A stretch of 64,000 bases of DNA, taken from NCBI GenBank assembly GCA_018417955.1, contig JACTVC010000017.1, positions 1,178,001-1,242,000 of the forward strand. The letters run 5' to 3'. The notes under the pieces are model-generated. The model was not told where the DNA came from. It ran no database searches and saw only the letters and a program-made list of their open reading frames with translations. The stretch comes from Laccaria trichodermophora (Eukaryota > Basidiomycota > Agaricomycetes > Agaricales > Hydnangiaceae). This document shows, piece after piece, positions 1 through 64,000 of this stretch. The first letter of the stretch is position 1. Each line of letters opens with the position of its first letter. Both the position numbers and the translations under genes were made by a program.

Positions 1-77
1 TGTAAGATATCCAAATCTAGCTATATACCACTGTTTGACTATGGCCTCTGGGCATTCCCTTCCAATCCTATATCACA
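1..77. repeat. End fragment of an LTR (partial, cut by window edge)
   Basis: These 77 bases recur almost exactly at 19397-19473, where they form the last part of a 319-bp sequence with TG...CA ends that looks like a solo LTR. The match stops exactly at the terminal ...TATCACA. This is therefore probably the 3' end of another copy of the same LTR whose beginning lies outside the window. The adjoining bases from 78 onward are not present at the second copy. Confidence 0.7.
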
Positions 78-669
78 AAGCCCAATGTCCAGAGGGCATG
101 TAAGGAAAACAATGGTGGGGAAGAATAATAGAATAGAAATCCTCTTGCCCCCTAGAGTGAATATCAGGATAAAATGAGACCAAAAGGTAGCAAAGCAAAG
201 AAGATGAATAAAAGAAAGAAAAAATTTGGCCCCAAATAATTTCCTCTCTGGAAAGCTGGTCACTGTAAGCTCCCAGCTTGACCCAGAAATACCCATATGA
301 TCATCCCACTCTCTCTTCAGTGATGTATAACCATGAGTACTGGGAAACCATGCAAGTGGATGGCTTCCAGGTCATCCATCCCAACTCCATTGCCTTTCTG
401 TTACAAACTCTTTTCTTCACGATACATATATAAACATGCGCAGACATTTACACACTCCTAAGACGTATCTAGACTATACTGGACAGTTCTAGATATGCAT
501 CCCAGTCAGATTTCTTTACTATGATTCATATTTACTTAGAATGACTCATATGACTCTTCCAGAATCATATGACTTGCATAGACTTACATAGACTTAGTAT
601 GATTCATCTGACTCTACACAGTCATATGAACTCATACTTCTGACTCGTATTTGACTCGTACCCTTAGTA
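78..669. other. No gene seen; repetitive flank
   Basis: No convincing open frame. Positions about 500-660 are rich in short irregular repeats around GACTCATATGACT. The stretch next to the LTR end may be the inner part of a decayed retroelement, but no coding motif supports this. Confidence 0.4.
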
Positions 670-937
670 TACTGTACCATTTCAATCAATTCGGCAGGGC
701 CCGTGATGTGTGATGGACCTGCCGAAATTTTGGTTTCGGCGACCTCCCAAAGTTGGCGTGATGTGCCCAAATTTTCGGCAGTCTGGTGCTGCAGGCGATG
801 AAAAAATTTCTATATCAGTGATGTTGTTGCCAGAGGAATTTGGCACACTGCAAAAATGTCCATGACAAGCATGACATTTCAGCATTTTGGAGGGCACTGT
901 GACACGTGACTGCCGAATTGATTGAAATGGGACAGTA
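670..937. mobile_element. MITE of 268 bp with about 28-bp inverted repeats
   Basis: The left end (TACTGTACCATTTCAATCAA...) is the reverse complement of the right end (...TTGATTGAAATGGGACAGTA) with about one mismatch over 28 bases. Both ends are flanked by TA (668-669 and 938-939). It is non-coding. A TA target duplication with short inverted repeats fits a Tc1/mariner-type MITE. The interior carries several partly inverted TTTCGGC/GCCGAAA blocks. Confidence 0.75.
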
Positions 938-1344
938 TAAGTAGGGTACTTTCGTTTGTGTTCAGTAGCTTGAACCTAGGCAATACAAGCTTAGTTCAAC
1001 CCAACGTCAGACCCTCAGAACTTAGATCACCCTCAAACTCTATAGTCTTTTGACTTAGAGCCTCTATTGAAACTGTGAACTGATAAGTCTTCAACATCGA
1101 AGACTTAAGAACTAGAATGTCATCAGTGTATGACTTAGAATAAACACTGAATCTCTATACAACAGTCCTTCAGGCATAGAGCATTGCGGAACCCTATACT
1201 GTCATTATTAAGGGCATAACGAAGTGATAGTAAAGACTATGTTGTCTTGTAGAATTAAGGGAACGTAACACAAACGAACGAACAGACAAACGAACTCGAA
1301 GCTTAATAACTGCCCATTACACTTAACACCCATAACAGTTTCCC

Positions 1345-1555
1345 CATCAAGATGGTGTAGCATGCTTCCATCATACTTGTGGTCTGGGTACAAGGCATGT
1401 ATAGTGTGATAGAGGCTTGCACCTCTCCACTCAGATTGTTGATCCCAACTCAACTCCCTCTACCCATCAAGATGATGTAGCTTGCTTCCATTGTGGTGTG
1501 TGATCTGGATGTGGGGAGTGTGTAATGGGATAGAGGCTTGCGCCTCTCCTCCCAT
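1345..1555. repeat. Two-copy tandem duplication, about 120-bp unit
   Basis: The segment beginning CCCATCAAGATGGTGTAG at about 1345 is repeated with divergence from about 1464. Both units contain the GATAGAGGCTTGC stretch (about 1410 and 1532). No gene is evident between 940 and 1800 otherwise. Confidence 0.6.
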
Positions 1556-1799
1556 ATTCCACCTATACTCCCATACAGCCCCCCACTTTTCCAGTGTGCG
1601 AATCTCAAGAATCAAGCCAGGGAGGATAGAGGCAAAGAGATTGTGCAGTGGAAAATTACAAGCTGTGATCCTAAGTTGGTGTCAGAGTAGGTAGAGGTGG
1701 TGCCATGTTGGGTAGGAATGATAAGAGGTCAAAAGAAAGGGGAAGAAAAAAAAAATGTTGTCATAAATCTTGCCCCCCAGAGTGGACACAGGCCATGCA

Positions 1800-2170
1800 A
1801 CACACAAGCAGCAATCTATAAGGTTACCATGATTGAAGAAGAGTCCACCACATAATGTGCAAGCAGCAACTCCTCAACACTGATCTGCTGCAAAACATGC
1901 GAGCTGCAATCAGGAGCCAGAAGGTTACCATGATTGAAGAAGAGTCCGCTGCATAATGTGTGAGCAGCAACTCCTCAACACTGATCCGCCACATAACACG
2001 CGAGCAGCAATCAGTACTTCTGAGGGACCCAGAAGGTTACCATGATTGAAGAAGAGTCTGCTGTGTAATGCGTGAGCTGCAACTCCTCCACACTGATCCG
2101 CCACGCAATGCGCAAGCAGCAATCAGCCTTCTGATGGAGCCAGAAGGTTACCATGAGTCTGCCACATAAT
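1800..2170. repeat. Minisatellite, about 112-bp unit, 3-4 copies
   Basis: The phrase AAGGTTACCATGATTGAAGA recurs at about 1810, 1921 and 2034, with a shortened copy near 2143. Each is followed by GAAGAGTC and CAGCAACTCCTC. Open frames across it are repeat translations, not genes. Confidence 0.75.
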
Positions 2171-2299
2171 GCACAAGCAGCAACTCTCAACCAGTTGAGG
2201 TGTCTCCCCTGCCCATAAGAGTCCTCCAATCAAGTCTTAACACCCCAAATAGATATTAGAGGGGACAAACGAGCTATAGAACGTCCGATGCAAGCAGGT

Positions 2300-2640
2300 T
2301 ATGACAATAGGAATGGGGAGATGGTTGTTGAAGAGATGGCACTGTAACACAAGGACCGCTCGTTCGTTTGGCGCGTATAAGAGCGTCCCAAAAGCGCATC
2401 GATCGTGGCTTTAAAACAAACCAAAGAACGAAAGGGGCGACGAGAATCTCGCCGAGAACGGACAAAATATGTTCATTTTGGTCATACCAGGCTGAACGAG
2501 GCGAAACACAGCCAATAGGTGACCGTTTGAGGAGTTTAGGGAGTCCAAAGAAAGGTGTAAATGAGGGCTTCCCAGTGCAAAAAGGATGAGAGCGATCCGT
2601 GCGTCGGTCAGTGAGATATGACAGGGCATTCAGTAGCTGC
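2300..2640. repeat. Direct repeat R1 flanking the TET/KDZ transposon
   Basis: About 300 bases (CTGTAACACAAGGACCGCTC... through ...GAGAGCGATCCGTGCGTC) match 15985-16275 in the same orientation at roughly 85% by eye. R1 lies just outside the left terminal inverted repeat, and its partner lies just outside the right one. It has no coding potential I trust. It could be an independent interspersed repeat present on both sides by chance, or the remains of an older composite structure. Confidence 0.7.
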
Positions 2641-2660
2641 CCAATGGAAGGATAGTAGTT

Positions 2661-2945
2661 CACATGGTCAATTGTTCAATGGACCATAGGGCTACCCCAA
2701 TGGGCCCAATCATAGTTGGCACTATTTGGCCCTAGTTTGGCCCAATGTCTGTGAGACGTTAAGCACGCATTGTTGGGGCCAAGGTAACAAAGCTATGAGA
2801 AGCATAATTGGGCCCAATGAGGGATACACAAAACAAATTGGGCCCATTGGGCCCAATATTCCAAAGCTATTAGTTAAGCTATCTTGCATTGTTGGGCCCA
2901 ATATTTAATTAGGCTATATTGCAGTTGGGCCCAATGCTCGGCGTA
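2661..2945. repeat. Left terminal/subterminal repeat zone with TTGGGCCCAA motifs
   Basis: After the inverted repeat there are at least five full or near-full copies of the 10-bp palindrome TTGGGCCCAA (about 2701, 2808, 2839, 2894, 2927). Clustered palindromes in subterminal DNA are typical of transposase binding sites. The same motif is clustered at 15745-15880 and in the palindromic element at 57684-63357. A short CCCTAA run (2966-2981) lies just inside. Confidence 0.7.
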
Positions 2946-3255
2946 ACAAATGCCAGGACTGCCGGAACCCTAACCCTAACCATCCCTGTCCAGCCGAAAC
3001 GAACGGTACGATGTAATTTGGTCCGATGACATCGCCTCTGGCACAAAATTTGATACACGTTGCAAATACCGTCAGTAGCATCTCATCCATACATCAATAT
3101 ATCCATATCGGCCCGAATTCCCATTAATCGGTTGAATTCGTTTTGGGTAATAGATAATAGCCGGACATGTGACAGCCACCCTGGATGCATGGATAGCATG
3201 AGGCATGCTGTATATAAGACAATTTATTTGCATTGAAAGCTCGCCACTCAACGAC

Positions 3256-4621
3256 ATGGAGGAGCAGTTGACGGCATTGGAGGCAGTCACCGACGACGTC
3301 TCCACCTACCTTGCCGGTCGTCTTCGGCACAAATTGTTTGACTTTCCGAATGATTATCCCGCCGATTCATTGTCTCAGGGACTCGTTACCCACTGTGAAC
3401 GAGCTATTGCCGTGATCGCCGAAGCCTGGACAAACCCGCCAATCGTGGTCAACTGGGACATTGACGATTATATCGGCATCATTGGAAAGCAGCCAACGGG
3501 TACGTGTTACCATGGACTCAGTCGAGGGCAAAAATGGACTCACTCTTCTGTACCAGGCACTTGCATTCTTATGGAGACGGCCATTGCTTCCAAGTTCCCT
3601 CCCGCATTTCCGGAGCACATTGATGTCGTCGAGGGAAACCCTACAAGAGTCAATGACCGAATGGGGCATATCCTCGCCTGGTATCTTCCGGGGATTTTGT
3701 CGGAAGAACTACAGGTAATTAAAATCAGCCTGTCATTACCAATTGACTAATTGTAATTGAGGCTCGAATCCGAACGGCTGTGGAATTACTTCACCCCTTG
3801 CTGCAGGTACCTGACAAAAGCAATGGCAACTGGAGGAGCGATCCGAGATATTATCGGAATATATGCTTTTGCAAGTACCCTCCAGGTATTGTCAATCTCG
3901 TGCCGTTATGGTATCAAGCTGGGCATGGGGTAAGTGTCCAAAGTCAATCTCGGGTTATTTCTTTCTGAACAGCACCCAGCACGACGGAAGTTCGTTACAT
4001 GCATCGGCGGCTTTGAAGGAAGATAATGGAGCCGGCGAACGGTTCCTTCGGAAGATAATCGATTTCCAAGCAATTATTGGTGGCATTATGAGTGTCATTC
4101 ACCCGGAGCAGCATTTCGGGGGCCGAGGAGCACTGCTTCGATGTCTCCGTCCTCAATCATCAGTGACGTCTGATAAGGATTGTTTGAAACGGATCATGAA
4201 AGTTTGGGGAACTGCCTTCACGGGTCTGTCGGTAATTAGTGAAAGAGAAACCCCTCTCCATCGGGATGGTCAGAATGCAGATTGGATGTACGACCTTTTG
4301 GTTAATCTGTCCTCCAATGTTGACCCCGACCTTCGGGCGGAGTTACCTGGTATCGGGATTAGATTTCGGTATGGTTCCGGAACAGTTCTGTCAATTCTTG
4401 GGAAGGCGGTAAGGCACGGAGTATCGAGAACGGACACAGACCGATACTGCCTTGCTTTCTTTATGAGAGAAAGGGTCTCTGAACGTTTGGGGGGTGTTCC
4501 ACATGTGGTCATGATGTCTGAAGAGGTGTTTAAGAGATGGCTGTCTCTGGACGAGCCGGATAGGGTCAAGGCGATGTTGCGTATTCAACATAGTGGCTTC
4601 CTTTTACCACTTGAATGCTAG
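3256..4621 (+). CDS. TET/JBP family 2OG-Fe(II) dioxygenase (probable 5-methylcytosine oxidase), possible frameshift
   Basis: The exons read 3256-3714, 3762-3929 and 3973-4621. The last exon holds the double-stranded beta-helix signature. HRD (codons at 4259-4267) is the HxD iron motif. The distal His is in RHGV (4414-4416). An Arg in DRYC (4442-4444), 10 residues further on, is expected to bind the 2OG carboxylate. The spacing and the HGV...DR-x-C pattern resemble the TET/JBP family, which oxidises methylated pyrimidines in DNA. The second intron joins in phase, and the middle exon reads YLTKAMATGGAIRD in the frame that fits. Exon lengths sum to one base too many, so there is either a 1-bp insertion near 3795-3806 or a splice I misplaced. 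The gene is transcribed away from the left terminus and converges with the accessory gene at 4638, leaving only 16 bases between them. Substrate and activity are inferred from family. Confidence 0.78.
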
Positions 4622-4637
4622 ATACAAATTTCATGAT

Positions 4638-5727
4638 TTAAAATTGTGAAAAAATGCGTTCAAACTCTCCCGGCACTCCCGACGACGATAGGTGACGGCT
4701 GTCCAACTCTCGTCGACCTGTGAGTTTGATATGACAAAGAGGTTTGAAGTCTGAGCCTCCAGAATAGGAAGGAATTGGCGTGATGGGGCGAGAGATACGA
4801 TCGGCCGTAGATGTCACCGGCATTGTTGGGGGAGCTGGTTTCCTGGGCCAAGATGTTGGTGCGGTCATTTCGGCGCTGTGGGCCTGCCTGGATGCTGATG
4901 CCATGGGGGTCCGTGAGGTCCCAGCTTGGGCCGACATTGGGGGGGCCACTGACATGGACTTGGCGTCGGTATGCCCCTCATCGGAATCTTCGTCAACTGC
5001 ATCCTCCTCGAACAGCTTGTCGGCATATCTGATAGACCAGCCATCCCTCCACTCATGCTCCATCACCAGGATTGACTTCGTTGAATTCTCAAGCCGATCC
5101 TCGAGGTCATGGAGCCTGTCATAAATGCGATCCAATTCAGCTTTCAAGGTCTTTCTCCCTCGGGCAATGCTCTCCCGAAGGTTCTTCATCCGCTCGATTT
5201 CGGGAGTTGCCGATGAAAGAGGCAAATCTCCACCCATGTGGTAGTTTTGGGAGAGCTGCAACTAACATGATAAACGTCCATCGGGAATAAGCCGTTTACT
5301 TACCATATCGGCATGCAAGGCCACGCCAAATGTTTCCAGGTCATTCCAATCCCGTTCTTTTCCAACTCGATCCTGAATATCTTTTTCCATCCACCAATCG
5401 TCGAGGTAGACTGGAACTAAGCAATCCGGCGAAGTTTGATCAACCACCCAGTCAATATCAGGCGGGCCAGACTCCCTCACACAAGCCTGGAGGAACATCG
5501 GGATGTCATATGCAAACTCCTCGATGGCATGCGATCCGAGCGCCTTCTGAATGAAATCCTGTTATGTATTTAGCCTTGAGCGGTGCAAGATCCTTCGGAC
5601 TTACCAGCTCCCCCCTGAACAGGGAGAGCCATATCTCCTTTTCATTTTCAGACATATTCGGCTGTTCCTTCCATGCCTTGGTGGCAGCTCGGCAACGAGA
5701 ACTGATCATGTATACTAACATCTGCAT
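4638..5727 (-). CDS. Accessory coiled-coil protein of the TET/KDZ element
   Basis: Three exons on the minus strand (5605-5727, 5304-5558, 4638-5261) join in phase to 333 residues if translation begins at the ATG at 5727. The middle exon contains a conserved-looking stretch with YDIPMF, GPPDIDWVV and DDWW. The last exon has a helical, heptad-like region (about residues 140-185), an acidic patch, then a Ser/Pro-rich disordered tail. An in-frame TGA (5737-5739) lies 9 codons upstream of this ATG. The frame above the stop (...LFTPRQLEA) also looks protein-like, so the true start may be further upstream and this TGA a nonsense mutation. It lies directly downstream of the transposase gene in the same direction, so it may be a separate gene or a detached transposase tail. 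No function is assigned. Confidence 0.65.
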
Positions 5728-5845
5728 GGGGCGGGTTCATTCCATGGCCTCCAGTTGGCGGGGAGTGAAGAGCATGTTGAGATAAGACAATCTAATGCTG
5801 TGCTTCATCGATGGTATAGAAGCCGACAAACATATAACAATAACC

Positions 5846-8800
5846 TTAAATAGCGCCGGAAAGTTGACATTCCAATAACGCCTGCACGTGGAAACCTCGC
5901 CACATGGCGGCTTGGCGGGAGGCATAGCAGCGCTTACCATCGGCGCTTAGATCCCTCAGATCTTCCCAATATGTTGCCCGCTTCGTAAAATACCGCATTG
6001 TCCATGCCATTTCCATTGGAACCAACTTCGATTCCTCCAGCCATCGGTGATATCTCGCTTTGGTCCGAAGATAGTTCACCCGATATACTGCCAAAGTACA
6101 TAGCAGATGAATGACAATATTTAACGAATGAGATCACTTACGTTCTTCCATATGCATGTCATTCTCTGAATCGCCATGTATATTGAAACCCCAAAACCAG
6201 GGGATATCTTTGTTCCTAAAGCCGGGTTTATTGGGGTGAGATATATTCGGAAGCAGATGAGTATCAGCCTTTTTGATTTCCTTGAAACGTGATAAAATGT
6301 CTTCCGACACAGCTAGACGCTGTAAGGCCCATCGGGCCTGACCATAAACTCGGAGGTGATAAGCCAAATTTCTGTCAATGGCATTGACTTGATCATAGGA
6401 CCGGGTCTTTCCCTTCTTGCTTTCTTCGGTGTTGATCTTTTTTCGGTAAATGAATGACTTGTGCCCGATGTCCAGCCGAATAGATGCGAGTGCATCATTG
6501 GCTTGCGCAACCCGCAAGTCAATTTCTCGTAGGCGAGCCCCCTTCATAGTTTGAGGGAGAGTTGCAAAGCTAGAAGGTACGATGATCTCTCTGTATTCGG
6601 GGAGGCCATTATCATTCTGCGGTGGGTTGACCTGTAATTGCTCAAAGTCCTCGTCATGCTCATACTCATCCATCGTCGGTGGGACTAAAAACCCATCGGA
6701 AAGATTTATCTCCGGAAACAACGTTACCGCCTCTTGCTCAAATGTGTCCAGCCCCTTCACAAATCTCTGCCGACGACGTGCGAGCTCTAGCTTCTGCTCT
6801 GACGTCGGCTTCCTCCCCATCATCCTGGCGAATCGGCTAAGCGTAAGCCTTATTTTAGGGTTAGCGTATCATGTTAGTCATTTTAATCAGCAACATACTG
6901 GGCTTCTTGAAGTTTAATCCCCGTGCCAACCCAAAGCGAGAGTCCCACATTTTGCCGAAGACCTTGTTCTTGTGCCATGAACTCAGCCTGTACCTCCTTC
7001 TGCGTCGGCACTGTTATTACCATTAGTTAACCTTAACCCTGGGTTAAACAAGGGTGACAAACATTTCGGGGCTTTGGCTTCATATATATCCATTGCCGAG
7101 GGATCGAAAATTCGGCGAGCTTGTGCGTCGTTGTCCTGTGAATTCCAATCTTCCAACTGCTCTTCGGAGGCCGTCTCTGAGAGCTTTTTCAACTCTGCTT
7201 CGGCTTCAGGAAGTGCCTTCTGAATTCGCTTCCATCGTTTACAAAGCGACGATACCATGTTAACCAGTTTCTTCCAGTTGTTGTCACCCATGTGGGCATC
7301 AAGAACCTCCGTCCGATGAGCAAGGGTCATGGTCCTTGATATGGTCCTTGATATTCTGCCGACGTGGTTGAGAGTGGACCATAATGTCTCCAGTATTTCA
7401 CCATCTGATTGTCCTCCACCGATAATAAAGGTCGGTGAGAACCTCGCAAGACAAACAAGCTGATGTCCATGAATATGGAATAGGCCGATACCCGGAATTA
7501 TGATTAGCCCGGGATGAACCTCAAGAAACGGAGATTTTTCCACCCGCTTTCGGAAGTTTACAAAGTACTGGCAGTTAACATCATAGACAACGATGCATCG
7601 GGGGGCCTCCGATGCACCAGTGTTCTTCAACGCCTCGCAGAACGCGTAGTCAATATTCATCTGTCTGATATGCCATGGAGCAATGTAACGTCATCCGACA
7701 AACAGCCGAAACTTACCTTTCTCCTTTCTGGAAATCGACCACAGCACCCGGACAATAGCAGCCATGCCTTAGGCAAGCGGCGGCGCCAAGGCCAGTGGAA
7801 TCACAACCTTTATGAATTCTTGATTTGTCGTTCACGGCGTGATGTTCATTGCAAGTCGGTTTCTGTTGTTCATCAGCTGCCGAAACAGTTGTAGGGTTAG
7901 GGTAACCTCACTTCTTTAATCTCGGGAGCCGTGGCCAGATGGTTTGCATATCGGCTTCTTTCTACCATATATCCCTGACCGGACTTTAACCAGACATCGT
8001 CTTCGGGGTGCCTTTGAGCTTTGTGATTACATGTGAAATTGCCATCGAGGACAAACCCCCGGGTATATGGCCATTGTTCCGGGTCGTCCTTCCAATTATC
8101 GGGAAGATTTATTCCAGGCTGTGGACATGCGGCGCAAAACAGAGCCAAGTCACCAGTTTTTGGATCTTCGGCTTTGTGCCCAAAGCCAAACCACTTGTAT
8201 TCCTTGATAACCCTCCATTGCCGGCTAGCTCGCAACAACTCACGGTATCTATCCTAAAACAGGGTAAGTGCCAGCCGAAACTTTAAAGGAGAAAACATAC
8301 CTTCACCAGATTTGGAAATGCTTTGCATGTCATCCGCCGAAGCTTTGAGAAGTAATGAAGTGCCGAAGTTTTGCATTCGAGGTTTTCCAAAAGGTAGTCA
8401 TCAAGCACCTGAAATGAAAAGGCCGTTCGAGGAGTATCGGAGGTGGATGGAAAGAGACCCATCCTTAAAAGCTGTATTTCTTTGGATGGTGCACTGGCAC
8501 ATGTGCAAAAAGACGTCGGAAGCTGATGAACGCCATTGGTATGGACGTAGGTAAATACTCGATGTCCATCAATCATGGATACCGGAGGATCAGGAACTTC
8601 GGTGTCATTGTAAAGGCCCCGGGAAGTCTCGTCGGCAATATCTTCATAGTCTACCTCTTCGTCGTCGGGTATTGTCGGCTCTTCCAATTGCTCGGCCTGA
8701 GTTCCCCTATGGCCCCAGCTTTCGCAGTTAATGGAATCTGCATCCGACGCATCCCATCGTTTCCCGGGACAGGGTACACCGTTATGGCCAAGATGTAAAA

Positions 8801-9360
8801 TTGATCCGGCCTTCCATAACCAAGATGGTGAGAAGTAATCTCCCGACCAGTATTCAATTCTATGAAAAGGATGTCGTCTATGAGTAGTCCGGCAACAGTC
8901 AGTACATAATACTGGACTGCCCAAACAACAGCTACATCTCCAGGTTGCCACACGGATTTGACATGTTTCACAAGTCAAGCCTTCTGGCGGTGCTTCCCTC
9001 CGAAGTACCTCATCGATATAAATCCGACGACGTTTCTCCCAGTCTCTCAGATAATCGTTAGTTGTCTGTTCAAAGGGTCAGCTGTGTTACTTCAAAGCTT
9101 GAACAACCCACACTGCTTCCATGATTTGGAAATACATTAGGTATGAATTCCCTGTATTCTTGGTCATTTGCTTCAGAGTTTAACTCTACTGGGGGTAACG
9201 CAGTATGCCGTTTGGTTGGAGACTTTGAGGGAGACCGTGAAGGAGTGGGTGAGACCTCATTTGCAGGAAAAACTGTGACTGGTCGGAAGCCTCTGCGGTT
9301 CTCGACGAAGTTTAGATGCTTCAAGGAGCCGATGACATTGCGACACCTGTTGGTGGACAT
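5846..9360 (-). CDS. CxC2-type KDZ transposase, full length, 8 exons
   Basis: Exons on the minus strand are 9136-9360, 8301-9065, 7912-8253, 7717-7862, 7063-7664, 6899-7010, 6142-6848 and 5846-6087. They sum to 3141 bases with all phases compatible, giving 1046 residues. The N-terminus is disordered. It is followed by the CxC2 cysteine cluster (first Cys about residue 107, with repeated CxxC and a HRRHPFH stretch) that precedes KDZ catalytic domains. The RNase H-fold triad is visible: Asp in VLDGNFT (about 400), Asp in VVYDVNCQY (about 521) and Glu in QSDGEILE (about 582). A helical C-terminal region contains IGHKSF and the WTMRYF-type end of CxC2 KDZ proteins. It should act in the nucleus to excise and insert the element. 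No lesion is seen, unlike the second KDZ copy. It diverges from the AT-hook gene across about 370 bp. Confidence 0.93.
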
Positions 9361-9727
9361 TGTGATGCTCTGGGAACATGATTCAGATGTCGTATACTTT
9401 ATATAACAATCTGAACATCTGATGGAGGGGTTAGAAGTCTCGTCTCAATGATTGATAACGGCTGATCTTCGGACTTCAGGGGGTAGCTACTACGGCGTTT
9501 GATGCTGTTTATAAGAATACCTGTTCAACGACAGATCTGTATGAAGAAAGCCTTTTCATTAGCAGTTCGAATAATGCTTTGCATTGAACTTGTACTGAAA
9601 ACATTCTGCTTTTGGCAACAACATGGACTAATCAAGTAACCGCACCTTTGTTTGTTTGGTTCATCTCTCTTGACGTGGCAAGAACATTATTCTTTACTGG
9701 ATCACCATCTCCTCGGATAAATACCCA
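9361..9727. promoter_or_regulatory. Divergent intergenic region between transposase and AT-hook genes
   Basis: These 367 bases separate two oppositely transcribed genes of the same element and must contain both core promoters. I see short AT-rich stretches (for example TTTATATAAC near 9399 for the minus gene) but no element I can define with certainty. Confidence 0.45.
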
Positions 9728-12468
9728 ATGGCCACATCCTCATCGAATTATCTGATACCGATTGCTTCTGATTCGGCTGATGGGGAAGACTTCTCTGACC
9801 CAGAAGTTCAAACCAACGAATACACTGCGGCAGCTCCGTATGTCTGGGAGACGTGGCAGATTGAAATTCTAAACCACTATCTTCCATTTTACAAAGCCAA
9901 CAAAAGTGTCAAACAAAGGACCGCTGTGTTGGACAAGACATTTCGGAGGATGAAGTCCAAGAGGGACATTCCTGATTCAGAAGTCTCGGGTCTCCGGAAG
10001 GTATGTAGATCCTAAATGGAAACTGGCTGAATGCTTACTTCGGTATTGAGGCAATGCGGCAATGGTATAGTCTCAAGGCCAGAGTTCGACAGCCGAAGCA
10101 ACACAAAATTCGGGGCGTCAATTGGAACTTTCGGACCGTGGCTGCCTTGCTGAAGAAAGAAGAAATCAAGCAAGCAGAAGTGGAACTCGCCGGTGGGCAG
10201 CCTGTGAAATTTGGTAGCTATCAGACCGGGCTGAATCATGTTTTACGAAACATGGATGATGAAGAGCTGAATGAGCTGAAGGTTACTGCGGCGAAATGGA
10301 ATGCCGAGGGACCGCCGGAAGAAGAGAAAAATCGGTACCATTTCATCACTCTAATTGATAGTCCGACTGCTTATCTATTGGTGACAGTATGTCTGTAAAG
10401 CATGCCCCAAAGTTCACCAAAGCCTTTGCCGAAAAATGTTTCAAACAGCTTGGTGCACGGGTTCTTATCTACTGGGGGTCTATGGATACTGAGGGGGGCC
10501 TCGTCTCAGCACGGTTTGATTTTAACAATGAGCTGGGAGGCGGCACGGCCTACAAGGATATGTTTAATGATGCTCCTGTAACGGATAGAACCTGGGGCAA
10601 ATATTTGGAGAGGGCATATAGAACATCCGAAGAGCAGCCGATTCTACATCTACAGCCAAGAGGAGCCCTCATGGAACTTGAGGTGGATCAAGATGGAGAG
10701 CCGATACTTCCCGAAGAAGCGACGTGGCCTTCGGATCTCACAGGAGAAGCAACGATCAAGTGGCAAAAGGCACTGCTTCGGTCTTACCTCGGTGCCCATT
10801 ACGGTATGTTCCTGTTATCCTACCATTCGAAGCTTACCTTATTCACCAATAGCTCTCGCAACCAAGGATGGAACTCATCGTGTCCCATGGGCCAATGTTA
10901 TAAAGGCACCTGAAGATTTCATTTCCGCCGAATATTTACCCGATTACGAGTGTATGGATAAGGAGCCGTCACATCTCACTGTTGTTAAGGTTCGAAAGCT
11001 TTTACGATTTTGGTTGGCAAGGCAATTGTCGGGCCTCGTAGCATTTCGGTGGAAGTCGGTGATGTTTGCTGGTGAAATCGTCAAGGCCGAGCCTCCGAAG
11101 AAAGGCAAGACAATAGCTGCCCCTGCGACTGGCAAAACAGGGAAACAACCAACTGCGAAAGGTCGGCCGAAGAAGAAATCGAAGGCGTCGGTGCACTTTA
11201 TTGCTGCTGATGATGATCTCCCTCCACTGATACAGAAGGAAAAGATCAAGCCTCGACCAATTAAAAAGCCAAAGGTTGTTGAGGACCCTGACATGGACAG
11301 TGGGGAAGACTTTCACTTTCACGATGTTGACCTTTTTGCCTTTTCGGATGATGAGCAGATCAATCAGTTCGGTGATAAGCCAGTCAAGGGAAACAACACC
11401 AGTGGAATCTCCGAGGAGCCCCATTCCCTCTGGAATACCTTTACTGACAAGCTACCGGAATACAAATCCTGGTCGCCGGACCGGATCCAGACTGAGTTCC
11501 AAGTGTTTCGGGGCTGGGCAGAATCCTCAGGACTATTCCAAGCAAACGGTGGTACCGTCGGCGGCAGTAGTGCCGAACATGTTGGAGGCAGTACCATCGG
11601 AGGAGCGACTGCCAATGAGCTCGGACTCAGCATCGGCGATACACTTCTGGCTTCCAGGGACATAGCCCCAACCGACGATGACGAAGCATCAGCTACAAAC
11701 CAAGCGTCGGCTCTGAATCAGTTCAATGCTACTTCCTCTCCCTCCGACGAAAGAGCAGATAACATCCAAAAAGCTGTCGCCTCAAGTAAGGAAGACACCT
11801 TTGCCAGGAGCCTGGCTAGCAATCTTTCCGTAACAACCTTGCCTTGTTCCTCGTCTGTCGGTGCTGTCGGTTCATCAATGGCCGACGCCGATACTTGTTC
11901 TGCAGTACCTATGGATGGAGTCATCCAGATAAATCCGACAAAAAACGTCTACACATTACCGGAAAAGAATATTGATAGTTCCGTCAGACCAATGTCCAAA
12001 TATTCTACACCCCGTCTCAAAGATCTTTTCAATTCGTTTCGGCAGCTTGCCGCTAGAGGACCATCGGGCAATGACAATGTCGGTCCAGATATCCCCAGAA
12101 TGACTGATGTAATTCAGCATGCCCCAGAGTCAGCCCCATTACTTCGGCCTGCGGAGTTTACTGGGTCGCCGGCGATGTTGCCATCGGCTGCATTGAACAT
12201 GTCATCCGACGAAGCCCCTAACACTCATCGCCCGGCGAAGCGCCCAGCCAATACCTCCTTGCCTGTTGATGGAATGCAGACAAGAAAACGAAAGGCAGAA
12301 CAGGAGGCCCCTGGCTCATCGAAAAGGGTTACCAAGCCACCAAGCAAGCTTCCAGTCGAGGTGGCAAAGACCAGTGAAACGAAGCCGACGAAAGCTAGAA
12401 AGACATCCGGGGGATCTGTGAATCCACCGAAGCGTGGCCGAGGAAGGCCGAGAAAAAAGGCGACTTAG
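9728..12468 (+). CDS. AT-hook protein of the TET/KDZ element
   Basis: Exons 9728-10000, 10051-10334, 10388-10803 and 10853-12468 join in phase to 862 residues. The first 300 residues look folded: a helical segment with WETWQIEILNHYLP, then a region with GARVLIYWGS and DFNNELGG. After about residue 420 it is low-complexity and Ser/Thr/Ala-rich, with basic stretches (GRPKKK near 430) and a C-terminal AT-hook (RGRGRPRKK, the last 12 residues). AT-hooks bind the minor groove of AT-rich DNA, so a nuclear DNA-binding role is likely, perhaps in target choice, element recognition or chromatin state. Neighbours are the transposase (divergent) and the Zn2Cys6-like gene (convergent, 166 bases away). I do not recognise the N-terminal domain by name. 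Confidence 0.85.
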
Positions 12469-12634
12469 TCATTGTAGATTAGTTACTATTCCGTCGGACT
12501 CAAGGTTTCGTCGGCCATTAGGGCTTCATCCAAAACAATCGTTTGTCAGGCTTCCTTCTTCATCGGCTAAGGTTATAATATGGTTAGGGCTTCGTCGGAT
12601 ACCCACTTGTTTCATTGGCGCCATTTGCCTTGAC

Positions 12635-14955
12635 TCATTTCCCATCCAAGGCATCCCAAAAAAAGACAATAAATTTCGCTACCTTCAGTGTAGATTCCAT
12701 TTCGGACATTGAAGGGAGTGGTGCTGATAACCCACTGGTCACGCCAGCCGATGATTGAGGCTCCTTTCGTCGTCGGGGAAGGGGAGCAATGCGACGAGTC
12801 GACTTGTCCTCGGCGTTGACGTCCTCGGGTTGGGCAGGCATTGTTGAAGGATCCGTCATGGTGTTGGGAGCCGATCGCGATGTGCCAGTGGTAGGATTCA
12901 TGTTGGATGGACCGGCGGTGGGGATTAGTGGAGCTGACGCCAATCTGTCCATTTCCTGCCGACGTCGTTCCATCTTCTCCTCGTAGTCGCCCCTGTTACC
13001 CTTTGCCTGGGCAAACGCAGCGGTGAGAAACTCAAAGCTGAGTGCCTCCACTCGGCCGATCCTCTCATCCAGCTTGCAGCGCTCAAGTTCGGAAAGGCGA
13101 TTGGAGATGTTGGTAGTGCGACGATGACCTTCCTGAAGGTCTTTGTTGACATCGTCGATGAAGCCGTTGATAATGACCTCCATATTGGAGGCCAAGTCGA
13201 CTGCCTTTCTCCCCTGGTACTCCGACGCAATCCTCTGCTCCATATCGATCATCTCTCCTCTGATCGCGTTCAGCCCTCGCTCGACGGCGATGGTCGTATC
13301 CCCCCCATCTACCGCGTCTCCAGCATCCTCCAGCTGTTCAATGCGTGCCGACAACGCGGCCAGGACTTTGGTCGTAAGGTCTTGCTTTTGCTGGAGGTCC
13401 GAAATTGTCGCCTTGTGGATCTTCACTTGTTCCTCCAACTCAGCTATGTTCGTGTCCTTTTGCCGAAGGCTTGTTGCCGAAAATGCGTCGATGCGGGAGT
13501 TGGCGTCCCGGAGCTTCTCCTTGAGTCTTTCAAGCTCGGTTGTCTGATGCCTTTGATGGAGCGAAATGTTGTCCAGCCGATCGGTGAAGGGATCCGATAT
13601 TTGGGGTGGGGTGCTAGACCCATCGTTGAGGCCTGACAAGAGTGCATCTCCTGTTGAAAATATAAGCCACTTGCGATAAATAAATAAAAATTCAACTTAC
13701 TTGGAATTTCCTGGTCATGTCCAGGCCGTATGCTTCCCTCTCGAATGGATTCACTTCTCCGCCTCATCACCCTGACAGCCGGCTCAGACTGTCCCCTGTT
13801 CCCTGCTAGCTCACCAATCGATTTCGGTGGAATTGGCGAAATCCCCTCGAATTTGGGATTGCTGTATACCGTCATCTTCTCCCCGAGAAGATGGGTGCCA
13901 GTAGACTTGAATCCTGACGGCTTCGATCCCGAAGGAGAGGGCTTCGCGGCGGTGTTGGGCTTCTTGCCCGATTTCTTCGGCTCAACCTTCTTTGCAGATT
14001 CCCCCTTCTCGCCGCTACCCTTGGTTGTCGATTCTCCTTTCTCACCCCCTCTACCCTTGGTCAGACTACACCTTTCCTTCCGCCCATTGCATCGGTCACA
14101 AGCAGTTCGGCCTGCTGCGGTGAGGAGGCAAGGTTGCCCCGCATTCCTACACGACTGGCAAACCCCCTGTGGGTGAGGCCGCTTCGGGGTAGAATGATTG
14201 CCCCCATCGCCTCCCTCATCCCCGGAATCCACCTCCGCCGCGGACTTGATCCTCACTTTCTTTGTCACTCTCGTCGGCCTTTTCTTTGTCCCCTCATCCC
14301 GCTTCTGGTCTCCCCCCTCCCCCTCTTCCTCCCCGTCTTCTTCTTCTTCCCCCTCTGCATCCTCCTCTGCATCCTCCTCCTCCTCCTCCTCCTCCTCCTC
14401 CAATTTACGTTTGGCTCCTCTGGTGGTGGGCTTCGGAGTTTCATCCAAGTTTGTACCAGTCTCACGGCCCTTCCCCTTCGCATTCTCCTGATTAGATGGT
14501 TTGGCGATGACTTCGGGCACGTCGTCGCCGGTGGCATCCCATGCGGCGAGGAAATCTTCGTAGATCGGTTTAGCAAGGGGTTCGGTGATGACGGCCCAGT
14601 TAAAAGAGCCCTCTTGAGTTCGGAGGACCTCTTGAAGAATTCGAACCACGAGGGGGTCAAGGTCGGCGGTTTTGTCCTTCCCTGTCGTTTTCAAAGCACT
14701 AACGTAATATTGCTACCGGGGTTTAGTGTTGGTGCAATTGATAACTGCTAAGCCACTTACCATCATTTGCCGCATCATTACCTCCTTCTTGAGCCTATCA
14801 GAAGAGTTCGCCTCGCGGTATTCACCTTTGAACCACTTGACGATCTTGCCGGTGACTTCTGGGATTGAGGCAATGATGCCTTCCGCTTGGTAAACTGTCA
14901 TCAGGGCTTCACCGTATCCTTTGGGAAATTGGAATTGAGTTAGGTGAGCAGGCAT
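12635..14955 (-). CDS. Coiled-coil protein with Zn2Cys6-spaced cysteine cluster
   Basis: Exons 14761-14955, 13701-14712 and 12635-13650 sum to 2223 bases (740 residues). The N-terminus (PKGYGEAL..., about 65 residues) looks globular. A glutamate-rich tract encoded by (CTC)n on the plus strand follows at about residues 168-200. Six cysteines with spacing CX2CX6CX9CX2CX6C lie at about residues 250-281. That is the spacing of fungal Zn2Cys6 binuclear clusters, although the surrounding basic pattern is not classical. Basic Ser/Lys/Gly-rich linkers lead to a long C-terminal coiled coil (about 430-560). It is probably a DNA-binding oligomer working with the transposase, which is inference. Many agaricomycete cysteine-cluster proteins of this layout have no known role. 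Confidence 0.82.
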
Positions 14956-15115
14956 GGTGGAGGTAGGTAAATATGAGAGGAACGCGACTTGGATGTTGGT
15001 TGAAGATAAAGGAATCACCGTGGGAGTAACGAAAATCAACATTGCCTATTTCGGATTCATCACATTTCTTTCGGAACACTGCATCTTTCAATTGTCCATT
15101 CTACTTAGCCAGCCG

Positions 15116-15668
15116 ATGTCTTTCCCCCCGAGTTCAGGTAAGTCGCCGAAACTCCCAATTTACAGTTACTGATAGTTTTTCATTACAGACGATTTGCTCA
15201 AACAGCTCGCAGATCGAGCCGATCTACGACATACTCCAGCCGAGGGTTTCAACAACAAAGGTACCGCCTCGTCTATCGATGCTATTTAACATCTCATTCT
15301 TCTCTTCCAGTAGACTCTTCATCGTCAAATGCGGGGGAGAAATCTCACTCCTCGTGGAATAAACAATCTGTAAGTTGCAATGTTTCAAGTTAACTGCCGG
15401 TTTTCAATTGGAGCCAAAGATGGCCTCATTTTTTGACGTAGTGTTGCCTGATGCCGGAAGACTTACAAACCCACTGGAATACGCCCGAATAGCCCACAGA
15501 GTGTTGCATCGGGAATACGAGGAGGGTTTGAGAGCTCGAGATGCTCTTTTGGAGGCAATGGCACACGTGGAGGATCAGTTGAGGCAATTGGACACTATGA
15601 TCATGCTGAAGGAAGAGGAGCTTCGGATCGAAGCAAGCATTGAGAAGGCAGAGAAATCGGCGTCGTAG
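15116..15668 (+). CDS. Small coiled-coil protein of the TET/KDZ element
   Basis: Four exons (15116-15137, 15189-15260, 15311-15369, 15420-15668) sum to 402 bases with matching phases, giving 133 residues. Residues 1-50 are polar and disordered. The last exon alone begins with ATG and encodes a helical, heptad-rich chain of 82 residues. It contains LEYARIAHRVLHREYEEGL and ends in a charged tail. There is no catalytic motif. The 5' introns are assigned from splice sites and phase only, so a start at 15420 is possible. It is the last gene before the right terminus and may be a structural partner for the coiled-coil proteins of the same element. Confidence 0.65.
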
Positions 15669-15744
15669 TAGTGACCTCCCCCCGTCTTCCTATGTATCTT
15701 TCGGCCTAACTTTTCGTCGGTCCAGCTTATGATCACATGTTAAA

Positions 15745-15904
15745 CAGCAATTGGGCCCAATGTTTCGGGGTATTTCACAATTGGGCCACCCCATCTCATC
15801 TTAAGGTAAAAGCATGCATTGGGCCCACCTTTATTCAATAATGTTTAGATAGAATTGGCCCCATTGGGGTAGCTCTATGGTACATAGGTACAATTGACCA
15901 TGTG
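15745..15904. repeat. Right terminal/subterminal repeat zone with TGGGCCCA motifs
   Basis: It contains CAATTGGGCCCAATG (about 15749), a second diverged copy, GCATTGGGCCCACC (15816), and the right terminal inverted repeat CCCCATTGGGGTAGCTCTATGG...CAATTGACCATGTG. This mirrors the left end of the element in reverse orientation. Confidence 0.7.
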
Positions 15905-15949
15905 GAGTACCATTGAACTATGATGTGACGTATGAATACTTGTGGATAT

Positions 15950-16280
15950 GACATGTACAAGTCACATGTAAATGGCTGTTGGAGGGATGGTGCTGTAACA
16001 CGAGAACCGCTCGCCCGTTTGACGCGTATAAAGGCTTCGCAGAAGCGCATTGACCGTGGCTTTAAACCGAGCTAAAGAACAAAAGGAACGACGAGGATCT
16101 CGCCGAGAACGGACGAGACACGTTCATTTTGGCCATGCCAGGTTGAACTAGGTGAAACGCAGCCAATACGTGACAGTTTGGCAAGTTCAAGGGGTCCAAA
16201 GAAAGGTGTGAACAAGGGCTCCACAGCGCAAAAAAAACGAGAGCGATCGGGGCGTCGGTTGGCGAGATATGGCATGAATA
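15950..16280. repeat. Direct repeat R2 (partner of R1)
   Basis: It matches 2300-2640 in the same orientation, including CGCTCGCCCGTTTGACGCGT, CTCGCCGAGAACGGAC and GGTCCAAAGAAAGGTGTGAA. It lies immediately outside the right end of the TET/KDZ transposon. No gene is seen between here and 16755. Confidence 0.7.
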
Positions 16281-16755
16281 AGTCCCATGTTGATGTCCCA
16301 TCAACCCCATCCAACCCAAAACCACTCCAAACCCTTCTAACCATTCAGAAACCAAGAAGATCCATTCCAGGGAGTTCATAGAGAAGTAAGGAGGATGAGA
16401 ATACTCATTCCTCAAGCAAGAAAACAGCAAAGATTGGGAGAGACACCTTAGGCCTGACACCTCTACGTGCTTCTGGGCCCTTAGAGGCTGATTCTTTGTC
16501 TGGGGGTAATTGGCCTGAGAGGGGGGTGTTCCTGAGCACTGATGGCAATGGTGGCTATAACTATATCCACCTCGGATCATCAATTTTCTCCGTTGGCTCT
16601 CAAAGTGCTCAACGAATGAGCTGCTTGCACTCTGGCCACTTCTGGCGGTCCTTGCGGTGGGGACTTAGATATTTCTCCTGCTCATCTAGAATACATGTTA
16701 ATGATATCATGTGCGTTTTTTTTCTCTATCTTACCTTTCCTGCTGCAGACCTTCC

Positions 16756-18744
16756 ATGATGATGAGACTAAGCAAATCGCGTGCCCAACAGCCTGCCACC
16801 AAGGGCTTTGGGCGAGTCTTCCATAGTCCAAAAAAGCGACGCGATAGTCATAAAAGCTCAATGCAGGTCATGTATCTTGGACAAGCAGATAAACTTCATC
16901 ATGTGCAGGAAGTTCTGGCCAGACTTCTGGCAGAGGCTGGAGCAGAGGAAGTCAATGAGGGGGAAGAGGGGGGAGATGACTGTGATGACTGTGAGGGGAG
17001 CATGGAGTTGTCAGGAGATCTGGACAACTCAGAGACAGGCTTAACTGGAGGGGAAGGGGATGGGGATGGGTACTCCATGCCAGATCATAGGATGGACGTG
17101 GGCTTATGTCCCAATACCCCCAACAAATCCGATCCCATTCTGCCAAGTACACCTCTTCCTGCCAAAGTACGACGCACTGGCCCAGATGCGGAGGCCAACC
17201 ATCTATACCAGCAGTGGCAGGCTCTCATTCCCCGCCTTGTGTCCCCCTTCCTCTCCTTCGTCTCTGCTACCCATGCACAAAAGACTTTTCTGCTCGACAG
17301 GGTTCGTTCCACCTGTCTCAAACCCGACGTATGCGTAGCAAAAATCAAAAAAGTTCTCTGTCTTTTCTTTGATCATACATGGCTCATCTTCTTCTCAACA
17401 GCCTAATCTCATACATCTTTTTGGCAGATTTTGACACTCTCGAGATCAATACTTGTGAATGTCAGGACCTCATAGAAACGCTCATCATTTATGGTCTCTT
17501 TCCAACATCACCCACCCAACCCCGTATGGCTGTATCATTCATCCTCATACAACATTACAACACTCTTTTTGAACACGCATGTGATGCTGTACATGCATAT
17601 TCTAATGCTCTGAACCTAGTTTATGGACACTGAGGATTCGTTCACCGGAACTCTCAGGTTTGCATTCCGATGTTTATCAGCCACATCACTTTTTACCCAC
17701 TCTCCATTTCAGGGGGAAGTTGTCCAAGATGCCTTCCGTCGAGGCCTAGGTCATGCCATTCAGTGGTATGACAACTTGCAAGTTTGGATTGAATGAGAAC
17801 TCGAAGCCGCTACTGTGGCTAGTGATGCTGCCACTCGTTGCTCCCAGGAGGTGATCCCAACCTTGACGACTGCTGCCGCGTCCACCCCTGAGGCACCAAT
17901 ACCTGAACAGGTGACCCCTGATGACAGTCCACCAGACCCTCCTGCCCCGCTCATCAAGTGTGTGAGGGATTTACAGCAACACTGTCCAGCTTGCTTCGGT
18001 TTGTGGACATTTGGGCATTCAGGAGCCACGTAAGTACCCTTACTACCACGTCGCCAGAGCCCGAGAGCAACACTGACCTAGACGTTCACAGAGGGGCTGA
18101 TTTCATTGTTGCCACCAATGGCAATTTCAGCCAACGCCACAGGAAAGATGTGGGAGATTGTCCTGAGTTCTACAGTCCAGAGTACTTTCTCACCAAGGAG
18201 TATGTCAACAATATTGGCAAATGTATCGTGGCAGTGCGGGGCCGACCTCCCAAACCTCGCAAACCTGTCAAAGTACCTGATGAAGCAGTGGATGAATGCG
18301 AGGACAGGCATGACTCTGGTAGTGGATCGACCGTCAAAACAAACATGGATCACTATGACGATGGAGGAGTGATGGCCCTCATTTGTCGCCACAACATCCC
18401 CCTCTTCCTCACCAACATCGACACTCCTGGTGAGCAACAAAAATATGCTGTTTCCCTTATAGAGCATCTTTTTTCCCTCCTACCTTCCACAGGCACTGTA
18501 ACCGTCCTTTATGATGTTGCATGTGTTCTCGATCGAAGTCTCAACTTAGTAAGTGTCCCATTTCATTCACACATCTCTTTCCTCACTGCATCCTAGTTTG
18601 ACATACTTCCTGAAAGTATCACAAGTCGCCTCGACTTTGGCACCAGTGCCATGCATGCCTATGTTCATCAGTGGTCCTGCCAAATCATCTACAACCCACG
18701 CATTCGAGAAGGACCTGGCCTTTCTGATGGGGAGGGGGTCAAGC
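16756..18744 (+). pseudogene. KDZ transposase, CxC1 type, 5' fragment (broken)
   Basis: Spliced reading gives a basic N-terminus, an acidic linker and a helical LYQQWQALIPRLVSPFLSF segment. The CxC1-type stretch follows (INTCECQDL...GLFPTSPTQPRMAVS), then the catalytic region with DFIVATNGNFSQRH (first Asp), VLYDVAC (second Asp), HAYVHQWSC and GLSDGEGVK (Glu). The frame carries in-frame stops at 17631-17633 and 17794-17796. Both are TGA where family sequences make CGA (Arg) likely. The fragment ends at the 8-bp target duplication GGTCAAGC (18737-18744) and resumes after 22931. It is part of one gene with 22940-23415 and 41866-43860. Confidence 0.85.
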
Positions 18745-19019
18745 ACTAGTGGCTACCACTTTCTATCATATAACCCAGGCTTAAGCCTAGAGACCCAAAT
18801 CTATAACACTGAGATTTTTATGAAAGGCATTTCAATACATGAGCCTAAGCCTTTCAATCATTAAATTGCCTGGGATTTCTGATAAAATATGAGAAATTCT
18901 CTATGGGCATTTCATAAGTCTGTCCAGCCATCTCAATGATCATTTCATTGATATTTCATTGCGATTTTTCAATAGATACCTGGTATCTTTCATTGGAAAA
19001 TTTCATTGATACCTTGGAA

Positions 19020-20035
19020 TATTTCATTGTGATTTTTCAAATGTATTCCTGGGCATTTCATTATGATTTTTCATATGTATCCCTGGGCATTTCATTGCGA
19101 TTTTTCAAATATATTCCTGGGCATTTCATTATGATTTTTCATATGTATCCCGGGTGTGAAGCGTTCACTCTGAACTTCTCGCATAGCTGAAGCCAAGAGG
19201 GAAGGAGGAGGCAAGAATGGGTGGATCTGGGATCAACACCCATAAGTGAGCAATGAGCAGTTACAAGATACTCAGCTGGCCCAACACGATTATGCATACT
19301 GTAGGAAGTACAGTCATACAAAGCACTACATGTAGTGCAAGAGGATGGCAAGACTGCTGACAAGGTGGTGGTTCAAGACAAAAGATCAATATATTATGTA
19401 AGATATCCAAATCTAGCTATATACCACTGTTTGACTATGGCCTCTGGGCATTCCCTTCCAATCCTATATCACACTGGGCATTTCATTGTGATTTTTCAAA
19501 TGTATTCCTGGGCATTTCATTATGATTTTTCATATGTATCCCTGGGCATTTCATTGTGATTTTTCAAATCTATCCCTGGGCATTTCATTGCTATTTTTCA
19601 AATCTATCCTTGGGCATTTCATTGTGATTTTCTAAATGTATCCCTTGCTATTTCATTGCGATTTTTCAAATGTATTCCTGGATATTTCACTGCTATTTTT
19701 CAAATGTATCCCTTGATATTTCATTGCGATTTTTCAAATGTATCCCTGGGCATTTCATTATGAATTTTCAAATGTATCCCTGGATATTTCACTGCTACTT
19801 TTCAAATGTATCCCTGGGCATTTCATTGTGATTTTTCAAATGTATCCCTGGGCATTTCATTGCTTTTTTTCAAATCTATCCTTGGGCATTTCATTGTGAT
19901 TTTTCAAATGTAACCCCAGATATTTCATTGTGATTTTTCAAATCTATCCTTGGATATTTTATTGTGATTTTTCAAATGTAACCCTGGATATTTCATTGTG
20001 ATTTTTCAAATGTAGCTCTGGGTATTTCACCATTC
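19020..20035. repeat. 34-bp tandem family in left arm of palindrome A
   Basis: The unit is roughly TGGGCATTTCATTGTGATTT followed by TTCAAATGTATCCC. It is repeated more than 20 times with small variations, interrupted by the solo LTR. The inverted counterpart lies at about 22130-22700. Open frames here are repeat translations. Confidence 0.85.
19155..19473. mobile_element. Probable solo LTR inside the left arm of palindrome A
   Basis: This 319-bp block begins TGTGAAGCG and ends TATATCACA. It splits the tandem motif TATCCCTGGGCATTTC and is absent from the right arm. GGG/CTGGG-like bases flank it on both sides, compatible with a short target duplication. The last 77 bases equal window positions 1-77, showing a multicopy family. 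Confidence 0.7.
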
Positions 20036-22939
20036 TAAAAATAGCCAGGAAATGAGAGCTAAAAAATAGGAATGGTGTATTGGATGTCAGGTACTGCTTT
20101 CAGGGTCTACAGTATATATAAAAAGAGGAAATATGATTGGATATGACCAAAAAGTGGAGAAATCAAGATAAGAATGACAATACAACTAGGGGTCCATGCA
20201 ATGGGTTTTTGGTGGAGTGGTCACATGACCAATTTCCAAAAATGGTCAAAAATCCAAAGTTGTAGCCCTGCTTTGTAGCTTCCAGAATCTGTTTGAATTA
20301 TATTCTAAAGTTTACCTGTTGTGGAGATATGAGGTAAAAGATTTTCTCACCACCGCGTTTTTTTTTGTTTTTTGCATTTTTCTCCATGAAAACATCAGCA
20401 AACAACATGATTTCAACACATTTAGAAAACTAATAGATGGGGCTACAATAGTTGTATTGTGGGAAAATTGACCCCAAAAGGAAGGTATATAACCTAAATG
20501 GGAAATTAACTCTGACTGACTACAAAATGTACTAATGGACTAGAAAACATAACAAAAGACTACAAAAGTCAGACATAGACTACAAAATTTACTGATGTCT
20601 GCCTTTTTCACTACAAAAGTGTGTAGTGTCTGCTTTTTTCACTACAAAAGTTTGTAATGTCCACTTTTTGAGACTACAAAAGTTTGTACTGTCTATTGAG
20701 ACTACAAAAGTTTGTAATGTCCGCTTTTTTGACTACAAAAGTTTGTAGTGTCCGCTTTTTTCACTACAAAAGTTTGTAGTCTGCTTTTCTGACATTGAGT
20801 TTGTTTGAAGTGTTCTTGACTATGTAAAGGACCATGGGCACATGGTTGAAGGACTGAGTTCAGTTGACTTTTTGCCATTGTCGCATGTACACATTTGCTG
20901 TCATGTCATGTCTATGACATTAGTGGAGACTGTAATTTCTCTTCAGATAGGAAGTGGCTTTCCTATCTTTTACCTTCAGACTTTGAGCCACTGCCTTACA
21001 TCTGCCTAGGTTCAATAAGTGTCATTAGTGTTTTTTCAGTCTTCCTAAAGCATGAGCTAGTATGACTGTTCAGTCATTCACCCTAGCCAGTCTTGCCTGC
21101 AAATTGTCTTGACAGTACCACCAGTGAATGATCAAAGGCTGTCTATGATATTCATTCAGGATTCAGATACAACACAATCTAACATTTGGTGAATACACTT
21201 CAAAGAACAACATGTGAAGAGAACAGTAGCCACTGATGTGAAAAGACAGTACATGATAGCAAATGTGTACATGCGACAATGGCAAAAAGTCAACTGAACT
21301 CAGTCCTTCAACCATGTGCCCATGGTCCTTTACATAGTCAAGAACACTTCAAACAAACTCAATGTCAGAAAAGCAGACTACAAACTTTTGTAGTGAAAAA
21401 AGCGGACACTACAAACTTTTGTAGTCAAAAAAGCGGACATTACAAACTTTTGTAGTCTCAATAGACAGTACAAACTTTTGTAGTCTCAAAAAGTGGACAT
21501 TACAAACTTTTGTAGTGAAAAAAGCAGACACTACACACTTTTGTAGTGAAAAAGGCAGACATCAGTAAATTTTGTAGTCTATGTCTGACTTTTGTAGTCT
21601 TTTGTTATGTTTTCTAGTCCATTAGTACATTTTGTAGTCAGTCAGAGTTAATTTCCCATTTAGGTTATATACCTTCCTTTTGGGGTCAATTTTCCCACAA
21701 TACAACTATTGTAGCCCCATCTATTAGTTTTCTAAATGTGTTGAAATCATGTTGTTTGCTGATGTTTTCATGGAGAAAAATGCAAAAAACAAAAAAAAAC
21801 GCGGTGGTGAGAAAATCTTTTACCTCATATCTCCACAACAGGTAAACTTTAGAATATAATTCAAACAGATTCTGGAAGCTACAAAGCAGGGCTACAACTT
21901 TGGATTTTTGACCATTTTTGGAAATTGGTCATGTGACCACTCCACCAAAAACCCATTGCATGGACCCCTAGTTGTATTGTCATTCTTATCTTGATTTCTC
22001 CACTTTTTGGTCATATCCAATCATATTTCCTCTTTTTATATATACTGTAGACCCTGAAAGCAGTACCTGACATCCAATACACCATTCCTATTTTTTAGCT
22101 CTCATTTCCTGGCTATTTTTAGAATGGTGAAATACCCAGAGCTACATTTGAAAAATCACAATGAAATATCCAGGGTTACATTTGAAAAATCACAATAAAA
22201 TATCCAAGGATAGATTTGAAAAATCACAATGAAATATCTGGGGTTACATTTGAAAAATCACAATGAAATGCCCAAGGATAGATTTGAAAAAAAGCAATGA
22301 AATGCCCAGGGATACATTTGAAAAATCACAATGAAATGCCCAGGGATACATTTGAAAAGTAGCAGTGAAATATCCAGGGATACATTTGAAAATTCATAAT
22401 GAAATGCCCAGGGATACATTTGAAAAATCGCAATGAAATATCAAGGGATACATTTAAAAAACCGCAATGAAATGCCCAAGGATACATTTGAAAAATAGCA
22501 ATGAAATGCCCAGGAATACGTTTGAAAAATAGCAGTGAAATATCCAGGGATACATTTAAAAAATCGCAATGAAATATCAAGGGATACATTTAGAAAATCA
22601 CAAAGAAATGCCTAGGGATACATTTGAACAATCGTACTGAAATGCCCAGGAATACATTTGAAAAATCGCAATGAAATATTCTAAGGTATCAATGAAAAAT
22701 TCCAATGAAAGGTACAAGGTATCTATTGAAAAACCACCATTGAGATGGCTTGACAGACTTATGAAATGCCCATAGAGAATTTCTCATATTTTATCAGAAA
22801 TCCCAGGCAATTTAATGATTGAAAGGCTTAGGCTCATGTATTGAAATGCCTTTCATAAAAATCTCAGTGTTATAGATTTGGGTCTCTAGGCTTAAGCCTG
22901 GGTTATATGATAAAAGTGGTAGCCACCAGTCGGTCAAGC

Positions 22940-23415
22940 GGTTTTGGTCGCATTTACGAAAAATGATTGGTGTCACTAGGGTTTCAGCAGTACGACATCT
23001 ACAGTACATACAATCCTTTATTGACCTCTCCACAGCGACGTCGGCGCATCTGGATGCTTGATCGACAGGCCCGTTCCATAGGGGCTGAGCTACGGGATGA
23101 CCTTGGTGATTGGATCCAGTGCAGACTCAAGACCATCGCCACCAAAGAAAGTGAATCACACAAGATTTTGAGTAAATGTGATGTACCAATGAGTGAGTTA
23201 CAGACTCAGTGGCAGTTACAAAAAGCCGCCCAGCTCTCTATCCATGCCCATTAGTCATGTGCTTTTCACTCTCTCTGTTTTTCTGACTTCCAAGCACCAG
23301 ATGCTCCAGCACATCTGAAGAAAGAACTGGATGCCATCCTCAAGCTCCAAACCACCATTGACACCACCGATGACGCAATCTCTCGCCTGGCCGATCGATT
23401 CTCGAAATCCATGCT
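22940..23415 (+). pseudogene. KDZ transposase, CxC1 type, middle fragment
   Basis: It continues the Glu-containing exon after the palindrome: RFWSHLRKMIGVTR and VRHLQYIQSFID, then (after a frame change near 23030) RRRRIWMLDRQARSIGAE and a later exon reading HLKKELDAILKLQ. These match the helical region after the catalytic core in KDZ proteins. The fragment ends at the 5-bp target duplication ATGCT (23411-23415) of the LTR element and resumes at 41866. Confidence 0.8.
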
Positions 23416-23787
23416 TGTGAAACCGAAGGGCTGATCGGGACTTCTCGACGAAGGCGTGAGTGCGAGATGGCGGCGGAGAATATTCGGGGTACGCGAGAGA
23501 GTGTTTGTAACGTGGTGCCGCGAGGCGATACCACGTTGAGAATATCCTGTGACCCAGGAACTGGGGCGCAGTCACCCGGCGCAGGACTCTTGTATCCCGG
23601 AGGGGAGGCATAAGGTTGCCTAGCCGTATAGAAAAGGGGTGACTCCGTCCACATGTAAAGTATAATGTGGTTGCAAAGTGAGTATATTTGTTGTGAATGC
23701 AACGCTACACAGAGCAGTGACAAATACAAGTAAATATGATGGTTCTAAGTCACGCAAGAAGTATACTTATACTACCATGCCGTTACA
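23416..23787 (-). repeat. LTR, left (3' LTR in element orientation)
   Basis: TG...CA ended (TGTGAAACCG...CCGTTACA), 372 bp. It differs from the right LTR at two sites, both CpG/CpA-type differences (GCGCAG versus GCGCGG, CACGCAAG versus CACACAAG). Confidence 0.93.
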
Positions 23788-23800
23788 AAGCCCCCCCGTG
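23788..23800 (-). other. Putative polypurine tract
   Basis: Read on the minus strand it is a run of seven G with flanking bases, directly before the 3' LTR. It is short for a polypurine tract but correctly placed. Confidence 0.5.
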
Positions 23801-24335
23801 AGATTGGAGCATCATCTAGAGAATACTTGTTGGATAGTTCAATCTATCTGTTCAGATATTTGATGTCCGTGATGGCGGTGGGGAGACCAGGAGTAGTTAG
23901 CATGAGGAGGAAGCGATATGGATGGAGATCTTGTTCTTTGTGAAGTCCTCGTTCCCAAGGAAGTGGCAGACAGGTCCACAGTCGTATATGTACTTGACTC
24001 ATGTAATATGGTCGGTAGTGACATGATCTTGACTAGGGTAAGCATAGTATATGTTTCCGATTCCGCCACCAAGGAGTAGATGCCTGGACTGTATGGAAGC
24101 ATAGGGATCCTAAGCTGCGACATCATAGTGTCTCCTATATAGAAACTATAATTTGCATATAGCTCTATAGTCGTGAGAGCATGAGTGATAGTTGCTAACA
24201 ATAGGATGAATAGCTTCGCGTCGTTAGTGGGAGTAAGGAGTCAAAATGGACGAATCAGAAGGTTTGGTCTGCGCAAGGCAGGGGATTGTTTAGGAAGTGA
24301 AGCATAGTAATCGTGACGGAGGTGAAGGGGAGGAA

Positions 24336-27300
24336 TTAGAGAGCAATGATATGGGGATCCATTTCTGCTATAAGATGGAAGGGCTTGTGGGTAATTAAAT
24401 CCCAGACATACAGATAGAGCTGGTAGTCAAGACTAGATCGAGGGGGAAGGCACCAAGCACAGTGACGGTGTCCGACAGTGACGGCTCGCGAGGTACAGCA
24501 AGGGTTGCAAGATGACTGTAGTCCTTGAAGAATCAGCCTGTGAGTTAGCGACGATCCGACCATGGGGGCTCTTGATACAGTCACTACATCATCCTGAGCG
24601 TTTATTCTGAATATACGCTTCACAGTTAGTCGCGATCCGTTTGCTTCAGCGACTATAGCAGTTCGGACAGGCTCGAGCTCCCATGCGGCTGGCATTTTAC
24701 AAGGCGATAAGTCAAGCAGGAGGGATTCTAGGGAGATTGCACTGTCGGAATCATTCATTGACTGATTATCGAACCTCTCTCCACAGGGCGAGACTTTATC
24801 ATCTGCCGCATTTTGGCTATTTGAAACAGAGTGCAGCCCAGTGCCGTCTGAAATGGTTTCGGTTAACGTAGCTTCAGATCTTACAGACGAACTTCTTGCT
24901 GCAGGGGGTTCCGGTTCCCATGACCGAGCAGCGGGATGGCGAATCGCGCTCTTTGTTAAGTCATCCGTTTTCTCGTTGGTGTTTACTTTGAGGCCAACCC
25001 TACAGTCACATACAGAATAGCCGTTATCGCTTCTAGTACAATCATTAGCGTTCAGTGTAGGGTGTAGTGACTCGTGGGGGAAGGGAAGTTCTTTCATTCG
25101 GAAAGGGGGAATTTCCATTTCTCGGCTCATTATTTTAGAACACATGACATCATAGATCCCACTCGGTTGAACGAATCGACCTTTAACTAGGTTCAGATAA
25201 ATTCCTCCTGAGCATGGTCGAATATGAGGGTTGAAATTTGAAATAGATTCCTTCTCCTTCGGGGCTTCCATTGCCGACAGTCCCCCAGAATTCCAAACCG
25301 GATTGAGTGAAACCACAGGGTTTGGTAGGTTCAAGTTGCCCTTCGATATGGCTGATATTTCGCTGGTACCAGTGCTCCCGTAATTGGACCAGGCGTTAAT
25401 TCTAGCGGCAAGGTCGATCGGGGTCTCTAGAGCAGCGTGTAGATCGCGCTTAAGAGGATAGCTTTTGTATATAGAGAAACATGGGTTATCTGAACGACGA
25501 ACGTCTACTTCCCAATTGATGTCGAACGGATATTGTTCAGGGCATGGTGAAGAATTCATGACCTCAGATGAGGGCACAGTCAGGCGAGCTCCCTTGTAGG
25601 GGCGATATGTTCTGTTGTTCATCATTTGATTTATTTGTAATGGCCGGTCTGTGGAATTGTCGTGGGGGCTTCCTGCGTAGAGGACAGAGAGGGCATGTAT
25701 GATGATATGAATGAGCCTAGAGGGGTGGACTGGGATAGTCACACGACAGTGTTTTCCAGGGCTCAATTGATTTATCATTATATCCAGTGAAACAGTATAC
25801 GTTCGTCGTGAAAGAACTTGAGTTGACTTTAGGAGCGGAGAGCTCATCATGGTTCGATGACTCATCCTAGTCTTCCGATAGGTACTATAAATAGCAGAGT
25901 ATGCTTTATCGCTCAAGTTCATGATAGGGCAACAGAACAACCCCCGTAGTCGCGCTATTCCATAGCGGCATGGTTCAGTGCATGCGCTCCGAGTCTCAAG
26001 TTTGTATAGTGCCAAATCAATCTTACTAGATCCTCCTTGGAAATGGTTCGCGAACATAGTCGCCTTGTGCCTGATTGAATCGACAACCAAGGGTAATCGA
26101 CTTAGCTCTACCCAGTCCTTATTCCTCGGCATATAGGACTGTTTGGCACCGGAGGGGTAAGCCTTGAGGTCAATCTCTGGGTACAGTGAAAAATCTCCTT
26201 GTATCTCCGAATCACTAAAGCTCTCGATCCTCGAAGTATTATTGAATTCATCCTTAGCTGCCTTTGCAGAGTTCGGAGGTTCTTTGTGCTTACCCTCGGC
26301 TGCGAGTAGTCTGGTGCAAGTGTCTAGGACTTGACTATCCTTGGTGTCTTCCTGTCGTCTTGTAGGGCAAGTGGCCTTAGGAGCAGTGGTCGCCCTAAAC
26401 ATTTTGTCCTTGGCTCCTTGGGCTACGTCATGTCTTACAGCGTCTCGTTTTATGGGTAAGTCAACATTATTCAAAGCAGAGTTGATTTCATGTCTCGGGT
26501 CGCGGTGAACCATAGTAACGGCCCCCCAAGCGGCTAGGCGTTGATTGACCTTTTTAAGGTCTCGCGCCTGTTCTAAGGCTGCGTGATTGGTGATACAGGT
26601 GGTTCCTATTGCTTTATAGTAGATTTCTGCTGATTTAAATGTTCCCCTCCCCAGGGTGATTACTCGACTTGTACGCTTGGTGACTTCAACTGGCGTAGCC
26701 CCCCACTTGTTCGTTAGATTAACTTCATATTGCTCCTTGTGTAGTTTTTCAACCAATGGAGGCATTTTGTTAATAACCTCCCATACTTCTTCCGACTTGG
26801 TTTGACTAAGGGTTATCTTGATATTCCTTACTCGTGTAGTCTGGCCTAGTCGTAGTCTGATCCTTAGGGTCAGTTTCAAGGCGCTTATACATAGCCAGTA
26901 GGATTTATTCATCATAGGGGGTTTTGGTCCAAGATTATTCATGTGAGGATCCTTAACTCGTTCGAGGATGATTTCTAAGTCTGCGCTCCCCTGTCGTTCC
27001 ACAACCCCACTTAGGAGGTCAGACCTGGGAGCTGCGATCATAGAGCAGGAAGAAACGTGATTTGGGGAACGGATGATCGCTTCACAGGGTATCGGCAGCA
27101 GGGTCTTTGATGTAGAATGAACAAGGGTCAAGACAGCTTGAACCTTCTCCTTAAGAGCTAGTCGTTCCAGTTGCAAGAGTTTTTCTAATAGTATCACGAT
27201 TGAGTGACTCCCATAGCTCTTGACGGGATTGGATAAGAAAAATCCCAATGAGGCTTTTGAATGGATCATGAAGTCGAGCATGGGGGACCGCGCGGATTCG

Positions 27301-27344
27301 AGATCGAGTAGCATTTCTCTGGTCTGCCAAAGTCCTAGGCGGCA
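24336..27344 (-). CDS. Giant retroelement ORF, third part
   Basis: About 1,000 codons open without interruption (ATG at 27314). They lie in the same frame as the preceding part and are separated from it by one TGA (27345-27347). The composition is that of a soluble, basic, Ser/Thr-rich protein. I see no reverse transcriptase, RNase H, integrase, chromodomain or zinc motif. Two CxxC-like spots near the C-terminus (NPCCTS, CAWC) are not a recognised domain. Such a long frame cannot be chance, so it is or recently was translated. The TGA may be a CGA-to-TGA mutation, a readthrough site or a genuine terminator between two proteins. Function unknown. Confidence 0.7.
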   Translation of the reverse strand, partial: CRLGLWQTREMLLDLESARSPMLDFMIHSKASLGFFLSNPVKSYGSHSIVILLEKLLQLERLALKEKVQAVLTLVHSTSKTLLPIPCEAIIRSPNHVSSCSMIAAPRSDLLSGVVERQGSADLEIILERVKDPHMNNLGPKPPMMNKSYWLCISALKLTLRIRLRLGQTTRVRNIKITLSQTKSEEVWEVINKMPPLVEKLHKEQYEVNLTNKWGATPVEVTKRTSRVITLGRGTFKSAEIYYKAIGTTCITNHAALEQARDLKKVNQRLAAWGAVTMVHRDPRHEINSALNNVDLPIKRDAVRHDVAQGAKDKMFRATTAPKATCPTRRQEDTKDSQVLDTCTRLLAAEGKHKEPPNSAKAAKDEFNNTSRIESFSDSEIQGDFSLYPEIDLKAYPSGAKQSYMPRNKDWVELSRLPLVVDSIRHKATMFANHFQGGSSKIDLALYKLETRSACTEPCRYGIARLRGLFCCPIMNLSDKAYSAIYSTYRKTRMSHRTMMSSPLLKSTQVLSRRTYTVSLDIMINQLSPGKHCRVTIPVHPSRLIHIIIHALSVLYAGSPHDNSTDRPLQINQMMNNRTYRPYKGARLTVPSSEVMNSSPCPEQYPFDINWEVDVRRSDNPCFSIYKSYPLKRDLHAALETPIDLAARINAWSNYGSTGTSEISAISKGNLNLPNPVVSLNPVWNSGGLSAMEAPKEKESISNFNPHIRPCSGGIYLNLVKGRFVQPSGIYDVMCSKIMSREMEIPPFRMKELPFPHESLHPTLNANDCTRSDNGYSVCDCRVGLKVNTNEKTDDLTKSAIRHPAARSWEPEPPAARSSSVRSEATLTETISDGTGLHSVSNSQNAADDKVSPCGERFDNQSMNDSDSAISLESLLLDLSPCKMPAAWELEPVRTAIVAEANGSRLTVKRIFRINAQDDVVTVSRAPMVGSSLTHRLILQGLQSSCNPCCTSRAVTVGHRHCAWCLPPRSSLDYQLYLYVWDLITHKPFHLIAEMDPHIIAL

Positions 27345-27811
27345 TCAAAAGACAGGTTTTACTTCAGTATCTTCAGCAGTTTCGAGTCGGATTGACTCAG
27401 TCCAAATATCTGACAATGACACTTGAGATTCCTTCGAGAGTAGTCGACCTATAGCTTTAAGTTTAACTGGTTGTGCTTCATTCACGGGTTCCGAGGTCGA
27501 ATGAATATTAGGTAGCGGCGGGGTTTGAACTCGCGCTTTTACATGTCTTAATCGATCATTCACTTCACGGGCAGCAACGTCTCTGCACCATACTTTAGAT
27601 GATTTTTCTCTAAACTTGAAGGATGTTTCTGGTTCAAAGTCAAGCGGCTTGTCTATGTTCCCAACCGTAGGGTTCTTCGGAAAGGCAGTAGTCTCCGGTC
27701 CCCAGGGGAAGTCATCTTTGAATCGACCATCATGCTCTGGGGCGGCCTCTATCAGATACTCTATGATCTCTAGATCCCCATTAGCTTCTGCAGAATTTGC
27801 CGTCTTACGCA
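27345..27811 (-). CDS. Giant retroelement ORF, second part (between palindrome C and TGA)
   Basis: It is open from the target duplication AGATTTCT to the TGA at 27345. When palindrome C and one copy of its 8-bp duplication are ignored, the frame is continuous with the part that ends at 34432. It contains an acidic stretch (EYLIEAAPEHDGRF) and no known domain. Confidence 0.7.
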
Positions 27812-28769
27812 AGATTTCTCACTTCAGTCACCCATTTTAGGGTACATGTGAGGTATATGAATTCTTTGATTTAGGGGACCTCCATGGTACCCATTCCAAG
27901 GGTGGTATAAGAGCACATACCAATACCATGGTACCATGGTATGGAAAACCCATACCATACCAATACCATGTTACCATACCATACCATGTCACCTCATACC
28001 ATACCATGCCATACCATACCATCATACCATACCATACCATACCATCATACCAGGGTGTCTGGGGTCCTTTTTCAAAATATATAAATTCTTTCTGCAGGCT
28101 GCAATACTGGTCCATTGGGTGCCATTTTTTGTGGAAAGCTTCTTGATGTTTTTCCCAAGATTTTAAGATACAAATGGAGGCTATATAGTCAAATCCATCC
28201 TTTGAAAATCAGTTCAAATGAGCTTAATCCCAGCTTTTTCCATGCATCAAAAGCCATTTATTGATACATATCTTTCCCAGTCCTTTCAATTACAATTAGA
28301 ACAATATTCATCACAAATAAATCAATGCTGCATCAGTATTTGAGAAACAAAGAAAAGAAAACATTTTGTGTATTGGCTATAGTCCTGGACCATGCATGAT
28401 ACCATGCATTGCAAAAGCATGGACTTGAGCTAAATTATTATCCAACAGCCTAGGCTGAAATATGCACTTCAACTAATCAACTACATTAAGTACCCTTCAC
28501 AGATGATTCATTTCAAAAGCCTGAAATTTGGATTCAAAAAGTGCCATGCTGTTGCTGTCAAAGAAGTATGTGTATATATTTACTATTTGAAAACTACATA
28601 TGATGGAATCAAAGTATTGTTGTTCTGAGAATTTGACCAAAGTTGTCATTATCAAAATATTTGGTCCAATCCAAAGTCTTGTCAATTGGAGAGCCAGGGG
28701 TACAGATTAAGGAAGCTCCTGTTGGCCATGGCCTCCCAAAACCATGATACTATGTTCAGCCTTATTCAT

Positions 28770-29395
28770 ATCACATGTCATACCACAACCATTCATACCA
28801 TACCACAACTATTCATACCAAACTATGGTATTGCCCCCTCACCATACCATACTATGGTATTGCCATCTCACACCATACCATACTATGGTATTGCCATCTC
28901 ATACCATACCATGGTATTGCCCCCTCACCATACCATACTATGGTATTGCCATCTCATACCATACCATGGTATTGCACCCTCACCATACCACACCATGGTA
29001 TTGCCATCTCATACCATACCATGGTATTGCACCCTCACCATACCACACCATGGTATTGCCATCTCATACCATACCATGGTATTGCACCCTCACCATACCA
29101 CACCATGGTATTGCCATCTCATACCATACCATGGTATTGCACCCTCACCATACCACACCATGGTATTGCCATCTCATACCATACCATGGTATTGCACCCT
29201 CACCATACCACACCATGGTATTGCCATCTCATACCATACCATGGTATTGCACCCCCATACCATACCATACCATGGTATTGCACCCTCACCATACCATACC
29301 ATGGTATTGCACCCCCATACCATACCATACTATACCATGGTATTGCACCCTTATACCATACCATGGTACCCCACTCCCATACCATACCATGTTGT
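28770..29395. repeat. TACCATACCATGGTATTG tandem field, left arm of C
   Basis: There are at least ten units of roughly 58-65 bp built from TACCATACCATGGTATTGC. The mirror copy is at 32833-33450. Three overlapping frames of 220-237 codons are open here in each arm only because the repeat lacks stops. I do not regard them as genes. Confidence 0.9.
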
Positions 29396-29689
29396 TTGAT
29401 GTTTAAGGTGCTGTTCTCAGGATCCAGTGTGAATTTCTAAATATGGAAGGTGTGGCTATGCTAAATGAAAAAGAAATTAATGGGATAGATGCTTAAAATA
29501 TCACAGGAACCATAATCTATGCAGAGGAAGGCAGAAAACCCCCATTTCGAAGTTTGTTTACATATATTTACCAATAGCTTTAACCAAAGTAAGGCTACAA
29601 AAATTGTAGTGTCCGCTTTTTTCATTAGAAAAGAGAAGTATGATTAGAAAACTTTGTAGTGTGCGCTTTGATGTGCGCACTATTTCCTA

Positions 29690-30185
29690 ATTGGGCCATT
29701 TCCTAATTGGGAAAAGCGTTACACTTTTTTCTGCCACACCTGATGTCAGGCACAGTGCGCATTTAGGTCGGGAACTGTTTCCCACGCTTTTTGGGCCAGA
29801 AGAGTTAGTGGCTAGCTTAGTGTTGTCATTGTTAATGACGATGTGCGCACTATTTCCTAATTGGGCCATTTCCTAATCAGGAAAAGCGTTACACTTTTTT
29901 CTGCCACACCTGATGTCAGGCACAGTGCGCATTTAGGTCAGGAAATATTTCCCACGCTCTTTGGGCCAGAAGAGTTAGTGGCTAGCTTGGTGTTGTCATT
30001 GTTAATGACGATGTGCGCACTATTTCCTAATTGGGCCATTTCCTAATCAGGAAAAGCGTTACACTTTTTTCTGCCACACCTAATGTCAGGCACAGTGCGC
30101 ATTTAGGTTGGGAACTGTTTCCCACGCTCTTTGGGCCAGAAGAGTTAGTAGGCTAGCTTAGTTTTGTCACTGTTCATGACGATGT
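29690..30185. repeat. About 170-bp tandem unit, three copies, left arm of C
   Basis: Each unit begins near GCGCACTATTTCCTAATTGG and ends in the GTTGTCATTGTTAATGACG stretch, itself a short inverted repeat. It is mirrored at 32040-32560. Confidence 0.85.
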
Positions 30186-30189
30186 TCGC

Positions 30190-31020
30190 ATATTTCCCAA
30201 TTAGGAAATTCATTACATAATATCAGTTTGTAGTCTCCGCTTTTTTAGACTACAAAAGTTTGTAGTGTGCGCTTTTTTCATTACAAAAGTTTGTAGTCTT
30301 CTGCTTGTGTTCACTACAGAATTACTAGTGTGCGCTTTTTTAGACTACAAAAGTTTGTAGTGTGCGCTTTTTTCATTACAAAGGTTTGTAGTCTTTTGCT
30401 TGTGTTCACTACAAAATTACTAGTGTGCGCTTTTTTCATTACAAAAGTTTGTAGTCTTCTGCTTGGGTTCACTACAAAAGTTTGTAGTGTGCGCTTTTTT
30501 CATTACAAAGGTTTGTAGTCTTTTGCTTGTGTTCACTACAAAATTACTAGTGTGCGCTTTTTTCATTACAAAAGTTTGTAGTCTTCTGCTTGGGTTCACT
30601 ACAAAAGTTTGTAGTGTGCGCTTTTTTCATTACAAAGGTTTGTAGTCTTTTGCTTGTGTTCACTACAAAATTACTAGTGTGCGCTTTTTTCATTACAAAA
30701 GTTTGTAGTCTTCTGCTTGGGTTCACTACAAAAGTTTGTAGTGTGCGCTTTTTTCATTACAAAGGTTTGTAGTCTTTTGCTTGTGTTCACTACAAAATTA
30801 CTAGAGTGCGCTTTTTTCATTACAAAAGTTTGTAGTCTTCTGTTTGGGTTCACTACAAAATTACTACTGTGCGCTTTTTTCATTACAAAGTTTGTAGTGT
30901 GCGCTTTTTGGACTACAAAAGTTTGTAGTGTTCGCTTTTTTCATTACAAAGGCTTGTAGTGTCCGCTTTTTTCATTATAAAAGTTTGTAGTGTCTGCTTT
31001 TTCATTACAAAAGTTTGTGG
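30190..31020. repeat. 127-bp unit array with ACTACAAAAGTTTGTAGT cores, left arm of C
   Basis: Units contain paired cores ACTACAAAAGTTTGTAGT, itself a palindrome, separated by GTGCGCTTTTTTCATT. More copies are present here than in the right arm (31460-31990), which accounts for the unequal arm lengths. Confidence 0.85.
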
Positions 31021-34000
31021 TCTGCTTATCTTATATATTATATTGTAGTCTCCTATTATCTATGTAGGTATGACCTGATGTTTCAGGCAAACTGACTGCA
31101 GCCAAACAGCTGGCAAATCATTCACACTTTGTACTCCCTAAGGAATTACATTCAAGACTAACTATTGGAAAGGGCAGGTAGTGGCAGCTACCCAATGATG
31201 AAGTAGAAAGAGAGGACATGTCAAGGTTGGCTATGTTCAGACATAGTTGAGTCCCCAGATATATGGAAAGAATGTTGAATATGATGAGAACATGACTGAA
31301 CTACCTGCCCTTTCAAATAGTTAGTCTTGAATGTAATTCCTTAGAGAGTACAAAGTGTGAATGATTTGCCAGCTGTTTGGCTGCAGTCAGTTTGCCTGAA
31401 ACATCAGGTCATACCTACATAGATAATAGGAGACTACAATATAATATATAAGATAAGCAGACCACAAACTTTTGTAATGAAAAAGCAGACACTACAAACT
31501 TTTATAATGAAAAAAGCGGACACTACAAGCCTTTGTAATGAAAAAAGCGAACACTACAAACTTTTGTAGTCCAAAAAGCGCACACTACAAACTTTGTAAT
31601 GAAAAAAGCGCACAGTAGTAATTTTGTAGTGAACCCAAACAGAAGACTACAAACTTTTGTAATGAAAAAAGCGCACACTAGTAATTTTGTAGTGAACACA
31701 AGCAAAAGACTACAAACCTTTGTAATGAAAAAAGCGCACACTACAAACTTTTGTAGTGAACCCAAGCAGAAGACTACAAACTTTTGTAATGAAAAAAGCG
31801 CACACTAGTAATTTTGTAGTGAACACAAGCAAAAGACTACAAACCTTTGTAATGAAAAAAGCGCACACTACAAACTTTTGTAGTCTAAAAAAGCGCACAC
31901 TAGTAATTCTGTAGTGAACACAAGCAGAAGACTACAAACTTTTGTAATGAAAAAAGCGCACACTACAAACTTTTGTAGTCTAAAAAAGCGGAGACTACAA
32001 ACTGATATTATGTAATGAATTTCCTAATTGGGAAATATGCGAACATCGTCATGAACAGTGACAAAACTAAGCTAGCCTACTAACTCTTCTGGCCCAAAGA
32101 GCGTGGGAAACAGTTCCCAACCTAAATGCGCACTGTGCCTGACATTAGGTGTGGCAGAAAAAAGTGTAACGCTTTTCCTGATTAGGAAATGGCCCAATTA
32201 GGAAATAGTGCGCACATCGTCATTAACAATGACAACACCAAGCTAGCCACTAACTCTTCTGGCCCAAAGAGCGTGGGAAATATTTCCTGACCTAAATGCG
32301 CACTGTGCCTGACATCAGGTGTGGCAGAAAAAAGTGTAACGCTTTTCCTGATTAGGAAATGGCCCAATTAGGAAATAGTGCGCACATCGTCATTAACAAT
32401 GACAACACTAAGCTAGCCACTAACTCTTCTGGCCCAAAAAGCGTGGGAAACAGTTCCCGACCTAAATGCGCACTGTGCCTGACATCAGGTGTGGCAGAAA
32501 AAAGTGTAACGCTTTTCCCAATTAGGAAATGGCCCAATTAGGAAATAGTGCGCACATCAAAGCGCACACTACAAAGTTTTCTAATCATACTTCTCTTTTC
32601 TAATGAAAAAAGCGGACACTACAATTTTTGTAGCCTTACTTTGGTTAAAGCTATTGGTAAATATATGTAAACAAACTTCGAAATGGGGGTTTTCTGCCTT
32701 CCTCTGCATAGATTATGGTTCCTGTGATATTTTAAGCATCTATCCCATTAATTTCTTTTTCATTTAGCATAGCCACACCTTCCATATTTAGAAATTCACA
32801 CTGGATCCTGAGAACAGCACCTTAAACATCAAACAACATGGTATGGTATGGGAGTGGGGTACCATGGTATGGTATAAGGGTGCAATACCATGGTATAGTA
32901 TGGTATGGTATGGGGGTGCAATACCATGGTATGGTATGGTGAGGGTGCAATACCATGGTATGGTATGGTATGGGGGTGCAATACCATGGTATGGTATGAG
33001 ATGGCAATACCATGGTGTGGTATGGTGAGGGTGCAATACCATGGTATGGTATGAGATGGCAATACCATGGTGTGGTATGGTGAGGGTGCAATACCATGGT
33101 ATGGTATGAGATGGCAATACCATGGTGTGGTATGGTGAGGGTGCAATACCATGGTATGGTATGAGATGGCAATACCATGGTGTGGTATGGTGAGGGTGCA
33201 ATACCATGGTATGGTATGAGATGGCAATACCATGGTGTGGTATGGTGAGGGTGCAATACCATGGTATGGTATGAGATGGCAATACCATAGTATGGTATGG
33301 TGAGGGGGCAATACCATGGTATGGTATGAGATGGCAATACCATAGTATGGTATGGTGTGAGATGGCAATACCATAGTATGGTATGGTGAGGGGGCAATAC
33401 CATAGTTTGGTATGAATAGTTGTGGTATGGTATGAATGGTTGTGGTATGACATGTGATATGAATAAGGCTGAACATAGTATCATGGTTTTGGGAGGCCAT
33501 GGCCAACAGGAGCTTCCTTAATCTGTACCCCTGGCTCTCCAATTGACAAGACTTTGGATTGGACCAAATATTTTGATAATGACAACTTTGGTCAAATTCT
33601 CAGAACAACAATACTTTGATTCCATCATATGTAGTTTTCAAATAGTAAATATATACACATACTTCTTTGACAGCAACAGCATGGCACTTTTTGAATCCAA
33701 ATTTCAGGCTTTTGAAATGAATCATCTGTGAAGGGTACTTAATGTAGTTGATTAGTTGAAGTGCATATTTCAGCCTAGGCTGTTGGATAATAATTTAGCT
33801 CAAGTCCATGCTTTTGCAATGCATGGTATCATGCATGGTCCAGGACTATAGCCAATACACAAAATGTTTTCTTTTCTTTGTTTCTCAAATACTGATGCAG
33901 CATTGATTTATTTGTGATGAATATTGTTCTAATTGTAATTGAAAGGACTGGGAAAGATATGTATCAATAAATGGCTTTTGATGCATGGAAAAAGCTGGGA

Positions 34001-34431
34001 TTAAGCTCATTTGAACTGATTTTCAAAGGATGGATTTGACTATATAGCCTCCATTTGTATCTTAAAATCTTGGGAAAAACATCAAGAAGCTTTCCACAAA
34101 AAATGGCACCCAATGGACCAGTATTGCAGCCTGCAGAAAGAATTTATATATTTTGAAAAAGGACCCCAGACACCCTGGTATGATGGTATGGTATGGTATG
34201 GTATGATGGTATGGTATGGCATGGTATGGTATGGCATGGTATGGTATGAGGTGACATGGTATGGTATGGTAACATGGTATTGGTATGGTATGGGTTTTCC
34301 ATACCATGGTACCATGGTATTGGTATGTGCTCTTATACCACCCTTGGAATGGGTACCATGGAGGTCCCCTAAATCAAAGAATTCATATACCTCACAGGTA
34401 CCCTAAAATGGGTGACTGAAGTGAGATTTCT

Positions 34432-37400
34432 TCATCTCGAGGCTGATTTACCCCAATATTCAGGTCGTGTAAGTGTCCTTCGTCTCGAGGTTTGTTCATA
34501 GTAACACCTGGGTCATGCAGATACCCGACTACTTCCCCCCCTAGAACGTACCATGGGAGAAGGTTGACCACGGTGGTGGTTAAGGAGGAGGCAGTCATCA
34601 TGTCTTGACTCTCCATGCCTAAGGTAACAGTAAAAGGCTGGATGGGGGCCTCGTTCGAAGCCACGAAATCTGAGTGCTGTTTCGCGCTACGCTTAGGTTC
34701 TGTGCGTGCTACAGCCTTCCTATGAATGAAGAACACCGTCGTGTATGCTACTAGTACTTCAATCGCTAGATTGTCGCGCCGAGCTGAGGCGGCGAGTATT
34801 ACGCGCCCAAATAATTCGCGATGTTCATTGATGAACCTGATGACACTTCGTTCGCTTACGGCTTGAAGATCCTCAACGGGTTTCGTTATTTTCGCAGGAG
34901 TTTGTTCCAAAACCCCAGTGACTAGAGATAGTCCTTTGCTTTTCCTTTTTTCGTGATGTCTAATTCCTCGCCAGTCATGGTGAACTTGAAGGGCCAGCAC
35001 TCGATGATAAGTCGCAATCGGTAACGCTTCGGTTTGGTTAATAACCTCGTGCATTTTGACGGCGATGCTATCGCGCTTTATAGCAGCGAACGTTTCTTCT
35101 TCATTTTCATCGGGATCTGATTCTCCATGAATCTCATGAATAGCATTCCAGGGAACGTTACTCTTCCCCGAAGGCGGGCATTCCCAAAGGATGTGTTTGG
35201 AGCGGGCGCAAATGCACTCTTCGCGAGGCAAGTCTGGGTGTCTGTTAGACTTATCCTGTCCGCCGATTGCTCCTTTCCTTGTCCTGATAAGTGGGAATTC
35301 CTTTCCAGTCATGGTTATAGGCCCCCCAGCCCAGAACAATTGGTTGAAGGGCTTAGCTTCAGTATTGCTAGCAAGACCCGTGTATCTTCCCTTGTCTGCT
35401 TCCTTACTATGGGTGTAGGGTCGTCTTTCATCTTTCGTAATACTAAGTTCTGCATTCGTAGCACACGCGGCATGCGAATGATTACAACTGTAGCTTGGCA
35501 TAGATCTCTTGCGGTACTCGACTTGTAGCCAGGAAACTGGCAACCTCCGAATGCGAATTCGATTAACTTGGGCACGTTTTTCATTTATGAAATGGACTCT
35601 AAATCCGGTAATCATAATGTCGCAATGATATATAGGGAAGGCATGATTCGGAGTTGGTAATGTTTCCCGCCAGTGTTGAGCATAGGAGGTCCTCGATCTC
35701 GGGCTTAGTTTGCGCAAGTTGGATGCCACAGGCGCCCTGAAGCAATCCGAGGTGATGGTAGTAGTAGACATCAACAGCCCGGCTCTCATGGTCGTTGTAT
35801 TGTTCGAGGGTGATCTGATCGCAAAACTGATGATCCTTGCTGGTTTCGATAATTGCTGCACAGAACCGTATTTCGATTCGTAAACATGTATAGAGTTCAG
35901 TACTAGAAGGTTCACGAATCTTCCTATACTCTGACCTCTATTTGCAGCGGGGTTGCGCGCAAAGTTCAGCCTTACGGTAGGAGCCGACGGGCCTTTCGAG
36001 ACTTCGGACCCTTCCTTCTTCCATAAGTAATGAGGGGTCAAAGGTTGACACTGCAAGATTACAAGGGAAGTTGTTTCATCTTGAAATATTGTCCGGTTGG
36101 GCTCAATAAGAGTTTCGACGTAGATCAGGGAGTTGATAAGAAGATGGGAGTATCGCTTCTCTCGAGTTTGTTCTCGAGCACTTCTTCGTTTCTGAATCCT
36201 TCCATCAATTCTTTGAAGCCCTATCCAATGCGATACTTGCAGATTCATGAAGCCTTCGGGGATTGGACCATAACACCCCTCCTTAGTCTGTAAATTCTTC
36301 ATAGAACATTTCGATAATACTGTCGGACCTTGTCGTGGCAAGTGATAGGTAGGCGGTAACTCCGTTTGATTTAAATGAGGAGTTAGTAATTGTCGAAGGG
36401 AGTAGTCATAATTCAATAGGGGGTGGTCCCATTTTTGTATGGCCTTGGGCATTATATTATGTTCAACTCCATTAGAGGTCTCGAGTTTAGTAAAAGAGGC
36501 TGGAGTTTCCTCGACCAGTAGGTTGGGTCGAGGAAGGATCTCGCTTTGATCCTCGCTTCTGTTAAGTTCGGGGTTATTTGCGCTCTTTAAGACTGCAGTC
36601 ATTTTGTTTGCGCTTCTGCAAGACGCGTGCATTCTATTCGCGCCTTTTGTGGCAGCGGGGTAGGAAGACAGTCTTATCAGGATGGGGCCTATTGCGAGTG
36701 GACTCGGTAATCTTGTACTCGTCAATGGTTTAAGACAGTCTTCCTTATGGGGAGAGTCACGGGGGTCTACTCTTTCTCTTTCCGTCTTAGCCAGTTCTGA
36801 TTCCAACTCATGTAGTCGTGTGGTTTGAATAGAGGTTAAGGTCGTATGACGCTGTAGTATGCGGTGAGACGTATAAGCCCATGTGAAGCTTCCCCATTCT
36901 TGGTCATGGAAGTATATCACCAGGACTTGAGGTGTATGATTCTTCGTGGAAACTATCTGGGAAGCTTCCAAAAGAGGGCTCCATTCAACCACGCAAGAAA
37001 CGTCTGAATTGGAGCATCCTGCTAAATGTTGCTTTCGACAGACTTTTACTTGTTCCAATAGCGTTAGATTATTGCATACTAAAACATCCTTAACAGCGGT
37101 AAGGATGGGAATTTCAAAGGTATGATTCGTTGGTATAGCGACGTGTTGTATCCAGACCTGTAGATCCTTGATGACCCCGAAGATCCGGAATTCTTCCTTT
37201 CCAATTTGACTGTACGAAGATGTTTGGGTTCCATCATTCAGAACCTTGGATTGAGTAGCCGCGCTGGGGGCTGCGAGCCAATCGGGGTCGGCAAGGCAAA
37301 CTTCCCGGGTAATCTTATCGGCGGCCTTTGTATTGAGGTAGTTCCCGTAATTCTGAGAGATTGTAGGGTTTGGGGACGCTCCTTCTGAAGTTATAACATC

Positions 37401-40400
37401 TAAGTAATGGGGACACGTAAAGATCGGTTTGGACACCTTCGTAATGATGGGGTTTGCAAGTAAGAGGACTTTAACGTCCCAGCGTATCGTATGAGACTGG
37501 AACGTAACCTCGCGCTCTTCTGCCATCATCTCTAGTTCCCTTTCCTTCTCGATTCGATTTAGCAGGGAGGCTAAGGTTTTGTCACTTTTGATTCTAGTAT
37601 GTATGACCGCGCACAAGGCAGCGAACTGATTCAAGTTGGTGGCGTAAAGTTTCTGAGCAATTTTGTAGGAGGTCTTTGGCTCAGGATATTTCGCGCTCTC
37701 GTGAGCAGCAATGGTTAAGGCCGCGACTTCGTGGGGTGAGGGCGTCCGTTTATCATCTTGTGAGGTCCCTAGGCTCGGAGATGTTCTTCCCTGAGTCAGG
37801 ATATCTAAGGAATGGAGACTCATGAGCGTGGGCCTCGATACGGATATGAGGGCGTGGTAGATGAGGACAATGTTCTCAATGTCCCAGATATTCGCACAGG
37901 ACTCAATTAAGTCTTCACGCTCTACCGTCGCTGTTCCTGAATCGCATTCTCCTTCATTATGACTTGGCAAAGACGCTCGCATCTCGACTTCTCCGAACTC
38001 TCCTTGGGTAGCTGTGCCTACAGTTACAAGCCGTTTCGCGGTGACGGTGGAAGGTTCCCAGGTCTTATTGGTGGAAACAGTTGTTTCTGGATGGTTCGCG
38101 CTCCTGGGAGCTGCGGTTATTTTGGTTGAGCCCTTACTGGGTCTAGGCTTTCGATTCGAGCTTTGAGGAGCAATGGGATCCGGGAACCTGCCCACTAGGT
38201 TAATGTCGGTCAGCAAGTGGGGTCTTAGATGTTCAGGACTGGATAACGGAGAGAGATTGTCGCTCGTGAAAGCGATAGCATCCAAGTCAGGTTTATTCAT
38301 AGTAGTTACTCCTTTTCCCTTTCCCCTCTTAGTCGTTGAAGTCATGAGTTGATTTTTAACGGAGACGATGATGTCGCAGAGCCTGTGACTAAGGTTGTCA
38401 TTTCTAGCATAAGGAGCTGTCGAACTCGTTATGCGAGGAGGCAGGGAGGCTTGCCAGTGGGCACCTGGATTAAACAATGATGGTTGACATCTAGAGAGTT
38501 GCCAGGTCATGTGGCTGAGGTCGCTATCCTTTATGATAGGGGCTATCGAAGTTATCGAGAGAGGTAGTGGAAAGATCTGTTCACGACCGCCTGGCTTGAA
38601 CGGTGGCAGTCGATGATTAGGGCGTTGACGGGGAGGAAATTCCCCAGAAGGTACAATCGCTAGATCTGTCGGGATCTGGGAGTTCTTAAGTAAGGAAATT
38701 GCCGAATCGACACTCATCGCAGTCGGGTCGTGATTCTCGAGAGCAGCGAGCATATGCGCTAACGAGGATGGGTAAGGAGTAGATCCAACATCCACTATGG
38801 CCAGGTCGTCATCTTTGAAAGCAGCAGGTATACACGCAATCGTGGAAGGGGAACGTGTAGAGTTGGCATTCATCATGGCTGAGTCTTTACCCCCAGAAGC
38901 AGCGTGTGGTCGCGCTATGGTAGGTACGGAGGGTACAGGAACGATGTTTGCTTTCATGGCCTGGATATTATCCTCAAAAGCAGCGGTTATACGCGCTATC
39001 GTGTATAGGGAAGACATGGGGTCGACATTCATCTTAGCTAGGTCGTTACTCTCATAGACAACGAGTATTCGTTTTAGCGTGGATGCAGGAGATATCGAGT
39101 AGTTGTCCGTCGTATCCAGGTGATTATTCTCAAAGGCGGCGGGTAATCGCATCATTGAGGGTACGGGAATGGTCTGCGTAGTTCGATGGATTGCTGCCTC
39201 TTCTTCATGCAGGGTAGTTGGGGATGAGGAGTTGTTGATCCGCCAAGGGATACTGACTCCCTCGACCGCTGCGAGAGTTCGTGCTGATGAGGTTTCCAGG
39301 GGTGGTTGACTGGTTGGATCAACGGTAGGCTCGTTTTTGCTCAGTTGAGGGTTTGTCTGCGAGAGGGAGTTCCAGTTTTCAAAATCCTGACGTCGGCAGT
39401 TCTTCATGCAACTGCTGCGGGCATAGCCCAAGTTGGTTGGGAGAGTTTGATTCTTTGACGATGTCCGGATTACTGAAAGCTGAGAACCGTTGCTCGACAT
39501 AACCGAAGCGTTACCCTCGAAAGCGGCGGGTGATTGCGCTATCGAAGGAGTGGGGAAAGCAGAGCCATCATCTGTTGTGACCGAGCCGTTAACCTGAAGA
39601 ATGGCGGGCGTATACACCAATGTGGATAGGGGAGGGGCAAAGCCATCATCCGTCGTGGCTAGATCATCCTCGAAGGCTACAGGTGTATACGCTAACGAAA
39701 ATAGGGGGAGTGAAGGGGTGTCGTCCATCAAAGTTGAATCATTACCCTCGGAAGCAGCGGTCATTCGCGCTACTGAGGGTATGGGAGTGTAGCATGTGGC
39801 ATGGGAAGATAGATGGTTTGTGGCCTCATCTTCACGCAATCGGGGGCTTGTGTCTATGATAGGGTGATGACAGAATGGAAATCTCCCAGGGAGTACGATC
39901 ACTCTGCTTGGCTGCAATAGGGATTCCTGGCCTTCAAGGTCTTGCCGATGGCGGTTCCTCGCGCAACTGCTGCGGGCATAGCTCGTATTGGTGGGGAGAG
40001 GCAGTTTCTTTGACATTGTCGAGGTTATTGAAGGCTGTGAGCTGTAGTCTGTCGTAACCGAGTCGTGGTCCTCGAGAACAGCAGGTATTCGCACTATCAT
40101 GGGTCTAGGAACGGCGAGGGCGCTTTGATAGTTCATTGTCTTGTCTTTACATAGAGTAGTTGAGGATGGAGAACTGTCGGTCAACTGAGTAGTGTAGTTG
40201 CCCTCGAAAGCTGCGAGATTTCGCGCTATCAAGAGTAAAGGATCACTACGAGAGGAGGAATCGACTTCAATGTCAAGCTCTTCTGCCCTCAATACTCCCT
40301 TCCCTTTTTCCCTAGCTCCTGTCGACGCTACGATTTCACAACTAGTAGATTGGATGGAGTGGTGGAATTCGGTCCAGTGGCAGTAGTCATTGGTAGGGTA

Positions 40401-41807
40401 GGTCATCAATTTCGTCGAATAGGACGGTGAGGTGGTTTGCCCACAGACGCCTGGTTTAAACGGTGGCGATTGGTGATTAGGGCGATAACAGAATGGGAAT
40501 TCTTCAGGAAATATCACCATTGAGCTTGCCAGCGAGGGGGAACTCCAGCCTTCGAAGCCCTGATAACGGCAGTTTTTCACGCAACTGCGACGGGCATAGC
40601 TTGTGTTGGTTGTGAGAGGTCGTTTCGACATGGTCGGGGTTGTCAACGGCGTGAAGCCGTTATCTGTCTTAGCCAGGTGATTACCTCCGAAAGCAGCGGG
40701 TGGTCGCGCTATCATGGGTGTGGAAGATGTAGAGTCGATGCTCATCATGGCTGGGTTGTTATCTTCGAGAGCAGCGGACATACGCGCTAACGCGGACATG
40801 GGCGAGGCTCGGGAGGTTTGGTGGTTTGTGATCTCATCTTCGTGCGGTGCATTCGAGGTCGAGGAGTTGTCGAACAGCCGAGTGGCGCTGTCACCCTCGA
40901 AAGCTGCGAGATTTCGCGCTAACGAGGTTCCCGGGATGAATTGGCTGGCTGGGTCGATGGTTGACTCGTCTTTGCCCAATCGAGGACTTGCATGGGCGAT
41001 ACGGTAATGTCTGAATGGGAATCGGTTGGAGAATACGACTGCTTGGCTCCGCTGTGAGGTGGGATTCCGGTCTTCAAGGTCCTGATGATGGCGGTTCTTC
41101 GTGCAACTATAGCAGGCATAGCTCGTGTAGATTGGGAGAGATTGTTTTCTTGACGTTGTCAGGGTTATTGAAGACTGTGAGCCGTTGTCTGTCGTAACCG
41201 AGTCCTGACCCTCGAAAGCGGCGGGTATTCGCGCTAACATGGGCAAGGGAGATGTGGAGCCGTTGCCCTCGAAAGCAGCGGGTATTCGCGCTAAGGAGGG
41301 TGTGGGATCATCGTGCAAGACGTGGTCAACGGTTTTCTCACCAGTGTTAAGGTTTAGGTTTACCTGGGAGCCGGGAATTCTGGAAGGCGTCGTGAGTTGA
41401 CAGGATCTGTCAATCAGACTTGCCTTATGTAGTTTCTCCGGGTCTCTGCACTCCAGGACTTCGTCTTGATGAAGTCCGCGGTGCCCCCACCATTGTGAAA
41501 CCGAAGGGCTGATCGGGACTTCTCGACGAAGGCGTGAGTGCGAGATGGCGGCGGAGAATATTCGGGGTACGCGAGAGAGTGTTTGTAACGTGGTGCCGCG
41601 AGGCGATACCACGTTGAGAATATCCTGTGACCCAGGAACTGGGGCGCGGTCACCCGGCGCAGGACTCTTGTATCCCGGAGGGGAGGCATAAGGTTGCCTA
41701 GCCGTATAGAAAAGGGGTGACTCCGTCCACATGTAAAGTATAATGTGGTTGCAAAGTGAGTATATTTGTTGTGAATGCAACGCTACACAGAGCAGTGACA
41801 AATACAA
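34432..41807 (-). CDS. Giant retroelement ORF, first part (about 2,458 codons)
   Basis: The frame is open from inside the right LTR (ATG at 41807, possibly not the true start) to the target duplication of palindrome C. About residues 170-1020 (38740-41290) consist of some 18 diverged copies of a 23-25-residue motif like ARIPAAFEGNDSATTDNGS. Among them are four copies of a SYARSSCxKNxRxQDxE motif. The middle is mixed. Near residue 2200 (about 35180-35225) CICARSKHILWEC resembles a CCHC zinc knuckle with one spacing altered, the only Gag-like hint. No enzyme motif is visible. Without palindrome C and one TGA it would encode about 3,600 residues. Function unknown; perhaps a Gag-derived structural protein of a non-autonomous element. 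Confidence 0.72.
41475..41493 (-). other. Putative primer-binding site
   Basis: Minus-strand TGGTGGGGGCACCGCGG lies one base inside the 5' LTR. It begins with the TGG complementary to a tRNA CCA end. The cognate tRNA was not identified. Confidence 0.55.
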
Positions 41808-41865
41808 GTAAATATGATGGTTCTAAGTCACACAAGAAGTATACTTATACTACCATGCCGTTACA
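41494..41865 (-). repeat. LTR, right (5' LTR in element orientation)
   Basis: 372 bp, ends TG...CA, followed on the outer side by the target duplication ATGCT. Transcription on the minus strand would begin in it. Confidence 0.93.
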
Positions 41866-43860
41866 ATGCTAGACAGCCTTGCCAGAACTCAAGAGCATTT
41901 GAAGGAGAAGGTGGAACAGCTTTACGCATCGCTAAACATCCAGGAGTCATATCCTGAACTCAAGGATATCAACCTGGATTTTGTCAAGCTTTTGGTCTTA
42001 GCACGCGACCTCAAAATCAACATCCGCAAATGGGCCATCGGGAGTTTTTTTGAATGGGATCAGTTAGATCAAGCTGCTGGGGGACGTCAACAGGCCATAG
42101 GTTTGTGCTGGTGTGTTGGATTTATGTACCCTATCTAATATGACATGAAAGGAACGAAAATCCACCAAAACACACGAAATGCGATTGCCAAACGCAAACC
42201 AGCTCTTCTCAGGGCGATTCGGAAATTCAACACATACTGCGAACAACTAGCTGCGATGTACCAACCTGAATGGGAGCTGCCACTCCCAGATGCTCTCCCT
42301 GTCAAACTCAATGACTTGCGCAACAACCCGTTGCTCATGGAGGATGTCTGGATCACACGTACCACGCCGGAGGTTCCACGATGGCTAGAGGAAGTTGAGG
42401 TTCGGGTTGGCATATGAGCCATGTTGAAACTCAATCATTGCTTGGAGGAACGCCGTCGATTAGGTGTCGAGGTGGACAATCTATGCCACTGGTTTGGTTA
42501 GGAGCTCTTCGCCCTTGAGAAAGCTGTGTTGTCACCCTCTAGTGAGTCATTCCTCTACGATGTGAGAATTCAAAATTTAACTGTTCTCAGACCAAACCAT
42601 TCAGACACTTCTCAAGAGCTGTTGTGATCATCTGTTATCATTGAAGTCTCGTTGGAGTAACACACTCGCCTCCAGCCCTCGGTTTGACATGCATGTTCAG
42701 GCGGCCTTGAAAATACGAAACCAGCTTCCTACCTCCACTGGCATGACCCCCAGTTCACCTGATTCGTTCACAGCGACCTGGCTACAACCTCTGATGCAAA
42801 ACATCAATCCACTTGCGCTTGCTGATCTGGCATATCATACTATCGATTTCATACATTTGGACGACATGCAGCCGGACACAGGGGAAGTCCTCTTCGGGGA
42901 CATGATAGATGCAGAGCTTGATGAAGAAGACGAAGCGCCACCCTCTCAAAATAATGAACCGTTAACTCTTCAAGATATACCCACCCACGCTATCAAGCTG
43001 CAGTGGGAATTACCAGTAAGTGTGACTCAGCCCCTCAAATCCCCCATCTCAACGATATTCACACATTTAGGCCACTCTTGTTCATGATACGACCCTTGTT
43101 GATGCCCTGCGATTCCAAACCTTCAGGCCATTACTGACTCACAGAACGTGCTGCTGAGTACCCAACACACAACCCAACCGATACATTTTTGACGTGGAGG
43201 ATCTTGCACGCCTTGAAACCCCAGGGTCTCGCCTTAATGATGTTTGCATCAATAGCACCGCTGCTCTTTTTCAACATATGTGGTCTCGCCCCAGTGAATT
43301 TCACGAAACAGACAGCAAACTCTGCACGATTTTTTCGACATTTGATCTTCACATGGCGCGATACAATTGCTCGCATTCAGAAATTTGGTGCCAGATGCGT
43401 CATCTGGAATTTTGGCATAAAGACGTGTGGCTCCTGCCCATCCATCGATCCCGCCCAACTGGCCATTGGGTACTTGCCATTATCTTGGTGTCCAGCCATA
43501 CCATTCTTTTGTTTGACAGCCTCGCAGACACGGCTCTGTGGAAATGTGAGATAGATGTGAGTGAATGAGTCTCCACTGTATCATTACACTTACTCTTTTC
43601 TAGGAAATCATGTTGCTTATCACCTGTCTGGTTCTCGCATCCAACCACGAGGGACATCCCCTGCACATCATCACAGAGGAAGGGTGGACGGCACAACCTC
43701 TATTATTGGATGCTGTTCAGAACAATGCCTTCAGCTGTGGATTGTGGGTTCTCGCCAGCATTGCAGCCATCTTAAGAGGGTGCCATGTTACTGGCTGAAG
43801 GAGGGGGAACTTGAGGCATTCAGACAGGCTTTAGTTAGACATGTCTACATTCTTCCCTGA
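41866..43860 (+). pseudogene. KDZ transposase 3' fragment with Ulp1 (C48) protease domain, broken
   Basis: After the LTR element the gene continues with LDSLARTQEHLKEKVEQLY, then the conserved KPALLRAIRKFNTYCEQLAA and DVWITRTTPEVPRW segments of CxC1 KDZ proteins. A C-terminal Ulp1-like cysteine protease follows: LNDVCIN near 43235, His in GHWVLAII (about 43464), Asp in LFDSLAD (about 43515) and Cys in FSCGLWVLASI (about 43736). Ulp1 fusions are known in this transposase class. In-frame stops are TGA at 42415-42417 (expected Arg) and TAG at 42499-42501 (expected Gln). A -1 frameshift lies near 43797, just before the C-terminus. It is non-functional as it stands. Confidence 0.85.
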
Positions 43861-43910
43861 TATGTACCTTTGATAACAGTTACATTTCGATGTGCTGTAA
43901 CTTAATGAGT

Positions 43911-44640
43911 TTACGAAGTCTGATATGCATACCCATGGGCTAAGTAGGCAGCTTGGAACCCCAAAATCCCCACCAATGCCTCACACAGCAATTGCTCAAG
44001 CCAATGAATGGTCTCCCTGACCTCCAAAGTCATCTCATGGACTTCTTGCCAACTCTCGCTGACTCCTTCAAGCTGGACAAGTTCATCCTCGTAGCGCCTG
44101 AAGTGACTCTGGAATTCTTCGAGAACAGTGATTTGGTTCGAAAGTGATTCAGTCTTCATAGTTCTTAGATAGTCCCGAGCAGCGGCCTCAACAAAAGATT
44201 TGCGGCATCCCTCAGTGTAGATGCGAAATTTCGTATGGCGAGAACCCACCTGAGATGTCCAGTAGTCCAGGTCTGAAGAGCTACCAATGTACTAGTGTCA
44301 GCGCGTCACCAGAACAATATGGTAATTAACATACGTTTGGGCCCATTGAATGGAAGAGCTGCTCGATGGTGTATTTGACAACCCACTTGAAGTGTCTGTG
44401 GTGGTGAGTCCCAGAGAGACACTAAATAGAGTGAGCGTATGATGATGGAGCCAATGGCGTAGCTTACTTATGTCTTTTCTTCCGTCGGCGTGCCAGAATT
44501 TCACACTTATGGCTGGTGTCGAGTGAGTTATTAGAAGTAGTATACAGTAATCTGACTCACCTTTGGTAGCTGCAGGTGCTCTTAGCTCTGTTGGCATCAT
44601 GTTTGGCCTTGGCCGAGTGATACAACTGTGGTTGTGCCAT
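43911..44640 (-). CDS. Small basic/coiled-coil companion gene of the second KDZ element
   Basis: It starts at the ATG at 44640. Exons 44561-44640 and 44468-44512 join in phase. They encode a basic N-terminus with YHSAKAKHDANRAKS and ARRRKKRH, the pattern common in small proteins next to KDZ genes in basidiomycetes. A Ser/Thr-rich exon follows (44335-44421), then a helical C-terminal part to 43911 with RRYEDELVQLEGV, SWQEVHEMT and WLEQLLCEALVG. The exon joins between 44335 and 44250 do not stay in phase in my reading, so that part of the model is uncertain or damaged. It is convergent with the KDZ gene. Role unknown. Confidence 0.6.
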
Positions 44641-45261
44641 TGAGAGAGAGTGAAAGGTCAGTATCAGTAGGGAAAGTCACAACAGAACTGGCGTATGGTC
44701 TGACCTTTACTCTTTTTTTTTTTCTAGCATGCGAATGCAAGAAATACATATAAAGGAGTGATCTAGGGTTATTATAGATCCATTCCACCTTGTTTCTCAG
44801 GCAGGAAACGAACACTGTAATATTCTATGGTGACTTTATGTTGCATATAGCCATTTGTTTATCGGCTACCTTTCAGGCCGCAGTTATCTGGCAGATATCT
44901 CCACAAACATGGAGATAAGTTCTGCAGATTACTTCCGCAAATTAATTCCAATCATATATCAATGTCCATAGCTGAAAACAATCTATACAGTTCCTTGCAG
45001 TGGAAGACTGTGCTGCTCCCTTGTTGGACGTCTGGTTTCCATTGTGTTTGAACTCACCACCCTGCCTAACACTAATCTATTTTTGGGTGTTGACGGTGGC
45101 TTACGGCCATTACCGAACAACTGTACAGTTGTTTGTATATAAACCCCATCAACCCTGACTTCGCCCCTTAACTCCCTTCCACATCAATCCCCCCTCTAAC
45201 TTTGTTCCATTCTACTCAATCATTCCCATCACTCTCTTCATCCCCTCCACCCACCTCTTTC
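44641..45261. other. Intergenic, no gene; promoter of the viroplasmin-fold gene at its end
   Basis: AT-rich and stop-filled in all frames. A TATATAAA box at 45136-45143 and a pyrimidine-rich leader (45160-45260) lead to the next gene. Confidence 0.6.
45136..45143 (+). promoter_or_regulatory. TATA box for the viroplasmin-fold gene
   Basis: TATATAAA lies 119 bases before the ATG at 45262 and is followed by a CT-rich stretch common at fungal transcription starts. Confidence 0.6.
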
Positions 45262-46017
45262 ATGTGTCTTCGTAAGTCCACTCACCCTCCCTTCTCTCTC
45301 CGAATCACATTGACTCATGAACATTCCAGACAACCTCTCAACAAGCTCATTGAGCGCCGCGCCTGCCCCTGGTAGCTCTATGAATGGTAGGTAGTCATTC
45401 ACTGTTACACGCCTGTCTACTGATGTATGCTTCAGATGACATGCTGGCCAATGCGCCAACCATTGTTATGGGGCGCTCTAGCAATGGTAAGTAACCCTCT
45501 GTGGTGTATGCGTGAAGCTAACCAAGAGTATATGATCTGTAGATACGACCCACGCCAGCCCCAGCCACATGGTCATTGAAGGTAGCACCATTTTCCTTTG
45601 TGTTGGGTCAGCTGCTGATCATCTGTTAGTGCCTGATTCTCCAACATCGTCTGAGCAGGAGTTGGCACCTGCCTATCCGCCACCTCCCGTTGATGGGACC
45701 CTCCTCAGTAGTGGGACTGGCGCTAATGATGATATCCTCGTGATCGCTTGTGGCCACTGTGATGCCCGGAATTTGGTGGAAACCTCCAAAGATTACTATT
45801 ATGTTGTTTTTAAAGGCAGGGGCGCCATTGGTGTTTATCATAGTCTGGTAAGTGTGTCGCTGGACTTACAGTGTCGATGTGACGTTGTCTTCAGGAAGCA
45901 ACAGACGTTCTTTGCATGGGTGTTCCCAATGCTTTGTGCAAAAGATATACCACCCGAAGTGCCGCATTCGACGCCTTAGCTCACGCAGAGTGTACCAATA
46001 CCATTGCGTGGCTCTAG
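45262..46017 (+). CDS. Viroplasmin-fold (RNase H1 N-terminal-like) protein
   Basis: Five exons (45262-45271, 45330-45386, 45436-45486, 45543-45847, 45895-46017) total 546 bases with all phases matching, giving 181 residues. The first two-thirds is Ser/Pro/Ala-rich and probably disordered. The C-terminus holds the fold marker YYYVVFKGRGAIGVYHS, then a hydrophobic strand, KRYTTRSAAFDALAHAE and AW. This is the order seen in the small RNA-DNA hybrid-binding domain at the N-terminus of eukaryotic RNase H1. No RNase H catalytic domain follows. Agaricomycetes have many such proteins of unknown role. The tiny first exon (MCL) and four introns in 756 bp are typical of the group. Confidence 0.85.
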
Positions 46018-46740
46018 GGTGGCAGTCTTGCTCATGCCCCTCGCCGCTCGCTTCAACTCTTTGCATGAACCCTTTGCATGTATCTATACCCTGATCAAGC
46101 ACTCTCCTTTCCACATTTTTTGGACTCATTGAACAATGCCCTGTTTTGTTATTGCTTTGCCTGTATTTAAGCACTCTCATATCCATGTTTCTTGGACTCC
46201 ATTCACACTCTCCCATTCACATTTCTTGTACTCCATTCACGCTCTCCCATCCACGTTTCTTGGACTCCATTCACGCCACATGTCATCAGTCCCATCTCAT
46301 TAACCAATCTTGTATCACTTCCTCCTATGTTTTTTGGACTCAACGCCTCACAATTTTGATGATTTTATTTTATACCATACCCTATTTATGCTGCCTCCCC
46401 CACCCTCGCCCTCTCTTCTTGCTAGATGTATCACCATCTTGTGTTGTATCATATAATAGAGTTGCATTTGTACAACTTGTGTCTACCATGTGACCAAGCT
46501 CGCTTGCATAAGCAACACAAGCCCTCTGGCCTCTTAACCTTGTTGCACATCGCCCTGGCTGACACCGTTTCCCTGACATACATGCCCCCGATCGTTGACA
46601 TACTACCAGCTGCTTCCAGCACATCCACCAAGGCACTTTGCCTGTTTACTCATTGTTTGACGCCATTGTTTGACAGGGAGAGTGCTGATTGCTGTCCAGG
46701 CTGTCAATTTGTGAGGTCTTTACCCTCCCCCACATAATCC
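46018..46740. repeat. Non-coding; 34-36-bp minisatellite at 46095-46275
   Basis: About five units of the type CATTCACACTCTCCCATCCA followed by GTTTCTTGGACTC. No gene is seen in the rest. Confidence 0.6.
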
Positions 46741-46985
46741 ATATGGACTCCACTGGACTCCACTGGAGTCCACTGGAGTCCAGTGGATTCCAGTGGCCCT
46801 CTTACCAGGCCAGATTGGCTGGCAGAATGCCCAGTCCACTGGAGTCCAGTCCAGTCCAGTCCAGTCCAGTCCAGTCCAGTCCAGTGGACTCCCACTGGAC
46901 TGCCAGCCACTTTCCTGAGTCCAGTCCCAGTCCAGTGGACTATGAGTCCAGTCAGAGTCCAGTGGATTGCAGTCATTCCAGTATA
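46715..46985. repeat. AGTCC-type self-complementary array with terminal motif
   Basis: It begins with GGTCTTTACCCTCCCCCACATAATCC, whose inverted counterpart closes the array at 54447-54782. It then runs through CCACTGGACTCC/GGAGTCCAGTGG units and a perfect (CCAGT)n stretch. The units are mutually complementary, so a single strand can fold back. It may be the left end of an element whose right end is at 54782. Confidence 0.7.
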
Positions 46986-47064
46986 TTATTATTATTATAT
47001 ATGAATACTACTAAAAAAGCGAAAATAGACTATACAATATACAAGCTATACTTACAATTTTATT

Positions 47065-48475
47065 GGTGTTGCACAATCCTTGGTAAGTGTGACGACCAGT
47101 GACATGCTGTGACATAGCATCACAGGGCCAATTTCTTGAGACATGGACTTTGTACCTTCCACAACACCAATCCAATATATTTTTTGCAGTGGGTTTGAGG
47201 GAATGATGTGATTGAATACACTGAGAGAGTTTTCCATATAGAAATTGTATTTATTGCTCCAAAAATGCGAAATCAGCTTGTTTTCCCTGCCAAATTTGGC
47301 ACTCTGGAGAGATTGGACTATAACTTTCCAACCACAACACATATGAACATGGTTTGTAGGAGGATATTACTTGGAATTTGAATTCCAATCGATCTACGGA
47401 TCCAGAATTTTTATTTGTGGCCCCTATGTTGAGATCACCCCTAGGAATGGGCACTTTAACATAGTTATGAGGTAGTAATTAAAATTCTGGACCCGTAGGA
47501 TTGAAGCCACATACTAATCGGTTATTTAGTCTCTGCAAATCTAAGCCAAAATCCTATCCATTGTAAAGCTGATAGCTCGAGTAGGCAACATAGGGCTAAT
47601 AGGTGCTGCATAGCCACCAAAATCAGACACATTGTAGATTTTTATACATTTGAATAGAGACTATTTATGCAATTCTGGCACATTTTTTTTCTTGTAAATC
47701 GGTGGAGAATTGACTGAGCTACATCATTTACAAGTTTGAGCTGTCCGGAGAAGCATTACCAGTCTGCCAAATTGGGAAGGTGCCTGTTTTGGCCACTACT
47801 TATAGATGGCCCAAACTTGTAAATGATGTAGCTCAGTCAATTCTCCACCGATTTACAAGAAAAAAAATGCGCCAGAATTGCATAAATAGTCTCTATTCAA
47901 ATGTATAAAAATCTACAATGTGTCTGATTTTGGTGGCTATGCAGCACCTATTAGCCCTATGTTGCCTACTCGAGCTATCAGCTTTACAATGGATAGGATT
48001 TTGGCTTAGATTTGCAGAGACTAAATAACCGATTAGTATGTGGCTTCAATCCTACGGGTCCAGAATTTTAATTACTACCTCATAACTATGTTAAAGTGCC
48101 CATTCCTAGGGGTGATCTCAACATAGGGGCCACAAATAAAAATTCTGGATCTGTAGATTGATTGGAATTCAAATTCCAAGTAATATCCTCCTACAAACCA
48201 TGTTCATATGTGTTGTGGTTGGAAAGTTATAGTCCAATCTCTCCAGAGTGCCAAATTTGGCAGGGAAAACAAGCTGATTTCGCATTTTTGGAGCAATAAA
48301 TACAATTTCTACATGGAAAACTCTCTCAGTGTATTCAATCACATCATTCCCTCAAACCCACTGCAAAAAATATATTGGATTGGTGTTGTGGAAGGTACAA
48401 AGTCCATGTCTCAAGAAATTGGCCCTGTGACACTATGTCACTGGTCGTCACACTTACCAAGGATTGTGCAACACC
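47065..48475. mobile_element. Palindromic element D (1.4 kb, 9-bp target duplication)
   Basis: Flanked by AATTTTATT at 47056-47064 and 48476-48484. The ends are GGTGTTGCACAATCCTTGGT in inverted orientation. The arms run to about 47740 and from about 47814, with a centre of about 73 bases. It is non-coding. A 9-bp duplication with very long inverted repeats suggests a Mutator-like (MULE) mover. The two arms are almost identical except for a small difference near 47100/48435. Confidence 0.9.
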
Positions 48476-48484
48476 AATTTTATT

Positions 48485-48968
48485 GATCAATGAATGGAAG
48501 TGTTATAACTTATGTATAGTGTGGGTCAGTGATAGCTGCAATCACTGCGTTTCCCGCTGAATTTCTTTTTTCGTACAATGTGGGAAAGTCCAACTTTCCA
48601 GGCTCGTTCCTTGTTGTCTTCGAACAAAACTACCAAACATTCTCATACCTACCCGTTTTTTCTTTCCCTCCCTTTTCCATATCAATTGCGACAGAAAACC
48701 TCCCTCAACACCATGTTTTCTGTGCTTCCCTGTCATTTTAAGGTGATTGGGTATCATGCTTTTCGCCGTTCCCAATCACACGTTGTTTTGTAAGGAATAC
48801 ATGGTAAAGTTCGTCTTTCTGCTGCTTCCTCGGTTGCGACTAGATTTATATATATAGGAAATCTCAAGTGCTGAGGTACTTCGTACTTAAGTTATATGAA
48901 GTTCAGATATTCCTCAAACCCTGCTGAAGTTAATACATGGTAAGTACTACACTTACTTCTTCGAGGAC
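48485..48968. other. No gene seen
   Basis: AT-rich and CT-rich DNA without a convincing frame. It could hold the promoter of the short frame that starts at 48969. Confidence 0.35.
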
Positions 48969-49152
48969 GTGGCTCACCAGACCTTGCAGCTGCCACGTAG
49001 TGCTTTCGCTCCCCCGCTTCCGCCTCACCTTGCCTGCCCTCGGCCGCGCCCTCGGAAAAGCCTCACACATGCTGAACGTGAACAGCGCCGCCGCAAGTTA
49101 GGCTTACCCTGTGCGCTCGACAAATGGCTCCACAAGTCGCTTCCCATAGGAG
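48969..49152 (+). pseudogene. 5' fragment of an unknown gene cut by an ATTCC-array element
   Basis: An open frame of about 61 codons is Pro-rich and then strongly basic (HAEREQRRRKLGLP). It runs straight into the repeat element at 49153. It is too short to identify. The frame at 50850-51300 on the other side may be its continuation. Confidence 0.35.
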
Positions 49153-50849
49153 GTCTTATCAGTGCCCCCCCTATTCCTGCAGGATTCCGGTCATTCCTGT
49201 GGAATTCCGGTGGATTCCTGTGGATTCCGGTGGAATGAAATTTAGCAGTAAGCCCTGCTAAATTTGTCATTCCTGTGTTTTCTCATTCCGGTGGAATCTG
49301 ATCATTCCGGAATTTACACCGGAATGGTCCCCGGAATGGTCTTCCCCGGAATGGGCAGGAATGGTGTTCCCCGGAATGGTCAGGAATGGATTATAGTCCA
49401 ATCTGTTTATTTTATTTATTTGTCAATGTATTATAGTTTATTTATTTTCGATGGATAACAAACAATGTTTGTTTGGCAAAGATGCTCACCAAACACGGTC
49501 ACTCTCTTCTTCCACCACCACCACCATGCTCGTCGCCGCCGCCGACGCCACGCCATCACCGTCACCCATAGCCACCACCACCCACGTCACTCCTCTATCA
49601 CCCATGGCCACCACGACCACCAACATCGACCACGCCGCCCTTCAACAACAACGCGGCGACGCCACGTCACGAAACAACGAGCGCCAGAACCCACGAAAAC
49701 GCTCCCCCGCCCACGAAAACACCCCACTGCCCACGAAAACACCCCAACACCCACGAAAATGACACCCCGCCCACGAAACGACGCCCAGCACCCACGCACA
49801 CCGCCAGCGGACACGAAACAACGGCCAACGGATGCAAAACCACGCCCGCGGACACGAAAAACGCCCAACGCACAGAAAACAACGACCAACGGACACGTAA
49901 CAACACCCAGCGAACACGAACGACACCCAGCGCCCACGAACGACACCCAGCGAACACGAACGACACCCAGCGCCCATAGAACGATGCCACGGACGACAAC
50001 GACGACGGGACGACGTGTCCACGTCAACAACGACAACGGGACGACGTGTCCACGCCAACACGTCTACGCCAACGACGACGTGTCGACGCCAACACGTCTA
50101 CAACACCCAGCACCCACACAACGATGCTACGGACGACGACGACGACGCGACGACGTATTCACGCCAACGTATCTACAACCATGTACACTACACCACCCCT
50201 CCCCCTCCCTCACTCCCCTCCTTCCCCTCCCCATCACCCCTTCCCCTCCCTCCCCTCTCCATCACCCCCTTCCCCATCACCCCCTTCCCCTCCCTCCCTT
50301 CTCCATCACCCCCTCTCCACCACTTCCTCCCCTCTCTATCACTCCCTCCCTATCCACCACTCCCTCCATAACTCTCCACCCCTCCCTACCCCTTTCCTTC
50401 TCCCTGCCTCTTTCCTTCTCCATAGCCTGCTCCCTTGTCCCCACCCCCTTTCCTTGTACCTCTCCTTCCTTAAATATAGATTGTATATAGTAGTATATAA
50501 TAAAATATGTTTTATGTCATTTTAAATACATTATAATGACTTCAAATTTATTCTGAGTATTAAGTTGGTTATCAAGTCACATGACTTTAGCTGATCAGGA
50601 CATGTACTGGTAAATCTACATGAGTTCAGAGGATTCCAGTGTAATTCCACTGGATTCCTGTGTAATTCCTGTGGATTCCTGTGTAATTCCTGTGGATTCC
50701 TGTGGAATTCCTGTGGATTCCTCTGGAATTCCTGTGGATTCCTCTGGAATTCCTGTGGATTCCTCTGGATTCCTCTGGAATTCCACAGGAATGACTGAAT
50801 TCCTGCAGGATTCCTGCAGGAATAGGTGGGGCACTGTAAAGTACTGTCC
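49153..50849. mobile_element. Non-coding element with ATTCC arrays at both ends and a C-rich core
   Basis: The left end TCAGTGCCCCCCCTATTCCTG and the right end CAGGAATAGGTGGGGCACTG are inverted. Just inside are arrays of CATTCCTGTGGAATTCC-type units (49170-49400 and 50625-50830). The core 49490-50480 is a very C-rich, low-complexity tract. The same architecture (array, C-rich core, array) recurs around 46715 and 53500-54782. No target duplication was identified. Confidence 0.6.
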
Positions 50850-51350
50850 CATAGCTTCGAATCCATTTGGCGAAGAATCTGAAGACATAATGAGCACAGG
50901 GTTATGGGCTCAGGACCACGTTGAATGCACAGTGAGAGTTCTTAAAGAAGAAGTCAGTTCATATGTTATATCCTTTCTCCTCTTCTATCATGATTCATTA
51001 TTTCCATAGGGACTCGTCGAGGAGCCGTTTCAGGACCCTCCTACCTACACCCTCTACATGAGCATACGTCTCCCTCCATCTTCAGGTTTTCTGATCTACT
51101 ATTGGACAAGCCCCCACGTTATCCTCGATACCTACATAGGCGACAATACCGACCTTAAGGCTCCTGACTGGGTCACTTTGATCAGCTCCCCTCGCACGTT
51201 CTGGCAGCCATGATCACACATGATCGAGGTTGTTGCAGAGCTTTCGACCGCACCAGATAACGAACAACTGTCAGCGAAGATTCAAGCCTGGTCAACAGCA
51301 GTGTCGGTATGTCCATCCTCTTCGTTGACATGATCTTGATGTTGATTCTT
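50850..51350 (+). pseudogene. Fragment of an unrecognised gene
   Basis: Protein-like exons PFGEESEDIMSTGLWAQD and (after an intron at about 50955-51009) GLVEEPFQDPPTYTLYMSI are followed by PHVILDTYIGDNT. A stop interrupts at about 51211 (FWQP then TGA). The 5' end is replaced by the array element. I do not recognise the family. Confidence 0.4.
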
Positions 51351-51925
51351 CTCTTAGCGACCTTCGCGCTTGCGTACGCAACCCCTCGCATTGTTGGCCT
51401 CGATTCCTCTCAACTGTCGATCACACAAGCCTCGCCCCTATGAGCTTGACTGCGCAGAGTCACTCGCCTACCGACTGACGTTGTTGGATGTAGCAGGATC
51501 GTCCTCCTCTCGAAGACGTACTATCACATAGTATAGTATTAGTGTCGTATCATATGGCAAAGATAATATGAAAGTTCTTTTTCTCCTCTCGCTACTGTAA
51601 GGGACAAATTTTGTGACTCAAGATATGGCGTGTAGAACCGAGTGCCGTTGAAGCGCTTTAGGCTTCTTTTCTGAGGCTCGGATTTTCTGTTGAAGAAATT
51701 CCCACGTCTGCTGGAACGCGCGTTCATCCCTCAACGCCATTCATGGTGTCTCTTGTCCTATATTCCACTAATTGCTTACTCTATCCTCCCCAATAATCGT
51801 ATTGTATCATTACACTTCATATTTCGCCGCCCGTGCGCCCGTTCTTATATTTTGTGCAAGAGCCAAGACTTGACTTCGAAATGGTACGTCCAACTGGAAA
51901 TCACATCTTTCAAGGTTGACTTACC
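51350..51925. other. No gene seen
   Basis: No frame with protein-like content longer than about 60 codons. Probably decayed flanking DNA. Confidence 0.35.
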
Positions 51926-52240
51926 TTAATCAAGCCACCAAAACGAGGAAAACGAAGGGATGTGCCTTGTGAATGCTCCCAATGTGGAGGAATCCTTTAT
52001 GTCTCACAAGAGGATCGCCGTGGACACTTGCAGCGTGACAAACTTGCGATGGCAGCAAGAAATCGATTGGAAGATGAACCAACCTCCCTGTCTAACATTA
52101 ATATTACAGAGATAATGAATGAAAATCCTTCCACACCACCCCAACAAGCCAGGTCTTTGCCTGCCACTCCTACTCGACCATTTTCCGTAGGACAACCCCC
52201 GGGAACCCCTTTGACATCGCTTACTTTTGAATTTGCTACA
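51926..52240 (+). pseudogene. N-terminal remnant of a transposon gene with CxCxxC...H finger
   Basis: The frame KPPKRGKRRDVPCECSQC, then GG, VSQEDRRGH and a Ser/Pro-rich linker, resembles the N-terminus of Plavaka-type (CACTA-like) and related basidiomycete transposase genes. It stops soon after 52200 and lies antisense under the 3' end of the minus-strand gene, so it is a truncated copy. Confidence 0.5.
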
Positions 52241-53085
52241 AGGGTTGAGACAACGGTGTCAATAAATTTTGCATTCTCGGCATCCTCTGCGTCTGTGGTT
52301 TCTTTGAGCCAGTAAGGATTCCACAGCTTATAACCCTCGGCTGACATCCGTGCAGGCAAACCAGGTTCGAGAGGTGCGGGAAGTTCCAGTGCCATCTTTC
52401 CATTAACCCGTGTATGAGTCACACCCAAGAGCGCACGCATTGTGGTTTGAACTGCATTCTATTGGGAATCAATAAACATAAAATGGAATAGGCAAGTAAC
52501 TCTTACCTCAAGCAGACTATCACGTTGCTTATGAGGTTTCTTCGCAGTTTTAGTCCCCGTACTTCCAGCCCCACTCAAGATGGGGGACGCAACCTTGTTT
52601 TCGAGCTCAGAAATCTTGTCCATGAGCAACAGGTAATCAGCCGCATGCTTGGCAGCAAGTTCAGCAAGTTGAGTCTCTGCCTTCTCGGCTCTCTCTCCTA
52701 ATGAAAGCAACATCTGGCTCAGGTCTGCTGACTGCCTGGATGTGTTCGAGATCATCATTCCACAAGGCCTCAAGGATCCAAAACCACCGTGAGGGTTTCC
52801 AGGACCATGAGGGTGTCCAGTGCCTTCACTATCGAGACGTGTTCGTTTGAACGCCTGTGGGTATGATCCCACCAATCCATGTTCTTGCTGACTGGGAGAA
52901 TAGTACATAGTCGGGGACATTCCCATCATCCCATGCTGGTTTCCGTTGGTGGGAAAGGGGGTGAGTGGTGGCATTCCATGCATATGATGATTCTCATGGA
53001 CTGATGGAGCATGAACAGGTGTCGACATCCCAAATGGCCCATTTGGTGTTAGGTTTGGCTGCTCTGTGTCAAAGGCTAGGTTCAT
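51997..53085 (-). CDS. Uncharacterised protein with coiled coil; 3' end chimeric
   Basis: Two exons (52507-53085, 51997-52458) join in phase to 346 residues. Residues 1-110 are Gly/Pro/His/Met-rich and disordered. About 115-165 is a coiled coil (LSQMLLSLGERAEKAETQLA). The second exon begins with a conserved-looking block containing MRALLGVTHTRVNGK, LWNPYW and AKFIDTVVSTL. Beyond about 52230 the frame runs antisense through the transposon remnant, so the last 75 or so residues are probably not original. Similar coiled-coil plus short globular proteins are common near basidiomycete transposons, but I cannot name the family. Confidence 0.6.
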
Positions 53086-53500
53086 GGAGGATATTGTCGA
53101 GGATACTAGGAGGTCTTTACTAGCAGTACCGGGGCTTTTTTCTCCCTTTTTTCGATCACTTTAGGAGTGCATGATATTTCGATCAATTGAATAGATATGA
53201 AAAGATGACATTTTTCGTGAAAACCAAGTCCGGAAACATGAAAGGTTATCCAAGGGAATTGGATGTCACCCACATTGTTCTATGAGGTATACATGTTAAA
53301 AGATCAGACTTTTCGCCCCAAGGAAAGTTCGAAAAATGGTGTAAAGTCTTGAAAAAATAAACTGTGAAAGTCTGTTGTAGTCTTTTTCCGAAAGTCCGAT
53401 GTTTATTCGTGTTTCTCGCTAAATACAATTCAGTGCAAAACACAGTGAATAAGGATCCATGATTTTGTTCAGTCTGCGGGGTGAGGTCACGTGACTTACC
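53086..53500. promoter_or_regulatory. Upstream region of the minus-strand gene; no other gene
   Basis: AT-rich, no open frame of note; presumed promoter DNA for the gene starting at 53085. Confidence 0.4.
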
Positions 53501-53529
53501 TGAGGGCGTGCCATATCGTCACATCTTCT

Positions 53530-54350
53530 ATTTGCAGCATGGTCACACTTCCGTGACCATCCCATTCCCTTCCACCACCACCCTTCACCACTCCCCTCCA
53601 ACGCCGCCAACGCCAACGCCGCCCACGCCAACGCCAACGCCAACGCCAACGCCGCCACGCCAACGACGCCCGCGCCCACGCCAACGTGGAAGGACAGGCC
53701 AAGAACGAGGGACGGCGCCCATGATGTGGCCACGTCATGGGCCAACGGTATGTATGCCCCACCACCCCAATGCCCCATTCTCACCACGACAGGCGCCAGC
53801 GGCACGCGACAACGACGACGACACACGAGGACGATGACGACACGCGAGGACGACGACGACGACTACACGCGGGGACGACGACACACGACGACGACGACAC
53901 GCGACGACGACGACACACGACGACGACACACGACGACGACGACGACACGCGACGACGAATACACGTGGGGTCGACGACAACAACGACACGCGACAACGAA
54001 CGAGCGCCCACGAAAACCCCACCCCCGCCACACCCGAAAAACGACACGCCCACGAAAAACGACGAGCGCCCACCACCGCCAACGCCAGCGCGGAACGGCG
54101 ACGAGGGCCCAGCAGCACCACCCTTCCCCTCCACTCTCTCCCCCTATCACTACCTCATCTCTTCACCACTCCCACTCCCCTCCACTCTCTCCCCCCTTCA
54201 CTCCCTCTCCCCCTTTCCCCCCTCCCCCTTTCCTTGCTCCTCTCCCCCCCCTCCCTTTCCTTCCCCCTTCCTTGCTCCCTCCCCCCTCTATTCATTCCTC
54301 TCTTCCCCCTCCCTTTCCCTTTCCCCTCCCTCCCCCCTCTGTAACATAGA
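53530..54350. repeat. C-rich low-complexity tract
   Basis: Made of GCCAACGCCAACGCC, then ACGACGACGACACGC, then CCCCTCCCT runs. It ends at GTAACATAGAATCTATGTAA. It corresponds in composition and order to the core at 49490-50480. Long frames here in several registers (His/Arg/Pro-rich) reflect composition only. Confidence 0.75.
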
Positions 54351-54446
54351 ATCTATGTAAATTTAATTAATTCAATTAATAAATATACTTCAATTTTATT
54401 TTTTGTTTTGAAGTCTAAGTTTAGGAATTCTGGATTAACTTAGGTC

Positions 54447-54782
54447 TGTGGCAGTCCAGTCCAGTCCAGTTTTGTGTTGGGAGAGTCCAGTGGAGTCCAG
54501 TCCAGTCCAGTTTTGTCATTTGCAGTCCAGTCCAGTCCAGTCCAGTCCAGTTTTGTGCTTGCAGTCCAGTGGAGTCCAGTCCAGTCCAGTTTTGTGCTTG
54601 CAGTCCAGTGGAGTCCAGTGGAGTCCAGTCTTGTGCTGGGAGTCCAGTGGAGTCCAGATTTGTGGATATTGCCAGTATGTAGTGAAGTCCAGTGGAATCC
54701 AGTGGAATCCAGTGGAGTCCAGTGGAGTCCATGTGGATTATGTGGGGGATGGTAAAGTACTGGAAGTCCAAGGCAGTCATTT
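54447..54782. repeat. AGTCC-type array closing with the inverted terminal motif
   Basis: Units of CCAGTCCAGT and GGAGTCCAGTGG separated by TTTTGTGCTTGCAGT. The end is GATTATGTGGGGGATGGTAAAGTACTG, the inverse of the start of the array at 46715. Confidence 0.75.
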
Positions 54783-55804
54783 CGGACAGTGAGATCAGCA
54801 ATTCTGACACCAACAATACTTTGGAATCGACAGTGACCACTAAGTCAGGGAATGCAAAGACAACGGCGAAGGCACTCAAGGGGAAGGGTAAAGCTATGGC
54901 GACCAAGAGCAGTGGCACAGGCAACACAGCCAGATTGGATGCCGAAACAGCTGCCCCTAGCAAGAAAGTCTTGGTCAAACCAATCTCTGCATTTGCTGCA
55001 GCCCCTCGTGCTGTCGCCGCCACCTCCATGACCAAACCCTCTCCCTCAACTCTCAACCCGGCTGGTAGTTTTCGCATTGCGCCACGCCCCATCAAGCAAC
55101 AACCAGTGGCCATCTCAGCTCCTGGAGATCCCTTTACCGTGAAAGTGTCCAGTTCTAAGAGCGCAGGGCCGCCTCAAGACCCAGGAATCCAGAAGGGTGC
55201 GCCTATGCGAAACATCGCTCCCCAACTGTCATCAGTTCAAGATTCTCCCACAATGTCCAAACGGTCAGCATTTGGTCCAATTTGCATCTTCAATGATCCA
55301 GCCCCCCTGACGTCCAAGTCCGCCCCAAAACGCACAGTGGATAGTGAAAGGTCGTCACAAGCAGTAACCAGCAAGAAAGCTCACACGAATGTCGAAGCAT
55401 CTACGAGCCCAGGGCTTGGCTTGGCAAGTGCACCAATGGAAGAAGCTCCAGTCGTCATTAACCCCACCGCCTCTGTGGACAAACCAGTGCCTGATGCCAC
55501 ATCCCAGCCTACTCCGCCTCTAACGCAAGGGCTCAGGGTCAATCCTGTGCACAGATACCAGTGGCCATATGGCTTCTTCCCTCCTCCTCCATTCAGCTTT
55601 CCGCAAGGGTACCCTGCCCCACCCCCTGGCTGGACCTTCCCAGGGATGCCACCCTGGAACCATGACCATCTGGTGGGTAGTGCTTTTGACTTAGCAGCAC
55701 CAGTCCCTCCGTATCTGCCTCACTCGTATTTCCCTCAAGGCACTTTCCCCACCCCCTCAGCCAAACCCGCTGAAGGGGAGCCTGGACCCTCTTGCTTGAT
55801 GTGA
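54783..55804 (+). CDS. Disordered Pro/Ser-rich protein, 5' end lost to an array
   Basis: The frame is open to the stop at 55802-55804 (about 340 codons). It starts in VISDSEISNSD, passes a Lys/Ala/Ser-rich region, and ends with a proline/aromatic stretch (YGFFPPPPFSFPQGYP). Upstream it continues into the AGTCC array, so the native N-terminus is missing or the array now supplies one. No domain is recognised. It may once have been a nuclear protein, given basic patches such as SKSAPKRTVDSERSS. Confidence 0.5.
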
Positions 55805-57261
55805 GCTCATCGCAGGGTGTTAATCTGCTTCAAGTTGGTGGTCGCGCGAGATGGTGATCACATGATTCTCCAAGATTTTGCTGGTAGCTCTAACTTCTTG
55901 CACACATTTTACATGCTTTTTGGACTGCTTTTTGGACTATGATCTTACATGCTTTTTGGATTATGTCTTGGACTATATTTTGGACATTGTTATGTTATCA
56001 TATGTATCCCGTAATTCTATATTTCTAATGACAAAACTTTCTTGGAATTGTTATGCTGCGTGACATACAAAAAAACACAGCACATCATCTAGTGCTTGGC
56101 GCTTGAGTGGTGAGAGGCCTTCGCACTTGGGCGGTGATAGGCTCAAAGATGGTCACTCTGGACACCTCGGGCAGTGTGCGTGGTGAGCGGCACACCACCA
56201 GACACCTTGGACACCTTGGGCTCTTTGGGCACCACACTTTGAGCACCAAGATGGAGGCTAGATCGCCTTCCTGATTTGGATTGATGAGAGAGGCACCGTA
56301 GTGATAACGACCTCTCAGGCCAATTCCTATCATCAAAAGAATCAGCCTCTGAGGCCTCCTGTCACTCAAAAGTGTCAGGCCTGAAGTGGGGAGAGAAGCA
56401 TAGTAGGGCATAGCACATAATTTCCAGAGCAGCAGACTGAACTGGAGGGATGTCAATGAACATCTGGCTGTTCTTGAGAGGCCTAGATGCTAAAAGACAA
56501 GGGAGATGGTTGAGGAACAGGTGGAGTCTGAGAGACAGTGAAGCAGCGCAAAGCAGCAGGCAACACTGGTTGTGGGCAACCTCCTCACCAAGTCAATGGT
56601 TGCATAGTTGCGGAATCCAGACATAGGTGAGTAGGAACTCTCCTCACAGTAGACCTCAGGCCACGTAGTCACGAAATCCCAAAGCCCAGCTGCTCAGAGT
56701 CAGCGCAGCACCCCAATTGAACAAACCTCAACCAGCTGTGCAAGCACAAGCTAAGGTCAATGGTTCATCCAACTGAAGGATGGATGAGCCCTTTCACATG
56801 AAGTAATAAGCCTGCCACGAAGTGTGTGAGCAGCAGCTACCATCCATGCTAAGGTTCCTCCTGTGATGAGCTGGCACATTCCCACAACTCTCCAGCTCTC
56901 CCTCTACCAAGAAATGCAGACTTCAACCATGCTTTGGTGAAGCATCAGGAAAAAACAGACTTGCAATATTGGGGTATGTAGACGTGATAGCATTGGTAGT
57001 GCAATTGAGAGCCCCCTGAAATATAGTTCGTGGTAGAGGCACTTACAAATACATATCACTACAAATATGTCTATAGCTCAGCATGATTGTGCTGTAGCTT
57101 AACAGAGTTTGATAGATTCCAACTTCTGTAGTTGTACATAGCTCAATGTGATCTCTATTGTTCAAGGTAGCTCAAGAAAAATCCCATAGAAACAGAACGA
57201 AGCCAAAACTGAGCAGGTCTATTCCAGGGCAGTCATAGCACATTACTACTACTTAACGCCA
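55805..57261. other. No gene seen; degenerate repeat remnants
   Basis: Short irregular repeats (CTTGGACACCTTGG near 56200) and a stretch at about 56810-56900 (GTGTGAGCAGCAGCTACC) loosely resemble the minisatellite at 1800-2170. No protein-like frame. Confidence 0.4.
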
Positions 57262-57683
57262 TCAGGCATACATCATGTCTCCCTCATCGTCAGTCTCCAA
57301 GTTGTCCTCATATTCCTTAACAGCATCTGCAAAAGCTGAGATAGGTACAGTAGGTATATTTTTGAGAGCAGCAGCAGGCGCGCCTGCATGGAGACTAAGT
57401 GAAGTGATTCAAAATGAGTTGAATATCAATGGAGCAGAAGGAGAGTACATTACCGTCTGTAATTGTACAACTTGTGCTGCAGACGCCCCAAAAGATCGTG
57501 CTTATGTGTGTGCTCCCCAAACGACAACAACGTAGTAATGTGTTCGAGGTACACTGGCTTGTAGTCGTCTGCGTAAAAGGAGACATCGGTCTTTATTCCT
57601 GTTGCCTATTCGTCAATGTTTGCCTTGATCTGTTTGAGTTCAAAGTGTTAGTAGATCAGGGCATTCAGTAGATACACTATGGA
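57262..57683 (-). pseudogene. DUF6532-family gene, 3' part (split by palindromic element E)
   Basis: On the minus strand the exon after the intron reads KANID-E, then a TAG (57606-57608) where Trp is expected, then ATGIKTDVSFYADDY and LLGRLQHKLYNYRR. A last exon ends EDNLETDDEGDMMYA at the stop 57262-57264. These match the C-terminal half of DUF6532 proteins, a large agaricomycete family of unknown function. The 5' half lies at 63358-64000, on the far side of the palindromic element. Confidence 0.75.
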
Positions 57684-57734
57684 ACCATAACAATAGAAAT
57701 TGACAATTGTCCCAATAAGTCATAGGGCTACCCC

Positions 57735-58130
57735 AATGGGCCCAATTACAAAAGACATTATGATACTATACATTGGCCCAACAACATGACAATATGTATA
57801 TTTGATTGTTGGGCCCAACGACAGTGCCACAGTCCAAGCTAAGGGTTTATAGATTGGCCACATGGCTTAAATGGGGGTAATTTTGGCTGTTGATATATGA
57901 CGGTATTAAGGTACCATTGATAGTTGGGCCCAATGAAGGGAAATTGTTAAGGGAGATGGTTGGGCCCAATGGCCCAATTATTAAGCTACGGTTGATGGTT
58001 GGGCCTAATGTAAGGTATTTGTTAAGGGAACAGGTTGGGCCCAGTGGTAAAATTTCAATGCTATGGCTTGTAAGTTGGGCCCATGCCATGATATAAGCTA
58101 TAGTTCATAGGTTAGCCCAATGATTATTTG
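57735..58130. repeat. TTGGGCCCAA cluster, left subterminal zone of element E
   Basis: At least five exact or near-exact TTGGGCCCAA copies (about 57736, 57810, 57924, 57959, 58033), with partial ones between. The right side (63120-63310) has fewer copies. Confidence 0.75.
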
Positions 58131-59035
58131 AATTTTGCGGGTGGGCTTTGGTCTGGTAAACCCGTGGGTCTGCTCCTGTTCTGTTGGACCCACAGCCGCA
58201 CAATTGTGCAATTACACCTGCGGGTTAGCTATTGTGCAGTTACCCCCACAGGGTAGTTCTTGTTCCATTACCCCCAGGGGTCGCCATGTGGGCCAGATCA
58301 TGTTCTGTTACCCCCGCGGATTGACAATTGATCCATTACACCCTCAGGCTGGCTGTTGTTCATTACCCCCATGGGGCAGCTCTTGTTCCGTTAGCCCTGT
58401 GGGTCGCCACACAGGCCAGATTGTGTTCCATTACCCCACGGGTTGACAATAGGTCCATTACACCTGCGGGATCTTATTCCGTTACACCCATGATGTCCAG
58501 CTCTTGTTCTCTTAGACCTGCAGAACCTTCTTCCATTTGGCCCGCGGGTTTCCAATTACAGCAACGGACCTTTTGTGGCTCCCCCGCGGGTCTCCGATTA
58601 CACCCATGGATTACCTGCTGCTCTGTTACACCTGTGGCCACCCACAGACCACCTGCTGCTCCTTGACCAATTGGCCCTCTTCCATCAGCCCCCCACCCAT
58701 GGGCCACGTTTGCAGCTGGCCTGCAAAATGGACCAACAATTGTGCCTTTACATTCAGAGACCATTATTCTGTTACACCCGTGGACCAGCAATTGTGCTGT
58801 TTCATCCACGGACAAGCACTTGTTCCATTACACCTGTGGGCTGCGCTCTCATCCGCAGACCTGCTCTTTTTCTGTTACCCCCATGGACCAGCAATTCTTT
58901 TATCTGCAGACCGACGGATTACCTACCACTCCATTTCTGCGGACACCCATTGTTGCTGTTGGACCCATGGGCCACACCATTTGTTAAGCCCATTGGTCTG
59001 TTACATCTGCAGGCCACCAGCTAGAGCTCCACGGA
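58130..59035. repeat. Degenerate tandem field, present only in the left half of element E
   Basis: Irregular units of roughly 50-70 bp carry GTTCCATTACCCCCACGGG-like phrases. No counterpart is seen in the right half, so it was gained on the left or lost on the right. Open frames in it are repeat translations. Confidence 0.65.
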
Positions 59036-59039
59036 CATG

Positions 59040-60115
59040 AAAATCTGGATTTGTATTTAACATGCTGAATGTCATTGCCCCGAAAATGCGGCTGAAAGAA
59101 TGTCCGGATTTGTGATTAACTTGGTGAACGTCACTGATCCGAAAATGTGGCCGAAAAAACATCCAGATTTGTATTAGTGCAACAATGTCCGAAGTTTCAG
59201 ATGTAATTTTTACATGGACCAGACAACCCCCCATGGAATGCTCTGAAGTCCGAAATTTTTTAAGTTGCTTCCATCCGGATATAATAATCCCCATAGACTG
59301 CACCAATGTCCGAAATTTTGGATGTAATTTTGACAGGGGCCAGACAACCCCCATGGAATGCTCCAATGTCTGAAATTTATACCTGAAGTACCTGAAAATG
59401 CAGTCACAAAAACATCCGGATTTGTATTTAACATGCTGAATGTCATTACCCCAAAAATGTGGCTGAAAAAATGTCCGGAGTTGTAGTTGACTTGGTCAAT
59501 GTCACTGCTCCAAAAATGCAGCCAAAAAAACATCCGGATTTGTATTTAACATGCTGAATGTCATTGCCCCGAAAATACAGCCGAAAAAATGTCCGGATTT
59601 GTGATTAACTTGGTGAACGTCACTGATCCGAAAATGCGGCCAAAAAAACATCCGGATTTGTATTAGTGCAACAATGTCCAAAGTTTCAGATGTAATTTTG
59701 ACATGGACCAGACAACCCCCTGCGGAATGCTCTGAAGTCCGAAATTTTTTAAGTTACTTCCATCCAGATATAATGATCCACATAGACTGCACCAATGTCC
59801 GAAATTTCGGATGTACTTTTGACAAGGCCAGACAACCCCCATAGAATGCTCCAATGTCCGAAATTTAGTACTTCAAGTACCCGAAAATGCGGCCAAAAAA
59901 ACATCCGGATCTGTATTTAACATGCTGAATGTCATTGCCCCGAAAATACAGCCGAAAAAATGTCCAGATTTGTGATTAACTTGGTGAACATCACTGATCC
60001 AAAAATGCGGCCAAAAAAACATCCGGATTTGTATTAGTGCAACAATGGCCAAAATTTCGGATGTAATTTTGACATGGACCAGACAACCCCCCACGGAATA
60101 CGTTGATGTCCGAAA
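59040..60115. repeat. About 490-bp tandem units, left arm of element E
   Basis: Recurring phrases are AACATCCGGATTTGTATTAG, CATGCTGAATGTCATTGCCC and GACCAGACAACCCCC. The inverted, longer array is at 61075-63110, where full units start near 61090, 61579 and 62068. Confidence 0.8.
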
Positions 60116-63100
60116 TTCTAGACTACAAAACTTTGTAGTGTCTGCTTTTTAGACTACACAATTTTGTAATGACCAGTTGAACTCAGGCAGAACTCTCTCA
60201 ATTCTTAACCGATTTGGATGTTCTTGGGCTCGTTTTGACAGGTAAACCCATGTGGTTGTGGGTACAGGTACTCTACAGGTCATGTATGGGCCACTTGTCC
60301 AATATTTATAGGTTTTTTAGTGTCCTTGATCATGAATGAGTATATGGGTTCATGGGTCTACAGTTGAAAGAGTGAGAAGGGTGGACATTTGCCATTTCTG
60401 TATCATTGGTTTATTATGAATAAGTACATAGATTCAGGGTGCTATAGTTGAAGGAGTGATAATGGTGGGCATTTTGCTATTGCTTTCACTGTCTGTGTCA
60501 CCTCTTCAACCATACATCCCCATGAACATATGTACTTATTCATTGATGTCTGGTCTCCCAAACTTGAAAGTTTGTAGTCCACTTTTCTGACATATAATTT
60601 GTAGTGTCCTTCACTATGAATAAGTACATAGGTTCATGGGACTATCATTGAAGGAGTGAAATGGATGGACAATTTGACATTCCGGTATTTCACTTAGTTT
60701 TAAGATTGAACTATGTCATTCTCACTCCTTGAACCATATCTCCATGAACATATATATACTTATACATAGTAAATCAATGATCCAGCAATTGCAAAATGTC
60801 CACCCTTTTCACTCCTTCAACCATAGACCCATGAACCCATATACTCATTCATGATCAAGGACACTAAAAAACCTATAAATATCGGACAAGTGGCCCATAC
60901 ATGACTTGTAGAGTACCCGTACCCACAACCACATGGGTTTACCTGTCAAAACGAGCCCAAGAACATCCAAATCGGTTAAGAATTGAGAGAGTTCTGCCTG
61001 AGTTCAACTGGTCATTACAAAATTGTGTAGTCTAAAAAGCAGACACTACAAAGTTTTGTAGTCTAGAATTTCGGACATCAACGTATTCCGTGGGGGGTTG
61101 TCTGGTCCATGTCAAAATTACATCCGAAATTTTGGCCATTGTTGCACTAATACAAATCCGGATGTTTTTTTGGCCGCATTTTTGGATCAGTGATGTTCAC
61201 CAAGTTAATCACAAATCCGGACATTTTTTCGGCTGTATTTTCGGGGCAATGACATTCAGCATGTTAAATACAAATCCGGATGTTTTTTCGGCTGCATTTT
61301 CGGAGCAGTGACATTGACCAAGTCAACTACAGCTCCGGACATTTTTTCAGCCACATTTTCAGGGTAATGACATTCAGCATGTTAAATACAAATCCGGATG
61401 TTTTTGTGACTGCATTTTCGGGTACTTCAAGTATAAATTTCAGACATTGGAGCATTCTATGGGGGTTGTCTGGCCCCTGTCAAAATTACATCCAAAATTT
61501 CGGACATTGGTGCAGTCTATGGGGATTATTATATCCGGATGGAAGTAACTTAAAAAATTTCGGACTTCAGAGCATTCCATGGGGGGTTGTCTGGTCCATG
61601 TCAAAATTACATCTGAAACTTCGGACATTGTTGCACTAATACAAATCCGGATGTTTTTTTGGCCGCATTTTCGGATCAGTGACGTTCACCAAGTTAATCA
61701 CAAATCCGGACATTTTTTCGGCTGTATTTTCGGGGCAATGACATTCAGCATGTTAAATACAAATCCGGATGTTTTTTCGGCTGCATTTTCGGAGCAGTGA
61801 CATTGACCAAGTCAACTACAGCTCCGGACATTTTTTCAGCCACATTTTCAGGGTAATGACATTCAGCATGTTAAATACAAATCCGGATGTTTTTGTGACT
61901 GCATTTTCGGGTACTTCAAGTATAAATTTCAGACATTGGAGCATTCCATGGGGGTTGTCTGGCCCCTGTCAAAATTACATCCAAAATTTCGGACATTGGT
62001 GCAGTCTATGGGGATTATTATATCCGGATGGAAGTAACTTAAAAAATTTCGGACTTCAGAGCATTCCATGGGGGGTTGTCTGGTCCATGTCAAAATTACA
62101 TCTGAAACTTCGGACATTGTTGCACTAATACAAATCCGGATGTTTTTTTGGCCGCATTTTCGGATCAGTGACGTTCACCAAGTTAATCACAAATCCGGAC
62201 ATTTTTTCGGCTGTATTTTTGGGGCAATGACATTCAGCATGTTAAATACAAATCCAGATGTTTTTTCGGCTGCATTTTCGGAGCAGTGACATTGACCAAG
62301 TCAACTACAACTCCGGACATTTTTTCAGCCACATTTTCGGGGTAATGACATTCAGCATGTTAAATACAAATCCGGATGTTTTTGTGACCGCATTTTCGGG
62401 TACTTGAAGTATACATTTCGGACATTGGAGCATTCCATGGGGGTTGTCTGGCCCCTGTCAAAATTACATCCAAAATTTCGGACATTGGTGCAGTCTATGG
62501 GTATCATTATATCTGGATGGAACTAACTTAAAAAATTTCGGACTTCAGAGCAATCCATGGGGGGGCTGTCTGGTCTGTGTCAAAATTACATCTGAAACTT
62601 CGGACATTGGTGCACTAATACAAATCCGGATGTCTTTCTGGCCACATTTTCGGAGCAGCGACGTTCACCAAGTTAATCACAAATCCAGACATTTTTTCGG
62701 CTGCATTTTCGGGTGCTTGAAGTTCTAAATTTCGGGCATTGAAGCATTCCACAGGGGTTGTCTGGCACCTGTCAAAATTACATCTGAAATTTCGGACAGT
62801 GTTGTAGTAATACAAATCCGGATGTTTTTTCGGCCGTGCTTTTGGAGCAGTGACATTTACCCAGTCAACTACAACTCTGGACATTTTTTTGGCCACATTT
62901 TCGGGGCAATGACATTCAGCATGTTCAATACAAATCCAGATGTTTTTTTCGGCCGCATTTTCGGAGCACTGGTATTCTGCATACTAGTGACAAATCCGGA
63001 CCTTTCTTCAGCTGCATATTTGGGGCAGTGACATCCAACATGGCAACCACAAATCCGGACATTTTTTCAGTCGCATTTTCGGAGCACTTGCAGTCAGCAT

Positions 63101-63357
63101 GTCAACGCTTCGGGTGATCTCTTGAATGCATGTGGCCCAACATTTGGCCATTCTGTAGATTATACTTTGGGTACCTATGGTACCATTGATTATGGCAATA
63201 ACCACATCTGCAGAATATGCATTGGGCCACACATTAATACCATATGCTGTAAACATCCATTGGTCCCAGGTATGGATCCATAGTGTCCATGTGTATTGGG
63301 CCCATTGGGGTAGCCCTATGACTTATTGGGACAATTGTCAATTTCTATTGTTATGGT

Positions 63358-64000
63358 ACTATAGCAACATCTATGTATACTTGTGAGTAGATATGAAAGT
63401 GGTGGAAGGAATATGCACCACTGTGAGCATTAATGCAATAGCTAGAATGGGGAGAGGGTTAAATGATTCTTCATACTCAATCCCTTCATCACGCCGGTTC
63501 TTGAACCACATCTTGTTGATCGACCGTTGGATGATGGGATGCTGGTAAATTCCCTTGCGGATTCCTCCCACATCAGTGAGATCCTCCTGATAGTGGAAGG
63601 AGGGGTCAGTGATGAATGGGAGAAAGACAGTTACTTACTTGGAAAACAAATCTGTTCTGCTGCTTGAGATATTCATATTTTTTACAATTTCTTGCGATGG
63701 TGTCCTTGTTGCAACCAGTCTCAAAGCTGAAGAGTACTTCAATGAGGTCGGCAGTCTTTGCTTTGGCCTCCCTGTGGGCCTGAGAGCCACGAGCCTTGAT
63801 CTAAATAAACTATGAGTCACATAACATAAGATAAGCTAAAAATCTTACTATTTTTGCAATGTTGGGATCAAGAGCAAAGGGTGGCAATCCTGAATTTTCA
63901 TTGGCGATAATCCAAGTGTGTTTGATAAACTCGATTTGTTTTGATGGTTCTGGAAAGGCATCCTCTGTGAAGATTAGCATACAATAGATACTTGCTGCCT
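63358..64000 (-). pseudogene. DUF6532-family gene, 5' part (continues beyond the window)
   Basis: Minus-strand exons include SKQIEFIKHTWIIANENSG, then ARGSQAHREAKAKTADLIEV and the family core RKGIYQHPIIQRSINKMWF followed by FNPLPILAIALMLTVV. The reading enters an intron just before the palindromic element. The true start lies outside the window. With the 3' part at 57262-57683 it forms one gene. Confidence 0.8.

What the first reader, a model, noticed from the sequence alone, without database searches (positions are those of the whole stretch)
2661..15904. Six-gene KDZ transposon that carries its own TET/JBP-type DNA dioxygenase
Seen: inverted ends and an uninterrupted 1046-aa KDZ transposase with D-D-E residues. 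A 2OG-Fe(II) gene carries HxD, a distal His and a 2OG-binding Arg in TET/JBP context. There are also an AT-hook protein, a Zn2Cys6-spaced coiled-coil protein and two small coiled-coil proteins. Established: TET/JBP genes are linked to KDZ elements in basidiomycetes. Inference: the cargo forms a self-protection module in which the element oxidises 5-methylcytosine on its own DNA, with the DNA-binding proteins targeting it. The specific accessory set may be undescribed.
Basis: partly seen in the sequence, partly recalled or inferred. Interest (0 to 1): 0.9.

Follow-up and report, generated by a model that had tools for sequence, protein, structure and literature searches.

The report
Five-gene fungal transposon carrying DNA-oxidising enzyme
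This is a jumping gene of a mushroom that carries a conserved set of five genes, among them an enzyme that can oxidise silencing marks on DNA; related jumping genes with the enzyme keep CpG letter pairs that most similar ones without it in the same genome have largely lost.

Summary
Window 2622-15944 (not 2661-15904) is a 13,323-bp DNA transposon with CA..TG ends, no terminal inverted repeat and a 7-bp target duplication, confirmed by an empty site. That is the published anatomy of Kyakuja (KDZ) elements, for which TET/JBP cargo and the anti-silencing idea are already in print. It has five genes, not six: TET, transposase (the ORF at 4638-5261 reads as its C-terminus), an AT-hook protein (ATH), a Zn2Cys6-spaced protein (ZNC) and a small protein (SML). 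New here: the accessory genes are part of the element. The order TET(+) Tpase(-) ATH(+) ZNC(-) SML(+) recurs in lineages differing by about 25-50% of amino acids, with dN/dS 0.09-0.24, while 129 other KDZ places nearly lack them. A palindrome, TTGGGCCCAA, is arrayed in the ends. Two CpG results bear on function: resident copies change mostly by CpG>TpG, so they probably do get methylated; yet 17 of 17 TET+ places keep CpG (observed/expected 0.45-1.15) where 10 of 11 KDZ places without a TET match have 0.16-0.34. This fits leaky, lineage-level protection, but it is a contrast of one clade. Targeting of TET by the accessory proteins remains inference.

The parts
2622..15944 (+). whole Kyakuja-type (KDZ) DNA transposon, 13,323 bp, CA..TG ends
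   Evidence: copy comparison of ends
2615..2621 (.). left target-site duplication GATATGA
   Evidence: empty site with a single GATATGA on contig C7
15945..15951 (.). right target-site duplication GATATGA
2702..2934 (.). left subterminal array of GGGCCCAA / TTGGGCCCAA (10 of the 13 GGGCCCAA starts in the element)
15751..15826 (.). right subterminal GGGCCCAA sites (3 of 13)
3256..4621 (+). TET/JBP dioxygenase gene, model exons 3256-3499, 3557-3714, 3762-3929, 3980-4621 (403 aa)
4638..9360 (-).
9728..12468 (+). ATH: accessory protein, model exons 9728-10000, 10051-10334, 10388-10803, 10853-12468 (862 aa); conserved N-terminal ~400 aa, AT-hook cores in the tail
   Evidence: Laccaria bicolor annotated protein, 89% identity over residues 20-410 searched
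12635..14955 (-). ZNC: accessory protein with Zn2Cys6 spacing and a helical, by eye coiled-coil-like, C-terminal part; model exons 14761-14955, 13701-14712, 12635-13650 (C-terminus uncertain)
15414..15668 (+). SML: main exon of a small accessory protein (first exons, from about 15116, uncertain)
57657..63385 (+). second, apparently non-autonomous element of the same family with D-lineage ends and 7-bp duplication AGTAGAT

Best explanation
It is an autonomous-type, TET-carrying Kyakuja (KDZ) transposon of a Laccaria-like mushroom, built as a five-gene unit that is inherited together. Shown by sequence: 7-bp duplications, CA..TG ends, KDZ/CxC2 transposase, a TET of the CcTet family with its active-site residues, and three accessory genes held in fixed order under purifying selection. 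Inferred: the transposase cuts and pastes; TET oxidises 5-methylcytosine on the element so that source copies stay expressible; one or more of ATH, ZNC and SML bind the TTGGGCCCAA arrays at the ends, either to build the transposition complex or to bring TET to the element's own DNA. Protection is leaky and works at the level of the lineage: single copies are methylated and decay at CpG, while the active lineage keeps its CpG sites.
For: Exact 7-bp duplications in 8 of 9 copies with both ends fetched; empty site. Pfam KDZ, CxC2, Tet_JBP; CcTet match with HxD, His, Arg and the Asp337 equivalent. Co-occurrence: of 67 Kyakuja-clade transposase places, 59/44/19/14 have TET/ATH/ZNC/SML within 10 kb, and 58/43/18/15 have it on the canonical side and strand (windows, which for SML reach 12.5 kb). 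dN/dS win against B, unfiltered: TET 0.11, transposase 0.09, ATH 0.17, ZNC 0.21, SML 0.24; frame-shifted controls of TET, ATH and ZNC 1.2-1.6. In TET, transposase, ATH and ZNC win and B are closer to each other than to D, in SML about equally close. TTGGGCCCAA 511 places against 16 for the reversed control; left end CAGGGCATTCAGTAG, up to one mismatch, 130 against 6; 9 of 10 exact left ends on contig C1 have the palindrome within 600 bp inside and 0 of 10 outside. CpG observed/expected 0.45-1.15 in 17 of 17 Kyakuja places, 0.16-0.34 in 10 of 11 other KDZ places; the 17 have a Tet_JBP match within 4 kb, the 11 none within 24 kb.
Against: Copies show 208 CpG>TpG of 259 changes from the majority base, so TET did not keep them free of methylation. 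The CpG contrast is between one clade and its relatives, so codon habit or history could explain it, and one place without a TET match (L062) has 0.81. Lineage H has TET and transposase without the accessory set, and in lineage E the ZNC-like and SML-like genes are not demonstrably homologous. No accessory protein has a recognised DNA-binding fold: no Pfam match for the ATH exon or the Zn-cluster exon searched, only sub-threshold coiled-coil matches for the other ZNC exon, and the structure model was too poor to use (pLDDT 38). SML and the ATH N-terminal exons were not scanned against Pfam.
Confidence: 0.66

Rival explanations
1. The accessory proteins are transposition factors only (end-binding and complex assembly, as subterminal-repeat-binding proteins of other DNA transposons), with no tie to TET.
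For: The palindrome sits at both ends and is kept in the non-autonomous copies checked (A_C1 and A_C10); the ends are what a transposase complex needs.
Against: Other KDZ transposons nearly lack the accessory genes (2 of 129 places each), so they are not needed for KDZ transposition in general; but that also fits a Kyakuja-specific transposition factor.
Confidence: 0.45
2. The accessory genes are a targeted anti-silencing module, comparable in logic to Arabidopsis VANC: an element-encoded protein recognises an element-specific motif array and brings TET there.
For: Dense, family-specific palindrome arrays in noncoding ends, as in VANDAL elements (PMC5735166, passages); accessory set found mostly with TET+ Kyakuja; lineage-level CpG retention.
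Against: No binding shown; lineage H has TET without the set; oxidised cytosine in Laccaria is enriched on retrotransposons as well as DNA transposons (PMC8889193, passages), which argues against tight targeting.
Confidence: 0.25
3. The accessory genes are passengers or captured host genes that happen to travel with a few copies.
For: No Pfam family over its cut-off for the accessory exons scanned; few homologs found elsewhere, 6 for ATH, 4 for ZNC, 15 for SML, in a word-limited search; some places lie apart from a Kyakuja-clade transposase, 8 of 57 ATH, 7 of 30 ZNC, 20 of 37 SML at 20 kb.
Against: Fixed order over lineages differing by about 25-50% of amino acids and dN/dS 0.17-0.24; 12 of the 20 stray SML places lie near non-autonomous derivatives of the element.
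Confidence: 0.05
4. CpG retention in the TET+ clade reflects codon habit, recent horizontal entry or activity, not TET.
For: Only one clade is contrasted; one KDZ place without a TET match has 0.81; the segments compared are overlapping, not identical, parts of the domain.
Against: The contrast holds after resampling synonymous codons (0.42-1.20 against 0.19-0.37 plus the 0.87 exception); a TET-less KDZ family with copies 99.1-99.8% identical in their longest block still has 0.21-0.27.
Confidence: 0.4

Closest known systems
TET+ Kyakuja DNA transposons (Kojima 2025, PMC12730594; KDZ named by Iyer et al. 2014, not readable here)
   Same: KDZ transposase, AG-type-like TET, 7-bp duplication, 5'-CA..TG-3' ends without terminal inverted repeats; described from Laccaria bicolor among others
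   Different: the text I read does not describe further conserved genes in Kyakuja, subterminal palindrome arrays or CpG signatures; its figures and supplementary tables were not available
CcTet of Coprinopsis cinerea (PDB 7vpn, 7w5p, 8jkk)
   Same: dioxygenase domain, HxD, distal His, Arg, Asp337 equivalent
   Different: Asn at the position of Gly331, where PMC12730594 reports Gly or Ser in Kyakuja TETs; N-terminal part diverged
VANDAL/VANC anti-silencing of Arabidopsis (PMC5735166, PMC10398659)
   Same: element-specific short motif at high density in noncoding regions together with element-encoded, non-transposase proteins; a transposon that counters DNA methylation
   Different: VANC is one protein and its binding is shown; here the enzyme is a dioxygenase, the motif is a palindrome at the ends and no binding is shown; sequence relation was not tested
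PHISTA (TET+ Harbinger of rusts; PMC12730594)
   Same: a TET+ transposon with a third, uncharacterised protein
   Different: other transposase superfamily, TA duplications, other fungal class
KDZ transposons of Pleurotus ostreatus (PMC7641404, passages)
   Same: intact KDZ transposases preceded by a CxC2 cluster
   Different: no TET or accessory genes mentioned in the passages I saw

Membership tests
Kyakuja (KDZ) | 7-bp target-site duplication | tested here: met
   8 of 9 copies with both ends fetched and an empty site
Kyakuja (KDZ) | 5'-CA..TG-3' ends without terminal inverted repeats | tested here: met
   ends CAGGGCATTC..ATACTTGTG; inverted repeats lie about 40 bp inside
Kyakuja (KDZ) | KDZ transposase with CxC2 cysteine cluster | tested here: met
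   PF18758 and PF18803 over cut-off
Kyakuja (KDZ) | position inside Kyakuja, not Zisupton or Dileera, in a transposase tree | not tested
   no named reference sequences of the three groups were at hand
AG-type TET/JBP | HxD, distal His and Arg of the 2OG-Fe(II) centre; CcTet relative | tested here: met
   alignment to 8jkk/7vpn, E 7.6e-34 and 8e-34
AG-type TET/JBP | Asp at CcTet 337 | tested here: met
   hrdgqnadwmyD against hrdtsgpiegmD (numbering from PMC12730594)
AG-type TET/JBP | Gly or Ser at CcTet 331 | tested here: not met
   Asn in the window copy; PMC12730594 reports Gly or Ser among Kyakuja TETs, so I call it AG-type-like, not a strict member
PE-type TET/JBP | HxE instead of HxD | tested here: not met
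   HRD
fungal Zn2Cys6 cluster | C-x2-C-x6-C-x(5-12)-C-x2-C-x(6-9)-C spacing (recalled) | tested here: met
   ZNC of window and B and of D fit; the E gene has x11 in the first loop
fungal Zn2Cys6 cluster | match to a Pfam Zn cluster profile | tested here: not met
   no Pfam match at E 0.1 for the exon 13447-14694; so filed only as Zn2Cys6-spaced
VANC-like anti-silencing system | element-encoded protein shown to bind the element's motif and remove methylation | not testable with these tools
   needs binding and methylation assays

The most novel reading that the evidence does not exclude
TET+ Kyakuja elements encode a complete, self-addressed anti-silencing machine: accessory proteins read the TTGGGCCCAA arrays at the element ends and bring the TET dioxygenase there, and this leaves a measurable fossil, the retention of CpG over the TET+ clade while KDZ relatives without TET in the same genome have lost most of theirs.
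Probability: 0.22. Interest if true: 0.85.

Novelty: new variant of a known kind. Interest (0 to 1): 0.6.

Why it matters
Transposons that carry TET enzymes are known, but whether the enzyme helps its own element is not shown (so stated in PMC12730594). This family offers a test in one genome: KDZ transposons with and without TET side by side, conserved partner genes, a candidate address motif, and a CpG signature that predicts which lineages escape methylation damage. If the accessory proteins target TET, they would be a natural, sequence-addressed DNA demethylation system made by a transposon.

Tried and rejected
Rejected: six separate genes. Rejected: accessory genes as general KDZ factors. 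The all-five canonical count of 12 includes contig C34:1995174; there a piece of another Kyakuja transposase lies between ATH and the ZNC and SML hits, so I count 11. Led nowhere: AlphaFold of the Laccaria bicolor ATH homolog (mean pLDDT 38), so no fold search was run; profile comparison of lineage-E ZNC-like and SML-like proteins with ours (probability 7% and 0.3%); the ends of lineages E and H; the E left side runs into long repeats. Two papers (Iyer 2014, Chavez 2014) are not held. That the accessory set is undescribed therefore rests only on the paper searches (listings) and on the text of PMC12730594. The species was not fixed: ATH of L. bicolor S238N-H82 (P0001) matches no listed place exactly (best 94% over parts, on contig C67), so 'Laccaria-like' is an inference from names. 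Places were taken by hand from the listings: one place per locus, exon fragments merged (ATH 118 matches to 57 places, ZNC 69 to 30, SML 38 to 37; the 76 TET matches were left unmerged, though a few are halves of one gene). The Pfam KDZ list shows 150 of 182, of which 129 lie more than 1.5 kb from a Kyakuja-clade place. Near-identical copies are not independent, so the Fisher values are descriptive only. The codons were filtered for local identity of 30% or more; one search gives the unfiltered values.
Full report
What it is. The window is contig C9:1178001-1242000 of a 59.0-Mb fungal genome in 77 contigs. The left 1,340 bases of the element match five near-identical places including the window itself, twelve places at 78-80% over the first 575-577 bases, and three places at 69% over a later part (the tool calls its counts lower bounds). 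Copies were fetched, some only in part. The near-identical and the three B copies (64-82% in DNA by block) follow the window copy along its length, with insertions; of the C7, C21 and C31 copies I held only part.

Ends. The element is 13,323 bp with GATATGA on both sides. Exact 7-bp duplications are found in 8 of 9 copies with both ends fetched; B_C9b has none. A repeat copy on contig C7 has the window's insertion site empty, with GATATGA once. CA..TG ends, no terminal inverted repeats and 7-bp duplications are what PMC12730594 gives for Kyakuja, including families from Laccaria bicolor. Of that paper I read the outline, parts 1-5 of 7 of the text, a term search and the figure legends section.

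Genes. Translated comparison of window and B and a splicing script give TET (+, 403 aa), transposase (-, about 1,379 aa), ATH (+, 862 aa), ZNC (-, about 690-740 aa) and SML (+, about 110-135 aa). The ORF at 4638-5261 joins the transposase by an intron in the models of win, B and D; in the win-B comparison this part has dN/dS 0.36 against 0.09 for the whole transposase. An annotated Laccaria bicolor protein of 878 aa (LACBIDRAFT_298016) matches the searched ATH region at 89%, which supports that gene model; ZNC and SML also have annotated L. bicolor relatives. ATH relatives at 27-28% occur in Suillus and Coprinopsis. The AT-hook-type tail GRGRPRK is present in win, B and the L. bicolor protein but not in my D model, so the conserved part of ATH is the N-terminal domain, whose fold is unknown.

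TET. The domain aligns with CcTet (E 8e-34) and keeps HxD, the distal His, the Arg and the Asp337 equivalent; Gly331 is Asn. By what PMC12730594 reports, Asp337 is essential for 5mC and not for 6mA, and Gly331 takes part in 6mA recognition, so 5mC oxidation is the better prediction.

The accessory genes belong to the element. With lists Kyakuja-clade transposase places have TET within 10 kb in 59, ATH in 44, ZNC in 19 and SML in 14; 129 other KDZ places have 5, 2, 2 and 2. The side and strand are nearly always the same. Places farther than 20 kb from a Kyakuja-clade transposase are 12 of 76 for TET, 8 of 57 for ATH, 7 of 30 for ZNC and 20 of 37 for SML; 12 of these 20 lie near A derivatives, whose right ends keep a piece of SML. 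Copies are related, but all five genes in canonical order stand in 11 places from lineages whose transposase fragments match the query at 97-100%, 90%, 83%, 81% and 77% (less the one). In the D lineage all five genes were read. In lineage E TET, transposase and ATH are in the same order, followed by a minus-strand gene and a plus-strand Zn-cluster gene whose homology to SML and ZNC I could not show. In lineage H the set is missing and another minus-strand protein stands there. Unfiltered dN/dS between win and B is 0.09-0.24 in the five genes, against 1.2-1.6 in shifted-frame controls of three of them; synonymous sites are near saturation (pS 0.61-0.71), so the values are rough.

Subterminal palindromes. 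GGGCCCAA occurs 13 times in the element, 10 at the left end and 3 at the right, and not in the 2,621 bases to its left; 10 of the 11 in the rest of the window lie in the second element at 57657-63385. B, D and the two A copies checked have the same arrays; the E stretch has none and the H stretch two, both internal. TTGGGCCCAA has 511 places in the genome against 16 for the same letters reversed. The 15-base left end has 130 places with up to one mismatch against 6. On contig C1, 9 of 10 exact left ends have the palindrome within 600 bp inside, none outside, and these explain 31 of 48 palindromes there. This is the pattern expected of binding sites for an element-encoded protein. It resembles the motif arrays of VANDAL elements (PMC5735166, passages; PMC10398659, abstract and outline), but subterminal repeats are also common as transposase sites (recalled), and I cannot tell the two apart.

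CpG decay in resident copies. Over 10,514 columns covered by at least three of the five near-identical copies, changes from the majority base are CpG>TpG in 28 of 33 (window), 23 of 29 (C23), 18 of 22 (C7, 6,426 columns), 101 of 128 (C21) and 38 of 47 (C31), 208 of 259 in all; a change shared by two copies is counted twice. Per site this is about 58 times the rate of other C>T/G>A changes (208 at 1,116 CpG positions, 13 at 4,043 others). The NCG contexts differ little (0.17-0.24), and so do TET, transposase, ATH and noncoding parts (0.038-0.044); ZNC has few sites (0.026) and SML was not covered. This looks like deamination of methylated CpG. Pairs of A copies, which are older, show ratios of 1.8-4.1 and B pairs 9.9-13.2. 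A KDZ family without a TET match shows the same bias on few changes (ratios 18-77, 3-10 CpG changes a pair). So TET does not keep resident copies free of methylation, and this result counts against full self-protection.

CpG retention of the lineage. In coding parts of the transposase domain, CpG observed/expected is 0.45-1.15 in 17 of 17 Kyakuja places (median 0.68) and 0.16-0.34 in 10 of 11 other KDZ places; the exception, L062 (C34:1913389), has 0.81. Resampling synonymous codons leaves 0.42-1.20 against 0.19-0.37 plus 0.87. The 17 have a Tet_JBP match within 4 kb, the 11 none within 24 kb; a PE-type TET that this profile misses is not excluded. The places were chosen by me for diversity, the 11 also for open frames, and the segments overlap but are not the same. 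A family without TET match with copies 99.1-99.8% identical still has 0.21-0.27, so youth alone does not give high CpG. The four A copies, without TET gene, have 0.63-0.72, the second element of the window 0.56, and a flanking repeat 0.46; the A values would fit help from TET in trans, which is not shown. The Mann-Whitney value (2e-4) treats related places as independent and should not be taken as a test; the contrast is one clade against its relatives. I found no report of such a contrast in the searches (listings only).

Reading. The kind of element and the anti-silencing idea are known. What I add is the five-gene unit, the shared ends and palindrome arrays, and the two CpG results, which together suggest a protection that is leaky for single copies but real for the lineage. 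In Laccaria and Coprinopsis 5hmC and 5fC are enriched on retrotransposons as well as DNA transposons (PMC8889193, passages), which argues that TET action spreads beyond the element or is not tightly targeted.

Noticed in passing
57657-63385: A second element of the same family with D-lineage ends, 7-bp duplication AGTAGAT and open frames of at most 176 codons: apparently a non-autonomous copy.
   Followed up: partly
1-2621 and 15945-16443: The element sits inside another repeat, cut at a tandem array of about 320-bp units; the same repeat lies on contig C7 without the insertion.
   Followed up: partly
18102-18791: Remains of another KDZ transposase with two TAG and one TAA stops.
   Followed up: no
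34392-41807 and 24336-27314: Open frames of 2,471 and 992 codons without a Pfam match at E 0.001; CpG observed/expected is about 0.9-1.0 over the first.
   Followed up: no
28686-29399 and 32829-33542: Two 237-codon frames of equal length on opposite strands flank a stretch with regularly spaced TTGGGCC; may be a large inverted repeat.
   Followed up: no
about 7338: 12-bp in-frame tandem duplication in the transposase of the window copy; five other copies are 12 bp shorter there.
   Followed up: partly
L062 (C34:1913389-1914159): KDZ place without a TET match but with high CpG (0.81), the one exception; KDZ places C77:1327644, C34:2416959 and C34:1848244 have the same or nearly the same score. 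It could carry a PE-type TET that the Pfam profile misses.
   Followed up: no
L036 and L037 (C28:338000-353600): A TET+ Kyakuja lineage with a different minus-strand protein, by eye possibly HMG-like, where ATH, ZNC and SML would be.
   Followed up: partly
L032 (C20:442500-444149) and further left: Lineage E elements have many repeat units of up to about 200 bp at the left side.
   Followed up: no
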